Positions 1 to 64,000 of a DNA stretch of 64,000 nucleotides are shown here, piece after piece. A model generated the notes under the pieces. That model was not told the origin of the DNA, ran no database searches, and worked only from the letters and a program-made list of their open reading frames with translations. Both the position numbers and the translations under genes were made by a program. Position 1 is the first letter of the stretch. Each line of letters opens with the position of its first letter. The DNA is from Mya arenaria (lineage: Eukaryota; Mollusca; Bivalvia; Myida; Myidae): assembly GCF_026914265.1 (NCBI RefSeq), contig NC_069133.1, positions 10,671,937-10,735,936 of the forward strand. Direction: 5' to 3'.

Positions 1-485
1 CCTGTGATCCGAGTCTCTTTACGGTTCACGGCCAACTGCGTGTAATCTGAGCCTCTTTACGGCTCACGGTCAACTGCGTGTGATCCGAGTCTTATTACGG
101 TTCACGGACAACTGCGTGTGATCCAAGTCTCCCCACGGTTCACGGACAACTGCGTGTAATCCGAGTTTCCTTACGATTCACTGACAACTGCGTGTGATCC
201 GCGCTTCCTTACGGTTCACGGACAACACCGTGTGATCCGAGTCTTATTTCGGTTTACGGTCAACTGCGTGTGATCCGAGTCTCTTTATTGACGGTACGCG
301 TTCAACTGTATATTCTCCGAGTATTTTAAAGGTTAACGGCTAACTATGCTTGATCCAAGTCTTCTTACGTTTACCGTAAACTGCGTGTGATCTAAGCCTC
401 CTTACTGCTCACGGTGAAATATGTCTGATCCAAATCATCGTACCGTTCACGGCCATTTGCTTGCGATCCGAGTCTCCTTACGGTT
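1..485. repeat. 37-bp minisatellite, copy A
   Basis: About 13 imperfect tandem copies of a 37-bp unit with core CAACTGCGTGTGATCCGAGT, decaying to the right. The same array lies at 44702-45125 in unit C, inside a BBE-C intron, so this copy should lie in the matching BBE-A intron. The array runs off the left edge, so its full length is unknown. Confidence 0.9.
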
Positions 486-855
486 ATTGCAAGTTATGCA
501 AGTTATTGCATTTGAAAACTGCATGGTTCAATTATATACAGATCATAATGCATATTGTTCAGTTGTCCACCAAGCATTTTGAACGGTAAAGCTGTATTTT
601 ACAAATCTCCATATCATTTTGCATTGAAAGCTGCATGATTAAATTATCTACAAAAACTTATTGCATGGAGAAACTGCATCGCTTTAAATAACGAGAACGT
701 ATTGCATGGTAAACCTGCGTGGTTAATTTATCTATTAGATTTATTGCATAGCAAAAAATGCACGATTCTAAAACCACCAAATATATTCCATGCTCAAACT
801 GCATGTTTCTAATAGCTATCAGACTTAATACATGGTAAAACTGCACGGTTCTAAC
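486..855. repeat. Degenerate 41-bp repeat in BBE-A intron
   Basis: Loosely repeated segments with core GCATGGTAAAACTGCA and CTATCAGACTTAATG, period near 41 bp, running up to the donor of the exon at 856. A longer and cleaner version is at 45240-45956. No coding potential seen. Confidence 0.7.
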
Positions 856-1111
856 CTTCTCGTATATCTCCTGCCATTGTATCCCGGTCTGCACCTTAAC
901 CGTGCCATGTGGGCTCCTCATCGTGCTCAGGTCTATCTCCATCTCGTCCATCTCAGACAGGCTTACGAGGAAACTTCCCTCCCACGTGGAGCGGCCCACA
1001 TAGTCGTGTCCCGAGCTCCGTACTGTCACGTGTAAGTTGTATTTCCGGGCGAACTGCACCGCTTTCTGGATGTCATCAGCGTTCTTCACCACGGCGATCA
1101 AATTTGGGTAC
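856..1111 (-). CDS. BBE-A exon: FAD-binding (PCMH) segment
   Basis: A 256-nt exon. The acceptor (TGTACACAG) precedes YPNLIAVVKNADDIQKAV; RSSGHDYVGRST carries the His expected to bind FAD; it ends at QWQEIYEK followed by donor gttaga. The frame is open throughout and phase agrees with the neighbouring exon (AG|G codon). In copy C the same exon has a TAG where this one has CAG (VKVQTG). Confidence 0.85.
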
Positions 1112-1838
1112 CTGTGTACATGAATATATGCATGGTGGTAACTTAGTCGAGTGTATAACACGATATAAGGTTAGATACACGATAGGCTGCTACACTACTT
1201 GTACATGTTCGTGTAGACTACTTTTTGAGTGCTACCTAATCAGATACGTGTTTTTAAATGTACATGTAAAACGTATTCCCTTTTTCTCGAAAGTTCCTTA
1301 GCTTTTTAAGGAGTTTTTAGGAGTTTTTTGACTGAGCAAATAGCCCGTATCATGATTGAACTATATAAAAACTAATTGTTATTATCATGAAGGTAATTAA
1401 TGGAAAATTACCGGAGAAGTACGGATTGTAAGAACGCTAACCGAAGTGGCTGAAATAATGGTATGCTAAATCTCTTGTTTCTTTAAGCAGTATTATATTT
1501 TGGACAGCGTTATTTGGCATTTCCGTTTCTGTATTTGGCTGTACGACTTTGCCTTTAATGTTCAAAAAATAAAATGTAAAAGTGAAACTCGTTCTTAACA
1601 AAAGTGGGGTAATTAACATAAAAACAACATTCATGTGTTGATTTTTTTATGATTATTTTATCGATGTCGGTTGTATATAATAATGCACCGGCATTTTCAG
1701 ACTTAGTACCCTCAATGTACAACTAATTTCAAAGGTCATTCCTAGCGTGACTAAATTATGCTGTCTACAAATAACAGAAAAATGAGCTCAAGGGTTAAAT
1801 ATTGTAGATATGCTATGTGATATGTGCATGAAATGGGC
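1112..1838. other. BBE-A intron, unique part
   Basis: AT-rich sequence between the PCMH exon and the 47-bp array. No exon, RNA gene or repeat was recognised. Copy C has only about 75 bp between the exon at 46212 and its array, so most of this stretch was inserted in A or lost from C. Confidence 0.6.
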
Positions 1839-2556
1839 AACGGTGTTGTACATATAAGGGCATTATAAACCGTTGACCTCTATTCAACGGTGTTGTACAT
1901 ATTAGGGCATTATAAACAGTTGACCTCAATTCAACGGTGTTGTACATATAAGGGCATTATAAACAGTTGACCTCTGTTCAACGGTGTTGTACATATTAGG
2001 GCATTATAAACAGTTGACCTCTGTTCAACGGTGTTGTACATATTAGGGCATTATAAACAGTTGACCTCTGTTCAACGGTGTCGTACATATTAGGGCATTA
2101 TAAACAGTTGACCTCTGTTCAACAGTGTTGTACATATAAGGGCATTATAAACAGTTGACCTCTGTTCAACGGTGATGTACATATAAGGGCATTATAAACA
2201 GTTGACCTCTGTTCAACGGTGTTGTACATATAAGGGCATTATAAACAGTTGACCTCTGTTCAACGGTGTTTTACATATAAGGGCATTATAAACAGTTGAC
2301 AACTGTTCAACGGTGTTGTACATATAAGGGCATTATAAACAGTTGACAACTGTTCGACGGTGTTGTACATATAAGGGTATGATAAACAGTTGACAAATGT
2401 TCAACGGTGTTGTACATATAAAGGCATTATAAACAGTTCAATGGTGTTATTCATATGTACGGACAGTATAACCTGTGTACCTCTGTTTAACGGTGTTGTA
2501 CATATATGAGCATTGTAAACAGTTTACCTCTGTTCAATGGTGTTGTACATATGTGC
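1839..2556. repeat. 47-bp splice-donor minisatellite, copy A
   Basis: About 15 tandem 47-bp units. On the minus strand each unit contains the last 20 nt of the adjacent BBE exon (TACAACACCGTTGAACAGAG), the exon-intron border, and then 27 bp of intron beginning gtcaac. The unit is therefore an amplified exon end plus 5' splice site. The true donor is the rightmost one, next to the rest of the exon. The homologous array is at 46290-47100. Confidence 0.9.
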
Positions 2557-2768
2557 CTGTTTACTGTACTCTGGGTAGCTTGACAACAGCAGGTCCCGTT
2601 CATATCATGGTTGAGGGCGGCCATGTCCATCTGAGAGGGGTAGCATTCATCACTTGGGCAGCATCGCTCCGAGATTATGTTGTGAACGCTACCTTGTTCC
2701 CTGTCATGTCCATCGCTAGTCACACCCAGCCCATCAAGGCAACACTTGCCAGCAAGGCTAGCACTGAA
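2528..2768 (-). pseudogene. BBE-A N-terminal exon, two 1-bp losses
   Basis: Homologous to 47091-47333. It reads EQGSVHNIISERCCPSDECY in frame, then shifts near 2597, so the LLLPS-PEYSKQAHMYN segment of copy C is lost. The donor lies after CAGAG at the left end (gtaaac). The right edge is set by an acceptor-like CTATTGCAG. Confidence 0.75.
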
Positions 2769-3620
2769 CTGCAATAGGAGATACCATATTAACCGCATAC
2801 TTTAAATAAAACAAGAATCGCTCGGTGATGTTGTGCACGATACCATGTTCCCTGTCATGTCCATCGCTAGTCACACCTCAGCCCATCAAGGCAACACTTG
2901 CCAGCAAGGCTAGCACTGAACTGCAATAGGAGATACCATATTAACCGCATACTTTAAATAAAACAAGAATCGCTCTGTGATGTTGTGCACGATACCATGT
3001 TCCCTGTCATGTCTTTCGCCGGTCACACCCCAGCACATCAAGGCAACAGTTGCCAGCAAGGCTAGCGCTGAACGGCAATAGGGGGATACTTAATTGACCG
3101 CATACATAAATATATGAATACATGCATCGCTCAGGGATGGTGTAGTGCACGACACATGTTCCCTGCCTTTTCCTTTTCTCGTCTTGTTCATTGATCGTCA
3201 CACCCCAGCTCTCTAGTGTAACACTTGCCAGCACAAGCGATGAAGTGCAGTAGGAGATACTTCGTTGGTCACAGACTTTAATTCATAAAAATAATCATCG
3301 CGTGGTGATGGAGTAGTGCACGTAACCATGTTCGATGCCTTTCCCACACCCAAGTCAACTAGGGTAACGGGAAAACAACTGGCTATAAAAAGGCTATCGA
3401 GATACAGCACCCGTAAAATTCGAGTTCGTTCGGACATTGAACACTGCCCTTCATGTCTGATGCCTTGTTCACGCCCCGGTTGTGCTCCGGACTACATAGG
3501 CAAAGGGCAACACTGGCTAGCAAAGCTACCAACAAACAGCATATATACATGTAGGATCTGCATTAACAGTGAACACTGCCTTGTCCATGTGTCGGCTACG
3601 CTTTAGCACATCATATGAGA
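2700..3620 (-). repeat. Tandem units of the BBE first-exon region, copy A
   Basis: Segments about 135-140 bp long, related to the start of the BBE N-terminal exon and its upstream flank, repeat at roughly 2705-2845, 2846-2985, 2986-3130 and, more diverged, to about 3620. Shared landmarks on the plus strand are CCCATCAAGGCAACA, TTGCCAGCAAGGCTAGC and TTCCCTGTCATGTC. Minus-strand translations share weak patterns such as LASVTLESWGVTINEQD. Only the leftmost unit joins a continuing exon. Unit C has the same diverged series to 47930. Confidence 0.7.
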
Positions 3621-4941
3621 TGATCAAAGGTTTGCCCATTAAAGGCGCTCAATATAGGATAATGCAAAACAAAAATTCTATTTTAATGTAGAGATAAAAA
3701 ATATGAGCGATATTTTGGCGCCATTTTAGCTTGGACATTTGTGGCCACGTAGCTATTAATTAAAAAAGGTAATATTATTTTTATCTGTACACAAATCATA
3801 TGTTGTTGTTGTTTTGATCGTTAAAGGTCAAATGAGCAAAACATGATTATGCATAACAATTAAAAAATCACAACTTGCATAAACCTTTCTTGTGCGCCTT
3901 TAAAAGAATAAGCAAATGTAATTATGAGAATGGCAATATTGCTAAAATCGGAACACGACATAGCAGCAATGTAAACCGCTGAACCACTGAAAAGAGTCAT
4001 TTCCATTGAGGTTCATAGAGATAAGCGAAGTGACTTTCTTATTCCTATTTCATGTTTCGATTAAGAAATAAGGGAACTAGTTCCTTTCTTATTCAAAATA
4101 TTCTTAAATGCAAATGAGAATAAACGCACTGCTTAGGTTGATACATATGAAGGCAATTTATGGAATATAAAAATGTGTGAGAACAATAGCAAAAGTCGAA
4201 CAGGGTATAAGAAACAAGTTCCCCATTCAAACGTTTCGAAAAATATACACTGTCTTTACATCGTTTAATGTATTTAAAGTGTCCGGACAATGCATTAGAG
4301 GTCATTTCCATCAGCTGTACAAGCACGATATTCTCAGATCACGTATGATTAAGTCAAAAGGCATTTCGGTTTGGATGCAAGTGAAATTTCAACAGATCTT
4401 TGATAACCATAACATACCAAAAAATGTTGCGCATGGTTTTTATTCAACCCTTGCAAAAATTGTATAAATTTGTCAATATTGGCTTCCCCACTCAATCTGC
4501 ATCGTATAAGGCTGTTTATTTTTCTGAATGATTTCAAAATTAACGGCATGTATCAGCATGAACACATTTATCAATATCATTAAATTAGTGGGAAATGCAG
4601 GCATAAAGTTTATAAAGTTATAAACATGCACCTACCTCATATTGAATGCTAGCCGACAACAAAGGTAAACCTACATCCAATTGTCAGTGGTAGTTAAAAT
4701 CATTCCATTATTGCGAAATATCCATACACCTTGTTTTTCCTACAATTAATAGAGCAGACCGTGAGCTGGATACTGACATAAATCACATGGTTTTAAAGAA
4801 CATGTATTTTGAAACAAATACAATAAACCTTAAAGATCCTCACTTAAACGTCCTCTAAATTAGCGCGTATTTAGTGTGCATACATAACTGCACACATATA
4901 CAAATATAGATTTATTGCTATAAGTGTCTTGTAAATGTTCT
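3621..4941. other. AT-rich flank shared by units A and C
   Basis: No gene seen. The stretch aligns almost throughout with 47930-49200, for example at CATTTCCATTGAGGTTCATA, with small indels. It is part of the tandem block and lies between the BBE first exon and the 33-bp array. Short open frames (4093-4326, 4177-4467) are not conserved as frames between copies. Confidence 0.7.
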
Positions 4942-5243
4942 AAGGCCAAAAAAATAATTGTTTGTTTAGGGTAACCTTTCCAATTTTTTTTCTTTTCAAA
5001 ATCTGTCGTAAGTTCAGAGTGTTTTCTTGCACATGGCAGTCTTTCCTACAATACTGTCATTGCCTGACTTTGTTTTATCATATAAACAATAATTCTGAAA
5101 AAAATCTGCATTTATCCGCCCGTCGTAACTCTCTATTCGCTAACGAATATTTTTTTGCTCAGAAACGGAAAAATTAGTTAGGGTCGGCGCATTTTTATAG
5201 GTAGGGTCGGGTTACCCGAAACAGACATATTTTTTTCAGGCCT
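4942..5243. mobile_element. About 300-bp MITE with terminal inverted repeats
   Basis: The left end GGCCAAAAAAATAATTGTTT and the right end, ending TATTTTTTTCAGGCC, are inverted copies extending through GGGTAACC / GGGTTACCC, about 35 bp per arm. The matching region of unit C near 49200 lacks it, so it inserted after the duplication or was cleanly lost. It is non-coding; superfamily not assigned. Confidence 0.75.
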
Positions 5244-5664
5244 AACCCATGTATTAACACAACACTACATTAACTTATTTGGTTAGTGTTCAATTAATAT
5301 TTTGCCCTACCGTAGATCAAGCAGTCAGAGCATATAGATGTGTTCAAGAAAAACTTCAAAACTCACTATTTTACTAAGTTTTATGACTTGTTTTAAAACA
5401 GGCTCGAATAAGAAATGTCTGTATTATATTTGATTTTTTAGCGTCTTCGAGTTTTTTGTATTTTTTATCGTTTGCTATGACCAATTGTGATTTTACTTAA
5501 TGTCCATATATAACTACTTCAGTCACCTTTAATCTAATGAATGTTGCAAGTTTTAATATCATGTTATTTAATTGCTTTATATTGTTTTATATCAGTATAT
5601 GTTCAAATTAAATGTTAGATATATACATATATATGCATGTATTGTAAACACGTTTAACGTTTAT
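5244..5664. other. AT-rich spacer
   Basis: No gene or RNA recognised. The stretch just before the 33-bp array contains a segment (TTGGTTAGTGTTCAATTAATAT) conserved at about 49462 in unit C. Confidence 0.5.
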
Positions 5665-8600
5665 TATAGTTACGGGAGTTTCAACCCCAATTGACGCAAA
5701 CGTTACCCAACCCACACACCGAGTTGAGACAATAGGTACAGCACCCACAAGCCGAATTGATTCAATAAAAACTGCACCCACAACCCGAGTTCAGGCAATA
5801 GTAACAGCAACTGCAACACGCGTTTTAACAACCGCCACTGGAGCCATAACTCGAGTTAAGGCAATAGTAATTGCAGTCTCAACCCAGTGTAGGCAAAAGA
5901 AACTTCACCAATATCCCGAATTTAAGCAATAGTTACTGCAGCCACAACACTAGTTTAGACAAAAGTTACTGCACCTAAAACGCGAGTTTAAGCAATATTC
6001 CCTTAATACCTTTAACCTCCTATCCGATAGAAAACAACAAAATCAATACTTTTCAGTGTTATTATTTTGGAAGTCTCAGTGAAGCGATTTGGGAAACCGA
6101 TTAACACATACAGCATGAACTCGCAACATGAGCAAAGTATGTCTTCTTAACATCATGCCTGACAAAAAATGGAGCTTACAGACGTGGTCGACTGACCGAG
6201 GAAAAACTGAGATAAAACCCTCCATCTGGGGAAAACTCAGAAACCTCTGCTCTCATCCAGATTTACAGGATTTGTCTCGTACCACTAGATGTTGGACCTT
6301 ATCACCCATAAGCTCCCTAACAGTTAGGTATAAATTGCATATCATTTACATGATTCATTTCACGTACTATATCAAAATATACAATTTTCAATTACAACGC
6401 TATGTATACAAGTGAGAACAAAAAGATCATTCATATGATGAAATTGCATAATAACAGAAAACTTTCACCTTAAACATTTGCTTGAAAAAATTACAATCAA
6501 TTGTATCGATGTGAGCGTATCGGCATCCCAGCGCTGAATGCCTTTACATTATATACGCACGAAATACTCGTGCCTATGAATCACTCGTGCATATAAAACG
6601 CCACCTGGCGGTTATTCCATTACAAGGGAAAATAATTTTCTTCTAATTCGTTTCACTCAAACGCAGAAATTAATATATGGACCCACAACCCGAGTATAGG
6701 CAATAGCTAATGCACCAACAGCCCGAGATAAGGCAATAGCTATTGCGTCCACAACCCGAGATAAGGCAATAGTAACTGCAGCCACAACACGAGTTTAGGC
6801 AATAGTTACTGCATCCACAATCCGAGTTGAGGCAAAAGCTACTACACCTTTAACTCGAGTTAAAGAAATAGTATCTGGACCTAGACCCGAGTTTAGGCAA
6901 TAGCTACTGCATCCACAACCCGAGTTGAGGCAAAAGCTACTGCATCGATAACCCAAGATAAGTCAATAGGTACTGCACCGAGTTAAGGCAATAGTAACTG
7001 CACCCACAATCCGAGTTGAGGTAATAGTTACTGCACCCACAACCCGAGTTGAAGCAATAGTAACTGCATCAACAACCCGAGTTTAAGCAATGGCTTCTGC
7101 AGCCACAATCCGAGCTACTGCAATAGTTACTGTAGCCATAACCCGAGTTGTTGAGGAAATAGTTACTGCACACACAACCCGAGTTGAGGCAATAGTAACT
7201 GAACACACAGCCCGAGTTGAGGCAATAGTTACCGCACCTTCAACTTGAGATAAGGCAATATTATCTGCAAACCGAATTTAGGTTATAGTAACAATATCTT
7301 AAACCCGATATTAAGCAATAAGTACTGCACCCTCAAAGATAGTTAAGGCAATAGTTACCACAGCTACAACCCGAGTAGAGGCAATTGTTACTGCATCCAT
7401 ATTCCGAGTGTAGGCAATTTAATTGCATCGACAACCCAAGTTGAGAGAAAAGTTACTGCAACTACAATGCAAGTTAAGGCAATAGTAACTACACACACAA
7501 TCCGAGTTTATGCAATAGCTACAGCAGTTACAATCCGAGTTGAAGCAATAGTTACTTCAACCACCACCCGAGTTAAGGCAATAGTTACTACAAACTCAAC
7601 CCGAGTTAAGCAATATTTACCGCAACCACATCAATATTTACCGCAACCACATCCCGAATAAACACATTAGCTACTAAACCAGCAATTCGAGTTTTAACAA
7701 ATGTTTTAACACCAACACACGGAGTTTAGTCCAGCCACAACCCGAGTTTATATTAGAATTACTGCCATCTCAACCTGATATATGCAACGGTTACTGCGCA
7801 ATCAACCTAAGTATATACAATAGTTACTGCAGCCTAAACCCGAGAATAGACAATAGTTACTGCAGCCTTAACCCAAACTAAGCAATAGTTATCAACTTGA
7901 GTTTAGGGAATTGTTACTGCAGCCACAATCCGAGCTAATGCAATAGTTACTGCAACTACAACCAGGGTTTAGGCAATATTTACCGCACCAACATCCCAAG
8001 TTAATGCAATATGTACCGCCTCTCAATCTGAGATAAGACAATAGCTACTGAGCCAACAACTCGAGTTTAAACAAACGTTACTGCGCCAATAGACCGCGTT
8101 TAGGCTATCGCTACTGCACCCACAATCTGAGTTAAAGCAATAGTTACTTCCCAAATCCAATGTATGAGATAGTTTATGCAGCCACATGCCGAATTTGAGG
8201 CAATAGTTACTCTGGCCACAACCCGAGTTTAGGCAATAATAATTGCAGCCATAACACGAAATTAGGCAATATTTGCTGCAGCAACAACCCAAGTTGAGGA
8301 AATAGTAACTGCACCTATCGCAACGTTCAGACAATAGTTATTTCAAGGACAACCCGAGTTTAGGCAATAGTTACTGCAGCCATATCCCGAGTTTAAGCCA
8401 TAGGAACTGCACCCATAACCCGAGTTAAGGCAATAGTTACTGCGGTCTCAACCCAAATTTAGGCAATAGCTACTGCACCCACAACCCTAGTTAAAGCAAC
8501 AGGTACTGCACCCTCGAACCGAGTTTAGGCAATAGTTACTGCGGTCTCAACCTTAATAAAGGCAATAGTAACTGCACATTGAACCCAAGTTAGGCAATAT

Positions 8601-8735
8601 TGAGTGCACCCACAACCCGAGTTAATACAATAATTACTGCACCAACAATCCGGTATTATGTTATAGTTTCTTCAACCTCAACTCGAGTGAAGGCAAAAGT
8701 TGCCCTAACAACCCGACGTTAGGAAATGGTTTTTG
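5665..8735. repeat. 33-bp minisatellite between BBE and DXO, copy A
   Basis: Imperfect 33-bp units (core ACAACCCGAGTTTAGGCAAT, then AGTTACTGCACCC), interrupted by unrelated sequence at 5998-6675. There are about 70 recognisable units with high divergence between neighbours. The 33-bp period preserves reading frame, so stretches stay open by chance; on the minus strand they read as CSNYCLNSGCG-type Cys-rich repeats. The array fills the space between the divergent genes in both units. I find no evidence that it is translated. Confidence 0.9.
5998..6675. other. Insert splitting the 33-bp array in unit A only
   Basis: About 680 bp unrelated to the repeat, with 33-bp units on both sides, absent from unit C. 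A 95-codon plus-strand frame (6128-6415) shows no recognisable family. Terminal repeats were not identified, so the mechanism is unknown. Confidence 0.55.
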
Positions 8736-9084
8736 CACCAACTATTCGAATTGCATAATAAATATTGCATTGCCATGTGAAAGTCAAATTGTCGATAACC
8801 ATATATCCATTGCACGATTACGTGCTATATTAAAATATTAGGAACTTTTGGCATTTTTAAAAATGGGGATTTTTTGGCTACGTAGCTGTTATGAACTTTA
8901 TGAAGGTATACAAATCATATTCTTTCTTCATCATTTAAGTCAAATAAACATAATAATACATTGATATTAAAAATAATGGTTTTGGCATCAATCTGTATTC
9001 CATTGAGGCAATGCGAGGGATAGTCAGAAAGGGTTTTGTGAAGCTGATGCTAAAATTTGATATTTATAACATCATTATTAAGAT
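8736..9084. other. Right flank of the 33-bp array
   Basis: No gene. It includes a segment (GGCTACGTAGCTGTT) shared with 53090 in unit C and a weaker relative at 3715-3870 on the other side of the array (GGCCACGTAGCTATTA). Confidence 0.5.
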
Positions 9085-9427
9085 AAGCTGCAGTATCACA
9101 GATTAACCGTTTTGACAAATTATTTTTTTGTCTTAGATTGAGCCAAGTTCTGCGAAAATATCTGCAAATCAGTGATATAACACTGTTGACAAAAGATCAG
9201 ATCGCAGATGTTCATATTTCCGTTTAAAAACTTATGGTCTATTGCTAAAAGCGTTACTTACGGCTTAACAAAATACATAATACATCAAGTTTTGAACTTT
9301 AAAAAGAAATTCTGCAATATATTTTGTCAGCAGTCTTATATCACTGGTTTCCATGCATTTTCGCATAAAGTGGCTCGTTCCAAGACAAAAAAGTTGTCAA
9401 AACGTTCAATCTGTGACAGTGCAGCTT
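9085..9427. mobile_element. Fold-back MITE (about 345 bp), copy 1
   Basis: Long palindromic element. The left arm begins AGCTGCAGTATCACAGATT and the right arm ends with its inverse (AATCTGTGACAGTGCAGCT). The inner arms also mirror each other (GATCAGATCGCAGATGTTCA against TTTTGTCAGCAGTCTTATATC). A second copy is at 21384-21735, and a right-end remnant is at the matching place in unit C (53110-53168), so this insertion predates the tandem duplication. Only the right arm survived in C. Confidence 0.85.
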
Positions 9428-9780
9428 GAAACAACTTTTGCAAAACATATTGCTCGACTCCACCAAGATTGTTTATCTTTCCGGAACCCAAACGAGTTCA
9501 TGAACAGATTTGATACAATCAAAAATATGGTCAATCTCATGCCTGATTTTGGTGACTGAGTGGCTACGTGCAGGGCGAGATATCAATGAATTAGACAGTC
9601 GTGTAACAAGTTGAATTTCAGACTATTCATCTTGTTCTTTTAAGTTCTTTAAAAATAAAATAAAATTGCTTGTCGTCGTTGGCATGATTCTTTATATTTT
9701 AAGAAATACCGGCTTTGTACAAAATCTTAAAGATGCAAACTTACTCCCAAATAAGTTTTACCACAATTAATACAAGAGTT
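9428..9780 (+). pseudogene. Terminal-exon/3'UTR remnant, WVDRGC-gene type
   Basis: Shares AACGAGTTCATGAACAGATT and CTCATGCCTGATTTTGGTGA with the end of the gene at 36506-36780 and with 53170-53510; a minus-strand relative is at 23264-23500. Frames are interrupted. The blocks conserved between copies (AGACTATTCATCTTGTT, CGTCGTTGGCAT) look like 3'UTR. I read it as a decayed last exon stranded upstream of DXO. Confidence 0.5.
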
Positions 9781-11841
9781 AAATACACCAAAAAAAAAGA
9801 TGAATAAATATAAAAAACAATGGTTCTTATGAAGGATACCGAGGATTTTTTTGCGTTTTCAAAACTATAAAATACACGGTCACAATATTGTTATCAGTAA
9901 TTAATATTTTCCATAAATGCATTATTTAGTATGTAGTTACAGGTTTATCATTCAAAAATTAGTTTTTTTGTACATGTGTATGTATTGATTTTGAATAAGA
10001 GTGTCACTTTAAGAAAACTGGAGTAAACATGCTGTTGCAATTCACTTACTCAAAGTTCTAACGCTGTCATTTTAAATTGTTATTTCTTTACTTAAAATTT
10101 TGAAAACACAGATATCCTATGGACTCTTTTGAGTACTACGTCATCAAGATATGTACGATTAAAGCGCCTAGCAAGTATGGAGGACACATGTCAAATTTGC
10201 GATTTGCGTTACATTTAAACATAAAATAATCAGAAACGATATAGACAAAATCGAAAGCAAAATGTTCAGTGAGTGGCAGTGACAGCACAAATAGCGATTC
10301 GCAATCAAATTAGAACTGCAACATATGAATTCTTGTACGAGTAGCTACATATACATGTTGACGTACAATTAGTGTTATGTAACCTCTGTTTTGTCGTTTA
10401 ATGTACTTCCTTCTTTGCATGAAACAGTTTAAAAAATCAACCTGCTATAACGACTGTTATTTCAGGAATTCGATACGTATATTATTTGCATATTTGATGA
10501 CTCATGTTTTTAGTATATTCTTTACGAAGATTAATGTAGATATAAAATATCAGTCTTTAATGTAAATAATATTACCAGTCAACTTTTTGACCTTGCAATA
10601 CTTCAAATAAATCGAATTATAATCCTTTTTAGACCAATTAAATAATGTATACAAAACAGCACATAACTTAACTGCACTCTAGTTTCGGTCATTTAAATCA
10701 GCAGGCTATAGCCTATACTAAAATCATATGGGGCAACGCGACACACTCATATGAACTTCAGTAGTTGCTTCAACCATCTACTTCATTGGTACGAATACCA
10801 TAATGTGCAAACCGTTTTATGTGTGTATTTTCACTTTAGAATATATAAGTTAAAACAGTTGAATGTTCAAATGAATCTATATCGAGTTGACAGAAATCAG
10901 TGTACAACTACATCACTCTGACTTCTAGTTGCGAGTGTATATTCATATGTGTGCGTCCAATCGGTGATGTTGAGGTAGCCTTTGATAAATTTAACATTTA
11001 TGACGTCAAGCTGTTTAATATAAAGACGTCACAAAAATGTCGTATTTTAAATACTATTAAACGCACAATATATCCCTAAAAATATATATTTCTAATGTTC
11101 ATTAACGTATTCTTTACTCTTTATTGCGCTTTAAGAAATTGCGCTCCAGAGGTTTTGCAATCTTATAAGTCTCAAGTTTTAGATCAAGCACATTTTTTTC
11201 CATATAATGCCGTTACCTTTGCGTGATATACGGAGTATTATAATTACGGTATGGACATTTGTTGAAAGTATCAATAACGTAATATGTTTCGCAACAACAG
11301 CCAAAAATGCATTTCTTCGGACTCGGTCTCAATACTCTTTGAATGCCTTTAATGTGTCCGATACACAAGTACGTGCTTTTTAGATGGCTACTTACTTGGG
11401 CTACAAGGCTTTCTTAAACAGAGAACGATTTACATTGTATCAAGCTCTTCGGCATTACTACAAACAATGTATGTTACTGGTTACCACATATGGTATCGCC
11501 CTTGACAAGGTACGTATCTTGTATAACTGTTTTCCTCAAAGTTCTTTATTTAGTCGAAAATAAACAGCAAATCGAAGACTTAGCGCAAGATTGATGTAAT
11601 GCCTTCTATTTCTATTCTGATTTACATTCATCTTACACTAGGCCCGAAGCAAAACAAGGAAGGGATCGATATAGTGACACGTATAAAATCAATGTAAAGA
11701 TAATGTCTGTCAAAAAAAATCGAACATAGGGTTCCAATTACAAAACAAAAATATATACGAGACATGCTTCTGACAATATAAAGCTATTTTCAGAAAATTT
11801 AAGAGATATGGATTTTATAAATCTTACCATTTACTGTCAAA
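9781..11841. other. DXO-A upstream region
   Basis: AT-rich. Parts (10195-10610 and 11618-11841) align with 53940-54534 upstream of DXO-C. About 1.0 kb (10612-11618) is present only here. It contains a perfect CRE-type palindrome TGACGTCA near 11000 and a second GACGTCA about 27 bp later. A 59-codon ATG frame at 11384-11563 has no recognised family. Confidence 0.5.
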
Positions 11842-12107
11842 ATGGCGAGGTTTAACACCGACATTGGACGATTTGATTACCCAAACTCAGGTTTAAATCG
11901 GCCTGAAGAACTAGGGTGCTTCTCATTAGATATTAACAGAGAATTTCACGATGATACAAGCCAGAGGAAATATTTTATTAAACCTTCAAATTATGATAAT
12001 GTTAGTTTTGATCTGACAAAAGGATACGAGGGAATGGTGAAAAGAGATGAATTTAAGGACGAACAGATCGACCATCTTCTGAAATGGATAAATAACCATG
12101 AGCTGGG
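11842..12107 (+). CDS. DXO-A exon 1
   Basis: Holds the start codon and the N-terminal block RPEELGCFSLDINREF ... FDLTKGYEGMVKRDE. Donor GTAAGT follows GAGCTGGG. It differs from DXO-C exon 1 at about six residues. Confidence 0.92.
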
Positions 12108-15100
12108 GTAAGTGGTTAAGGTTTCTCAGAAACAGAAACTCATAAAGATATAGGTGAGTGGAACAAAATCAATCTGATCCAAATATACGCTTAATTTTAT
12201 GCAGTGGTTGAATTTGTAACGTGCGAGCCAATGAAACACCAACACCAGATAGCCGAGCTTTCTGGCGTAATGAAACTCACATCAACAGATCCCTTCAGGG
12301 AAAAGCAAAGATTGTTGAAGTTCCAACTTACTATGCCTCACAGGACAGCTGAGCTTTCTAGCAAGTGCATAGAAGTGGAGACTATGAACGCATATCCGCC
12401 GCATACAGCGGACCGTTACATTACTTTCCCCTCCAAGAAGACTCGTCCCGAGTCTTGGTCTGGGACTGATCTTATGGGTAAGGCAACTCCGTTCGGCAGT
12501 TGTTATCATCCCACCGCTGCCACCATTTGTAACGTGGGACGGTAAACAAACAAACACCAGCTAGCCGAGCTTTCTGGCGTAATAAAACACCAACAGATCC
12601 TTTCAGGGAAAAGCATGCTCGACTCTGAAGGGGTCCACTGGTCTTTATATACACTAACTTCTCTATTCTCACATAACCCGGGCTTTGCTAATTTGCATAT
12701 TACCAACAAAGTTTACATCCGGTATGAACGTACTTCCGTTTTATACGGAATATTATTATGAACGCACCTCCGCCGCTGTATACCTCTGCCGCCTTCAGGG
12801 GACCGTTACACTTCAAACATCAGGAAAGCAGAGCTTTAAAGATTGTTGAAGTTCCAACTTACTATGCCTCACAGGACAGCTAAGCTTTCTAGCAAGTGCA
12901 TAGAATTGGAGACTATGAACGCACATCCGCCGCATACAGCGTACCATTACATTACTTTCCCCTCCGAGAAGACTCGTTTCGAGTCTTGGTCTGGGACTGA
13001 TCTTATGGGAAAGGCAACTCCGTTCGGCAGTTGTCATCATCCCACCGCTGCCACCATTTGTAACGTGCGACGGTAAACAAACAAACACCAGATAGCCGAG
13101 CTTTCTGGCGTAATAAAACACCAACAGATCCCTTCAGGGAAAAGCATGCTCGACCCTGAAGGGGTCCACTGGTCTTTATATGCACTAACTTCTCTATTCT
13201 CACATAACCCGGGCTTTGCTAATTTGCATATTACCAACAAAGTTTACATCCGGTATGAACGTACTTCCGTTTTATACGGAATATTAATATGAACGCACCT
13301 CCGCCGCTGTAGACCTCTGCCGCCTTCAGGGGACCGTTACACTTCAACCATCAGGAAAGCAGAGCTTTAAAAATTGTTGAAGTTCCAACTTACTATGCCT
13401 CATAGGACAGCTGAGCTTTCTAGCAAGTGCATAGAATTAGAGACTATGAACGCACATCCGCCGCATACAGCAGACCGTTACAAATTCATTTTTTTAACCA
13501 ATGGGATGACAGTGTATTCAAATATTCCACTTTTAAATTCCATATCGACGTATGAATTGGCGTAGTTATAGGTCGAATTAGTAGTATATTAGGCATTCAC
13601 ATGTGCTTTATATTCGTTTCAGAAATATGCAAACCCACTTCATATGCCGCAGGGGTTTGTTGAATCGTTTAATGCGTACCATGTATGCGAAAAAAGATGA
13701 CTGGAAGTTCGCCGTGTCTCTTCACAAAGGTACCTACTACCTTTGTGAATGCCCCACTGACCAGAGCCTGGCAAAAATAAAACATATGATGGGAGAAAAA
13801 GACGACGAGATGTGTGGATGGGGCTACAAGTTTGAGCAATATCTCACCGCAAGTAGGGCATAGTTTTACCAAGTGTGGTAGTCTTAGGTGGGCAGTCATA
13901 TTCAATATACCTTTATTTCTAAAGTTTAGAGTCGAAAGAGATAACAAAGACAAAGTTAGGAATTTTGATGGTTAAGGTCCAATCTCAGAAATTAATATCC
14001 CTGTGGAAACTCGTTATGCCGAAGTCGCCGGGATCTCGATATAAATTGCGAGCTGTCGAAAGATTTATGCATTCGTAATCGGACTTAATGACAAATCTCA
14101 ATCCGCCTTTTAAGTGGTTGAGCATATTCGTCCGTCGTAAAAGATCAGTGTTCATTACCAAATAGTTGGAATCGGTAAAAAAAATCAATATAAAGATAAT
14201 ATCGAGATATCAGAGCTCGAGATAACGATTTTCACTGTTCATGTAAACATACTAGTAAGTTTCAGCTCGATTTTTCTGTCCTCTTATCTGAGTGTCCCTA
14301 AATAAAATGTATGTTATTTATGCATGAAGCTGGCGTCTTGACATTATTTTAGCACACCAAGTAAATACAATATCATTGTCAATTGGAAGAACATTTATCA
14401 TTATATAAATGCTTGGTTTTCTTAATAGAACATTGGACTGATTTTGATAAAGATCTTGGTCAATCATATTAGCATATTAAAATTATTTTAATGTCATAGA
14501 TTTGTTACTTTGCAACATATTTGTGCGTATTGATTTTTTAGCAAGTATTAAAAATAAACACAACAAGTAGAAAACGAAACAATAACCTGGTAACCACTGT
14601 GACACTTTTTACATAATTTTATTTATTGAAGGTACGGCTTAGATCCTTTAATGAAACGGTCCCCAGACGTTTACGTACCATACACATGTATTCACAAACT
14701 TAATTTATTCGTTTTGCAGGTTCCGCAGATTCCGATCCAACTCCAGACCTGCAATATAACAACTGTGAAACCTTCTATACTGTTGTGAAAGCCACGATCG
14801 GCTCCCACACACTAGGTAATTTTGTACATCTAAGTCTTACACTTCTTTTATTCTTCAAGTTGAGTGTGCCATTTCTAGAAATATTGATCGCACGTGGATG
14901 GGTTTCAGTAGCTGTTAATAAGTGTATATAATTACTTAGGTACGTTATAACTAAATACCAAGTACCCGTATGTTATCCAGGAAGCACTCTCTATATTGAA
15001 CATTGACAATACTATTTCAGTCTGATATTGTGTTTCAGTCTGAGTAATGCACATACTTTTTTTGATATTTTGTGAATTCAGTGCAATACCTGCAATCAGA

Positions 15101-18100
15101 AGTAAAAACAAACAACAACATGAATTTTACATATACGAAATAATTTCTGCTGGACTAAAACATGGATTCCTTGTCTGTTCAAATATTTGTTTTAAAATGA
15201 GTTTTCTTCGTTCCCACGAGCATGCAAAATGTCCAAACCTGTTAAAAAATCTGACTGGGAGAACTTGAAATGGGTGTGAAACCAAAATACTTTTTTATGC
15301 TATAACTTTTTTTTCAATTTCGATATCATAGAGTAAACTATTGATAAAAAAGTGTTTTCAGTTGCATTAGCTAAATATAGAAGGTGGTAGGTAGAATAAT
15401 AGTTTTGGAACAACGGATTTGCCCACATTGCAATGTCCTATCAAACGATTTTCATTTTTTAATTGGATGCAGCCTATATACAAATATTAGATCTAATTAT
15501 ATTCTACGCGTTTATCGTACTCATCCAAATTTATGTATAATCATAGAACCGTTGAATACAGAAATTATTGGTCTGTTAAAGAAAATTTTATTTTCGAGCA
15601 TAAATAGTTTTAATTACTTTCAAAATGCTTTTACGTAATATTTTTTTCTGAAAAAGTGTTTAAACATTCGCTTTTATATTTGTTACTGAAAAGATTTTGA
15701 CTAGTCATAAACTTATATAAACCGCAGAGCAAATGTTTGATAATGAAAAATGATCATGGGCTATCATACTATTAGCGTACTTCACTAATGTGTGGAAATA
15801 AACTTGTTTTCTGTTCATATTAACGGTATGGGTTTAATACTAATTTACATTATAATGGAATGTTTTCTGTTCGAATATAAGCTTCTAATCTGAAAATAGT
15901 GGCATGTTTTTATCAGTGAAATATCTTATTCGTTCCAGTGTATTCGGGTGAGGTCGATGCTGTTAGTACAGATGAACCTTTTGGAGAACATTATGTTGAG
16001 TTCAAAACTATCACACATTCCGCGTTGCAGAGAAACAGTTTCAAAAGGTATTACCTGATTGCCAACTGTTCGAACAGCGATTATAAGTATCTTCCATGGC
16101 CAAGAGTGTAAGATCTCGAACCGAGCGTAGGGTGTTTTGCGGAAACGAGGTTTACCTATCTTAAACGAGCGGCTATGGTAGATGCTTTTGCTCCCACCTC
16201 AGTTAAAAAAAATAAGTAAAAATGTTTTTTTTTTGCTGGAACTCTTTTGTGCTTAGTAAAATAATTGCGTATGGATATGCGATAATTCATGCTTGTCATG
16301 GATATGCGCGCAGTGATTCAGATTATGTTTTAAGTGGAATCGGATTTTAAATAGTTCTAAGAAGAGTAAAGAATTATTTTTTAAAAGGTGCGTGAAAATT
16401 GTTTTATGGTGACATTTGAAGTGAGAAATAATTAATTAGCGTTTTAAATATTGCCACAAGACAAGGTTTCCATGATGCTACAGACGACAGTCTTCAACAA
16501 GGGAGGTAATTACAATGTGGTGACCATTAAAAAGGAGTTCCATACGGGCATTTTATCTTCGCCCATGGGCAAGATAAGAATTTCTAGCATGGTAAAATTA
16601 TTGGATCTACTTATCTGAGGTGGGAGAAATCTGTATCTTATTATCTCAACTACTGAGTGTGTAATGAAAGAGGGAACATTCGAGGGAACAAACTACCCTC
16701 TTTGTCTGACACTTTCAGTCATGGTTTAATTAAAACGTTTCATTGACATAATTGTCAATACCACTAGCAACGGCTTATGCCATTTTCTGATTTCAAGTAT
16801 TGGCCAATCCTCAACTCAGCTATTGCAACTTGTCATGATCATTTGTGTAGCATCTCCGGTAAATCAATTTGATAAGGCAACCATGTGTAAATTAAAATTT
16901 AGCCGTTATTTTCGTAACAAAATAGAAAGTTGGCGATTGTAATCTTTTTTTTATAGATGTTCGGTTTTCAGAACTACTTTAAATGATAATTAGACATATG
17001 TTTGGCTATCCTATTTGCGGAGGCATGAGCATGAACACTAAAATGTTGAAAGAGCCCGAAGGATCTGAAAATTAACAAGTATTCGAACACATACGTTGTA
17101 TCAAATAAGCAGTTTCTAGTTCATTGTTTGTTCATATTCAATTGATATCAATTGAACTTAAGAATATCTCGTAGTCGTTCGTTCTCGAGGTTGGAGAGCA
17201 GAATATCTGACAGACACAATGTACCTTATTTTCGAGCGTATAGTGTTGTGTTTCTCGTTTACTGTGTTAAACATTGACCGAGCCTTTTTAAGTAGTCATT
17301 TGCATTCGCTGAGCTAGTTTCTATCGTAATTTATACTGGTACAAGCTCCTGAAGTGGTGGACACAGAGTATTTTTGTGAGTTAGCCTCTGTAGTTTAAAT
17401 AAAAGCTCGTGAAGTGGTGGTCATAGATTATCAGTGTGTTTTCGCCTCTGTAGTTTCAGTACAAGCCCCTAAAGTGGTGGACACAGATTATTGGTGTTAG
17501 TTCGCCTCTGAAGTTTCATTTCAAGCTCCTAAAGTGGTGGACACAGATTATTAATGTGAGCTCGCCTCTGTAGTTTCAGTTAAAGCTCCTGAAGTGGTGA
17601 ACACAGATAATTGGTGTGAGTTCGCCTCTGTAGTTTCAGTTAAAGCTCTTGAAGTGGTAGACACAGATAATTGGTGTGAGTTCGCCTTTGTAGTTTCAGT
17701 TCAAGCTCCTGAAGTGGTGGACACAGATAATTGGTGTGAGTTCGCCTCTGTAGTTTCAGTTTAAGTTCCTGAAGTGGTGGACACAGATAATTGGTGTGAG
17801 TTCGCCTCTGTAGTTTTAGTTTAAGCTCCTAAACTGGTGGACACAGATTATTAGTGTGAGTTCGCCTCTGTAGTTTCAATTCAAGGGGTGGACACAGATT
17901 ATTGGTGTGAGTTAAACTTTTTTGTTTCAGTGCAAGCTCCTGAAGTTGTGGACACAGTTTATTGGTGTGAGTTCGCCTCTTTAGTTTCAGTAGAAGCTCG
18001 TAAAGTGGTGGACACAGATTATTAGTGTGAGTTCGCCTCTGTTGTTTCAGTTAAAGCTCCTGAAGTCGTGGACACAGATAATTGGTGTGAGTTCGCCTTT

Positions 18101-21100
18101 TTTTGTTTCAGTTCAAGCTCCTGATGTAGAAGACACAGATTATTGGTGTGAGTTCGCCTCTTTTGTTTCAGTTCAAGCTCCTGAAGTTGTAGACACAGTT
18201 TATTGGTGTGAGTTTGCCTCTTTTGTTTTAGTTCAAGCTCTTGAAGTGGTGGACACAGATTATTAGTGTGAGTTTGCCTCTATAGTTTCAGTTAAAGCTT
18301 TTGAAGTGGTGGACACAGAATATTAGTGTTAGTTCGTCTCTTTTGTTTCAGTTCAACCTCCTGAAGTTGTGGACACAGTTTATTGGTGTGAGTTCGCCTC
18401 TTTAGTTTCAGTTCAAGCTACTGAAGGTGTGGACACAGTTTATTGGTGTGAGTTCGCCTCTTTAGTTTCAGTTCAAGCTCCTAAAGTGGTGGACACAGAT
18501 TATAAGTGTGAGTTCGCCTCTGTTGTTTCAATTATAATATTTACAGGTACACGCACCTGAAGTGGTGGACAAAGTGTATTTTTGTGAGTCCGTCTCTGTA
18601 GTTTTCATTGTATTATTTTCAGGTACAAACTCTGAAATTGGTGGACACAGAGTGTTCTTGTTGGTGTTCCCGAGATTGTTTGTGGGCTCCGTGATGATGC
18701 TGGTATTGTTACCAAGCTACAAACATACACCACTCAAGATTTACCAACAATGGCCAGTGTAAGGCATATTTTGTATATTTTTATTAAGTATAATTTATTA
18801 AATAAATGTATTTAAATATCTATTTAACAAATGTTAATTGGAATGACTCACGAAATGTGAATGATTCTCGTTCGCCTTTATTTAAAAAATCGTGCTATAT
18901 AAAAACAATTGTGAAACTAGCTATGGCAACATATATTAATCACTCTCGTTGGCACGATGTTTGAAATGATATTTTACACTTTGATAAATTCGAGTTATTT
19001 TACTTATGCAAAAGCAACTTACTCACTTAAAAAAGAAGTTCTAAATCAAAGTGTTAACATTATTCTCTTTTCAAAAACGTTAATAACCCTTTAGGGGATA
19101 GAGAATTATTATCACATTTCTAAATACATAATAAAAAAAGCTGTAATTTAAATGGTATGAAATTGAAACATGATTTTTGTTCGAAATTCACACACAAACG
19201 TTTTTGCCCAAAAGACCCTAAATCGCACTCCTACTTGTAAAACAACTGTGTAAAAGCACGTCAGTTACCGGCATTTTGGTAAATGATTCATGTTCTTATA
19301 ATTCTCAATCTTACACAATCTTACAGAGACTAAGTCTGGTTGACCTTTATTTTGAGTCGAATATTCAAATATTCTATCAAACGTTTGGTATTCGAATGTC
19401 AAAATCGATATTCGAATATTCGAAAAAAAAGTTAAATAAAGAGAATAAAAAAAACTTTTACCTACAACACTGTTGTTGTTTATAAAGTTTGTTTGTCTTG
19501 TTTTTTAAAACGATTGGCCCCTTATGCCAGAGGTGTGAATGTGATAACAATACACAAAACACGCGTCATACTACTTTTACAATAACTGGCTAGAATTCGG
19601 GTTTAACACCAATGTGTTATCATGGCTGCAAATTAAGCTGTGCAACATAGCTCAAATCGCCGTGATGATATGAATGCCATGTGCTACATATATGTTGTTA
19701 CAGATATGTGCTTTAAACAGTCTTCCATGTTTCGACACAATGTCCGTGCTTTGAAATGTAAATGAATAGTATAGCGTTTTAGGATATATTTCCTCTATTG
19801 TTGTACAAAACATGAGTCAAATCCGCATATATTTTCGTTTTATTATTTTACTAGTACCCGAGTTGGTTTGGGTTTTCCATTGTAATACTCAATTTAGAGG
19901 CCAATCTCAGAACGAGGCTGATCATCCTACGGAAAACGCTTTTGACTGAGAATCCATCTAAATTCACATTGTTTACAAATATAATGGCAGCGGAATTGAA
20001 ATTATTATATTTTGTTGTTTGTTTGTTTATAATGTATTGTGTTTTTTTTCTTTCTGAATATGTATAATTTTAAAGGCTTAGTTAGGGTATTCAGGATCCT
20101 CTTCGCGTACTGGCTACGACAAAGTAGTGTAAACATTTCCCGGCTATTACTTAAGCGAATAATAATAGTAGTTTACTACATCTTCTAAAATATGTATTTC
20201 GGTAATCAAATATTCGAATATCAATTTTGCCATTCGTTTACATCCCTAATTTTGACCATCCAAGCCATGTCATATGCCCGTTGACATGGATGTTATTAGG
20301 CTTTTAACTTTGTGTCCCTTAAATTTTTGACAACTAGGAGTGTCCATGTGGTTTCATCCATCCCATACTGAATGTACTTTGACATGGAGGTTGTTAGGTA
20401 TGGGACTGAATCAAACTGAAATAAATGAACAGAAAATTTTCAAAATCCTCAACTGCCAATGGTAAACACAAAAATCACCGAATCATTCTGACATGTACTG
20501 TCTGTAGATAACCAACTTTGAACTCTATCATATACAATAAGGACAAAGTGATCAAAGCGAAGCAATTTATGACATCTTGTAAGTTTAGTTGTTAGCGATA
20601 AAGCGTAGAAATTATCAATAGGCGATTTTATTAGCTGGGAATGTATGTTATAAACATAACTGTATTTCAGGACATTCCTGCTCCATGGAAGCCATATGTT
20701 TGCTTCAACTTCCTTGACAAGCTCCTTGACTTCATCAAATCTAATGTGACGATAGATGATCCAAGGTTTGTTAATTAAAATAATTTGTATTAAAGGTATT
20801 TGTTTCACATTGAAACTGAACAACTTGATTATAGTATGCCTATTTTAATTAAGCAAAGACACGGAGTTTAATCGAAAATGTAACATTCTTTTGAAACTGT
20901 CAACAACCAAAGGGATAAAGGTTTAAACTAGATTTCTCAAGATTAAATCAAATCAGATATCCATCAAAATGAATTGTTAAAAAATACTTGTATTTCTTGT
21001 ATTGTAAACCAGGCTCGTTCACCTGCTTGAGTTTTCAGGCAGGGATGCGACTTGTAACCGGCTTCCAAGGGACTCCGAATACGCTTTCCTGCATAAATGG

Positions 21101-21115
21101 TATACTCACAATTAG
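11842..21115 (+). CDS. DXO/RAI1-family decapping exoribonuclease, copy A
   Basis: Seven exons: 11842-12107, 13623-13852, 14720-14815, 15939-16047, 18623-18758, 20671-20765 and 21013-21115. All have GT-AG borders and compatible phases, giving 1035 nt (344 codons plus stop), close to but shorter than human DXO (396 aa). DXO enzymes remove non-canonical or incomplete 5' caps, including NAD caps, and degrade the RNA 5'-3' with a two-metal centre. Visible family motifs are ELGCFSLD, FDLTKGYEG, GYKFEQY (exon 2), SGEVDAV and YVEFKT (exon 4), and KWWTQS (exon 5); the Glu, Glu-x-Asp, Glu and Gln used for catalysis in the family are all present. The end DDPRLVHL...YAFLHKWY matches the family C-terminus. 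One lesion is seen: TGA at 18633-18635 near the start of exon 5, where the repeat consensus reads CTCCTGAAG (LLK). It is either a recent pseudogene or a sequence error in repeat-rich DNA. ATG context is TCAAAATGG. Confidence 0.9.
12215..13482. mobile_element. 531-bp tandem repeat element in DXO-A intron 1
   Basis: About 2.4 copies of a 531-bp unit; GTTGAAGTTCCAACTTACTA recurs at about 12315, 12846 and 13377. The outer ends are TGTAACG and CGTTACA, with AATT on both sides (12211-12214 and 13483-13486) as a likely 4-bp target duplication. DXO-C intron 1 is an empty site. TG...CA ends and a TATA-like motif (CTTTATATA) would fit LTR-type remnants in tandem; a non-autonomous DNA element is the alternative. 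No protein-coding part is present. It is younger than the A/C duplication. Confidence 0.6.
13623..13852 (+). CDS. DXO-A exon 2
   Basis: 230 nt encoding FICRRGLLNRLM, then KFAVSLHKGTYYLCEC and MCGWGYKFEQYLTA. GYKFE is the family motif whose Glu binds metal in characterised DXO proteins. The acceptor is TTTCAG and the donor GTAGGG. Confidence 0.92.
14720..14815 (+). CDS. DXO-A exon 3
   Basis: 96 nt, SSADSDPTPDLQYNNC ... ATIGSHTL. The acceptor is TTTTGCAG and the donor GTAATT. It corresponds to the RLGSHPLL region of human DXO just before the GEVD motif. Confidence 0.9.
15384..15645 (+). mobile_element. LINE 3' fragment in DXO-A intron 3
   Basis: Reads RICPHCNVLSNDFHFLIGCS, the C-x2-C...H...C tail typical of CR1/Jockey-group LINE ORF2 proteins, followed by about 55 more codons. 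Unit C holds a longer piece of the same element at 60780-61560, so the insertion predates the duplication and A lost its reverse-transcriptase part. Confidence 0.75.
15939..16047 (+). CDS. DXO-A exon 4 (catalytic)
   Basis: 109 nt, VYSGEVDAVSTDEPFGEHYV then EFKTITHSALQRNSFKR. It contains the E-x-D pair and the E-F-K motif of the active site. The acceptor is TTCCAG and the donor GTATTA. Confidence 0.92.
16080..16650. mobile_element. Dispersed repeat (about 570 bp), copy 1, in DXO-A intron 4
   Basis: Aligned with 36952-37445 over most of its length; shared blocks include ATGCGCGCAGTGATTCAGAT and ACAGACGACAGTCTTCAACA. Internal inverted segments (CTCCCACCTCAG / CTGAGGTGGGAG) suggest a DNA-type element. 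DXO-C intron 4 lacks it. No ORF. Confidence 0.7.
16651..17334. other. DXO-A intron 4, shared part
   Basis: No feature beyond alignment with 62050-63087 of unit C (for example CCCTCTTTGTCTGACACTTT). Confidence 0.6.
17335..18622 (+). repeat. 60-bp splice-acceptor minisatellite, DXO-A intron 4
   Basis: About 21 tandem units. The 60-bp unit comprises a pyrimidine/TTTCAG tract, then the first codons of DXO exon 5 (AAGCTCCTGAAGTGGTGGAC, coding KLLKWW), then a donor-like GTGAGT. The two units nearest exon 5 are longer (about 78 bp) and retain TTTACAG|GTAC, the true exon border. The array is thus an amplified intron-exon junction. The 60-bp period keeps reading frame, and most units carry TAG in the DXO frame. 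Homologue: 63088-64000. Confidence 0.92.
18623..18758 (+). CDS. DXO-A exon 5, with in-frame TGA
   Basis: 136 nt after TATTTTCAG: YKL*NWWTQSVLVGVPEIVC and onward to LPTMAS, followed by donor GTAAGG. The expected LLKWWTQS is broken by TGA at 18633-18635 and an adjacent K-to-N change. The affected codons are exactly those shared with the 60-bp array upstream. Confidence 0.85.
18759..20670. other. DXO-A intron 5
   Basis: 1.9 kb, no exon recognised. Segments with ATTCGAATATTCGAA at about 19360-19430 and an inverted relative ending TCGTTTACATCCCTAA at about 20250 resemble ends of hAT-type elements, but I could not define the boundaries. Confidence 0.45.
20671..20765 (+). CDS. DXO-A exon 6
   Basis: 95 nt, DIPAPWKPYVCFNFLDKLLD then FIKSNVTIDDPR. 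It matches WNPSVCMNF ... VVQDDPR of human DXO. The acceptor is TATTTCAG and the donor is GTTTGT. Confidence 0.9.
21013..21115 (+). CDS. DXO-A exon 7 (terminal)
   Basis: 103 nt after AAACCAG: LVHLLEFSGRDATCNRLPRD then SEYAFLHKWYTHN and TAG at 21113-21115. An AATAAA hexamer lies at about 21229, in a plausible place for polyadenylation. Confidence 0.88.
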
Positions 21116-21383
21116 CCTGGAGGATGTAGATGCTTGACTCTAATCCAGATCAAACCGGTTCGATGCAACGTCATTGACATTATTAGGACAGCTGAACGAT
21201 TGAGACTACTAACACTATGTTATAGACATAATAAAAAGGTGCTTAGACAATTTAAGCACTATTTAACAAAAACGGTTCCACCGTTCCGATGCAGCACTTG
21301 CCTTTGTACACCGTTACAATGTTGCAGGTACCTTTGTTCAGTGTTCGTTTGTTGAACGTCTCTAGTTTGAACAAACCTTATTA

Positions 21384-21735
21384 AAGCTGCACTCTCACAG
21401 ATTGAACGTTTTGACAACTTTTATATTTTTTGTTTTGGAATGAGCCTTTGTTTTTGCGACAATCCATGGAAGGTAGTAATATAAGACTGCTGACAAAAAC
21501 ATAGAACGCAGATTTACTGATAGTATACAAGTTCAAAAAAATGATGATTTATGCCTAATTCTTAAACCGTGAGTAACTATTTAAGCCATAAAACATTAAT
21601 TTTCGAACGGAAATCTGCGATCTTTTGTCAGCAATATAATATCATTGATTTGCAGATTTTTACGCAAAAAATGCTATTTCAAAGACAAACAATAAAAAGT
21701 TGTAAAAATTGTAAATCTGTGAGAGTGCAGCATTA
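21384..21735. mobile_element. Fold-back MITE, copy 2
   Basis: Near-palindromic element starting AGCTGCACTCTCACAGATTG and ending AATCTGTGAGAGTGCAGC, the same family as 9085-9427 and better preserved. It lies about 270 bp past the DXO-A stop codon. Confidence 0.88.
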
Positions 21736-23263
21736 ACATGTTACATTTATGTTTTAAAATAAAACACTGCAAAAATCTATATTTTTAATGCAGCTCAAAT
21801 ACTCAGCGACATTAATTTCTTAATGTTTGATACTTTCCCTCTCTATCCTCCTTTATAAATCATGGTCCAAAGTGTCCCAGTCATTCATTGCCGCCTGCTT
21901 CATTGCGTCAATGCTCGTAATGGTTTTGTCTTGTTATTGTTATTCGTTATTAATTCCCAAATTTCTCTATTGACTGATTTACCCCAACATAACTGTCACC
22001 CTTTTGTCAGTAAACCACGATTGTGTATACATGACAGGTTTAAATTCCTGCTGCGAAACCCAGTCATCACAGTAAAACACATTGGTTGTTGGTATCAGAC
22101 GTTCATGTATACCGCTTATCAAGTCAGAACAGTGCTAAAGCTCCCCGTACCTTATCCCTAACAACACATGGATCTCATTACTGCGTTTAAGACGCTGGTA
22201 AAGAGCAAGAGCCTTTTCCTTGGTCCAAATAGCCTTAAAAGTGGATATTTGGATACAGACATAATGGGTTTCCAACAGAAAATATGACATTATTCCAGTC
22301 ATACTATCTGCACTTAATACATTAACTAGTCTTATGTCCTCTGTGTAAGCTCCAGTTTCACGATAGGCAATGTATATTGAGCTCCTTTCTCCGTTTCGAC
22401 TTATATTGCGTATGTACCTTCTGCTTTGAAAGGTTACTAAACTTTGAACCTTGTCTATTCATCAAATGTCAAGATCTATTCAGGTGTTTTTACTGCCCAC
22501 TATTTGCTGCAGGAATACTAAATGGCAGTGGTAAAGAAAATGTATTTGCTTGCATGTATTCCATCATTCATTTTTATATCACCAAATAATCTTTTTTTAG
22601 TTGCTCTCATTTGGATACCTAGTGTTGGATATTGTCTGCTTCAGTGAAAATCACGGGGATATTACTCTAATATTGAAGAATTATCACCCCTTGCATCAAA
22701 TGATTTTCGATTATGCTTAAATACTTTATAGAAGTGTTGACTGAAGTTTATTTGTTTGTCAAACTATGTATATGCTTCCCTTTATTTTTACCAGCGTGTT
22801 TGTAATAATATAAAACAGCCTTAATGAAAACTTCTATTAGGGACACAAAATATCAACTTAGTATCCGATTACAAATTTATGGTAAACGCTCTTACCGTGA
22901 TAAATTATACATATCGCGTCTAAATTACGACACTCATTTTTGTAATGTAAAACACACCCAATTGTGTTATGTGTGTTTGAATTTTTTTAGGTTTCTATAT
23001 TTTAATATCGTGTTTTTTTATAGTTTTGTGCATATAATAACTCATGCTTTGTTGTGATTGGTTATATTTTCCATTCAAATAAATATATAAAAAAGTTATT
23101 AATATCATAACATGTTTGTGTGATTGTTTATCTTTAAGTTTGTATGTAAGTTTTGAAACACAATACCATTAAATATGTATTATACCGCTGTGTCTAATGA
23201 ATGTTAAGTAATGTGCCGACAAAGATAAATTACTAATAGTATTATTCTTATATTGGTTGAATA
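21736..23263. other. AT-rich intergenic stretch
   Basis: No gene recognised on either strand. Open frames up to 99 codons (21862-22161) have no family features, splice context or conserved partner in the window. Confidence 0.5.
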
Positions 23264-23500
23264 TCATAAATTAGGTTTCATTGCAAACAAACAACGTCTG
23301 AATAGTCTGAATATCAACTGAAATAATAGTTTAGACTTCATTCGCAATGCAAGAGGCCACTCAAACACCAAATCAGGCGTGGACGTGGACCATAGGAGAG
23401 ATGGACTGTTTATGAACGAGTTGGTGTACAATTTGAGAGAGGAGTCGGTTAGCCGTCTCTTAAGTTCATTACTCAGCTTTGTCAGAGGTCTGTCAACGAA
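23264..23500 (-). pseudogene. WVDRGC-type terminal exon remnant, inverted copy
   Basis: The minus strand reads RPLTKLSNELKRRLTDSS, closely related to DPLTKLYDQLKKRLSEST in the last exon at 36506. It continues through AACTCGTTCATAAACAG and a region matching the shared 3' block. An acceptor-like GTTGACAG precedes it, but one base is missing relative to the other copy, so the correct entry frame is lost. Confidence 0.6.
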
Positions 23501-24590
23501 CAAGGAATATAATTGATAGATGGTGTTAGGCCGCCCCGTGCTTCGGCTAAGAGATTCCCAAGTACTTGTTTTGAACTTATTCATATACAACTATTTTATT
23601 ATTTTTTATTTTCCCGAATTTTTTTAAACTATGATAACACATTATCATTCCATACGCAGTATGAACATGGTCAATGGAGAAAAGTCAGCCAAATCCAGAA
23701 TTATCCCCCCACATTCAAAATCCCATTTATATGCAATACCTTAAAACTGATACCAACGTTTGAGCAACAATCGAGCAATATTTTTCCCATGATTGTATTA
23801 TCAAAACATAGCGCAATACGATAGGTTTCGAAGGAAAATACGTCATAATTTTCCGTCTGAACACTTTTTTGACGGGAAAATAAAAAGTGCTTTATATATG
23901 ACATTACAACTTACATAATAATTGTGGATGTCTTATAAGTAAGTATTTTTGCAATAACCAAATTGCTCAACATGTTTATTTGCTAGATGTAACGTCCTAT
24001 TTCATTTTGGTGTTTACCGTCTATAAACAAGAAATATTGAAAAATAACCTAAATATTTCGAGTTTTTCCTCCAAAATATTTTTGATACTGCTTTTACGAA
24101 CATCAACAACATTTTTGACCATTACCTTAAAATTATTCATGAGTTTGGCGATTTTTTTTATTATTTTCACATGACTTTTTTGTGATGATTATAAATATAT
24201 CAATAAACAATTATAATTACATACGACTGTTTAATTGATATGCTAAGATCTGTCATTATTATACTGCAACTTGCATGCGACAAATAGGCAAAACACAAAC
24301 AATTTTATAAATATCAATCATTCAGATTTTTTGGGGATTTACACTTAAAACATATCAGAAAACATCCCTTTCAAATATATCAAACGCTTTTTAGATTTGA
24401 TATTTTTTTTTTAAAAAGACTATTTTTATTATATTGAGGCATTTGGAATTCTAGTAAACAATTCACTATTTTCTACAAACTTGCATCTGCCCCTGTAAAT
24501 ATCTAACTGACATGACATCATCCAGTTTTTTGCCAATAATTGTGTCTTACGCCCTACAAACAGGTGATGTGCCATAATTTATCAAGTACA
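23501..24590. other. AT-rich stretch
   Basis: No gene, RNA or clear repeat seen apart from poly-A/T runs. Confidence 0.45.
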
Positions 24591-24599
24591 TAATGCAGT

Positions 24600-25180
24600 T
24601 TAAGGTCGGTGTAGTAAAGTACATAATAATTCTGGATATAAGCATTGATGCTAAATAAATACACCAAGAAATAAGGGTGGTCGGATGTGTGATAACCTCA
24701 TAAATGAACACCAGCTTTGCTGCTCAATGCTTATATGAAGAAGTAAAAGGTCGGTGTTGTAAAGAACATGTGTCTGGCAATAAACATTGCTGCCAAATGC
24801 CAACACCAAGAAGTAAAAGGTGGGATATGTGAGCTACATATATGTATGGAAATCAGTTGCATTGCTTTATGAGTACATCAAAACGTTAAAGGTCGGTATT
24901 CTAAAGTGTATGATTACGGGAATCAGCTTGACTGCCAAAGGCATGCATCAATAAGTTGATGGTGGGTGAAGTAAAGTACATATTCTTGCAATTAGCTTTG
25001 CTGACCAATGCATACATGAATAAGTCGATGGTCGGTGTTGTAAAGTACACGATTATGACAAGCAGCTTGGCTGCTCAAGGCATACATCACGACGTTAAAT
25101 GTCGGTGTTGTAAAGTATATAGATCTTGCAGTTCGAAACAGGAAGAATTTCTGTTTCAGCTATACATCATCTGAAGGTCG
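24600..25180. repeat. 70-bp degenerate tandem repeat
   Basis: About 7-8 units with core AAGGTCGGTGTTGTAAAGTA and CAATCAGCTTGGCTGC, spaced near 70 bp. Units are strongly diverged and no A/B box is visible. It lies just left of the tRNA-like array of nearly the same period but shows no sequence similarity to it. Confidence 0.75.
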
Positions 25181-25232
25181 GAACACTATATATTTAGTAA
25201 ATATAAAATTAGGTTATTGTGGGGTCAATCAG

Positions 25233-25346
25233 CGTATGTTGCCGAAGAAGATTTGGTTACGAAGAAAAATGGTGAGAGCAAAATCAGTTCAGAATATATG
25301 GATGTCGTTTCCGACTTGTCTTGTCAATGTGTCAAACTCCTTCAAA
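25233..25346 (+). other. Candidate orphan exon, unknown protein
   Basis: A 114-nt segment bounded by AATCAG and GTGAGT. One frame is fully open and protein-like: YVAEEDLVTKKNGESKISSE then YMDVVSDLSCQCVKLLQ. No neighbouring exon was found and no family was recognised. It may be a stray exon of a lost gene or chance. Confidence 0.3.
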
Positions 25347-25369
25347 GTGAGTAGACGAATTGTGTGGAA

Positions 25370-27195
25370 AAGTCGAACAGGACACGTTTACCACAAGACT
25401 ACTTTCATCCTGTTCGGGCTCGAACCTACGCCCTTTATGTAAAAGGTGGACTACTCTACTACTAGACTTCTTTCATCTTGTTCGGGCATGAACCTACAAC
25501 CTTTTTTTTGTAAAAGTCAGACGCCTATACAATAATATTACTTTTATCTTGTTCGGCCTCGAATCTACGTACTTTTTGTAAAAGGCGGACACCTATACAA
25601 CATGATTACTTTGATCTTTTTCGGGCTCTTATCTTATCTTTTTTGTGAAAGGCGGACACCTATACAGCAAGATACCTTAGATCTTGTTCGGGCTCGAACC
25701 TACGACCTTTTTGTAAAAGGCGGACGCCTATACAACAATATTACATCGTCATTGCTCGGGCTTGAACCTACGACCTTTTTGTGAAAGGCGGACACCTATA
25801 CCACTAGACTACTTTCATCCTGTTCGGGCTCGAACTTAAGACCTATTTGTGAAAGGCGGTCACCTATACCACTAGACTATTTCATCCTGTTCGGGCTCGA
25901 ACCAACGACCTTTTTGTGAAAGACGGACACCTATACCACTAGACTGCTTAAACCCTGTTCGGGCTCGAACCTAGGACCTTTATGTGAAAGGCGGACACCT
26001 ATACCACTAGACTGCTTAAACCCTGTTCGGGCTCGAACCTACGACATTTTTGTGAAAGGCGGACACCTATACCACTAGAATACTTTCACCCTAATTGAGA
26101 TGGAATCTACGTCCTTGTTGTGAAAGGCGGACACCTATACCACTCGACTTCGTTTACCCTGTTTTGGCTCTAACCTACGACCTTTTTGTGAAAGGCGGAC
26201 ACCTATACCACTAGAATACTTTCACCCTAATCGGGATGGAATCTACGACATTTTTGTGAAAGGCGGACACCTATACCACTCGACTTCGTTTACCCTGTTT
26301 TGGCTCGAACCAACGACCTTTTTGTGAAAGGCGGAAACCTATACCACTAGACCTCTTTCACCCTGTTTTGGCTTGAACCTACGACCATTTTGTGAAAGGC
26401 GGACACCTTTACCACTAGACTACTTTCACCCATAAAGGGATTGAATCTACGACCTTTTTGTAAAAGGCGGACACCCATACCACTAGATTTCTTTCACCCT
26501 GTTTTGCTCGAACCTATGACCATTTTGTGAATGACGAACACCTATACCACTGGACTATTTCATCCTATTTTGGCTCGAACCTATGACCATTTTGTGAATG
26601 GCGGACACCTATACCACTAGACTTCTTTCATCCTGTTCGGTTTCGAACCAACAACATTTCTAGTAAAAGACGAACACCTATACCACTAGACTATTTTCAT
26701 CCTGTTCGGGTTCGAACCTACAAAATTTCTTGTAAAAGGCAGACACCTATACCACAAAACTTCTTTCATCTTGTTCGGACTCGAACCAACGAGTTTTTTT
26801 GGAAGACAGACACCTATAGAACTTATCTTTGTGAAAGGCGGACACCTATACCACTAGATTACTTTCACCCTGTTCGGGGTCGAATCTACGACCTTTTTGT
26901 GAAAAGCGGACACTTCTACCAACAGACTACTTTTATCCTGTTCGGGGTCGAATCTACGACCTTTTTGTGAAAGGCGAACACCTCTACCACTAGACTACTT
27001 TCACCCTGTTTGGGGTCGAATCAACGACCTTTTTGTGAAAGACGGACAACTATACCACTAGACTTTTTCATCCTGTTCAAGCTCGAACCTACAATCTTTT
27101 TGTGAAAGGCGGACAGCTATTCCACTAAACTACTTTCATCTTGTTCGGACTCCAACCTACGACCCTTTTGTGTAAGGCGGACACCTATATCTCAA
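25370..27195 (-). repeat. tRNA-Glu-like tandem array 1
   Basis: About 26 tandem units of about 69 bp. On the minus strand each unit carries an A box (TAGTCTAGTGG), a B box (GGTTCGAGCCC) with starts 43 nt apart (44 in a canonical tRNA), and a middle segment GCCTTTCAC like the anticodon arm of tRNA-Glu(UUC). The 3' ACAGGGT recalls the Glu acceptor end. The 5' acceptor half is not complementary, so units are not intact tRNA genes. The right half is better conserved than the left. It is the same family as 41440-43530 in opposite orientation. Confidence 0.85.
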
Positions 27196-27592
27196 GAACA
27201 AGCTCACCTCTCATTGCGGTTGTTAAACAATATTTAGGACGTTACGCTGATCTAATTTATGACGCCGGAAACAATACCAATTTTCAAATACTATCACACA
27301 CTGAAAATTATTTCTTTATATTAATATATTTATAACATTCATAAACATTTTCACTTTCCTACATTTTCTCCTATGGTTGCGCAAAAAAGTAGGCTCAAAA
27401 AGTCGTGCATATTTTTTACTAATGCTGTAACCGATATAACCATTTAAAGATGTGAACCATATAAACAAATACATATATTATTTTGGCATGCGTTGAAAGG
27501 GTCTTATTAACAAGCATAGCAACTATGAACGTAACAGAGGAAATTGTCAATTTCTCTGTCGTTGAAATAAAGTGCATGCATAAGAATTATAA
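27196..27592. other. Spacer
   Basis: AT-rich, no gene recognised. Confidence 0.5.
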
Positions 27593-27772
27593 TACAGTCG
27601 AAACCCGTAAGTTCGAATTCGCTTAGCTCGAATTCCTCGTTGACTCGAACTAGATGTAAAGGACTAATTTCTTTATACTATAGGTAAAAGTGTCGGCTTG
27701 GCTCTTAGTTTCCGAGGCTCGAGGGATTTTCGCAGGTTCCTGAGGGTTCGAGCGAACGGGGTTCGACTGATA
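27593..27772. mobile_element. About 180-bp MITE, Tc1/mariner- or pogo-like ends
   Basis: Ends CAGTCGAAACCCG and CGGGGTTCGACTG are inverted copies with TA at each side. Short non-coding element; superfamily judged only from the TA flank and the CAGT end. Confidence 0.6.
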
Positions 27773-28383
27773 CATTCTTTAGGATGTAGTTTTTGATATT
27801 CATTTTACAGGTTTGAAATCAGACTAAAAAACCCTTGGGAATGAAACCAAAATGACACGGGGACATCAGGCTTCCTTAAAATGAGCTAGTACCGGCGTAT
27901 GATTTACACCTGAGCATTGCTAAAACAACGTTTTCTTTCGCAGATGGTATCGTCCTTGAGAATTTTAAATCTTATGAAACTGTTTTTCTTTCTATAACAA
28001 AATTGTGACCGAGAACTTGACGCGTGACTATTGTAATGCATTATATTACTAAATTGAGTTACAACCGCTCTGTACTTAGCCCGCGAAGAATATACTGACG
28101 ATAAAGGGACCACGACAATAGTGTGATATGTATACGAGCGATATCAAGACTAACATTCAGTATTTAACAGATTATATTTTTTGTGCTCTGTAAAGATTGC
28201 GTATGTATCAATATATACCTTACGATGATTGTTCCTGTCAAAAAAATGATACGATCAACGTAATCGGAATGAATACAATGTAAATAAAACATTGGACTAT
28301 AAAAGTGCCAATCAATATTTGTATAAAAAGCTATTTTCAAGAGACTCAATAAATCGTACATTAACCAATCATTCAGTAAGAAC
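27773..28383. other. Upstream of DXO-B
   Basis: No gene recognised. There is little similarity to the upstream regions of DXO-A and DXO-C, so the third copy has a different 5' flank. Confidence 0.45.
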
Positions 28384-28648
28384 ATGGCGAGGCTTAACAC
28401 CAACATAAGACGATTGGTTGGCCCAAACTCAGTTTTATACACCTTGGAGAGATTGGGTGCTTCTCTTTAGATATTAACAGAGAATTTCAAGATGATGCCC
28501 GCCAGAGGAAATATTTTATCAAACCATCAAATTATAACAATGTTAGATTTGATCTGACAAAAGGCTACAGGGGAATGGTGAAAAGAGATGAATATAAGAA
28601 CGAACAGATAGACCACATTCTGAAATGGATACGAAAACATGAGCAGGG
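28384..28648 (+). pseudogene. DXO-B exon 1
   Basis: Begins MARLNTNIRRL, then is frameshifted; downstream the correct frame resumes as NREFQDDARQRKYFIKPSNY. 265 nt against 266 in copies A and C. Possible GC-type donor. Confidence 0.8.
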
Positions 28649-28902
28649 GCGAGTGGATAAGGCTTTTCAGAAACAGAAACTCATAAAGATATAGATGAGT
28701 GGAACATGATCAATTTGATTTTTGAAGAACAATGCATGGAGATATATTACTAACTTCTCGCAGAGCGTAGGCGAACTCACTTGAGATAATGAGAATATTT
28801 ATATCTAGATGTTTGGCGGTAAGGTTGAAGTCGTTGAGTAGATGTATTTTCGCATTTCTTGATTTTTGTTATTTATTTGTATGCGATTTGAATAAATTAC
28901 AG

Positions 28903-29132
28903 AATTACCCAAATCGACTTCATACGCGATAGGAGTTTGTTAAAAAGGTTACTGTCTACGCTGTATACGAGAAAAGAAGACTGAAAGTTCGCAGTGACTC
29001 TTCATAACGGCACATACTTCCTGTGGAACTACCACACCGACCAGAAACTGGCACTTAAACAACAAATAATGGCAGGGAAGGACGAAGAGATGTGGGCGTG
29101 GGGCTTCAAGTTCGAGCAGTATCACACAGGAA
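28903..29132 (+). pseudogene. DXO-B exon 2
   Basis: 230 nt, same length as the other copies; IDFIRDRSLLKRLL ... KED*KFAVTLHNGTYFL ... WGFKFEQYHTG. One nonsense change only. Confidence 0.82.
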
Positions 29133-29506
29133 GTAGGGCATAGTTCGACCAATTGTGTAGAAGTCTTAGACAAAGTCTAGCACTCAAATTTATTATATCC
29201 CATCAAGTAAAAACAACATTATAAGCAATTGGAGGAACATTGTTTTTTTGCATATAAATGGCTGGTTCTCTGAAAACATGTTCCACAAAATATATTATAT
29301 TTCACAACATTTTTGTGTGAATTGATTTTAAACAGTATTCGAAATGAGTACAGAATGTAGAAAGCAAACAATACGAGTGTTGCCATTTGTGAAACTTATA
29401 CAATTTAATGTTATTGAAGTAACGACTAGAATCCTTTAACAAAACGGCCCCTGATGTTTACGTACAATACACATGTATTCACATACTTGATTTATACGTA
29501 ATGCAG

Positions 29507-29602
29507 GTTCCAAAGATTCCGTTCCAAATCCATACCTGCAATATAACAACTGTGAAGCCTTCTATACTATTGTGAAATCCCAGGTCGGTGCCCACACACT
29601 AG
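29507..29602 (+). pseudogene. DXO-B exon 3
   Basis: 96 nt open exon, SKDSVPNPYLQYNNCEAF then YTIVKSQVGAHTL, with acceptor ATGCAG and donor GTAATT intact. Confidence 0.82.
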
Positions 29603-29899
29603 GTAATTTTATATATTTTGACCGTACGATAATTGTATTCCGTAAACATATTTCTGTACGTCAAACATGCAATTAGTAGAATTATAAATCGTACTTGGTT
29701 GAGTTCAGTAACGATTACTGTGCATTGGAATATAAAATGTGTTCAACTTAAAAGTCACGTAAGATCATACACAAACATATTAAGGGAATAGGTCTAATGT
29801 TATTTAGATTATCATGGGCTGTTCCCTATTCGAATATACGCTTTTTTAATCTGAAATAAATTTTGGCTATTTGTCGATGAATCCACTATATCTTTTCAG

Positions 29900-30014
29900 T
29901 ATACTGTGGCGAGGTCGATGCTGTACATGTAAATTCATATGGGTCTATGGGGGGACATTTTGCTGAGTTCAAAACCACCTCACATTCCTCATTGCAGAGA
30001 GGCAGTTTTAAAAG
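29900..30014 (+). pseudogene. DXO-B exon 4
   Basis: 115 nt (two extra codons relative to A and C): VYCGEVDAVHVNSYGSMGGH then FAEFKTTSHSSLQRGSFKR. Active-site residues are kept. The donor is GTGCGA. Confidence 0.82.
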
Positions 30015-30029
30015 GTGCGACAGAAACGG

Positions 30030-30765
30030 CTTTTTTGACTGTTTTTTTTTATTTTATGAATTATCTTAAACTTGTTTGTGATGTTTTGTAGGTTAAAGTT
30101 TTAGGGCAAGTTGCGATTTTCACTTATAACTTCAATACCCTTCATTCAATTGACTGAATACTTCACAGAGTTATTCCGGACCATAACACAATGAGGTTAC
30201 ATAACTCCATATTATCCTTAATACAAGTTATGGCCCTGATTTACTTACTAGGAACTTGGCTAAAGTTATAGTGCAAGCTAAAGTTATAGGGCAAGTTGGG
30301 ATTTTAACTTATTCCTTCAATACCCTTCATTCAATTCACCTAATATTTTACACAGTAACTGTTGTCCAAGGCCATTACCTAATGAGGTTAGATAACTCCA
30401 TAGTATCCTTTGTACAAATTGTGGCTCCTGTTTGACTATGGATCTTAGGTTAAAGTTTTAGGACAGGTTAGGTATATATTAATAACTTATATATCCTTCA
30501 TTCAATAGACTTAATACTTCACACAGTTGTTCAGGACCATCACACAATGAGGTTACATAACTCCATGTTATCCTTAATACAAGTAATGACCCCTGATTGA
30601 CTTAGAAACTTAGGTTCAAGGTTAAGGGCAAGTTGGGATTTAAATAAAAAAAAATCATTCAATGCACTTAATACTTCGCACATGTAATGACGACCATCTT
30701 ACAATAAGGTCCCATAACTCCATTTTAACCCTTAATACACATTATGGCCCTTGATTGATTTTTCT
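30030..30765. repeat. About 180-bp tandem repeat
   Basis: Four units marked by AATGAGGTTACATAACTCCAT-type segments and ACCCTTCATTCAATTGACT, spaced 175-190 bp. Non-coding. It replaces the 3' half of DXO-B. Confidence 0.75.
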
Positions 30766-30899
30766 TTTCTTTCATTTTCTTTTGACAGGCACATTTTTAT
30801 ATTCTAAACCAGGTTTCATAAAGGTAAAACACGTTATTAGATTGACTTGCGTCATCTTCAGGTGTGCTCTTGGGCGGGCAGTGTCAACGTCACCTTATG

Positions 30900-31154
30900 T
30901 ATCGAATAATTTTAGCTAGGTTTAACATAAAGTGACCAAACTTGGTATATACGAAGATTTTATGAAGCCTTTCACGGTAATGCGTTTAAGGCGCCTAGGA
31001 TCAAAGTCAAGGTCAAAGTTACTATTAATAGAAAAATGGTTGGTATTGAATAACTTAAGTAAGGGTCTACATATTGTGACCAAACTTGGTATATAGGAAG
31101 AGTTTATAAACACCTTCCCTGAGTTAAGGTCTAGGTCAAGGTGACTGTTGCTAA
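30900..31154. repeat. About 150-bp tandem repeat, left part
   Basis: Units carry GTGACCAAACTTGGTATATA and AAGGTCAAGGT-type blocks. The array is interrupted by the LINE at 31155-32395 and resumes at 32396-32690. Confidence 0.75.
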
Positions 31155-32395
31155 AAATATATATATATATTCTTTATTTCCTCCTATAAGAAGAGCATAC
31201 ATGTACATTATATGTAAATAGTGAGCAATAATTACAATCAAATATATTTAACTATATACAAATATATATACACATACTTAAATCGATTCTAAGATATAGG
31301 CTATATAAAATAAAGTCTATATTGCAGATAGATTATAAACAGTACTGCAGTTAATTAGAGTTACAAATCATGTACTCAATTAAATGTGTTTAGTAAGCAT
31401 TCATCTTATACAGTGTTCGAAGTATATACTTGAAACAACATAGACGGACGTGATCATCTAAGTCAAAGACAACCAAACCATTGAACAACGAGATGACCTG
31501 ATCTTCAGGTTCAAATGCACAAAACTGTGTGAATCGACAATTACCTAACACTTTTGCCAAATATAACCATAAACATGTGCGTATTTTTATATGACATTGG
31601 CAAAAAAGTATAACATGTAATGCAAATGATGAGTAGACAAGACCGCACCCCGAACAAATCCTATCATAACGTCGCTCGAAGTGTTTGCACATTAAGTTAT
31701 AGGCTCTTGAGCAACACCCATTATATGACGGATTTAGCGAGCTGAAATGCCAAAAGTTGCATATGTCGTATGTGTTATGTACTTGACTAAATAGAACCAA
31801 GTCTTTGTCTGTTGATAAACGCTTCTTCCATTCGTCCTCTATCGTAGTTTGTATTGCGACTTTAACAGTTCGTTTCCACGCATTCGCATTGGGGAAATGT
31901 CCGGATTGGATGTAAGTGTTTATAAGTTGTGTCAGGTTGTATTTGCGCAATATCGACAATACATCGGGTATAAAGCCTGTTGCTTTCATCGGGAACATTT
32001 TGCAGGAAAGCAGTCTGTTTACGTATATTTGTTTGACTGTGTGTTTTTCATCGAGGCGGCATAATTGGCCAAGCAGTAGTAATTTGCGCTTATCAATGAG
32101 ATTCATAATGGGGTACACTTTTAATGTGCTGAATACTACATCCGTTCTGGCGTGTTTAGGAGCCGACTGTATCATCTTTATACATTGACGATGAAGTGTC
32201 TCTAGGGGAAGTAACTGTGTCACGGTGACTTCTGACCAGAGTTCAGTCCCATAAAGTGCACGGGACAATACGACTGATTCATATATCCGTTTGTTAGTCA
32301 AAGGATTCAGTGTGTTTTGGCCTCGACATGCGACGGAGCTGTAAAACGTTTTACGAAGTTTATCGCAGCTGTCTGATATATTAGTATTTAATGAT
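31155..32395 (-). mobile_element. 5'-truncated LINE (C-terminal ORF2)
   Basis: A long open minus-strand frame (31390-32424) reads LSRALYGTELWSEVTVTQLL ... RRYDRICSGCGLVYSSFALH, the region downstream of the reverse transcriptase in CR1/Jockey-type LINEs, including the C-x2-C...H tail. The 3' end (low coordinate) has an (AT)n tail. It sits inside the 150-bp array; a short AAATAT at each border may be the target duplication. The long open frame argues for a fairly recent insertion. Confidence 0.75.
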
Positions 32396-32690
32396 AGAAA
32401 TATGGTTTGTACTGAATATCTCAAGTAAGATTTAACATAGTGTGACCAAACTTGGTATATAGGACAAGTTTATGCAGAGCTTTCATTTGATTGCCTTTTG
32501 GCCATCTAGGGTCAAGGTCACTGTTACTAAAAATAGATTACTGTTTGGTACTGAATAACTTTAGTTATGGTTGACATGCTGTGACCAAACTTGATATGTA
32601 GGAAGAGTTTATTGAGGACTTCCATGGGCCCTTAGAATTATGGTCACTGTTACAAAAAATAGAAGAAAGCAGTTGAAACTGAATCTCTTC
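32396..32690. repeat. About 150-bp tandem repeat, right part
   Basis: Two further units with GTGACCAAACTTGGTATATA and AAGGTCACTGTTAC. They continue the array left of the LINE. Confidence 0.75.
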
Positions 32691-35242
32691 TGCCAATCAT
32701 TAAAAACCCGGTTTGTCTCATCGTGATTCTTGTTCACTTTTTAATTTGATTTTTTAATGTATTTGACAGGCACATATTACATTGTTATTTTATTCACTTC
32801 TAATTCAAAACGGTGTAGTCGAGCGCGCTGTCCTACGACAGCTATTGTTACATTTGATGTTACATAAGTATAGTTATAAATGAAACGCCATCTTTGAATT
32901 TTCGAAACTCTAGCAAATAATAAAATTCTTTACAAACTCATTCAGTATCAGAAAGATGGCACGTTCTGCCATTTGGGTTGATTTTCCGCCAACTAAATGT
33001 ACCTTCTCCGTCTGACAAATAATTGTTCCTTTTACTAACTCAGATAGTATTATTTAACCGTTTTGGTGGTGTATTCAAAACATTCTTTAGGCAATCTATA
33101 ATTTACAAATATTCTTGAAGCGCTGAGAGAAGTGTATCATTCGTTTAAAAATAAAAACGACAGTTTAAGAGAATTTTTGCACGACTGAAATCACTACCCG
33201 AACTTTTAGAAGTACTGACTACATGGACTCTTCGATATGATTGTGTCACTAACGGCAACAAACACTTATCATTTAAAAATAACAAGAATGACTTGCCTTC
33301 TGTTGCGTTGCCAGGGTGCACCACGCTGATGCTCGAGGGAAAAGGTGATTTCCGGATGCAGCGAAAGATCTACACCGCGCAGACAGCGGAACATTACATC
33401 TTCTCTCTCATACTACTGAAGAGGACTTCATTCTATAAATGTTAACCAAGTGTTACATGGCCTGTCTGTAGATATTAGTTGACATGAAAAGAGAGGATAG
33501 CATTTAGTTATCAATTTGCAAATCATTTTTTTTTTACTTTTGCTTGCAAAACTTACGTGAAAAACTACAGAAACAAGCTCAGTAGCCAAAGGTTTAAACA
33601 TAAACCCCGTTTAATGACACAGGGTAAACGCAGACATAGACCACAAACACAAATAATCACAATCAAGAAACATGGAACAACAGCACTTAACCCCACCAAC
33701 AGCACAGTGCATATATACTATATAAAAATAGGTATGTTTATCAAGGATTGTTAGTTACCGCCTTGGAACGGTCAGTAAAATGTAAATTACTGGGGGTTTA
33801 AACCAGTTTGTGTGCACAACCTCACTCTATCCGAACGATCCAGAATAAGGTAAAAAGTAAAATGCAAATCTTATTAACGTATGCATTAACTTAAGGAAGC
33901 ATTAACCCCGTTTAATGGCAGAGGGTAAACGCCAAAGACTCAAAAACAAACACAAACCAGAAACATGGAACGCACATAATTGAAAAGACCACTTTTATGT
34001 CCATGTTGAAGAGGGTATTTGTCTGGCAACCGAGCTAAGGTCCATCTGCAAGCCGAAATATTTCCACGCAAAATTTTAAAAATAAACCTCATGCAAACTT
34101 TCCAAGCACAAGTTTCTTTGATAATGCTTTTACAGAGCACTTCCTTTAAAGGAAGGCTTTTATTGCATTTGCACGGTTTAATAAGGTTTTACTATTTCTT
34201 AATTTTTGTTACAAATAAAAAGAAAATTACCTTTCTTGGTTAAATGTAAATTGCGCTAGGTGGTGGTATTTAAAGTTGACCCGATGAAATTGAGTATTTG
34301 GCCAATGCGTAAATTCAGACATGGACAGTCATACGACAAGACGTAAATTGTATTTGATGGAATATTTGTTTATATGTGCTTATAATATTTTTCAAAATGT
34401 TTGAACTTGAACATAATTAAGTTGAAATGCTGTTGATGTTTTGTAGAAGTAGTTAACAAGCGTTCACTTTGTTAGAGATATATAAATATATATGTCATGT
34501 GTTTGGATACTTTCGAATGTTTTTTGCATTGATAATAACAATGTGTGTATAATTTGTCACGAGATATAATGCGACACTTTTTTGCATTGATAAATATAGT
34601 GTGTGTTTATTTTGTAACAAGATATAATACGACTCAGTTAACTGTCCAGAAGAATATACGGTTAATTTAGTTTGCGTTATTTTCTTATTCTTTCAACAGC
34701 AAACTTACGTTTCTGATATTTCAAGGTCATAATATCATTCGAAATGGGTGAATAAAGAAATAATTTAGGAAGGTATGGTTCAATATATAGGACTAAAATT
34801 TAAATGTAAAACTATGTTAATCCCTCGTTCGTATCGCCCTTGTTTGGTTATCATTCAACCTTGATGGAACAACAGAAACTGTTGGGACAATTCTAGTAGC
34901 CGAAAATCACCTATTAACTTGTTTTGTGGCACAATGGTCAAACGCCAAAGGACAATCGTAGGGACAAAAGGAGCATACACATTGGGCAAAAGTCATACAA
35001 CCCTAATCAAAATAGATAAGAACCTTAAAAACACGGTTTAAAACACAAACATTGGTAAATATCTTTTTCCTAATGGTACATTTGAAAGAGAAACAAAGGG
35101 TAGTAACTTCCTAAGGGCAGCGCGTTAAATGTACTGACTAAAATGTACGCAAAAGGAGAAAGAAAAATGTTGTTGTTTTGTGTTACGCATCACATATTAC
35201 ACACTGAATTAACTCATCTCTCTATTGCGATGATAAAAACAG
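32691..35242. other. Dispersed repeats, no gene
   Basis: Two related segments with CCCCGTTTAATG and AGGGTAAACGC lie at about 33600-33690 and 33900-33980, and a third block with CAAACGCCAAAGGACAATCG at about 34940. All look like parts of an interspersed family. No exon with family features was found. Confidence 0.5.
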
Positions 35243-35558
35243 GTTCTTATGTATTAAACGCTATGTTTCCTTGCAAGTACGGTTTATCGGATGACTCGTG
35301 GTGGGTGGACAGAGGCTGTGAGGCGATCTTTGATGTGGTCGAATGTCCCAACAACGGTGCCCCAGGTAGAAGTTTTATATTTTATCATATATATTATCAA
35401 TAAACGACGTGATTGTATCATTGCTATTAATCAACCTTTTTTCATTAGAAGTAATGGTAATCAATTACGTAATAATTATAAACTGCAGGGCCAAACTTAG
35501 TCACGAATCATGTGCTATGGTCATGTGTTGCAACAATAAAAAGCCATATGCATACAGA

Positions 35559-35593
<35 letters not shown>

Positions 35594-36581
35594 CCACCAA
35601 CAACAACAACAAAAATATTGAGTCAAAGGTTTCAGCATTTTAAAATGTTGCGGCCTCAGTCATTGAAACCGTCATTCCTGCTATTGCAATTTATAATTGA
35701 TTTGAAAGGGAAGTCAAGCAGATATACATCAAGCATAACTGCTGGTGCAGTTGTCTATATTACATGCATATAGACGTAATATACTTCATTCTGGACAGGA
35801 ATCCGAAAACGCAAACTCATACAAACTAAATAGAAAATGGATGTATCGGTTTGATGAAAAATGTTCATTCGCTTTAAAAATATTTGCAACACTATATTCG
35901 GTAGGTGCAACACCGCCAACATTAGGTGCAACACCGCCAACATTAGTTGGAACACCGCCAACATTAGGTGCAACACCGCCAAGATTAAGTGCAACATCGC
36001 CAACATTAGGTGCAACACCGTCAACATTAGGTGCCACACCGCCAACGTTAGGTGCAACACCGCCAACATCAGGTGCAACACCGCCAAAATTAGGTGCAAC
36101 ACCGTCAACATTAGGTGCAATACCGTCAACATTAGGTGCAACACCGCCATAATTAGGTGCAACACCGCCAACATTAGGTGCAAGATCGTCAACATTTGGA
36201 GGATCAAGGTCAACTACAGGTGCAACACCGCCAACATTAGGTGCAGCACCGCCGAAATTAGGTGCAACACCGCCAACATTAGGTGCAACACCGTCAACAT
36301 TAGGTGCAACATCGCCAACACTAGGTGCAACACCGTCAATATTAGGTGGAACAACGTCAACATTAGGTGCAACACCGCCAACATGAGGTGCAACACCGTC
36401 AACATTAGGTGGAACAACGTCAACAGAATGCTTAAACAGAATGTTCTCTTCCCATAAGTAAGGGGAAAACTTACATTTGTCCATTCTAAACTTATATATT
36501 TACAGATCCTCTGACAAAGCTGTACGACCAGCTAAAGAAACGGTTGTCCGAATCCACCCAGACTCTTGATCTCCCCAGCTA
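35243..36581 (+). CDS. WVDRGC-motif protein, last two exons
   Basis: Exon 35243-35365 (acceptor AAAAACAG, donor GTAGAA, 123 nt) encodes MFPCKYGLSDDSWWVDRGCE then AIFDVVECPNNGAP. The next exon starts at 36506 after TTTACAG and encodes DPLTKLYDQLKKRLSESTQT then LDLPS and TAG at about 36579-36581. Phases match (G|AT). The C-x6-13-WVDRGC-x-A-x-F-x-V pattern resembles the DUF3011/lectin-like Cys domain of secreted invertebrate proteins. Function unknown; upstream exons were not found. The intron holds a 21-bp array. Relatives of the last exon and 3' flank lie at 9428, 23264 (minus) and 53170. Confidence 0.55.
35563..35620. repeat. (CAA)n microsatellite
   Basis: Nearly pure CAA/CCA trinucleotide run within the intron of the WVDRGC gene. 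Confidence 0.95.
35903..36424. repeat. 21-bp minisatellite open on both strands
   Basis: About 25 units of GGTGCAACACCGCCAACATT plus A. A 21-bp period means seven codons, so frames stay open: plus-strand TLGATPP repeats and a 232-codon minus-strand frame of VGGVAPN repeats (35786-36484). It lies inside the intron of the WVDRGC gene; no splice sites lead into it convincingly. Coding use is possible but unsupported. Confidence 0.92.
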
Positions 36582-36951
36582 GAACCCCAACTCGTTCATG
36601 AACAGATTCGAGTCCATCTCTCCTATGGTCAGAGCTCATGCGTGATTTGGTGATGAGTGACCATGTGCACTGCGAGATTTCAGTGAAGAGAACACTTGTG
36701 TACCGATTGATATTTAGACTATTCATGTAGTTTGTTTAATTTAGAGTGAACCATAAGTCATCATTACCAACCGATTTTTATGTTTTTAAAAGAACAAGTA
36801 AGTGCTTAGTTCTTTAGAAATTAAATCAAATTAAATTAAATAACACCTTTAGGCGTTGGCATTGTTTTTTACATTCATATGAAAAACAAGTATGATACGT
36901 CAAGGTGTTATTTTACTGTTATAACTCCATAGTTCATCAAACAGCATGAAA
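36582..36951 (+). other. 3' region of the WVDRGC gene
   Basis: Contains the block AACTCGTTCATGAACAGATT and later ACTATTCATG... shared with three other places in the window, interpreted as 3'UTR. No further coding. Confidence 0.5.
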
Positions 36952-37445
36952 TAATATAAGTATCTTCCATGGCCGAGAGTGTAAGATAAGTTTTCAGTTT
37001 CCGCAAAACACTCTTACACGAGCGGCTAAGGTAGATAAATGGATTTTTCGTTGGATCTCTTTTGTGCGTAGTGAAAATAAATGCGTATAGATATGTGATA
37101 TTTTCTGGTTGTCATAGTATATGCGCGCAGTGATTCAGATTATGTTAAAAGTCAAATAGTTATTGAAATAGTTCTGAGTAGAATGCAACATTCTTTCTTC
37201 AGTGGAGCGTAAAAACGTCTTTATGGTGTCATTTGAAGCGATAAATAATTGATAAGGATTGTAAATATTGCAACAAGACAAGGTTTCCATGATGCTACAG
37301 ACGACAGTCTTCAACAAGGGAGTTAATTGTGTGATGACAATAAAAAAGGAGTTCCATACGGGTACTTGATTTATCTTTGCCCGTTGGCAAAATTAAAATA
37401 TCTAGCATTGTCAAATAATTAGATTTACCTATCAGAGTTGGGAGA
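36952..37445. mobile_element. Dispersed repeat, copy 2
   Basis: Same family as 16080-16650; shared blocks include AAGGTTTCCATGATGCTACA and AAAAAGGAGTTCCATACGGG. No ORF. Confidence 0.7.
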
Positions 37446-39229
37446 AGGCATTTTTATAATATATTTGAATTGCTTACAACGTCGTGTCATATGATAATCG
37501 CATCGCTTATTGAATTTCAATATATAAGTGTTCGAATTTGTTATAATTACCATGATAAGATATTTAACATCTGCCTTATGCCTCTTTTATATGTCAGTTT
37601 CGGATCATACGTGAGAAATCCTGGTGTTTCACCGCTTGATTCCATGGGTTTTGATTTAATAACTGTTTTTTCGTTTGTCATCAATCTCTGTTTATCATTT
37701 GTTTATAAGTTGAGCGGTCATTGTTCGCCTACGAGGGAGAGTTTAGTTTCACGATGGAGAATCCAACCGTTGTGTTCAGGGTTATTATTGACCAGATGCG
37801 TTCAAATTGGTGACGTTAAATGTGTAAAATTCTTCAATCAACTTAATAATTATGCTTGCATGAAAAAAATTATTATTATTTAAACATTAAAATCATTTTT
37901 GTTGTTGAAGTGAATTGTGTCATTAGACCCTAAAAGTTGAAAAGGTTTCTTGACTTTACTCCTTCAATTTGTCATTATCAAGGTCACTGTTTGACTTTCA
38001 GAACCTAATCACGCCAATCTTAGCAACAAAAAAGGCTGCGAAAGAAGGGTCAATTAATGAACATTCCGTGCAAATCATGGAGAAATAAAAATATATTTTG
38101 TTTTTAAAATGAACTTATTTTATTTCTCGAAATTGAGCGCCCCTGCTCCCTTATATTCGTGAATACTACGGCAGGAATATGTCGTCACGTACTCACCTTT
38201 ACTGATACAAAGTTTAATATCAATTATTGCTTCAAACAGCTGCTTATTTGGTACAAAATCCTATCGTGCTCAAGTTAAGGTTAAGGTTTCATGTATTATT
38301 TTCAAAGCGCCGAAATATGACATGATATGACATGACCGAAACCAAGGAGTTCTGCAAAAGGTAAAATTAGAATACAAAATTAAACAGCCGCAAATCTTCC
38401 AAGAAGCGCTAGCGCGCTTCATGGATTTGCATAATCGCGGCCGAGCGTTCGTACTGCATGAACGCACGAAAGATAAGACTAAATCCTGAATAGAACACCT
38501 AATCGATTAATCATTTATTCAATGTACTTTCAACTGATATATCATACACTAGGATGAAAATAGTGGACTAAATACAGTAACAAACTGACCTGGTGTTGAA
38601 GATTAAACAATAAACAAACACACAATATTTATTAGTACATGATATGTCATATTATCCTCCTATGCTTTCAGATATACAGATGCAAACGATGGTTGAGTAT
38701 TAAACGTATTGTCATAGCACAACCCAGAATATGGCGTATAATGTTACAAGTTATCTAGTTACTAATCTGGTCATTCAATAACGTCTCGAGGAGTGCGTCG
38801 GAACATGCATACATTTAAAGACTTGGAATATTCAATTAAATGGAACTGGATACCAGCTTATTTATGTTTACATTTTATGTTTATCTTGAATGCAAATGTT
38901 TCATTGTAGTAATTGACGCATTCATGTTCCACAGCGCCATATTTGACATGACATGACCTGTCAATCAAACCAACCACCAATCGGTGTCCAGATACCACCA
39001 GGCGTATAAGCCGATGTTGCTATCCGCATGACCTTCGACAAGCTCCTACGAAGTAACAATAGTAAATGTTGTGTTAAAGGTTAATAACGGTAGCCAGGGT
39101 AGTGAATTCGAACATGTTAACACATTAGCTCTTATAAGATAAACATCATAACAGATAATCGTATACATAACTATTCTGCAATACATTTAATAGGAATTAT
39201 CAAAGTTATGATTTGTTGCCACGCTGTGT
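37446..39229. other. Intergenic stretch downstream of BBE-C
   Basis: No gene recognised. A 137-codon frame (37470-37883) has no family features. CGCCATATTTGACATGACAT near 38945 and a related segment near 38310 form a short inverted or repeated pair. Confidence 0.45.
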
Positions 39230-39500
39230 TTAAAATAGGAAACAAGACGCCAGATATGTGAAGATAACTAAACTCCACGACGCCAGGCAGGTGAACGCGT
39301 GTCCCACGGGCGGCGCCGGTCTGGGATCCGTTTTATCCATCACGTCAGAACCGACACAGTGAAGACACGTGAAGAAGTTGTCTGGGTCGTAGCGACGCTT
39401 GATCAGCAACAGACGCTCGTAATTCTCGGTTCCCCAGAAGTCCTCCTTCCAGTAAGGGTTATCTTTCCACGGCTCGTTCAAGTACATACCGCTTCCGAAA
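39230..39500 (-). CDS. BBE-C last exon, BBE domain and C-terminal anchor
   Basis: Acceptor TTATTTTGCAG, then GSGMYLNEPWKDNPYWKED, FWGTENYERLLLIKRRYDPD and NFFTCLHCVGSDV. These are the conserved BBE C-terminal block. The tail after DKTDPRPAPPVG is a hydrophobic segment of about 20 residues ending at TAA (39230-39232). The open frame continues upstream to 39601 (AKPRKLPWRAHPFIRATRHPR), which may be part of another exon. Confidence 0.85.
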
Positions 39501-39830
39501 CTGCAAAATAAGGCACGTGGATGACGAGTTGCCCGGATGAAGGGGTGTGCTCTCCAAGGGAGCTTCCGTGGTTTTGCCTGTAAGATGGATGCAACTGACA
39601 TTGTTTGACAAAATTACCGCGCTGCGATTGCATTAGTGCCATTCCAGAAGAGTGTGTCTTTTGACTTATATTTTATAAATAAAAAGATACACTTCATGTT
39701 ACAAAAATGATGTAAAACTCGTCTACAATGACAGTTAAAATAAATAACTATGCATATCAAAACTTGTTTTCATTCTTTATAATACGTTTTATAAATTTGT
39801 CCCTCCGACCTTGGTTGAAAAAGGGCATTT

Positions 39831-40319
39831 TTAAAGGGACTGTACACCAGATTGGCACCAAAATAAGTTTTTCCTGTAACGAATCTCAGGACAATTATTT
39901 GATGAAATGTTTTACTCGTTGATATCATAATTTGAAAAAAAGAATATCAAAATAAAAAAAATGTGTTGAAGACCGGGTTCGAACCGATGTCGCCAAAATT
40001 GCAATCCAGCGTTGTATCCACTGAGCTACGAAGGATTACCCTAATCATGTGATATTAATATATCTAACTCGGTAAATCAAGTGATAACATCGACTAGCCA
40101 ACCGCGCATAAGGATTGCATTCTACTAGGTAGACATACCCAGTAATCTTTTTAATGGAAAAATACGAAACCGTTGCGAAAAATAAATTAAATGTAAACTT
40201 TGTGGTACTTCAGTTAGTAAGATTCAATGCATTGTGCACATTGATACCGTGATTATGTCAGTTTTCGACAATTTCTTTATTTTTTCGCTATTTCATCATA
40301 CGGAGCACAGTCCCTTTAA
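39831..40319. mobile_element. TTAA-flanked element with tRNA-derived segment
   Basis: Ends TTAAAGGGACTGT and ACAGTCCCTTTAA are inverted copies with TTAA at both borders, as for piggyBac-type target sites. Inside, on the minus strand at about 39966-40035, is a tRNA-like head: A box TAGCTCAGTGG, B box GGTTCGAACCC, GCA at the anticodon position and a pairable T stem, but no matching acceptor stem. It appears to be a composite of a tRNA-headed SINE and an inverted-repeat element. Its right end abuts the BBE-C exon. Confidence 0.75.
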
Positions 40320-40329
40320 CACTGATTGG

Positions 40330-40573
40330 TTTGTCGTCAAGCTTAGGACCGTCGTTCAGCCTACCTCCCAAAAGAGCCCCTGTGCATGCAATCCACAAAT
40401 CTCTGGCCACTCCCACAAACAGCTGCTCCCTCATGAAGGCCCGGAAGTCCTACCCGGCCTGTCCCGGCTGCAACAAGGTGTTCGCCATATATGCGCGCAC
40501 AATTTGCGGGTCATACGAGTCCTTCTCGTAGTCTCAGAAATCCGTCTTGTTTGTGAAGGTGAATGGTACTTGT
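40330..40573 (-). pseudogene. BBE-C fifth exon, two nonsense codons
   Basis: Acceptor TTTAACAG, phase-matched to the previous exon (AA|A). Reads QVPFTFTNKTDF*DYEKDSY ... ANTLLQPGQAG*DFRAF ... FVGVARDLWIACTGALLGGR ... DGPKLDDKPIS. The first stop replaces an expected Trp, the second probably Lys. The left end is uncertain because the TTAA element starts there. Confidence 0.8.
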
Positions 40574-40639
40574 CTGTTAAATAGTAATTTTAATTTTTGA
40601 AGTACTGGACATTAAGGAACTATGGTCGGTCGGTTCAGC

Positions 40640-41200
40640 ATAATTCCATCTATGGAGAATTACATTATGTACCAGTCAACTGTAACCACGGCCCCAAAGG
40701 TCCGGGAGTAAACCGGGGATACCCGGGGAAATGGGCCGTGTTATACCTTCCAGGTGTCCCCACAGTGCAGGGGGAATGCGGTGGTTTTGTCTTCGCGCAA
40801 ACATAGTGAAAATGAGCCTTACCTATGGTCCCTGGGGTGCGGGGATTTTACCAGCAGTTCGTTCTTGCAGGGAGGGGAATTTACCCGAGCTTGGCTGGAC
40901 CGAAAGTCAAAGTCCCCGCTATTCCCCGGACCTGGGTGGGTGTGGTTTCAATTGACTGGTGCATTAAAAGGTTTCAAATCACAGAATAAATGGAAATTGA
41001 CAAATGCAAGGGGGCTTTATGAGGATAAAGTATATTTTTGGCCAAGTATTTGCTGGAAAAGTACGTTTAGAAGTCAATGGTTATTAACACGCGAAGTCAC
41101 GATCACATTAGAGAAAAAAGAGGTTGCAAATCACTTCTTATGCAACATCCAGCCATGTGTACATTGTTTAGAATGGCATATTCGACACTACGGCTAAAGT
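40640..41200. repeat. GC-rich interspersed sequence in BBE-C intron
   Basis: Locally GC-rich block (CCGGGGATACCCGGGGAAAT; TGGTCCCTGGGGTGCGGGGA) quite unlike its surroundings, followed by AT-rich sequence. A 147-codon plus-strand frame (40754-41197) spans both and has no recognised family. It is probably an interspersed repeat; no second copy is in the window to prove it. Confidence 0.4.
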
Positions 41201-41439
41201 GTTAATATAAAGTGAATTTTCTCTAAAAATAAAAATAATCTCAACGCACGTGTAGCTTTACGTTCAAGTAAAAGTACACACCGAGTATCGCGACTTGTCT
41301 ATTTAAGATCAATGATTGTATGGTTCTGGTAGCATACCTGTACATAAACTGATTTAGATATATGTATATGATACCAATATGATAAGCAATAAAATAGCAG
41401 AAGAAAAATAACTCATGTCTACGGAATGGTTAAAATTTA

Positions 41440-43530
41440 GAGTGGTAAAGGTGTCCACCTCTCACACAGAGGCTAAAAGGTTAGATCGCCAACAGGCTGT
41501 GAGTGGTTTAGTAGTATTTATGTCCAACCCTCACATAGGAAGGTGTGGCTTAGATCCCTTATAGGGTGAGAGTGGTTTAGAAATTTGTCCACCCCTCACA
41601 CAGGAGGGTGTGGGTTAGATCCCTTACAGGGTGAGAGTGGTTTAGTAGTATTTATGTCCAACCCTCACATAGGAGGGTGTGGCTTAGATCCCTTATAGGG
41701 TGAGAGTGGTTTAGAATTTTTTTGTCCACTCCTCACACAGGGGGGTATGGGTTAGATCCCTTACAGGGTGTGTGTGATTTAGAATTATTTTTGTCCACTC
41801 CTCAAACGGGAGGGTGTGGGTTAGATTCCTTACAGGGTGAGAGGGGTTAGAAGTAGTTATGTCCACCCCTCACACGGGAGGGAGTGGGTTAGATCCCTTA
41901 CAGGGTGAGAGTGGTTTAGTGGTATTTATGTCCACCTCTTATACAGAGGCAGTGGGGTCAATCCCTAACAGGGTGAAAGTGGTTTAGTGGTATTTATGTT
42001 CACCCCTCATACAGAAGGGTGTGGGTTAGATCCCTTATAGGGTGAGCGTGGATTATTGGTATGTATATCCACCTCTCACACAGAAGGTAGTGGGTCGATC
42101 TCAAACAGGGTCAGAGTGGTTCAGTGGTGTAGGTGTCCACCTCTCACACAGAAGGTAGTGGGTCGATCTCAAACAGGGTGAGAGTTGTCGAGTGGTAAAG
42201 GTGTCCATCTCTCACATAGGAGGGCGTGGGTCGATCTCAAACAGGGTGAGAGTTGTCGAGTGGTAAAGGTGTCCATCTCTCACATAGGAGGGCGTGGGTC
42301 GATCTCAAACAGGGTGAGAGTTGTCGAGTGGTAAAGGTGTCCATCTCTCACACAGAAGGTAGCGGGTCGATTTCAAACAGGGTGAGAGTTGTTGGGTGGT
42401 AAAGGTGTCCATCTCTCACACAGAAGGTAGTAGGTCGATCTCAAACAGGGTGAGAGTGGTTTAGTGGTAAAGGTGTCCATCTCTTACATAGGAGGGCGTG
42501 GGTTCGTTCCCCAACATGGTCAGACTGTGTATAGGTATCCACTTTTCACACAAGAGGTAGTGGGTTTGATTCAAAACATGGTCAGAGTTAAGTGGTATAG
42601 GTGGCCTTATTTCACACAGGAGGGCTTGGGCTCGATCCCTAACAGGGCGAGGATGGTTTAGTGGTATAAGTGTCCTTCTCTCACACCAAGGTTAGTGGTT
42701 TCGATCCCTAACAGGGTGAGAGTGGTTAATTGGTATAGATGTCCACCCCTCAAAGAGGAGGTCGTGGGTTCGATCTTCAACAGGGTCAGAGTGGTTTATG
42801 GTGTAGGTGTCTATCTCTCACACAGGAAAAAGTGGGTTCGATCCTAAACAGGGTGAGAATAATTTTAGTGGTAAAGGTGTCCAACTCTCATACAGGAGGT
42901 AGTGGGTACGATCCCTAACAGGGTGAGAGTGGTTTAGTGGTATTTATGTCCACCCCTCACCCAGGAGGGTGTGTGTTAGATCCCTAACAGGGTGAGAGTG
43001 GTTTAGTGATATTTATGTCCGACCCATACACAGGAGGGTGTGGGTTAGATCCCTTACAGAGTAAGAGTGGTATTTATGTCCACCCCTCACCCAGGAGGCT
43101 GTGAGTTAGATCCCTAACAGGGTGAGAGTGGTTAAGTGGTATTTATGTCCACCCCTCACCCAGGAGGGTGTGAGTTAGATCCCTAACAGGGTGAGAGTGG
43201 TTTAGAAGTATTTATGTCCCACCCATACACAGGAGGGTGTGGGTTTTATCCCTTATTGGGTCGAGAGTGGTTTAGTTGTATTTATGTCCACCTCTTATAC
43301 AGAAGGTAGTGGGTTCGATCTTCAACAGAGTGAGTGTGGTTTAGTGGTATGGGTGTCCACGACTCAAAGAGGAAGTCGTGAGCTCGATCCCCAACATGGT
43401 CAGAGTGGTTAAGTGGTGTAGGTGTCCACCTCTCACACAGGAGGTATTTGGCTCGATCCCAAACAGGGTAAGATTGATTTAAGTGGTGAAGGTGTCCAAC
43501 TCTCACACATGAATTCGTGGATTCGATCAC
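41440..43530 (+). repeat. tRNA-Glu-like tandem array 2
   Basis: About 30 units of about 69 bp in the BBE-C intron. Units carry A box TGGTTTAGTGG, B box GGTTCGATCCC (degraded to GGTTAGATCCC in many), tRNA-like spacing, and a CTCTCACAC middle segment resembling the Glu(CUC) anticodon arm. The consensus matches array 1 (25370-27195, minus strand) over the whole unit. Subfamilies are visible: TTTATGTCCACCCCTCAC in some blocks, AAGGTGTCCATCTCTCAC in others. Confidence 0.87.
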
Positions 43531-43760
43531 CAACAGATGTACTTTCGCATGGCCTCTCAAAGCTGTCACCAGAACTCGTTTCTTTCCAGGAAACAGAATC
43601 AAGATTCTATAATTTATCAGACTATAGTATCAGATTGTTAGATCGCGCATAATGGAATTTGTATTACTTAGCATTTTTTGCCTAGAAAATAAAATAAATG
43701 CCAGTGAACAGAGCCGCCGCTCATCAGTGTCTAATGCCTTGTACAATTGTATATACTCAC

Positions 43761-44224
43761 TTGCTTCTTGCCCAGTTGACTGCGGCCTCTAATTCTTTGT
43801 GCTCGGATCCATCCCAGGGTGCAAACTTGTTAAAGTAGAATGTTAGCAATCCCTTGTAATTGATAATTGTTTTGGAGCCTGGGTCCTCGAAAGATCCAGG
43901 GAAGTTGTTAAGCATCCTGTAGCCACCCCATGTAGGCGGCATTTTCTCCAATTGCTGCTCAAAAACTTCTAATACCTCTTCAAAATAGTTTATCCCATAA
44001 ACGTTCATTTCAATAGGAACGGGCATACTGAAAACTACCATCTGTGACGGCATTGGGTGCAAACAATACACAAAGTACACGGCAATTCCAAATGTACCTC
44101 CGCCGCCGCCCCTAAGTGCCCAGAACAGGTCTCCGTTCTCGTGATAGATGATATCGCCTTCCGGGGTGACAATCACCGTCCTGTTCTCTGTCGCAGTGAT
44201 AATCGAACCGTCAGCAAGCACCAC
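43761..44224 (-). CDS. BBE-C fourth exon
   Basis: 464 nt, open throughout. VVLADGSIITATENRTVIVT, then NGDLFWALRGGGGGTFGIAV (flavin/substrate domain signature), ending AAVNWARSK with donor GTGAGT. The acceptor is GTACATAG. Confidence 0.9.
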
Positions 44225-44462
44225 CTATGTACAAAGAAACTTAATATTATTAAATTTCTACTTAAAGAATACTGCTATATGTCGATTTTCATACATGTAG
44301 ATGTTTTGTATTTATTTCCTGAACAAAAATCGCTTTCGTGCATGTGTTAGGTTTGGTTGTAAAATATTTTATGCTCATGATATCGGTCCTTTGACACGCA
44401 GCACAACCATAAGCTTATTTAAAAGGTACTCGGTTAACACTATATTTCTAATTAGTCCCTAC

Positions 44463-44597
44463 CTGAGCCTCTAGCAGGTTATCGACGGCGTATCCAAGGG
44501 AACGGGACACGGGGCTGTGCCCACCACCTAGCGTGTAGCCACCCGGGGTCACTGTGTGGGCGCTGCCGCCCACCACAACACGCCCGACCGCATTCAA
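44463..44597 (-). CDS. BBE-C third exon
   Basis: 135 nt, phase 0 at both ends: LNAVGRVVVGGSAHTVTPGG then YTLGGGHSPVSRSLGYAVDN and LLEAQ. GC-rich compared with its surroundings. It lacks the Cys that many BBE enzymes use for a second flavin bond. Confidence 0.9.
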
Positions 44598-44701
44598 CTG
44601 AAACACATTCATCAAAGTGACAGTCTATAATGCTGTGAAGACCACGGTTACTGTGGGTCCCAAATATCAGGCGAAAGTGCGCAACTCACAAGTTAAGTTG
44701 T

Positions 44702-45125
44702 CCACACGGACAACTGCTTGTGATCCGAGTTTACTCATGGTTCACGGTCAACTGCGTGTGATCCGAGTCTCTTTACGGTTCACAGTCAACTGCGTGTGAT
44801 CCGAGTCTAGTTACGGTTCACGGTAAACTGCGCGTGATTCCAGTCTCGTTACGGTTCACGAACTGTGTGCGATCCGAGTCTCCTTACGGTTCACGACCAA
44901 CTGCGTGTGATCCGGGTCTCGTTACGGTTCACAGTCAACTGCGTGTGATGCGAGCCTCTGTACTGTTCATGACCAACTGCGCTTGATCCGAGTCTCCTTC
45001 TGGGTTTCATGGGCAACTGCGTGTGATGCGAGTCTTCTCATGGTTCACGATGAACTGTGTCTGATCCAAGTCTACTTACCGTTCACAGCCATATGCGTGC
45101 GATCCGAGTCTCCTTACGGTTATTG
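44702..45125. repeat. 37-bp minisatellite, copy C
   Basis: About 11 units matching 1-485. It lies in the intron between BBE-C second and third exons. Confidence 0.9.
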
Positions 45126-45239
45126 CAAGTTATCTAAGTTATTGTATTTAAAAACTGCAAGGTTCAATTATCTACAAAACATGTTGCACGGTAAATCTGC
45201 ATCGTTTAATTGTCTACCAAACAATTCAAATGGTTAAGT

Positions 45240-45956
45240 TGTATTTTACAAATATTCCCATATTATTTTGCATGGAAAAACTGCATAGGTAAATTATTCA
45301 CAAAAACTTATTGCATGGAAAAACTACATAGTCAAATGACACAAAACTTATTACATGGTATAACTAGAGTGGTGAATGCGAAAAGGTTCTAAGTGACATT
45401 AGATAAAGAAGAAGATAGAACCTTTTCGCTTTGACCCCACGAACTGCAACGTTCACATATCTCCCAACTTGCATGGTAAAACTACGTTGCTCAAGTATCT
45501 ACCTTTAAATCTTCGCTGCTTAATAAGCTATCAGATATTTTGCACGACAAAACTGCTGATTAAATGACCACAAAACGTATTGTATGGTAAACCTGAAACG
45601 TGTTCAAACTACACGTTTCTATTAGCAATCAGACTGAATGCATGGTAAAACTGCATGTTTCTATAAGCTATCAAACTAAATGCATGGTAAAACTGCACGA
45701 TTCAACAACAATCAAACATAGTCCATGCTCACACTACACGTTTCTATTAATTATCAGACGTAATGCATGGTAAAACTGCATGTTTCTATTAGCTATCAGA
45801 CTTAATGCATGATAAATCTGCATGTTTCTATTAGCTATCAAACTTAATGCACGGTAAAACTGCACGGTTCAAGAACCACCAACGTATTCCATACTCAAAC
45901 TACCTGTTACTATTAGCTATCAAACTTAATGCATGGTAAAATTGCACGGTTCTAAC
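45240..45956. repeat. 41-bp minisatellite, copy C
   Basis: Units with GCATGGTAAAACTGCATG and TTTCTATTAGCTATCAGACT, period 41 bp, best preserved at 45600-45956. It runs up to the exon donor at 45957. Confidence 0.8.
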
Positions 45957-46212
45957 CTCCTTGTATATCTCCTGCCATTGTAACCCGGTCTACACCTTAA
46001 CCGTGCCATGTGGGCTCCTCTCCGTGCTCAAGTCTATCTCCATCTCGTCCATCTCGGACAGGCTTATGAGGAAACTTCCCTCCCACGTGGAGCGGCCCAC
46101 ATAGTTATGACCCGAGCTCCGCACTGTCACGTGTAGGTTGTATTTCCGCGCGAACTGCACCGCTTTCTGGATGTCATCAGCGTTCTTTACCACAGCGATC
46201 AAATTTGGGTAC
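45957..46212 (-). pseudogene. BBE-C second exon, one nonsense codon
   Basis: 256 nt. YPNLIAVVKNADDIQKAV ... RSSGHNYVGRSTWEGSF ... GTVKV*TGLQWQEIYKE. The TAG lies about 30 nt before the donor; copy A has CAG there. Otherwise nearly identical to 856-1111. Confidence 0.85.
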
Positions 46213-46289
46213 CTGTGAACATGAATATACGCATGGTGGTAACTAAGTCGAGTGTATAACACGTACATCAGGTTAGATACACGATAGGT

Positions 46290-47100
46290 TTCTGTTTAAC
46301 GGTGTTGTACATATAAGGGCATTATAAACAGTTGACAACTGTTCAACGGTGCTGTACATATAAGGGCATTATAAACAGTTGACCTCTGTTCAACGGTGTT
46401 GTACATATACGGGCATTATAAACAGTTGACCTCTGTTCAACGGTGTTGTACATATAAGGGCATTATAACCAGTTGCCCTCTGTTCAACGGTGTTGTACAT
46501 ATAAGGGAATTATAAACAATTGCCCTCTGTTCAACGTTGTTGTACATAATAGGGCATTATAAACAGTTGACCTCTGTTCAACGTTGTTGTACATATAAGG
46601 GCATTCTAAACAGTTGACAACTGTTCAACGGTGATGTACATATAAGGCCATTATAAACAGTTGACCTCTGTTCAACGGTGTTGTACATATAAGGGCATTA
46701 TAAACAGTTGACCTCTGTTCAACGGTGTTGTACATATAAGGGCATTATAACCAGTTGCCCTCTGTTCAACGGTGTTGTGCATATAAGGGAATTATAAACA
46801 ATTGCCCTCTGTTCAACGGTGTTGTACATAATAGGGCATTATAAACAGTTGACCTCTGTTCAACGTTGTTGTACATAATAGGGCATTATAAACAGTTGAC
46901 AACTGTTCAACGGTGTTGTACATATAAGGGCATTATAAACAGTTGACCTCTGTTCAACGTTGTTGTACATAATAGGGCATTATAAACAGTTGACCTCTGT
47001 TCAACGGTGTTTTACATATTAGGGCATTATAAACAGTTGACCTCTATTCAACGGTGTTGTATATATATATGAGCATTATAAACACTGTACCTCTGTTCAA
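46290..47100. repeat. 47-bp splice-donor minisatellite, copy C
   Basis: About 17 units matching 1839-2556, each with the exon end and donor (minus strand CAGAG|gtcaac). Runs of units with shared variants (for example ATAATAGGG) show higher-order duplication inside the array. Confidence 0.9.
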
Positions 47101-47333
47101 CGGTGTTGTACATATGTGCCTGTTTACTGTACTCTGGGTAGCTTGGCAACAGCAGGTGCCCGTTCATGCCATGGTTGAGGGCGGCCATGTCCATCTGAGA
47201 GGGGTAGCATTCATCACTCGGACAGCACCGCTCCGAGATTATGTTGTGAACGCGTCCTTGTTCTCTGTCATGTCCATTGCCAGTCACACCCCAGCCCATC
47301 AAGGCAACACTTGCCAGCAAGGCTAGCGCTGAA
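47091..47333 (-). CDS. BBE-C N-terminal exon
   Basis: 243 nt, open. After an acceptor-like CTATTACAG it reads SSALALLASVALMGWGVTGN, then ERCCPSDECYPSQMDMAALN and HLLLPSYPEYSKQAHMYNTV; the donor is CAGAG|GTACAG. The split codon joins to YPNLIAVV of the next exon, giving VEQRYPNLIAVV. There is no in-frame ATG within the exon before the hydrophobic segment, so the start lies further upstream or at the inner Met. Confidence 0.8.
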
Positions 47334-47930
47334 CTGTAATAGGAGAGACTTTATTGACCAAAATACTTAAATATATGAATACACGCATCGCTCGATGATG
47401 ATGTAGTGCACGACACATGTCCCCTGCCGTTTCCTTTTCTCGTCTTGTTCATTGATCGTCACACTCCAGCTCACTAGGGTAACACGTGCCAGCACAAGCG
47501 ATGAAATGTAATAGGAGAGTCTTCGTTGGTCACAGACTGTAATTTATAAGAATCATCATCGCGTGGTAATGGCGAAGTGCATGCAACCATGTTCGATGGC
47601 TTTCCCACACCCCAGTCTAATAGAATTACGGGAAAACTGGCTATAAAAATGCTATTAAGATACAGCACCAGTAAAAACAGCTCGCTCGGACATTGAACAT
47701 TGCCCACCATGTCTGATGCCTTGTTCACCCCCGGTTGTGCCCCGGACAACCTGGGTAAAGGGCAACACTGGCTAGCAAGGCTACCCATACACGGCATATA
47801 TACATGAAGGATCTGCATTACCAGGAAGTCTAGTAAGTATCGCCCCAACAGTGAACACTGTCTTGCCCATGTATGGCTACACTTTAGCACACCATATGAA
47901 ATGATCAAAGGTTTGCCCATTAAAGGCGCT
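47334..47930 (-). repeat. Diverged first-exon tandem units, copy C
   Basis: Counterpart of 2770-3620. Repeated landmarks are the acceptor-like AATAGGAGA segments and CATGTTCGATGGC / CATGTCTGATGCC. Unit A has at least one more recent unit here than unit C. Confidence 0.65.
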
Positions 47931-49499
47931 CAATATAGGATAATGCAAAACAAAAATTCTATTTTAATATACAGATTAACAATATTAGCCATGATATATG
48001 GCGCTTTTTAGTTTGGGAATTTGTGCCCACGCAGCTATTTATTAAAAAAAGGTTAATATTATTTTCATCTGTACAAAAATCATATGTTGATTTTTTTGAT
48101 CGTCTACAGTCAAAAGAGCAAAACATGATTATTTATTAAAAAACAAGAACAAAACTTACATCAACATTTCTTGTGTGCCATAAGATGAATAAGCAAACAT
48201 GTAATTATGATAATGGTAATATTGCTAAAAAGTGAAACACGATATAGCAGCAATGTTAACCGTTTAACCACTGGAAAGAGTCATTTCCATTGAGGTTCAT
48301 AGAGATAAGCGAAGTGACTTTCTTATCCCTAATTCCTGTTTCGATTAAGAAATAAGGGAGCTGGTTCCTTTCTTATTCAAAATATTCTTATATGCAAATA
48401 AGAATAAACGCACTTCTTAGGTTGATACATATGAAGGCAATTTATGGAATGTAAAAATGTTTGAGAATAGCAAAATATAAAGTATAAAGAACTAGTTCCC
48501 TAGTAAAACGCCTGTACATTTTCTTTTCTTTATTTCGTATAATCTTTAATGCATTTAAAGTGTCCAGACAATGCAGTAGAGTTTATTTCTATCAGCTGTA
48601 CAAGCGCGATACTCTCAGAAACTAGTCGAAAGGCATTTCGGTTTGGTTGCAAATGGAATTTCAACAGATCTTCCATAACACACCAGAAAATGTTGCACAG
48701 GGTTTTTATTTAAACCTTGCAAAATAATGTTTAAATTTGTCAATTTAGGCTTCCCACCAAATTTGCATCGTAAAAGGCTGTTCATTTATCTGCATTATTT
48801 TAAAACTAACGGCATGTATAACCATGAACACATTTATCAATATCATAAATTCAATGGGAAAATGCCGGCAAAAATAAAATTTATATGGTAATAAAATGCA
48901 CCTACCTCATATTAGATGCTAGCCGACACAAAGGTAACTCTACATCGAATTGTCAGTGGTAGTTTATAGTCATTCCATTATTGCGAAATATCTATACACC
49001 TTGTTTTTCAACGGTAAATAGAGCGAATCATGAGCTAAATACTGACATGTACCACATGGTTTTAAAGAACATGTATTTTGAAACAAGATATTTTCAATAA
49101 ACCGGAAAGATCCTCACTTAACACACTCCAAATAAGCGATTATTTAGGGTTCATACCTAATAATGCAAATACACAAATATAAATTTTAATATGACTCTAA
49201 TTTCAGTGTACATGTTCTAAATCATACTACACACAACCGAAAATGAAACACGGAAAGTATGTATATGTATAAGTCAATAAATATATCATGATTTATAGTT
49301 AAATTATACTTTAAAAAAAGAATCAAATAGCACTATCGATCTAAGACGAACGAACTAACGTAATTTTATTCAATAAAAGGTCATTATACATGTTACAATA
49401 CAAATTGAATATAAAAAAATACACAATACTTATACTTATACATCAACTTATTTAAGAACATTTGGTTAGTGTTCAATTAATATCTTGCGCTACCGTAGA
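47931..49499. other. AT-rich flank of unit C
   Basis: Aligned with 3640-4941 and 5250-5300; lacks the MITE found at 4942-5243. No gene. Confidence 0.7.
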
Positions 49500-52400
49500 T
49501 CATTCTAGCCATGTTATAGTTACTGCAGTTTCAACCCCAGTTGGGGCAATAGTTACTGCACCCAAAAAACCCAGTTGAGGTGTTAGGTAGAGCACCCACA
49601 ACCCGAGTTGAGTCAGTAAAAACTGCACCCAAAACACAAGTTAAGGCAATAGTTACTGTACCCACAACCCGAGTTTAGGCAATAGTAACGGCACCTACAT
49701 CACGAGTTGAGGCAATAGTTACGGCACCCACAACCCGAGTTTAGGCAATAGTAACGGCACCTACATCACGAGTTGAGGCAATAGTTACTGTACCCACAAC
49801 CCGAGTTTAGGCAATAGTAACGGCACCTACATCACGAGTTGAGGCAATAGTTACGGCACCCACAACACGAGTTTAGGCAATAGTAACGGCACCTACATCA
49901 CGAGTTGAGGCAATAGTTACTGTACCCACAACCCGAGTTTAGGCAATAGTAACGGCACCTACATCACGAGTTGAGGCAATAGTTACGGCACCCACAACCC
50001 GAGTTTAGGCAATAGTAACGGCACCTACATCACGAGTTGAGGCAATAGTTACGGCACCCACAACCCGAGTTTAGGCAATAGTAACGGCACCTACATCACG
50101 AGTTGAGGCAATAGTTACGGCACCCACAACCCGAGTTTAGGCAATAGTAACGGCACCTACATCACGAGTTGAGGCAATAGTTACGGCACCCACAACCCGA
50201 GTTTAGGCAATAGTAACGGCACCTACATCACGAGTTGAGGCAATAGTTACGGCACCTACATCACGAGTTGAGGCAATAGCTACGGCACCCACAACCCGAG
50301 TTTAGGCAATAGTAACGGCACCTACATCACGAGTTGAGGCAATAGTTACGGCACCCACAACCCGAGTTTAGGCATTAATAATGACACTTACAACACGCGT
50401 TTTAACAATCGCTCCTGAAGCCATAACTCGAGTTGAGGCAATAGTTATTTCAATCTTAACCCTTGAAAATGCAATAGAAATTCACCCATATCCCGAGTTT
50501 AAGCTTTAGTTACTGCAGCCACAACACGAGTTAAGGTTATGGTAGCTGCATCAACAACCCGAGTTTAAGCAATGGCTTCTGCAGCCACGATCCGAGCTAA
50601 TGCAATAGTTATTACAGCCACATCCAGAGTTTAGACAGTAGTTACTGCACGTCATATCCAGTTTAAGCAATAGTTACCACACCTACAACTCGAGCTGTAA
50701 CAATAGTTACTGCAGGAACAACCCGAGTTAAGCAATAGTATCTGCACCCACAAACCGAGTTTAGGTAATAGTAACAACATCTTAAACCCGAGTTGAGGCA
50801 TTTGGTACTGCACCCACAGAGAGAGTTAAAGCAATAATTACTGCAGCTACAGCACCCACAGAGTTAAAGCAATAGTTACTGCACCCAAAGTCCGAGTTTA
50901 GGCAATTGTTACTGTATCGACAATCCAAGTTTGGAGAAAAGTTACAACACTCACAATGCAAGTTAAAGCAATAATAACTAAACACACGATCCGAGTTTAT
51001 GCAATAGCTACAACAGTGACAACCCGAGTTAAATCAATAGTACCTTTAGCCACAACCCGAATAAACAAATAGTTATTAAACCCACAATTCGAGTTTAAAT
51101 AAACGTTATTGCACCAACAAACGGAGTTTAGGCAATAGCTTTTGCATCCACACTCAGAGTTTTGGCAATTGCTTTTGCACCCAGAATCTGTTATTTGTTA
51201 CTGCAGCCACAACCCGAGTTTAGACAATAGCTACAACAGCCACAGCCCGAGTTAAGACAATAGTTTCTGCACCTACAACTTAAGTTCAAACACTAGCTAC
51301 TAAACCTAAAATTCGCGTTTAAACAAACGTTACTGCACTAACAATCCGAATTTAGGCAATTGCTACTGCACTCACAATCCTAGAAAAAGTTACTGTATAG
51401 GCAATATATCTTGCAACCGCAACCCGGGTTTGGTCAAAAGTTACTACACCCATGACCCGTAAACAGGCAGTAGTTACTGCACCCACAGCCCGAGTTAATG
51501 CAAAATTTACGGAAGCCACAGCACGAGTTAAGGCAGAAGATATTACAGCTGTTAAAGCAATAGTTACTACAGCCACAATCCGAGTTTAGGCAATATTTAC
51601 CACACTTTCAACCTTAGTTCAAACACTAGCTACTTAACCTTAAGTTCGAGTTTAAACAAACGTTACTGCACCAACAAACGAGTTTAGGCAACTTCTAATG
51701 CATACAAAATCCTAATTAAGGCAAAAGGTATTGTAATCCAAATTCGAGTATAGACAATAGTAATTGTAGCCACAATTCGAGCTGACGGAAAAGTTACTGC
51801 ACCCACAAGCAGAGTTTAAGTTTTAGTTATTTCAGCAACAACCAAGTTCAGACAATAGTTACCGCAGCCACAACCCGACTTTAGGCAATAGCTGCTGCCG
51901 CCACAACCCGAGATTAAACAAGAGTTACTGCAGCCACAATTCGAGCGGACGCAAAAGTTAATGCAGCCACAACCCGAGTTAAGGTAATAGTTACTGCAGC
52001 CACAACCCGAGTTTAGGCAATAGTTGCTGCCGCCACAACCCGAGATTAAGCAATAGTTACTGCTGCCACAATTCGAGCTGATGCAAAAGTTAATGCAGCC
52101 ACAACCAAAGTTGAGGCAATAGTTACAGCCAGCCCCCAAGTTAAGACAATAGTTACTACAGCCAATACCCAAGTTAAGGCAATAGTTAATACAGCTAAAC
52201 CCCAAGTTAAGGCAATAGTTACTGCAGGCAAAACCCAGTTTGAAGCAATATTTATTGCAGTCATAGCCAGAGTTTAGGTAATATTTATCGCACCCACATC
52301 CTGAGTAAATGCAATATATACCGCACCTTCAACCTGGGTTAAGACAATAGCCGCTAAGCCCACACTTCGAGTTTAAACAAACGTTACTGCACCAACAAAC

Positions 52401-52950
52401 TGAGTTTAGGTAATCACTACTGCACCCACATTCCGAGTTAACGATATAGTTACTGAACCCACAATCAGAGTTTAAGCTATAGTTACTTCACCCAAAGTAT
52501 GAGTAATTGCAATAGCTATTGCTGCCACACGTCGAATGTAGGCAGTACTATCTGCAGTCACAGGCCACGTTTAGGCAATATTTGCTGCAGCGACAACCCG
52601 AGTAGAGACAACAGTTACTGCAGCCACATTACGAGTATAGGCAATAGCTACTACACCCACAGCCCGAGTTTAAGAAAAAGTTACTGATCGCACAACCCGA
52701 GTTTAGGCAATATAATCTGCGGTCTCTACCTTAGTATTGGCAATGGTTACTGCAGCCACAACCCGAGTTGAGCAATAGTAGTCGCACCTTTAACCCGAGT
52801 TAGGCAATATTTACTGCACCCACAACCCGAGTTAATGCAATGGCTACTGCGCCAACAATCCGGGATTATGTAATAATTTCTTCACCCTTAACCTAAGTTA
52901 AGTCTAATGTTACTGCACCAACAACCCGAGGTTAGGAAATGGTTTCTGCA
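49500..52950. repeat. 33-bp minisatellite with 66-bp higher-order block, copy C
   Basis: About 100 units. From 49660 to 50370 two unit types alternate almost without error (CCCACAACCCGAGTTTAGGC and CCTACATCACGAGTTGAGGC), giving about ten copies of a 66-bp dimer; the rest is as divergent as in unit A. The homogenised block is absent from unit A, so it expanded recently. A minus-strand frame of 129 codons (51816-52205) is a by-product of the 33-bp period. Confidence 0.92.
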
Positions 52951-53109
52951 CCAACAATTCGATTTGCGTTATAAATATTGCATCGCCATGTGAAAGACAA
53001 ATTGTTGATAACTATAAATCCTTTGAACGATTACGTGCTATATAAAACTATAAGGAGTATTTTGGCTTTTTAACAAATGGGGGCTTTGTGGCTACGTAGC
53101 TGTTTTTGA

Positions 53110-53168
53110 CATTCCAAGACAAAAAATAATATGTTGTCAAAACGTTTAATTCGTAAGAGTGCAGCTTT
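53110..53168. mobile_element. Fold-back MITE remnant
   Basis: Right terminus only, ending AGAGTGCAGCTTT, at the position corresponding to 9360-9427 in unit A. Confidence 0.7.
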
Positions 53169-53510
53169 AAATAACTATTGCAAAACTTATTGAGTCCACC
53201 AATCCTTTCTATCTTTCCGTAACCCCGACGAATTCATAAACAGATTGAAGACAATCAGAGCTGTGATCAATCTCATGCCTGATTCGGTGATTAAGTGGCC
53301 GTGTGTAGGGCGAGACTTCAATGAGTGGGACAGTCTTGTACAAGTTGACTTTCAGACTATTCATCTTGTTTGTTTAGGTTCTTTAAAACTTAAATTAAAT
53401 TGTTTGTCGTCGTTGGCATTATGCTTTATATTTATAAAAAATACTGGTTTTGTACATAATTTTAAAGATGCACTCTTACTCCCAAATAAGATTTACCACA
53501 CTTAATACAA
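53169..53510 (+). pseudogene. Terminal-exon/3'UTR remnant, unit C
   Basis: Counterpart of 9428-9780. Contains GACGAATTCATAAACAGATT and TCTCATGCCTGATTCGGTGA, then RDFNEWDSLVQVDFQTIHLV in one open stretch. Related to 36582 onward. Confidence 0.5.
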
Positions 53511-54534
53511 GTGTTAAAATATACCAAAAAATATATATTAATGTCAAAATCAATGGTTCTTATGAATTATACCCAGTTTAATTTAAAAAAGGTGCAGAAA
53601 AACACAGTGTTACTACCTTATGAGACGATAGTAAATTACAGTAAATCTTTTAGCATTCTACAATCATTTAATATTTTTACGCTTTCGGCTTTAAAATATA
53701 CGATTACAATTTTGTTATCAGTAATAAATATTTTCCATAAATGCATTATTTGTTAAGTAGTTATAGGTTCATCACTAAAAAATTAGGTTTATTATACATG
53801 TGTATGCAATGATTTGAATAAGAGCCTCACTTTAAAAAAACTGAAGTAAACGGTCATGCTGTTGTAATACACTTACTCAAAGTTCTGACTCTGTCATTTT
53901 AAATTGGTAAATGTTTCGTATGTTAAATTACATGTTAAATTTGCGTTACATTAAAACATAAACTAATCAGAAACGAAATATACAGAACCGAAAGCAAAGC
54001 GTTCAGTGAGTGGAAGTGACACGTACAAATAGCAGTTCACAATCAAATTTGAACTGCAACATAGGATTTCTTGTACGAGTAGCTGCATAATTATACATAT
54101 AGACGTACAATTAGTGCTATGTCGTTTAATGTAATTCCTTCTTTGCATGAAAGAGTTAAAACATTAACCTGCGTTAACGACTGTTTAAGGAATTATATAT
54201 ATTATTTGCATATTTGATGACTAATGTTTTAAGTATATCCTTTTCGAAGATTAATGTAGAGATAAAATACCAGTATTTACTGTGAATAAGACTACCTTAA
54301 CTTTTTGACCTTGCAATATTTTAAACAAAGCGAATACTGATTTACATTCATCTTGCACTATGCCCGAACCAAAACAAGGAAGGTATCAATTTAGTGAAAC
54401 GTATAACAAAGTACGAATATAGGATGTCAATTATAAAATAAAAATATATATGAGACTTGTTAATGACAATCTATAGCTATTTTCAGAAAATTTAAGAGAT
54501 ATGGAATTTATCATTTTTATCGTTTAGTTTCAAA
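53511..54534. other. DXO-C upstream region
   Basis: AT-rich, no gene. Aligned with 9781-10610 and 11618-11841; the roughly 1.0 kb at 10612-11618 has no counterpart here. Confidence 0.6.
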
Positions 54535-54800
54535 ATGGCGAGGTTTAACACTGAAATTAGACGATTTGATTACCCAAACTCAGGTTTAAACCAGCCTGAA
54601 GAACTTGGGTGCTTCTCATTAGATATTAACAGAGAATTTCACGATGATAACAGCCAAAGGAAATATTTCATTAAACCTTCAAATTATGATGATGTTAGAT
54701 TTGATCTGACAAAAGGATACGAGGGAATGGTGAAAAGAGATGAATTTAAGGACGAACAGATCGACCATCTTCTGAAATGGATAAATAATCATGAGCTGGG
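54535..54800 (+). CDS. DXO-C exon 1
   Basis: Start codon in TTTCAAAATGGCG context; ends GAGCTGGG|GTGAGT. Open, with six residue differences from DXO-A. Confidence 0.93.
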
Positions 54801-57800
54801 GTGAGTGGTTAAGGTTTTTCAGAAACAGAAACTAATAAAGATATAGGTGAGTGGAACATGATCACACTGATCTCAAGTATACACTTGATTATACAATGGT
54901 TGAAATCCTTTTTGAACCAAAGTAATGGCAGTTTGAAATATTCCACGTTTTACATTCCATATCGAAGTATAAAATTGCGTAGTAATATGTTGAATTAGAA
55001 GTTTATTGGGCATTCACATTTGCTAAGTTTTATATTCGTTTCAGAAATATGCAAACCGACTTTATATGCCGCAGGGGTTTGTTAAATCGTTTAATGCGTA
55101 CCCCGTATGCGAAAGAAGATGATTGGAAGTTCGCCGTGACCCTCCACAAAGGTACCTACTACCTTTGTGAATGTCCCACTGACCAGAGTCTGGCAACAAT
55201 AAAACAAATGATGGGAAAAAAGGACGAAGAGATGTGTGGATGGGGCTGCAAGTTTGAGCAGTATCTCACCGCAAGTAGGTCATAGTTTCACCAATAGTTT
55301 GGCCGTTTTAGATGGGCATATCATATTAGATCATATTATTTATAGAGGGTTTAAATTTGTTTATTTCAATGTAGGATCTTAATTTATTTCACAAGTGTCA
55401 TAGAAAGCGAAGCCACGAGTAAAAATATAGTTTTTCTATGATCACGAGTGAAATTCAAATACGATCTTACACTGAAATAAACAAATGTTCTGTTTCTTTT
55501 ATGCTCATTAACCGAGTTTTTTTTAATGAAAAGGGTGTTATTTAGGCCGCTACCCGTGGGGCGCCCCTCACACAAAATTATAGCTGTCAACATTTCTATT
55601 TCCGGTTTGTTGAGAATAAGTTCTATTTATTCTTATAGTTTATTATTTGCTCGTTAAATAAGTGAAAAGCTTTTATGAACAGTTATCAATGAAGTTTTAT
55701 TGGTATATGTATATATATATATATTCCCCCCAAAATAACGAAATTACTTTTATTTAAGAGGTTCATGAATACATAACTAAATTACTACTCCGCCATTTTA
55801 TGAATGAAAATTTGGAAGGTCAAATATGTTCGCAAAACAAATGCGGATATCATTGGATTTTAAATATTTTTCTTAGTTTTAGACTGTTTTTCATTATACA
55901 TGAATATTCCGTCATTTTTCTGTCAGGGACCAGTCTGTTTCGTTTGAAAACAGGTCTGTTTTCCAGGTTAAGAGTGAATGCCACGCTAGTTAGTTGACAA
56001 ATTTTGAGGCGTGGGTATATCAGATTATTTGTAAATTGTTGTGTGAATTTCCGGGAAGCTCGTTTTATGTATTACAACGACAAACAGTTTAAAATACATT
56101 TGAACGATGATATAAAATTATATTTATGTTCACACATGTTTTGTTTTGTTTGTAATTTGTTTGGTATAAAATTTTCTGGTTCAAAGTGAAGTGTTATGTT
56201 TTGATCAAGGGAAAGTAACGACAAAGGATTTTAAAAGTAGTTCAGAAAGTTAATAATTCCACTCCTTATTTTGCAGTGAAAATATCAAATTTATATTTTC
56301 TCTGTTGTTATTTCACTAATAAAAACCCATATTTCATCGAAAAGCATGAAAGAAATACTCTTTATTTTCTAAAGTTTTAAGTTATTGCGAAGTCGTTGGG
56401 ATCTAGAGATAAATTGCGATGCCGCGAAAAGCCTATGTTTTCGTAATCGGACTTATGACAAATCTCAATCCATCCTTTAAGCGGTCTGGGAATATTTGTC
56501 CGTCGTAAAAGAGCAGTGTCCATTATCAAATAATCGGAATCGGTAAACGATCAACATAAAAATATATTGAGATATAAGAGTTCGACATAACGAATTCCAT
56601 TGTACATGTAAACATAATCAGAAGTTTTAGCTCGATTTTTCTTTCCTCTTATCTGAATGTCCGTAACAACATTAATGTTAAACTTGCGTTAGTCTGGCAT
56701 CTTGACATTGTAGCACACCAAATAAATTAAATATCATTAGCAATTGGAAAAACAATTATCTTCATATAAATGATTGGTTTTCTAAATAGAACATGGGGCT
56801 TGTTTTGATAGCAATCTAATTCGTGAATTTAAATGATCTAAGTGTCATAGTTTAGCTCTTTTGGTAAATATTTGTGCGTATTGATTTTTTAGCAAGTATT
56901 AAAAATGATGACAAGTAGGATACACAACAATCAAGGTTTACCAATTGATGACACTTAATATTATTGAAGTAACGGCTTAGATACTGAAAAGAGCCCTCGA
57001 CGTTTACGTACCATACACATGTATTCACATACTTACTTTATACGTTTTACAGGTTCCGCAGATTCCGATCCAACTCCAGACCTGCAATATAACAACTGTG
57101 AAAACTTTTATACAGTTGTGAAAGCCACGATCGGCTCCCACACACTAGGTAATTTTGAACATTTAAATCTTACACGGCTTTCATTCGTGTTGAGTGTGCC
57201 ATTTCTTGAAATATTGAGCGTATTTGGATGGGTTAAGAAGCTGTTAATAAGTGTATATATTTATTTAGGTACGTTATAACTAAATACCAAGTACCCGTAT
57301 TTTATCCTGGAAGCACACTCTATATGGAACATTGAAAATACTGTTTCAGTCTGATATTTTGTTTCAGTCTATGTAATGCACATACTTATTTTGTTGTTTT
57401 GTGAATTCAGTTCAATGCCTGCAATCAGAAGTAAAAAAAACAACAACAACAATAACACGAATTTTCAGAGATTAAATATGTTTTGCTGGACTCGAACATG
57501 GATACTGTGTCCCTGCCAATTTCTGTTTTAAAATGAGTCGTCTGTGTTCCCACGAGTACGCAAAATCACCAAACCGGATCAATAATTATCTGAGACGGAG
57601 ACCTTGAAATATATATAAAACTCAAAGAGCTGCACCATTTAATGCTGGAGATGACATGTGAGTTTGGTTCAGTTGAACTACCCCAAACGATGGCGTTTGT
57701 GGCAAGACCCCTTAACATTACAGATGCTCAGGAGTTTAGATGACAGACAGTGAACATGGAAAATGAGTTTAAGCTAGATTGGGGTGAACTTGTGTATATC

Positions 57801-60800
57801 GGACTCATCGAAATAGTTTTTTAATAAAATGAAGGGACGCGTTTACTTCTAGTTACGTTATAAAGCTAAATACGAAGTACTCTTATGAATGGTCCAGAAT
57901 TCACTCGTTTTATTGAAGATTGAAAATGCTACTTCAGACTGATAATTTGTCTAAGTAATGCACATAGTTTATAGTTGTTATTCAGTAAATTCAGTTTAAT
58001 ATCTACAATTGCAAAGAAAATAAATCATGAGTATCTAAGTGATTAGGAGAAACTCGACATATGTATTAAATGTATATCTAAGTTTATAATATGAATAAAT
58101 CGATTTCGAACAAAAAAAAATACATACTGCAAGTAAGCATTATAAAGTTACTATGAATACGTATGTCGCAAAACACAAGCACACAGCAGAATACCAACTT
58201 CGAAAACTCCATTCCTAAAGATTACTGGTACCACTTGAACAAGGTTAGCAACGTATCTAAACATAAGTCACCCCCTACAGACACATTTTATCATTATTTC
58301 AAAATATCAATGACGTCGTTGACGCGAATGATCATATATCAGATAATAACCACCCTGGCTTCTATAGCGCCGAAACCGATATGTTAAATAGGCCAATAGA
58401 ACATGACGAAGTTCGCAAAATGATACTGAAAAGTAAGAATGGTAAAACATCGTCGCAGTTTGATAATACACTGGTATTCTCCTTGATGTATGGCCAATAG
58501 GGACAATAAAGCCAATATTTAAAAGCAAGGGTTCCCCTAGCGACCCCCAAAATTATAGACCGATTACAATTCTTAGTTGTTTAGGCAAATTATTCGCGTC
58601 TATCCTTAATGAACGTATCGACACATTCCTCTATGATAATAACTTATTAAACGAGAACCAAGCCGGATTTCGCGCAAATTATTCAACCTGCGATCATATT
58701 CTTATATTGCATTTCACTAATAAGTAAACTAAGGGCCCAGAAAAAGAAACTGTTTTGCTCATTTATTGATTTTTCGACCGCATTTGACCCTGTCCGGCGA
58801 GCTGGTTTGTGGCATAAGCTAACGGGCATACAGGGTAAAATTCTCACAGTCATAAAAACATGTACAATGATATAAAATCATGCGTTTACATCAATGGGCA
58901 TCTGTCTCCTATGTTCCTAAGTTTTTGTGGAGTTCGTCAGTGAGAAAACCTTTCCCCGATTTTATTTTCTATTTACCTAAACGATTTAGACGAATTCCTT
59001 GAACGAACATGTTCTAGTGTTTCTATAGAAGTAGATGCAAATGAGACAATTATGTACCTTCAGTTACTTATTCTCTTGTATGCTGATGACACTGTACTCT
59101 TTGCAGACAAAAAACGTGTTTTTCAAAAAAGTCTTAACTGTTTCCAAGACTACTGTTTGCAATGGAAACCAAATATTAACCTCTCAAAGACTAAAATAAT
59201 TGTCTTTGGTGCCAGAAATCTGAAGAAATTTAACTTTAGCATTGCTAACCAAGCGCTAAAGATAGTTAAGGAATACAAAAATCTTGGTGTATATTTCTCG
59301 TCCACCGGTAGCTTTTTATACTGCCGTAAATATTTATTAAGCCAGGCTAACAAAGCCATGTATGCTCTATTTCTTAGAATTAATAACCTAGACTTGCCTT
59401 TGGACATACAACTGAAGCTTTTTGATTCCACCATTGTCCCGATTCTAACGTACGGATGTGAAGTATGGGGTTTTGAAAACCTCGATCTGTTGGAGCAACT
59501 TCACTGTAATTATTTTTCGGCGGATTACATATAGAAAGAATACTCCACGTTACATGCTCTACTCGGAACTTGGTAGATACCCCCTTAACATCATAATTAA
59601 AACCAGAATGATAAGTTTCTGGAGTTAACTCGTTTCATCCCATGACTCAAAAATAGGTTTCTAGATATATAAAGACATTTTACAAAGTAATAATTCAGTC
59701 TGGGCCAGTTACATCAAGTCAATACTTGATTCACCGGGCTATTCATACATTTGGCTTACAAGAGTACCTGTAAAACATGTCAGTAAACGTGTTTTGAACG
59801 ATTTAATCTTTCGTCTAAGGGTTAAATGTATTCTACGTTTAAATCCGATATTAAATTTGTGGATTACCTTAATATCTTACCAAATCTCTACGTTTCTGCT
59901 TGCACTTCCGCACTAGCAATCATAAATTCCCTATCGAAGTCGGTAGATGGAATGCTGTACCACTTGTCAGTAGAAAGTGTACGTTTTGTAATCTAAACGA
60001 TATCGGTGACGAACTGCACCATTTACTTACATGTCCATTTTTTAATCCTACCAGAAGAAAATGCATACATAGTCGTTTTTACTCAAGACCTAAAGTCTTA
60101 TATTTTAGTGAGGTTTTAAATTGTAAGAACCCGGATACCTTAAGGAAAACAGCATTTTTTGTTAAAATCTTAGTAAATCACTTTAAATGAATCTGGTCAT
60201 GTATTTGATAGTTTTTCATTTGTTATCTCATAACTATACCGATTATATTGTATCCTTATTCAAATAAATGTTTTGTCATAAAAATAATATTATTTAAACT
60301 AACCACATTCCCCTTACTAATTATATTTGTTTTGTATAATGATAAACTCCAAACCTGTTGTGAAGTCGCCATTAATCCACCTCTTTATACCTGTGTTAAC
60401 ATATATATATATTGCGTTTTCACAAGCTTTAACTTAAATGTAAACCGTGATATCAAGAATAAAAAAGATTATTGAGATGAGTTGAGTTGGGTTGTAATCA
60501 GTTGGTTTGGTTTTTAACTGGTTTTTAAGGAAATGTAAGGTTATCAAATACATGAAACGCAGGGAATGGCATTTTATTCATCTGAAAATGTTGCCTGTTT
60601 ACATATAAATGTAGAGGAAAATGAATAATTAGTATATAACTTGTTTTTATAATTTCATGTATTATCATACATAAACACATGCCATAGGTGTCATGAGTTA
60701 AGTCATTTAGGTGTACATCAAGACGAATGTCCATCGCTGTTATTATTGTCTATGTACAATTACGATTAAGAGGAAGTATTATATCTCTAATGAGCCAAAG

Positions 60801-63800
60801 AGGTCAACACTGATTTTTTCTACTCTTATATGCAGACGATATGGCAAGCTTTTTTATAATTCAGCAGCATAATTGCAAGCGAATCTTAATATATTAGAAG
60901 AATATTGTAACAAATGGACACTTAAGGTTAAAAACAAACAAACAAAGATTCTGTTGTTTTGGAAAGTTCTAGATTACCTTTAATTATTCAAGATTCACTC
61001 AGCGATAAACATTGGAAGAAGTCAATAAATTTACAATTAAGGTATCGTTTTCAGCTCAGGATTACTTATGCATGCTACCAAACTCTGTCAGGTCAAGCGC
61101 ATAAGCGCAATTAATAATTGATTACATTTACTTATATAACACCTTAACATAAACTGGATCTTCTTGACAAACTCATAAGACCTATTTTGGCATTTCGATC
61201 AGAAGTTTGTTTATGTACATAATTTCAAGTTTGCTTTAAGCAAAATGAGATTATTGTCGCATAAAACATTAGCTAAACATAGAGGATTGTAGGTGTAAAG
61301 TATTGAAACAATGGATTTTCCCGCACGGCAATATCCTATAAGACGATTTTTTTTCTTTTTATAGAATGAAGCCTATATACATAATATTAGATCTAATTAT
61401 ATTCTACACGTTTATCGTACTCCTCCAAATATATTTATATACAAAACAAGGAACCATTGGAATGAAAAATTGTTGGTTTGTACAATACTCTTTTTTATTT
61501 TCGTGCATAAATATTCTTAAAAAAATACACAATGATTTGACGTAAATTTTATTCTGAAAAAAGTGTTTAATAAGTCGCTTTTACATATGTTTATAAAAAT
61601 ATTTGCAACTTGTAATAAACTTATATAACCGCAAAGCAAATGTTTGATAATGACAACTGATTATTGGCTATCACAGCCTACTTTACCGGTGCATTTATGT
61701 GTGGGGTTTGGTGTGGAATTAAACTTATTTTCTGTTTATATTAACAGTGTGAGTATAATGCTCCTTTACATTATAACGGGTTGTTTTGTTTTCGATTATA
61801 AGCTTTTAATTCTGAAATAAATGGCATATTTTTATCAAGGAAATAAACATTTTGTTCCAGTGTACTCTGGTGAGGTTGATGCTGTAAGTACGGATGGAAA
61901 TTTTGGGGAACATTATGTTGAGTTCAAAACCATGAAACATTCCGCGTTGCAGAGACCATGTTTCAAAAGGTATTTAAGGCTAAACTGGCTTTTGTTAACT
62001 GCTCGAACAATGATATCTTTGTCTTATATTCTAAACTTCTGAATATGGAATAAAAGAAGAAGCCTTCGGGAGAACAAACAACCCTCTTTGTCTGACACTT
62101 TCAGTCATGGTTTGATTAGAACGTTTCAATGTCATCATGGACAATGCCCCCAGCAACGGCTAATGCGAATTTCTGCTGTAAAGTATTGACCAGTCCTAAA
62201 ATCAGTTATTGCAACTTTTCGTGATCATTTTCTGGAGCATTTCCGGTTAATCCATTTGATAAGGCAACCTTGTGTTATAATGTCTACAAAATATAATCCT
62301 ATAATTGATCAGATGATTGTTTGTTTGACAATTGGCGACTGGTCAATAATTTATTAATAGCTAGTGTTTATTTTTGCTTTCTGTACGGTAAGGTCGGTAG
62401 GTTGGGCGCATGTCAGTGACTTATTATCGTTAGGAAGACAAAAGATATATGCTAAGTTTTTTAGTGTTCTGAGCGATATACCCATCAAAAGCCTCTATAC
62501 CGACCAGTGCAAATACGTGAGCTTCTAAAATACTCGCTTAATAAAATCAGTTGATGACTAAATTGAAATTTAGCCGTTATTTCGTAACAAAATGGAAAGT
62601 TGGCGGTAGTAATCTTCCTTATAGATGTTTAGTTTTCAGAACTATTTAAAATGATTATTAGACATATTCCGGCTATCCCATTTGCAGAGTAATGAGCCTG
62701 AACACTAAAATGTTGAAAGAGCCCAAAGGTTCTAAAAAATAACAATATTACAGTGGAGGAAGAACGGGATGAAATTCAATGGCCACCACGCAGCATATTG
62801 CGCTAGCTGTATTGAAAACAGGATACAGTATTCGATCACATACGTTGTATAAAATAAGCAGGTTCTATTTCTTTGTTTGTTAATATTCAATTGATTTCAA
62901 TTGCACTTCAAAATATCTCGTAGTCGTTCGTTCTCGATGTTGGAGAGCAGAATACCTGACATACACAATGTACCTTATTTTTGAGTATATGGTGTTGTGT
63001 GTCTCGTCTTTACTGTGTTCAGCTTTGACCGAGCCTTTTTAAGAAGTCATTTGCAATCGCTAACCTAGTTTCTATCGTAATTCATACTGGTACAAGCTTC
63101 TCAAGTGATGGACACAGAGTGTTGTTGTGAGTTCGCCTCTGTAGTTTTAAAATAAGCTCCTGAAGTGGTGGACACAGATTATTAGTGTGTGTTCGCCTCT
63201 CTTGTTTCAGTTCAAGCTCCTGAAATGGTAAACACAGATTATTAGTGTGAGTTCGCCTCTGTTGTTTCAGTTCAAGCTTCTGAAGTGGTGGACACGGATC
63301 TTAAGTGTGAGTTCGCCTTTGTAGTTTCAGTTCAAGCTTCTGCAGTGGTGGACGTATATCGTTAGTGTGAGTTCGCCTCTGTAGTTTCATTTCAAGCTCC
63401 TAAAGTGGTGGACACTGATAAGTATTGTGAGTTCGCCTGTAGTTCCAGTACAAGCTCCTAAAGTGGTGGACACGGTTTATTATTGTGAGTTCGCCTTTTT
63501 AGTTTCAAGCTCCTGCAGTGGTGGACACAGATAATTAGTGAAAGTTCGCCTCTATAGTTTTAGTTCAAGATCCTGAAGTGGTGGACACATATTATAAGTG
63601 TGAGTTCGCGTTTGTAGCTTCAGTTCAAGCTCCTGAAGTGGTGGACACTGATTATTAATGTGAGTTATTCTGTGTAGTTTCAGTTGAAGCCCCTAAAGTG
63701 GTGGATACAGATTATTAATGTAAGTTCGCATCTGTAGTTTCAATTATAATATTTACAGGTACAAGCACCTGAAGTGGTGAACACGACGTGCTCTCCGTCT

Positions 63801-64000
63801 AAGTCTGTAGTTTATATTGTATTATTTACCGGTACACGTACCTGAAGTGATGGACATGGCGGACAGAGTTTGTTCTTGTGAGTCCGTCTCGGTCTGTAGT
63901 TTGCATTGTATTATTTACAGGTACAAGCTCCTGAAGTGGTGGACACAGAGAGCTTTTGTAAGTCTGTCTCTGTAGCTTCCATTGTAATATTTACAGGTGC
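54535..64000 (+). CDS. DXO/RAI1-family decapping exoribonuclease, copy C (3' end beyond window)
   Basis: Exons 54535-54800, 55045-55274, 57053-57148 and 61861-61969 have exactly the lengths of DXO-A exons 1-4 (266, 230, 96, 109 nt), with canonical borders and no lesion. Motifs: ELGCFSLDINREF, FDLTKGYEGMVKRDEF, WGCKFEQYLTA (Cys where A has Tyr), SGEVDAV, YVEFKT. Exons 5-7 lie past the right edge; the window ends inside the 60-bp array that precedes exon 5. As far as visible this is the best-preserved copy of the three. Expected role: removal of NAD or faulty caps and 5'-3' decay of the RNA, as in DXO-A. Its upstream neighbour is the divergent BBE-C gene about 7 kb away. Confidence 0.93.
55045..55274 (+). 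CDS. DXO-C exon 2
   Basis: DFICRRGLLNRLMRTPYAKE, then KFAVTLHKGTYYLCEC and GWGCKFEQYLTA; donor GTAGGT. Open. Confidence 0.93.
55355..56345. mobile_element. Insertion in DXO-C intron 2
   Basis: About 1 kb not present in DXO-A intron 2. Its left part (55359-55488) is a hairpin whose arms are TGTTTATTTCAATGTAGGATC and its inverse GATCTTACACTGAAATAAAC. The right part contains short open frames without recognised family. Outer borders not proven. Confidence 0.5.
57053..57148 (+). CDS. DXO-C exon 3
   Basis: SSADSDPTPDLQYNNCENFY then TVVKATIGSHTL, acceptor TTTTACAG, donor GTAATT. Confidence 0.92.
57265..57975. repeat. Local duplication in DXO-C intron 3
   Basis: 57265-57390 (ACGTTATAACTAAATACCAAGT, a GGAAGCACACTC-type segment, then TTTCAGTCTGATATT) reappears diverged at about 57850-57975. 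Single in DXO-A. Non-coding. Confidence 0.6.
58130..60490 (+). mobile_element. LINE (CR1/Jockey-type), 5'-truncated, in DXO-C intron 3
   Basis: Pieces of ORF2 in order: linker PKDYWYHLNKVSNVSKHKSP, reverse-transcriptase PQNYRPITILSCLGKLFAS and NENQAGFRANYST, catalytic YADDTVLFADK, thumb region VKEYKNLGVYFSS, and tail CTFCNLNDIGDELHHLLTC. The frame is broken by several stops and frameshifts (for example near 58497, 58733 and 59532), so it is dead. It ends near AATAAAAAAGATTATTGAGA. Absent from DXO-A intron 3, so it postdates the duplication or was lost from A. Confidence 0.88.
60780..61560 (+). mobile_element. Older LINE fragment in DXO-C intron 3
   Basis: LLYADDMASFFI at about 60825 and NILEEYCNKWTLKVKNKQTK show a second, more decayed reverse transcriptase; its 3' part (61300-61560) is orthologous to 15384-15645 in DXO-A. 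Confidence 0.75.
61861..61969 (+). CDS. DXO-C exon 4 (catalytic)
   Basis: VYSGEVDAVSTDGNFGEHYV then EFKTMKHSALQRPCFKR. Acceptor TTGTTCCAG, donor GTATTT. Confidence 0.93.
61970..63087. other. DXO-C intron 4, shared part
   Basis: Aligned with 16651-17334 of DXO-A; lacks the dispersed repeat of 16080-16650. No gene. Confidence 0.6.
63088..64000 (+). repeat. 60-bp splice-acceptor minisatellite, DXO-C intron 4
   Basis: At least 15 units matching 17335-18622. The last three or so are the longer form with TTTACAG|GTAC and donor-like GTAAGT or GTGAGT. The array continues past the right edge, toward the unseen exon 5. Confidence 0.9.

Follow-up and report, generated by a model that had tools for sequence, protein, structure and literature searches.

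A 64,000-nucleotide stretch of the Mya arenaria genome, referred to here as the window, contains three copies of the gene encoding DXO, an RNA-decapping enzyme, together with two copies of an FAD gene (Table 1). The joined translations of DXO-A exons 1-5 match the Pfam family RAI1 (PF08652, E 2e-74), and DXO chains in the PDB are matched down to E 3.6e-45, while exon 6 and the last exon were located by tblastn, using as the query a vertebrate DXO C-terminus. The reading frame of DXO-A exon 5 is interrupted by a TGA (18633-18635, YKL*NWWTQ), where the mammalian protein reads HKLLKWWAQS. An origin of this stop by gene conversion from the adjacent array is unsupported, given that the variant found in the exon is present in no unit. 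DXO-B has a frame break in exon 1 and a stop in exon 2, and neither an exon 5 match nor an array unit match was found for this copy within the 64-kb window; being broken and without an exon 5 match, it was dropped as an array-free comparator. The other exons of the FAD-2 gene match FAD/BBE oxidases and Pfam BBE. No tRNAs or RNA families were found in the window by ARAGORN, or by Rfam at gathering scores, and an exact 21-base pattern had 0 matches in viral_contigs. LINE reverse transcriptases in the window may resemble those of bivalves.

Table 1. Positions of the genes, junction-derived arrays, and selected units in the window (a slash marks an intron/exon border).
Feature	Position	Strand	Remarks
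47-bp array, FAD-1 exon donor side	1838..2527	-	15 copies, last partial
FAD-1 exon	2528..2768	-	by reading, shorter than FAD-2 by two separate 1-base deletions
FAD-1 exon acceptor side	2769..3256	-	three upstream copies, spacing 152, 152, 172 bp
DXO-A exon 1, coding	11842..12107	+	ORF and GGG/GTAAGT donor
DXO-A exon 2	13623..13852	+	
DXO-A exon 3	14720..14815	+	
DXO-A exon 4	15939..16047	+	ends AAA AG/, phase 2
Minisatellite A, junction-derived	17340..18622	+	21 units, before DXO-A exon 5
Unit A21	18547..18583	+	acceptor TTTACAG/GTAC, 37-nt open pseudo-exon RYTHLKWWTKCIF, donor TTT/GTGAGT
DXO-A exon 5 (unit source)	18623..18758	+	in-frame TGA
DXO-A exon 6, end approximate	20671..20765	+	tblastn E 1.9e-6
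DXO-A last exon, to TAG	21013..21115	+	tblastn E 7.5e-4; ends by inspection
DXO-B, broken third copy	28327..30019	+	
47-bp array, FAD-2 exon donor side	46291..47090	-	17 copies after the true donor, last partial
FAD-2 exon (BBE-type oxidase), source of two arrays	47091..47333	-	
FAD-2 exon acceptor side	47334..47517	-	one upstream copy, 172 bp away
DXO-C exons 1-4, open	54535..61969	+	no exon 5 seen up to the window end
Minisatellite C, junction-derived	63091..63998	+	at least 14 units, DXO-C, up to the window end
Unit C14	63921..63957	+	acceptor TTTACAG/GTAC, 37-nt open pseudo-exon RYKLLKWWTQRAF, donor TTT/GTAAGT

The 60-bp minisatellite that had been noticed in front of DXO-A exon 5 is confirmed by TRF (60-bp period, 17342-18530, 20.0 copies, 85% matches, score 1578) and by an anchor scan, which finds 22 unit starts in 17200-18700, that is, the 21 units and exon 5 itself, the array abutting the exon directly at 18623. 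In DXO-C, TRF reports 10.9 copies (63093-63742) and the anchor scan 14 unit starts in 63000-64000, so that the earlier estimate of about 20 decoy pairs in both genes does not hold for array C, with its 14 units up to the window end. A stricter scan of the window returned 33 plus-strand matches, every one of them inside an array, and 0 minus-strand matches. Array A consists of 19 units of 55-61 bp (16 of exactly 60) and two final units of 76 bp, and array C of 10 units of 55-60 bp, followed by units of 76, 73, and 89 bp and one cut at the window end. The array occupies the same position in the two genes, flank included, and mean unit identity is 0.849 within A, 0.804 within C, and 0.818 between them, as calculated from 31 of the 36 aligned rows, with A21, C12-C14, and exon 5 omitted.

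The units combine the end of intron 4 with approximately 38 nt from exon 5, and the proposed origin of the array from this junction is supported by homology to both sides. The match to exon 5 scores 53 in unit A1, where 500 dinucleotide shuffles reach 34 at most, with values of 51 vs 33 in C1 and 48 vs 31 in C14, and is barely above the best shuffle in A21 (37/35), C12 (33/32), and C13 (34/30). On the intronic side, the 25-base stretch running up to the first unit agrees with the ends of the long units at 17-19 of 25 positions in A and 16-18 in C, a level that random placements (15/25 at most, n = 2000) fail to reach in four of the five comparisons, the fifth, mis-anchored by one base, giving 8 and 7. 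In a gapped local test of the intronic half, three of the 10 flank/tail comparisons were separated from shuffles. The divergence of the units and the weakness of some of these flank and exon comparisons would be compatible with the chance arrival of an unrelated minisatellite beside exon 5, although this is almost certainly not what happened, considering how far the edge units exceed the shuffles, the recurrence of the true border in the last units, and the presence of two further array types that copy the borders of a neighboring FAD exon.

The true AG/GTAC border is retained in the final units and is absent from the short ones. The earlier note held that the units closest to the exon are longer and keep this border, which is borne out in DXO-A, although exon-like sequence is kept at both array edges, and not just on the exon side. 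In the unit tree, A01, C01, A21, C12-C14, and exon 5 group together (support 0.935, with values of 0.08-0.89 inside the group), and the boundary units are less homogenized than the inner ones.

The sequence indicates the tandem duplication, upstream of the exon, of a segment of approximately 76 bp, about half from the end of intron 4 and half from the start of exon 5. The short units lack some 16 bp, including the true border, for which a single loss is the simplest account; such a loss would have joined TTTCA to the first G of the exon, creating another AG that is shifted by one base. The sequence CAG/TACAAG survives in units A3 and C7, and the commonest other form is CAG/TTCAAG. As the short form is the majority in both arrays, it is probably older than the duplication of the 43-46 kb block that produced DXO-A and DXO-C, after which the unit numbers diverged, with slippage or unequal exchange as the likely means of spread. 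Tandem repeats within duplicated genes have reportedly been the subject of a study in humans.

A second set of arrays derives from the FAD genes, where both borders of one exon have been copied, in units of 152 bp on the acceptor side and 47 bp on the donor side. The 47-bp consensus unit matches the exon at 25 of 25 bases and continues into the donor and the start of the intron (score 50 vs a best of 29 in 500 shuffles). The 32 donor copies, 17 in FAD-2 and 15 in FAD-1 (one of these concealed within a listed row of 94 bases), comprise 24 with GTC, seven without GT, and one with GTA, and those with GT score no more than 3.3 in FAD-2 and 4.5 in FAD-1, against 4.7 and 6.9 in the true donors. On the acceptor side, the AG is gone from three of the four upstream copies, and overall the copied signal is either lost or falls below the score of the true site in 35 of 36 copies. 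A 42-bp array beginning on the donor side of FAD exon 2 was left out, its unit having no clear exon bases.

These FAD copies were recognized by reading the exon, rather than through the search for junction copies, in which the consensus units of 15 arrays were compared with the masked window at E 0.05. No match was obtained at this threshold for 10 of the 15 (both 38-, both 47-, and both 60-bp arrays, and the 68-, 69- (41441), 21-, and small 33-bp arrays), although these nulls carry little weight, because the 60-bp and 47-bp cases were themselves missed. For the two larger 33-bp arrays, the matches were to repeats immediately outside the edge of the first array of the pair. The 42-bp consensus matched its own counterpart and edges, the consensus of the 24874 array the edge of that array, and the 152-bp consensus its paralogue.

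The units of the DXO arrays had been described as each carrying a 3' splice site and a GTGAGT donor. At the acceptor position, array A in fact has an AG in 18 of its 21 units and array C in 10 of its 14, and in the short units it is mostly a different AG, one base out of register, and not a copy of the border. The donor motif GTNAG is present in 20 of the 21 units of array A and 11 of the 14 of array C, and exon 5 itself has no GTNAG at the corresponding place. Scored unit by unit with hand-written weight matrices, the acceptors reach 3.6-10.2, against 4.2-11.6 in seven true DXO acceptors, and the donors 1.4-7.9 (18 of 31 at 6.2-6.3), against 3.1-10.4 in nine true donors; the U1 5' end was likewise hand-written. 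By these matrices, the decoys equal the sites of the DXO genes themselves in strength, so that splicing into the array may still occur.

Among the 55 six-base stretches in 31 aligned units, the GTGAGT motif shares second place in conservation, with no sign of erosion, and GTRAGT is found 28 times within the 2197 bp of array, as against 25 times on the same strand of the remaining 61803 bp. The strength of the decoys according to the matrices, the retention of GTGAGT and density of GTRAGT, and the failure of seven of the 10 gapped comparisons all count against a tolerated, junction-born array. The third positions of the old reading frame are also more variable than the others (permutation p 0.047, or 0.076 minus the first codon), an excess that neutrality does not predict, though weak, and too weak to sustain a coding role for the units.

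Given these signals, the array might work as a functional splice-site sink or poison-exon bank, in which U1 and the 3' machinery bind the decoys, or units of approximately 36 nt are included and their stops lower DXO output. The decoy scores and the dense, conserved GTGAGT are in keeping with this, as is the finding that, when read on from exon 4, 22 of the 26 units having both sites introduce a stop, the typical short unit providing a 36-nt pseudo-exon in which exon 4 is followed by TCC TGA or TCC TAA. An intronic 38-bp VNTR of TERT is reported to alter splicing, albeit through a G-quadruplex, and not through splice-site copies (PMC11830802). However, the pseudo-exons are only 30-37 nt in size, the number of units differs between genes (21 vs at least 14), DXO-A has a stop of its own in exon 5, the copied sites of the FAD gene have been weakened or lost, rather than kept, and similar arrays in amphioxus are reported as harmless (PMC3087553, PMC3902484). 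A sink is thus improbable, and the earlier proposal of a sink, micro-exon source, or DXO regulator is unsupported, in view of the stops; nothing in the present sequence analysis shows such a role.

Among the 26 units with both sites, those without a stop are A10, C5, A21, and C14, and only A21 and C14 combine the true border with an open frame. Open acceptor-donor pairs, counted at 20-300 nt apart and above modest score limits, number one of 92 in A (unit A21) and five of 49 in C. Units A21 and C14, with their true-type acceptor, 37-nt open frame in phase with exon 4, and GTGAGT or GTAAGT donor, are the best suited by sequence for intron gain, and either might be a real micro-exon joined to an acceptor inside exon 5, part of the array having turned into a new intron. 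Joining A21 to the AG at 18650, 18674, or 18716 would keep the DXO-A frame open past the TGA, and there is a precedent in a potato gene, which gained an intron in this manner, with a cryptic GTAAG in the copied exon (PMC4974935); the authors of the globin study proposed the same fate for mirages (PMC3087553 / PMC3902484). Such an exon rescue is nevertheless very improbable, as the internal acceptors of exon 5 are poor (0.6, 1.8, and 1.4, at the 56th, 68th, and 64th percentiles), the donors score 4.1, and the new intron would be just 67, 91, or 133 nt long.

The preferred explanation, with a probability of roughly 0.8, is that the arrays are minisatellites born from splice junctions, of the kind known as “mirages”, and tolerated by splicing, the DXO array being most likely tolerated rather than useful. 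The unit spans an intron/exon border of its host gene, and array A adjoins the authentic border within the intron, whereas the short units belong to this kind by descent only, because the exact border is missing from them. Tolerance would be favored because the copies are intronic, the potential exons are only approximately 36 nt long, and the true acceptor is a good competitor. As efficiently spliced copies would damage the mRNA, selection probably filters the copies that spread; the weakened or lost sites of the FAD arrays fit such a filter, and the DXO array fits it in part only.

A broader reading, which is speculative and rather unlikely, is that splice junctions are birthplaces of minisatellites here, with copies spreading after their signal has been defused, and an occasional copy escaping as a micro-exon. 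The defusing would have taken the form of border loss and a frame shift in DXO, and of the loss of the acceptor AG and a change at donor +3 in FAD. The best candidate for escape is C14, with its true-type acceptor, 37-nt open frame (YKLLKWWTQRAF), and GTAAGT, and with array units serving as the intron. If this were true, escaping copies would make repeats a standing source of intron gain. With three border arrays in 64 kb, each found in two paralogues, the window is a good place to study the origin of such repeats, the tolerance of splicing toward copied sites by the dozen, and a possible contribution of the arrays to intron gain.

Arrays that copy intron/exon borders have seldom been described, with cases known in the amphioxus Adh3, globin (BflGb6/BflGb9), and PGBD5 genes, where they reportedly do not disturb splicing (PMC3087553, PMC3902484); none outside amphioxus was found among the literature matches listed, which cover the field in part. 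The Mya arrays share with the reported mirages the minisatellite-like tandem copies across an intron/exon border, on the acceptor or donor side, the presence of AG or GT in many, but not all, units, the turnover typical of tandem repeats, and boundary units that escape homogenization, and PGBD5 includes a 60-bp case, comparable with the 60-bp DXO unit. They differ from these mirages in the 21 units of DXO-A (2-7 reported in the globin and PGBD5 genes), in the derived shorter unit, with no true border and a shifted AG, in the grouping of three border arrays, all of them common to two gene copies, within 64 kb, and in the stop inside the source exon of DXO-A. The intron gain in potato RdRp likewise involved the copying of an intron end and exon start, with a cryptic GTAAG donor, as in C14, and the new intron is backed by RNA reads, whereas the DXO array has many copies and an intron gain there would be hypothetical (PMC4974935). 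VNTR6-1, in intron 6 of TERT, is also an intronic minisatellite within a gene and has been linked to splicing, but it reportedly acts through a G-quadruplex and its unit is not described there as a splice-junction copy, in contrast with the DXO unit (PMC11830802).

A block duplicated at an offset of ~43-46 kb lies in the window (FAD-1/DXO-A and FAD-2/DXO-C). Each copy carries a minus-strand gene for a BBE-type FAD oxidase and a plus-strand gene for DXO, an RNA-decapping enzyme, and a broken DXO gene, DXO-B, lies between the two copies. The arrays of the DXO and FAD genes are real, and are well explained as minisatellites born at splice junctions. DXO-A has exons 1-5, followed by two further exons downstream. 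Over exons 1-4 (717 bases, a small number of them from the flanking introns), DXO-A and DXO-C are 92.7% identical, with a dS of 0.20, a dN of 0.048, and a ratio of 0.24, which implies that the protein was constrained in one lineage or both once the block had been duplicated. Each block copy also contains a large, diverged 33-bp array, and intron 3 of DXO-C carries a reverse transcriptase (RVT_1, E 2.7e-12). Two further arrays, of 68 and 69 bp, are similar to each other in opposite orientation; their units resemble tRNA bodies in having box-like motifs, and neither matched in ARAGORN or Rfam.

Tandem arrays and other features, with positions in the window
Feature	Location	Position	Strand
47-bp minisatellite, FAD exon 3' end plus donor	FAD-1	1838-2527	minus
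47-bp minisatellite, FAD exon 3' end plus donor	FAD-2	46291-47090	minus
152/172-bp tandem copies, acceptor side of FAD exon	FAD-1	2769-3256	minus
152/172-bp tandem copies, acceptor side of FAD exon	FAD-2	47334-47517	minus
33-bp array	first block copy	5664-8652	
33-bp array	second block copy	49516-52957	
68-bp array		25380-27189	
69-bp array		41441-43536	
42-bp array	FAD-2 block copy	45606-45954	
42-bp array counterpart	other block copy	~628-853	
Reverse transcriptase	DXO-C intron 3	58944-59531	

The earlier note had proposed a 60-bp minisatellite derived from the DXO intron 4/exon 5 junction, with about 20 units in both genes. The origin is supported, and the count holds for DXO-A (21 units ahead of exon 5); in DXO-C, 14 are visible before the window ends. 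The exonic half of the units copies the first ~38 bases of exon 5, with strong homology in A1, C1, and C14 and marginal homology in A21, C12, and C13 (units numbered 5' to 3' in each gene). The intronic half copies the final bases of intron 4, and was judged by an anchored test, in which four of five comparisons support homology and the fifth was mis-anchored by one base, in preference to a gapped test of ten comparisons, in which shuffles matched in 0, 6, and 7 of 500 cases in three and in 28-273 of 500 in the other seven. Directly 5' of the first unit lies a further, diverged copy of the intron 4 end, with the border reading ACTG/GTAC, versus CAG/GTAC at the true border.

The units near exon 5 are indeed longer and keep the border, as had been suggested: those at the 3' end span 73-89 bp and end in TTTACAG/GTAC (TTTTCAG/GTAC right before exon 5), except that the border preceding C13 has lost its AG (ACCG). 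Not every unit repeats the true 3' splice site: the short units (55-61 bp; 19 in DXO-A and 10 in DXO-C) lack ~16 bp including the true border, with larger losses in a few. Two of them, A3 and C7, have CAG/TACAAG, which would be the expected product of joining TTTCA to the first G of exon 5; CAG/TTCAAG is the commonest other form, and TTA, TTT, TGC, and others also occur. The AG newly formed in the short units is one base out of register, so that reading after exon 4 (AAA AG) usually runs into TCC TGA or TCC TAA.

Splice sites were scored with weight matrices written for the analysis, and AGs were ranked against the window's other AGs. At or above the 90th percentile lie 19 of 123 AGs in the DXO-A array and its edge (true acceptor counted) and 11 of 78 in that of DXO-C, while GTs at or above the 95th number 17/163 and 10/112, respectively. 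Decoy acceptors score as high as 10.2, compared with 8.4 for the genuine acceptor of exon 5. Most of the high-scoring DXO-A array donors pair with the U1 end at -6.5 kcal/mol, and true DXO donors, exon 1 excepted, at -4.7 to -6.5 kcal/mol. A stop is present in 22 of the 26 units having AG and GTNAG, the open ones being A10, C5, A21, and C14. Among acceptor-donor pairs 20-300 nt apart with scores above modest limits, one of 92 is open in DXO-A (A21) and five of 49 in DXO-C (two in C5, three around C13-C14); the 36-nt C5 pseudo-exon (acceptor 5.9, donor 6.3) would keep the frame but add unrelated residues. The DXO arrays thus hold many decoys as strong as native sites, and most of these would harm the message if used. 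The regulatory roles proposed for the array appear less likely than tolerance.

Exon 5 of DXO-A is otherwise conserved and translates as YKL*NWWTQSVLVGVPEIVCGL, with an in-frame TGA at 18633-18635, where mammalian DXO reads HKLLKWWAQSFLPGVP. Either the full-length protein is no longer made, or the stop is a single-haplotype variant, or it is avoided by splicing. Joining A21 to an inner exon 5 acceptor would restore an open frame, but those acceptors score poorly; the inner AG at 18652 would also keep the frame directly from exon 4, but scores at the 8th percentile.

One FAD exon has both borders copied. The 47-bp unit, with 17 copies in FAD-2 and 15 in FAD-1, joins the last 25 exon bases (consensus 25/25 identical) to the intron start. 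The true donors read GAG/GTACAG and GAG/GTAAAC; of the 32 donor-side copies, 24 have GTC, seven lack GT (two being partial last copies), and one has GTA. On the acceptor side, three copies lie upstream in FAD-1 (the 152-bp array) and one counterpart in FAD-2; three of the four have lost the AG, and the remaining one scores equal to its true acceptor (6.7). Spreading copies may possibly carry defused splice signals, a potentially new pattern that holds in the FAD gene, that intact acceptor excepted, and only partly in DXO. By reading, this exon has lost single bases at two places in FAD-1, and the following exon of FAD-2 contains a TAG, so that parts of the gene cluster look decayed. The FAD-2 47-bp array shows a six-unit higher-order pattern, and a 42-bp array, listed by TRF in the FAD-2 block copy only, begins close to the donor end of FAD exon 2, its counterpart consisting of a few diverged units.

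Splice-junction-born minisatellites are a known but seldom described kind. The density observed here, with three borders in one window and each array in both paralogous blocks, may be new, as may the border-less short unit. Among the matches listed by a literature search, no border-copy arrays appeared beyond amphioxus, and a 27-bp minisatellite reported in an abalone intron is not described there as a border copy (PMC6905558). In a potato gene, an intron is reported to have been gained out of one border duplication (PMC4974935). The closest parallel is that of the amphioxus “mirages”, tandem border copies found first in Adh3 and later in globin genes and PGBD5, which are reported to leave splicing undisturbed and have been suggested as a source of introns (PMC3087553, PMC3902484).
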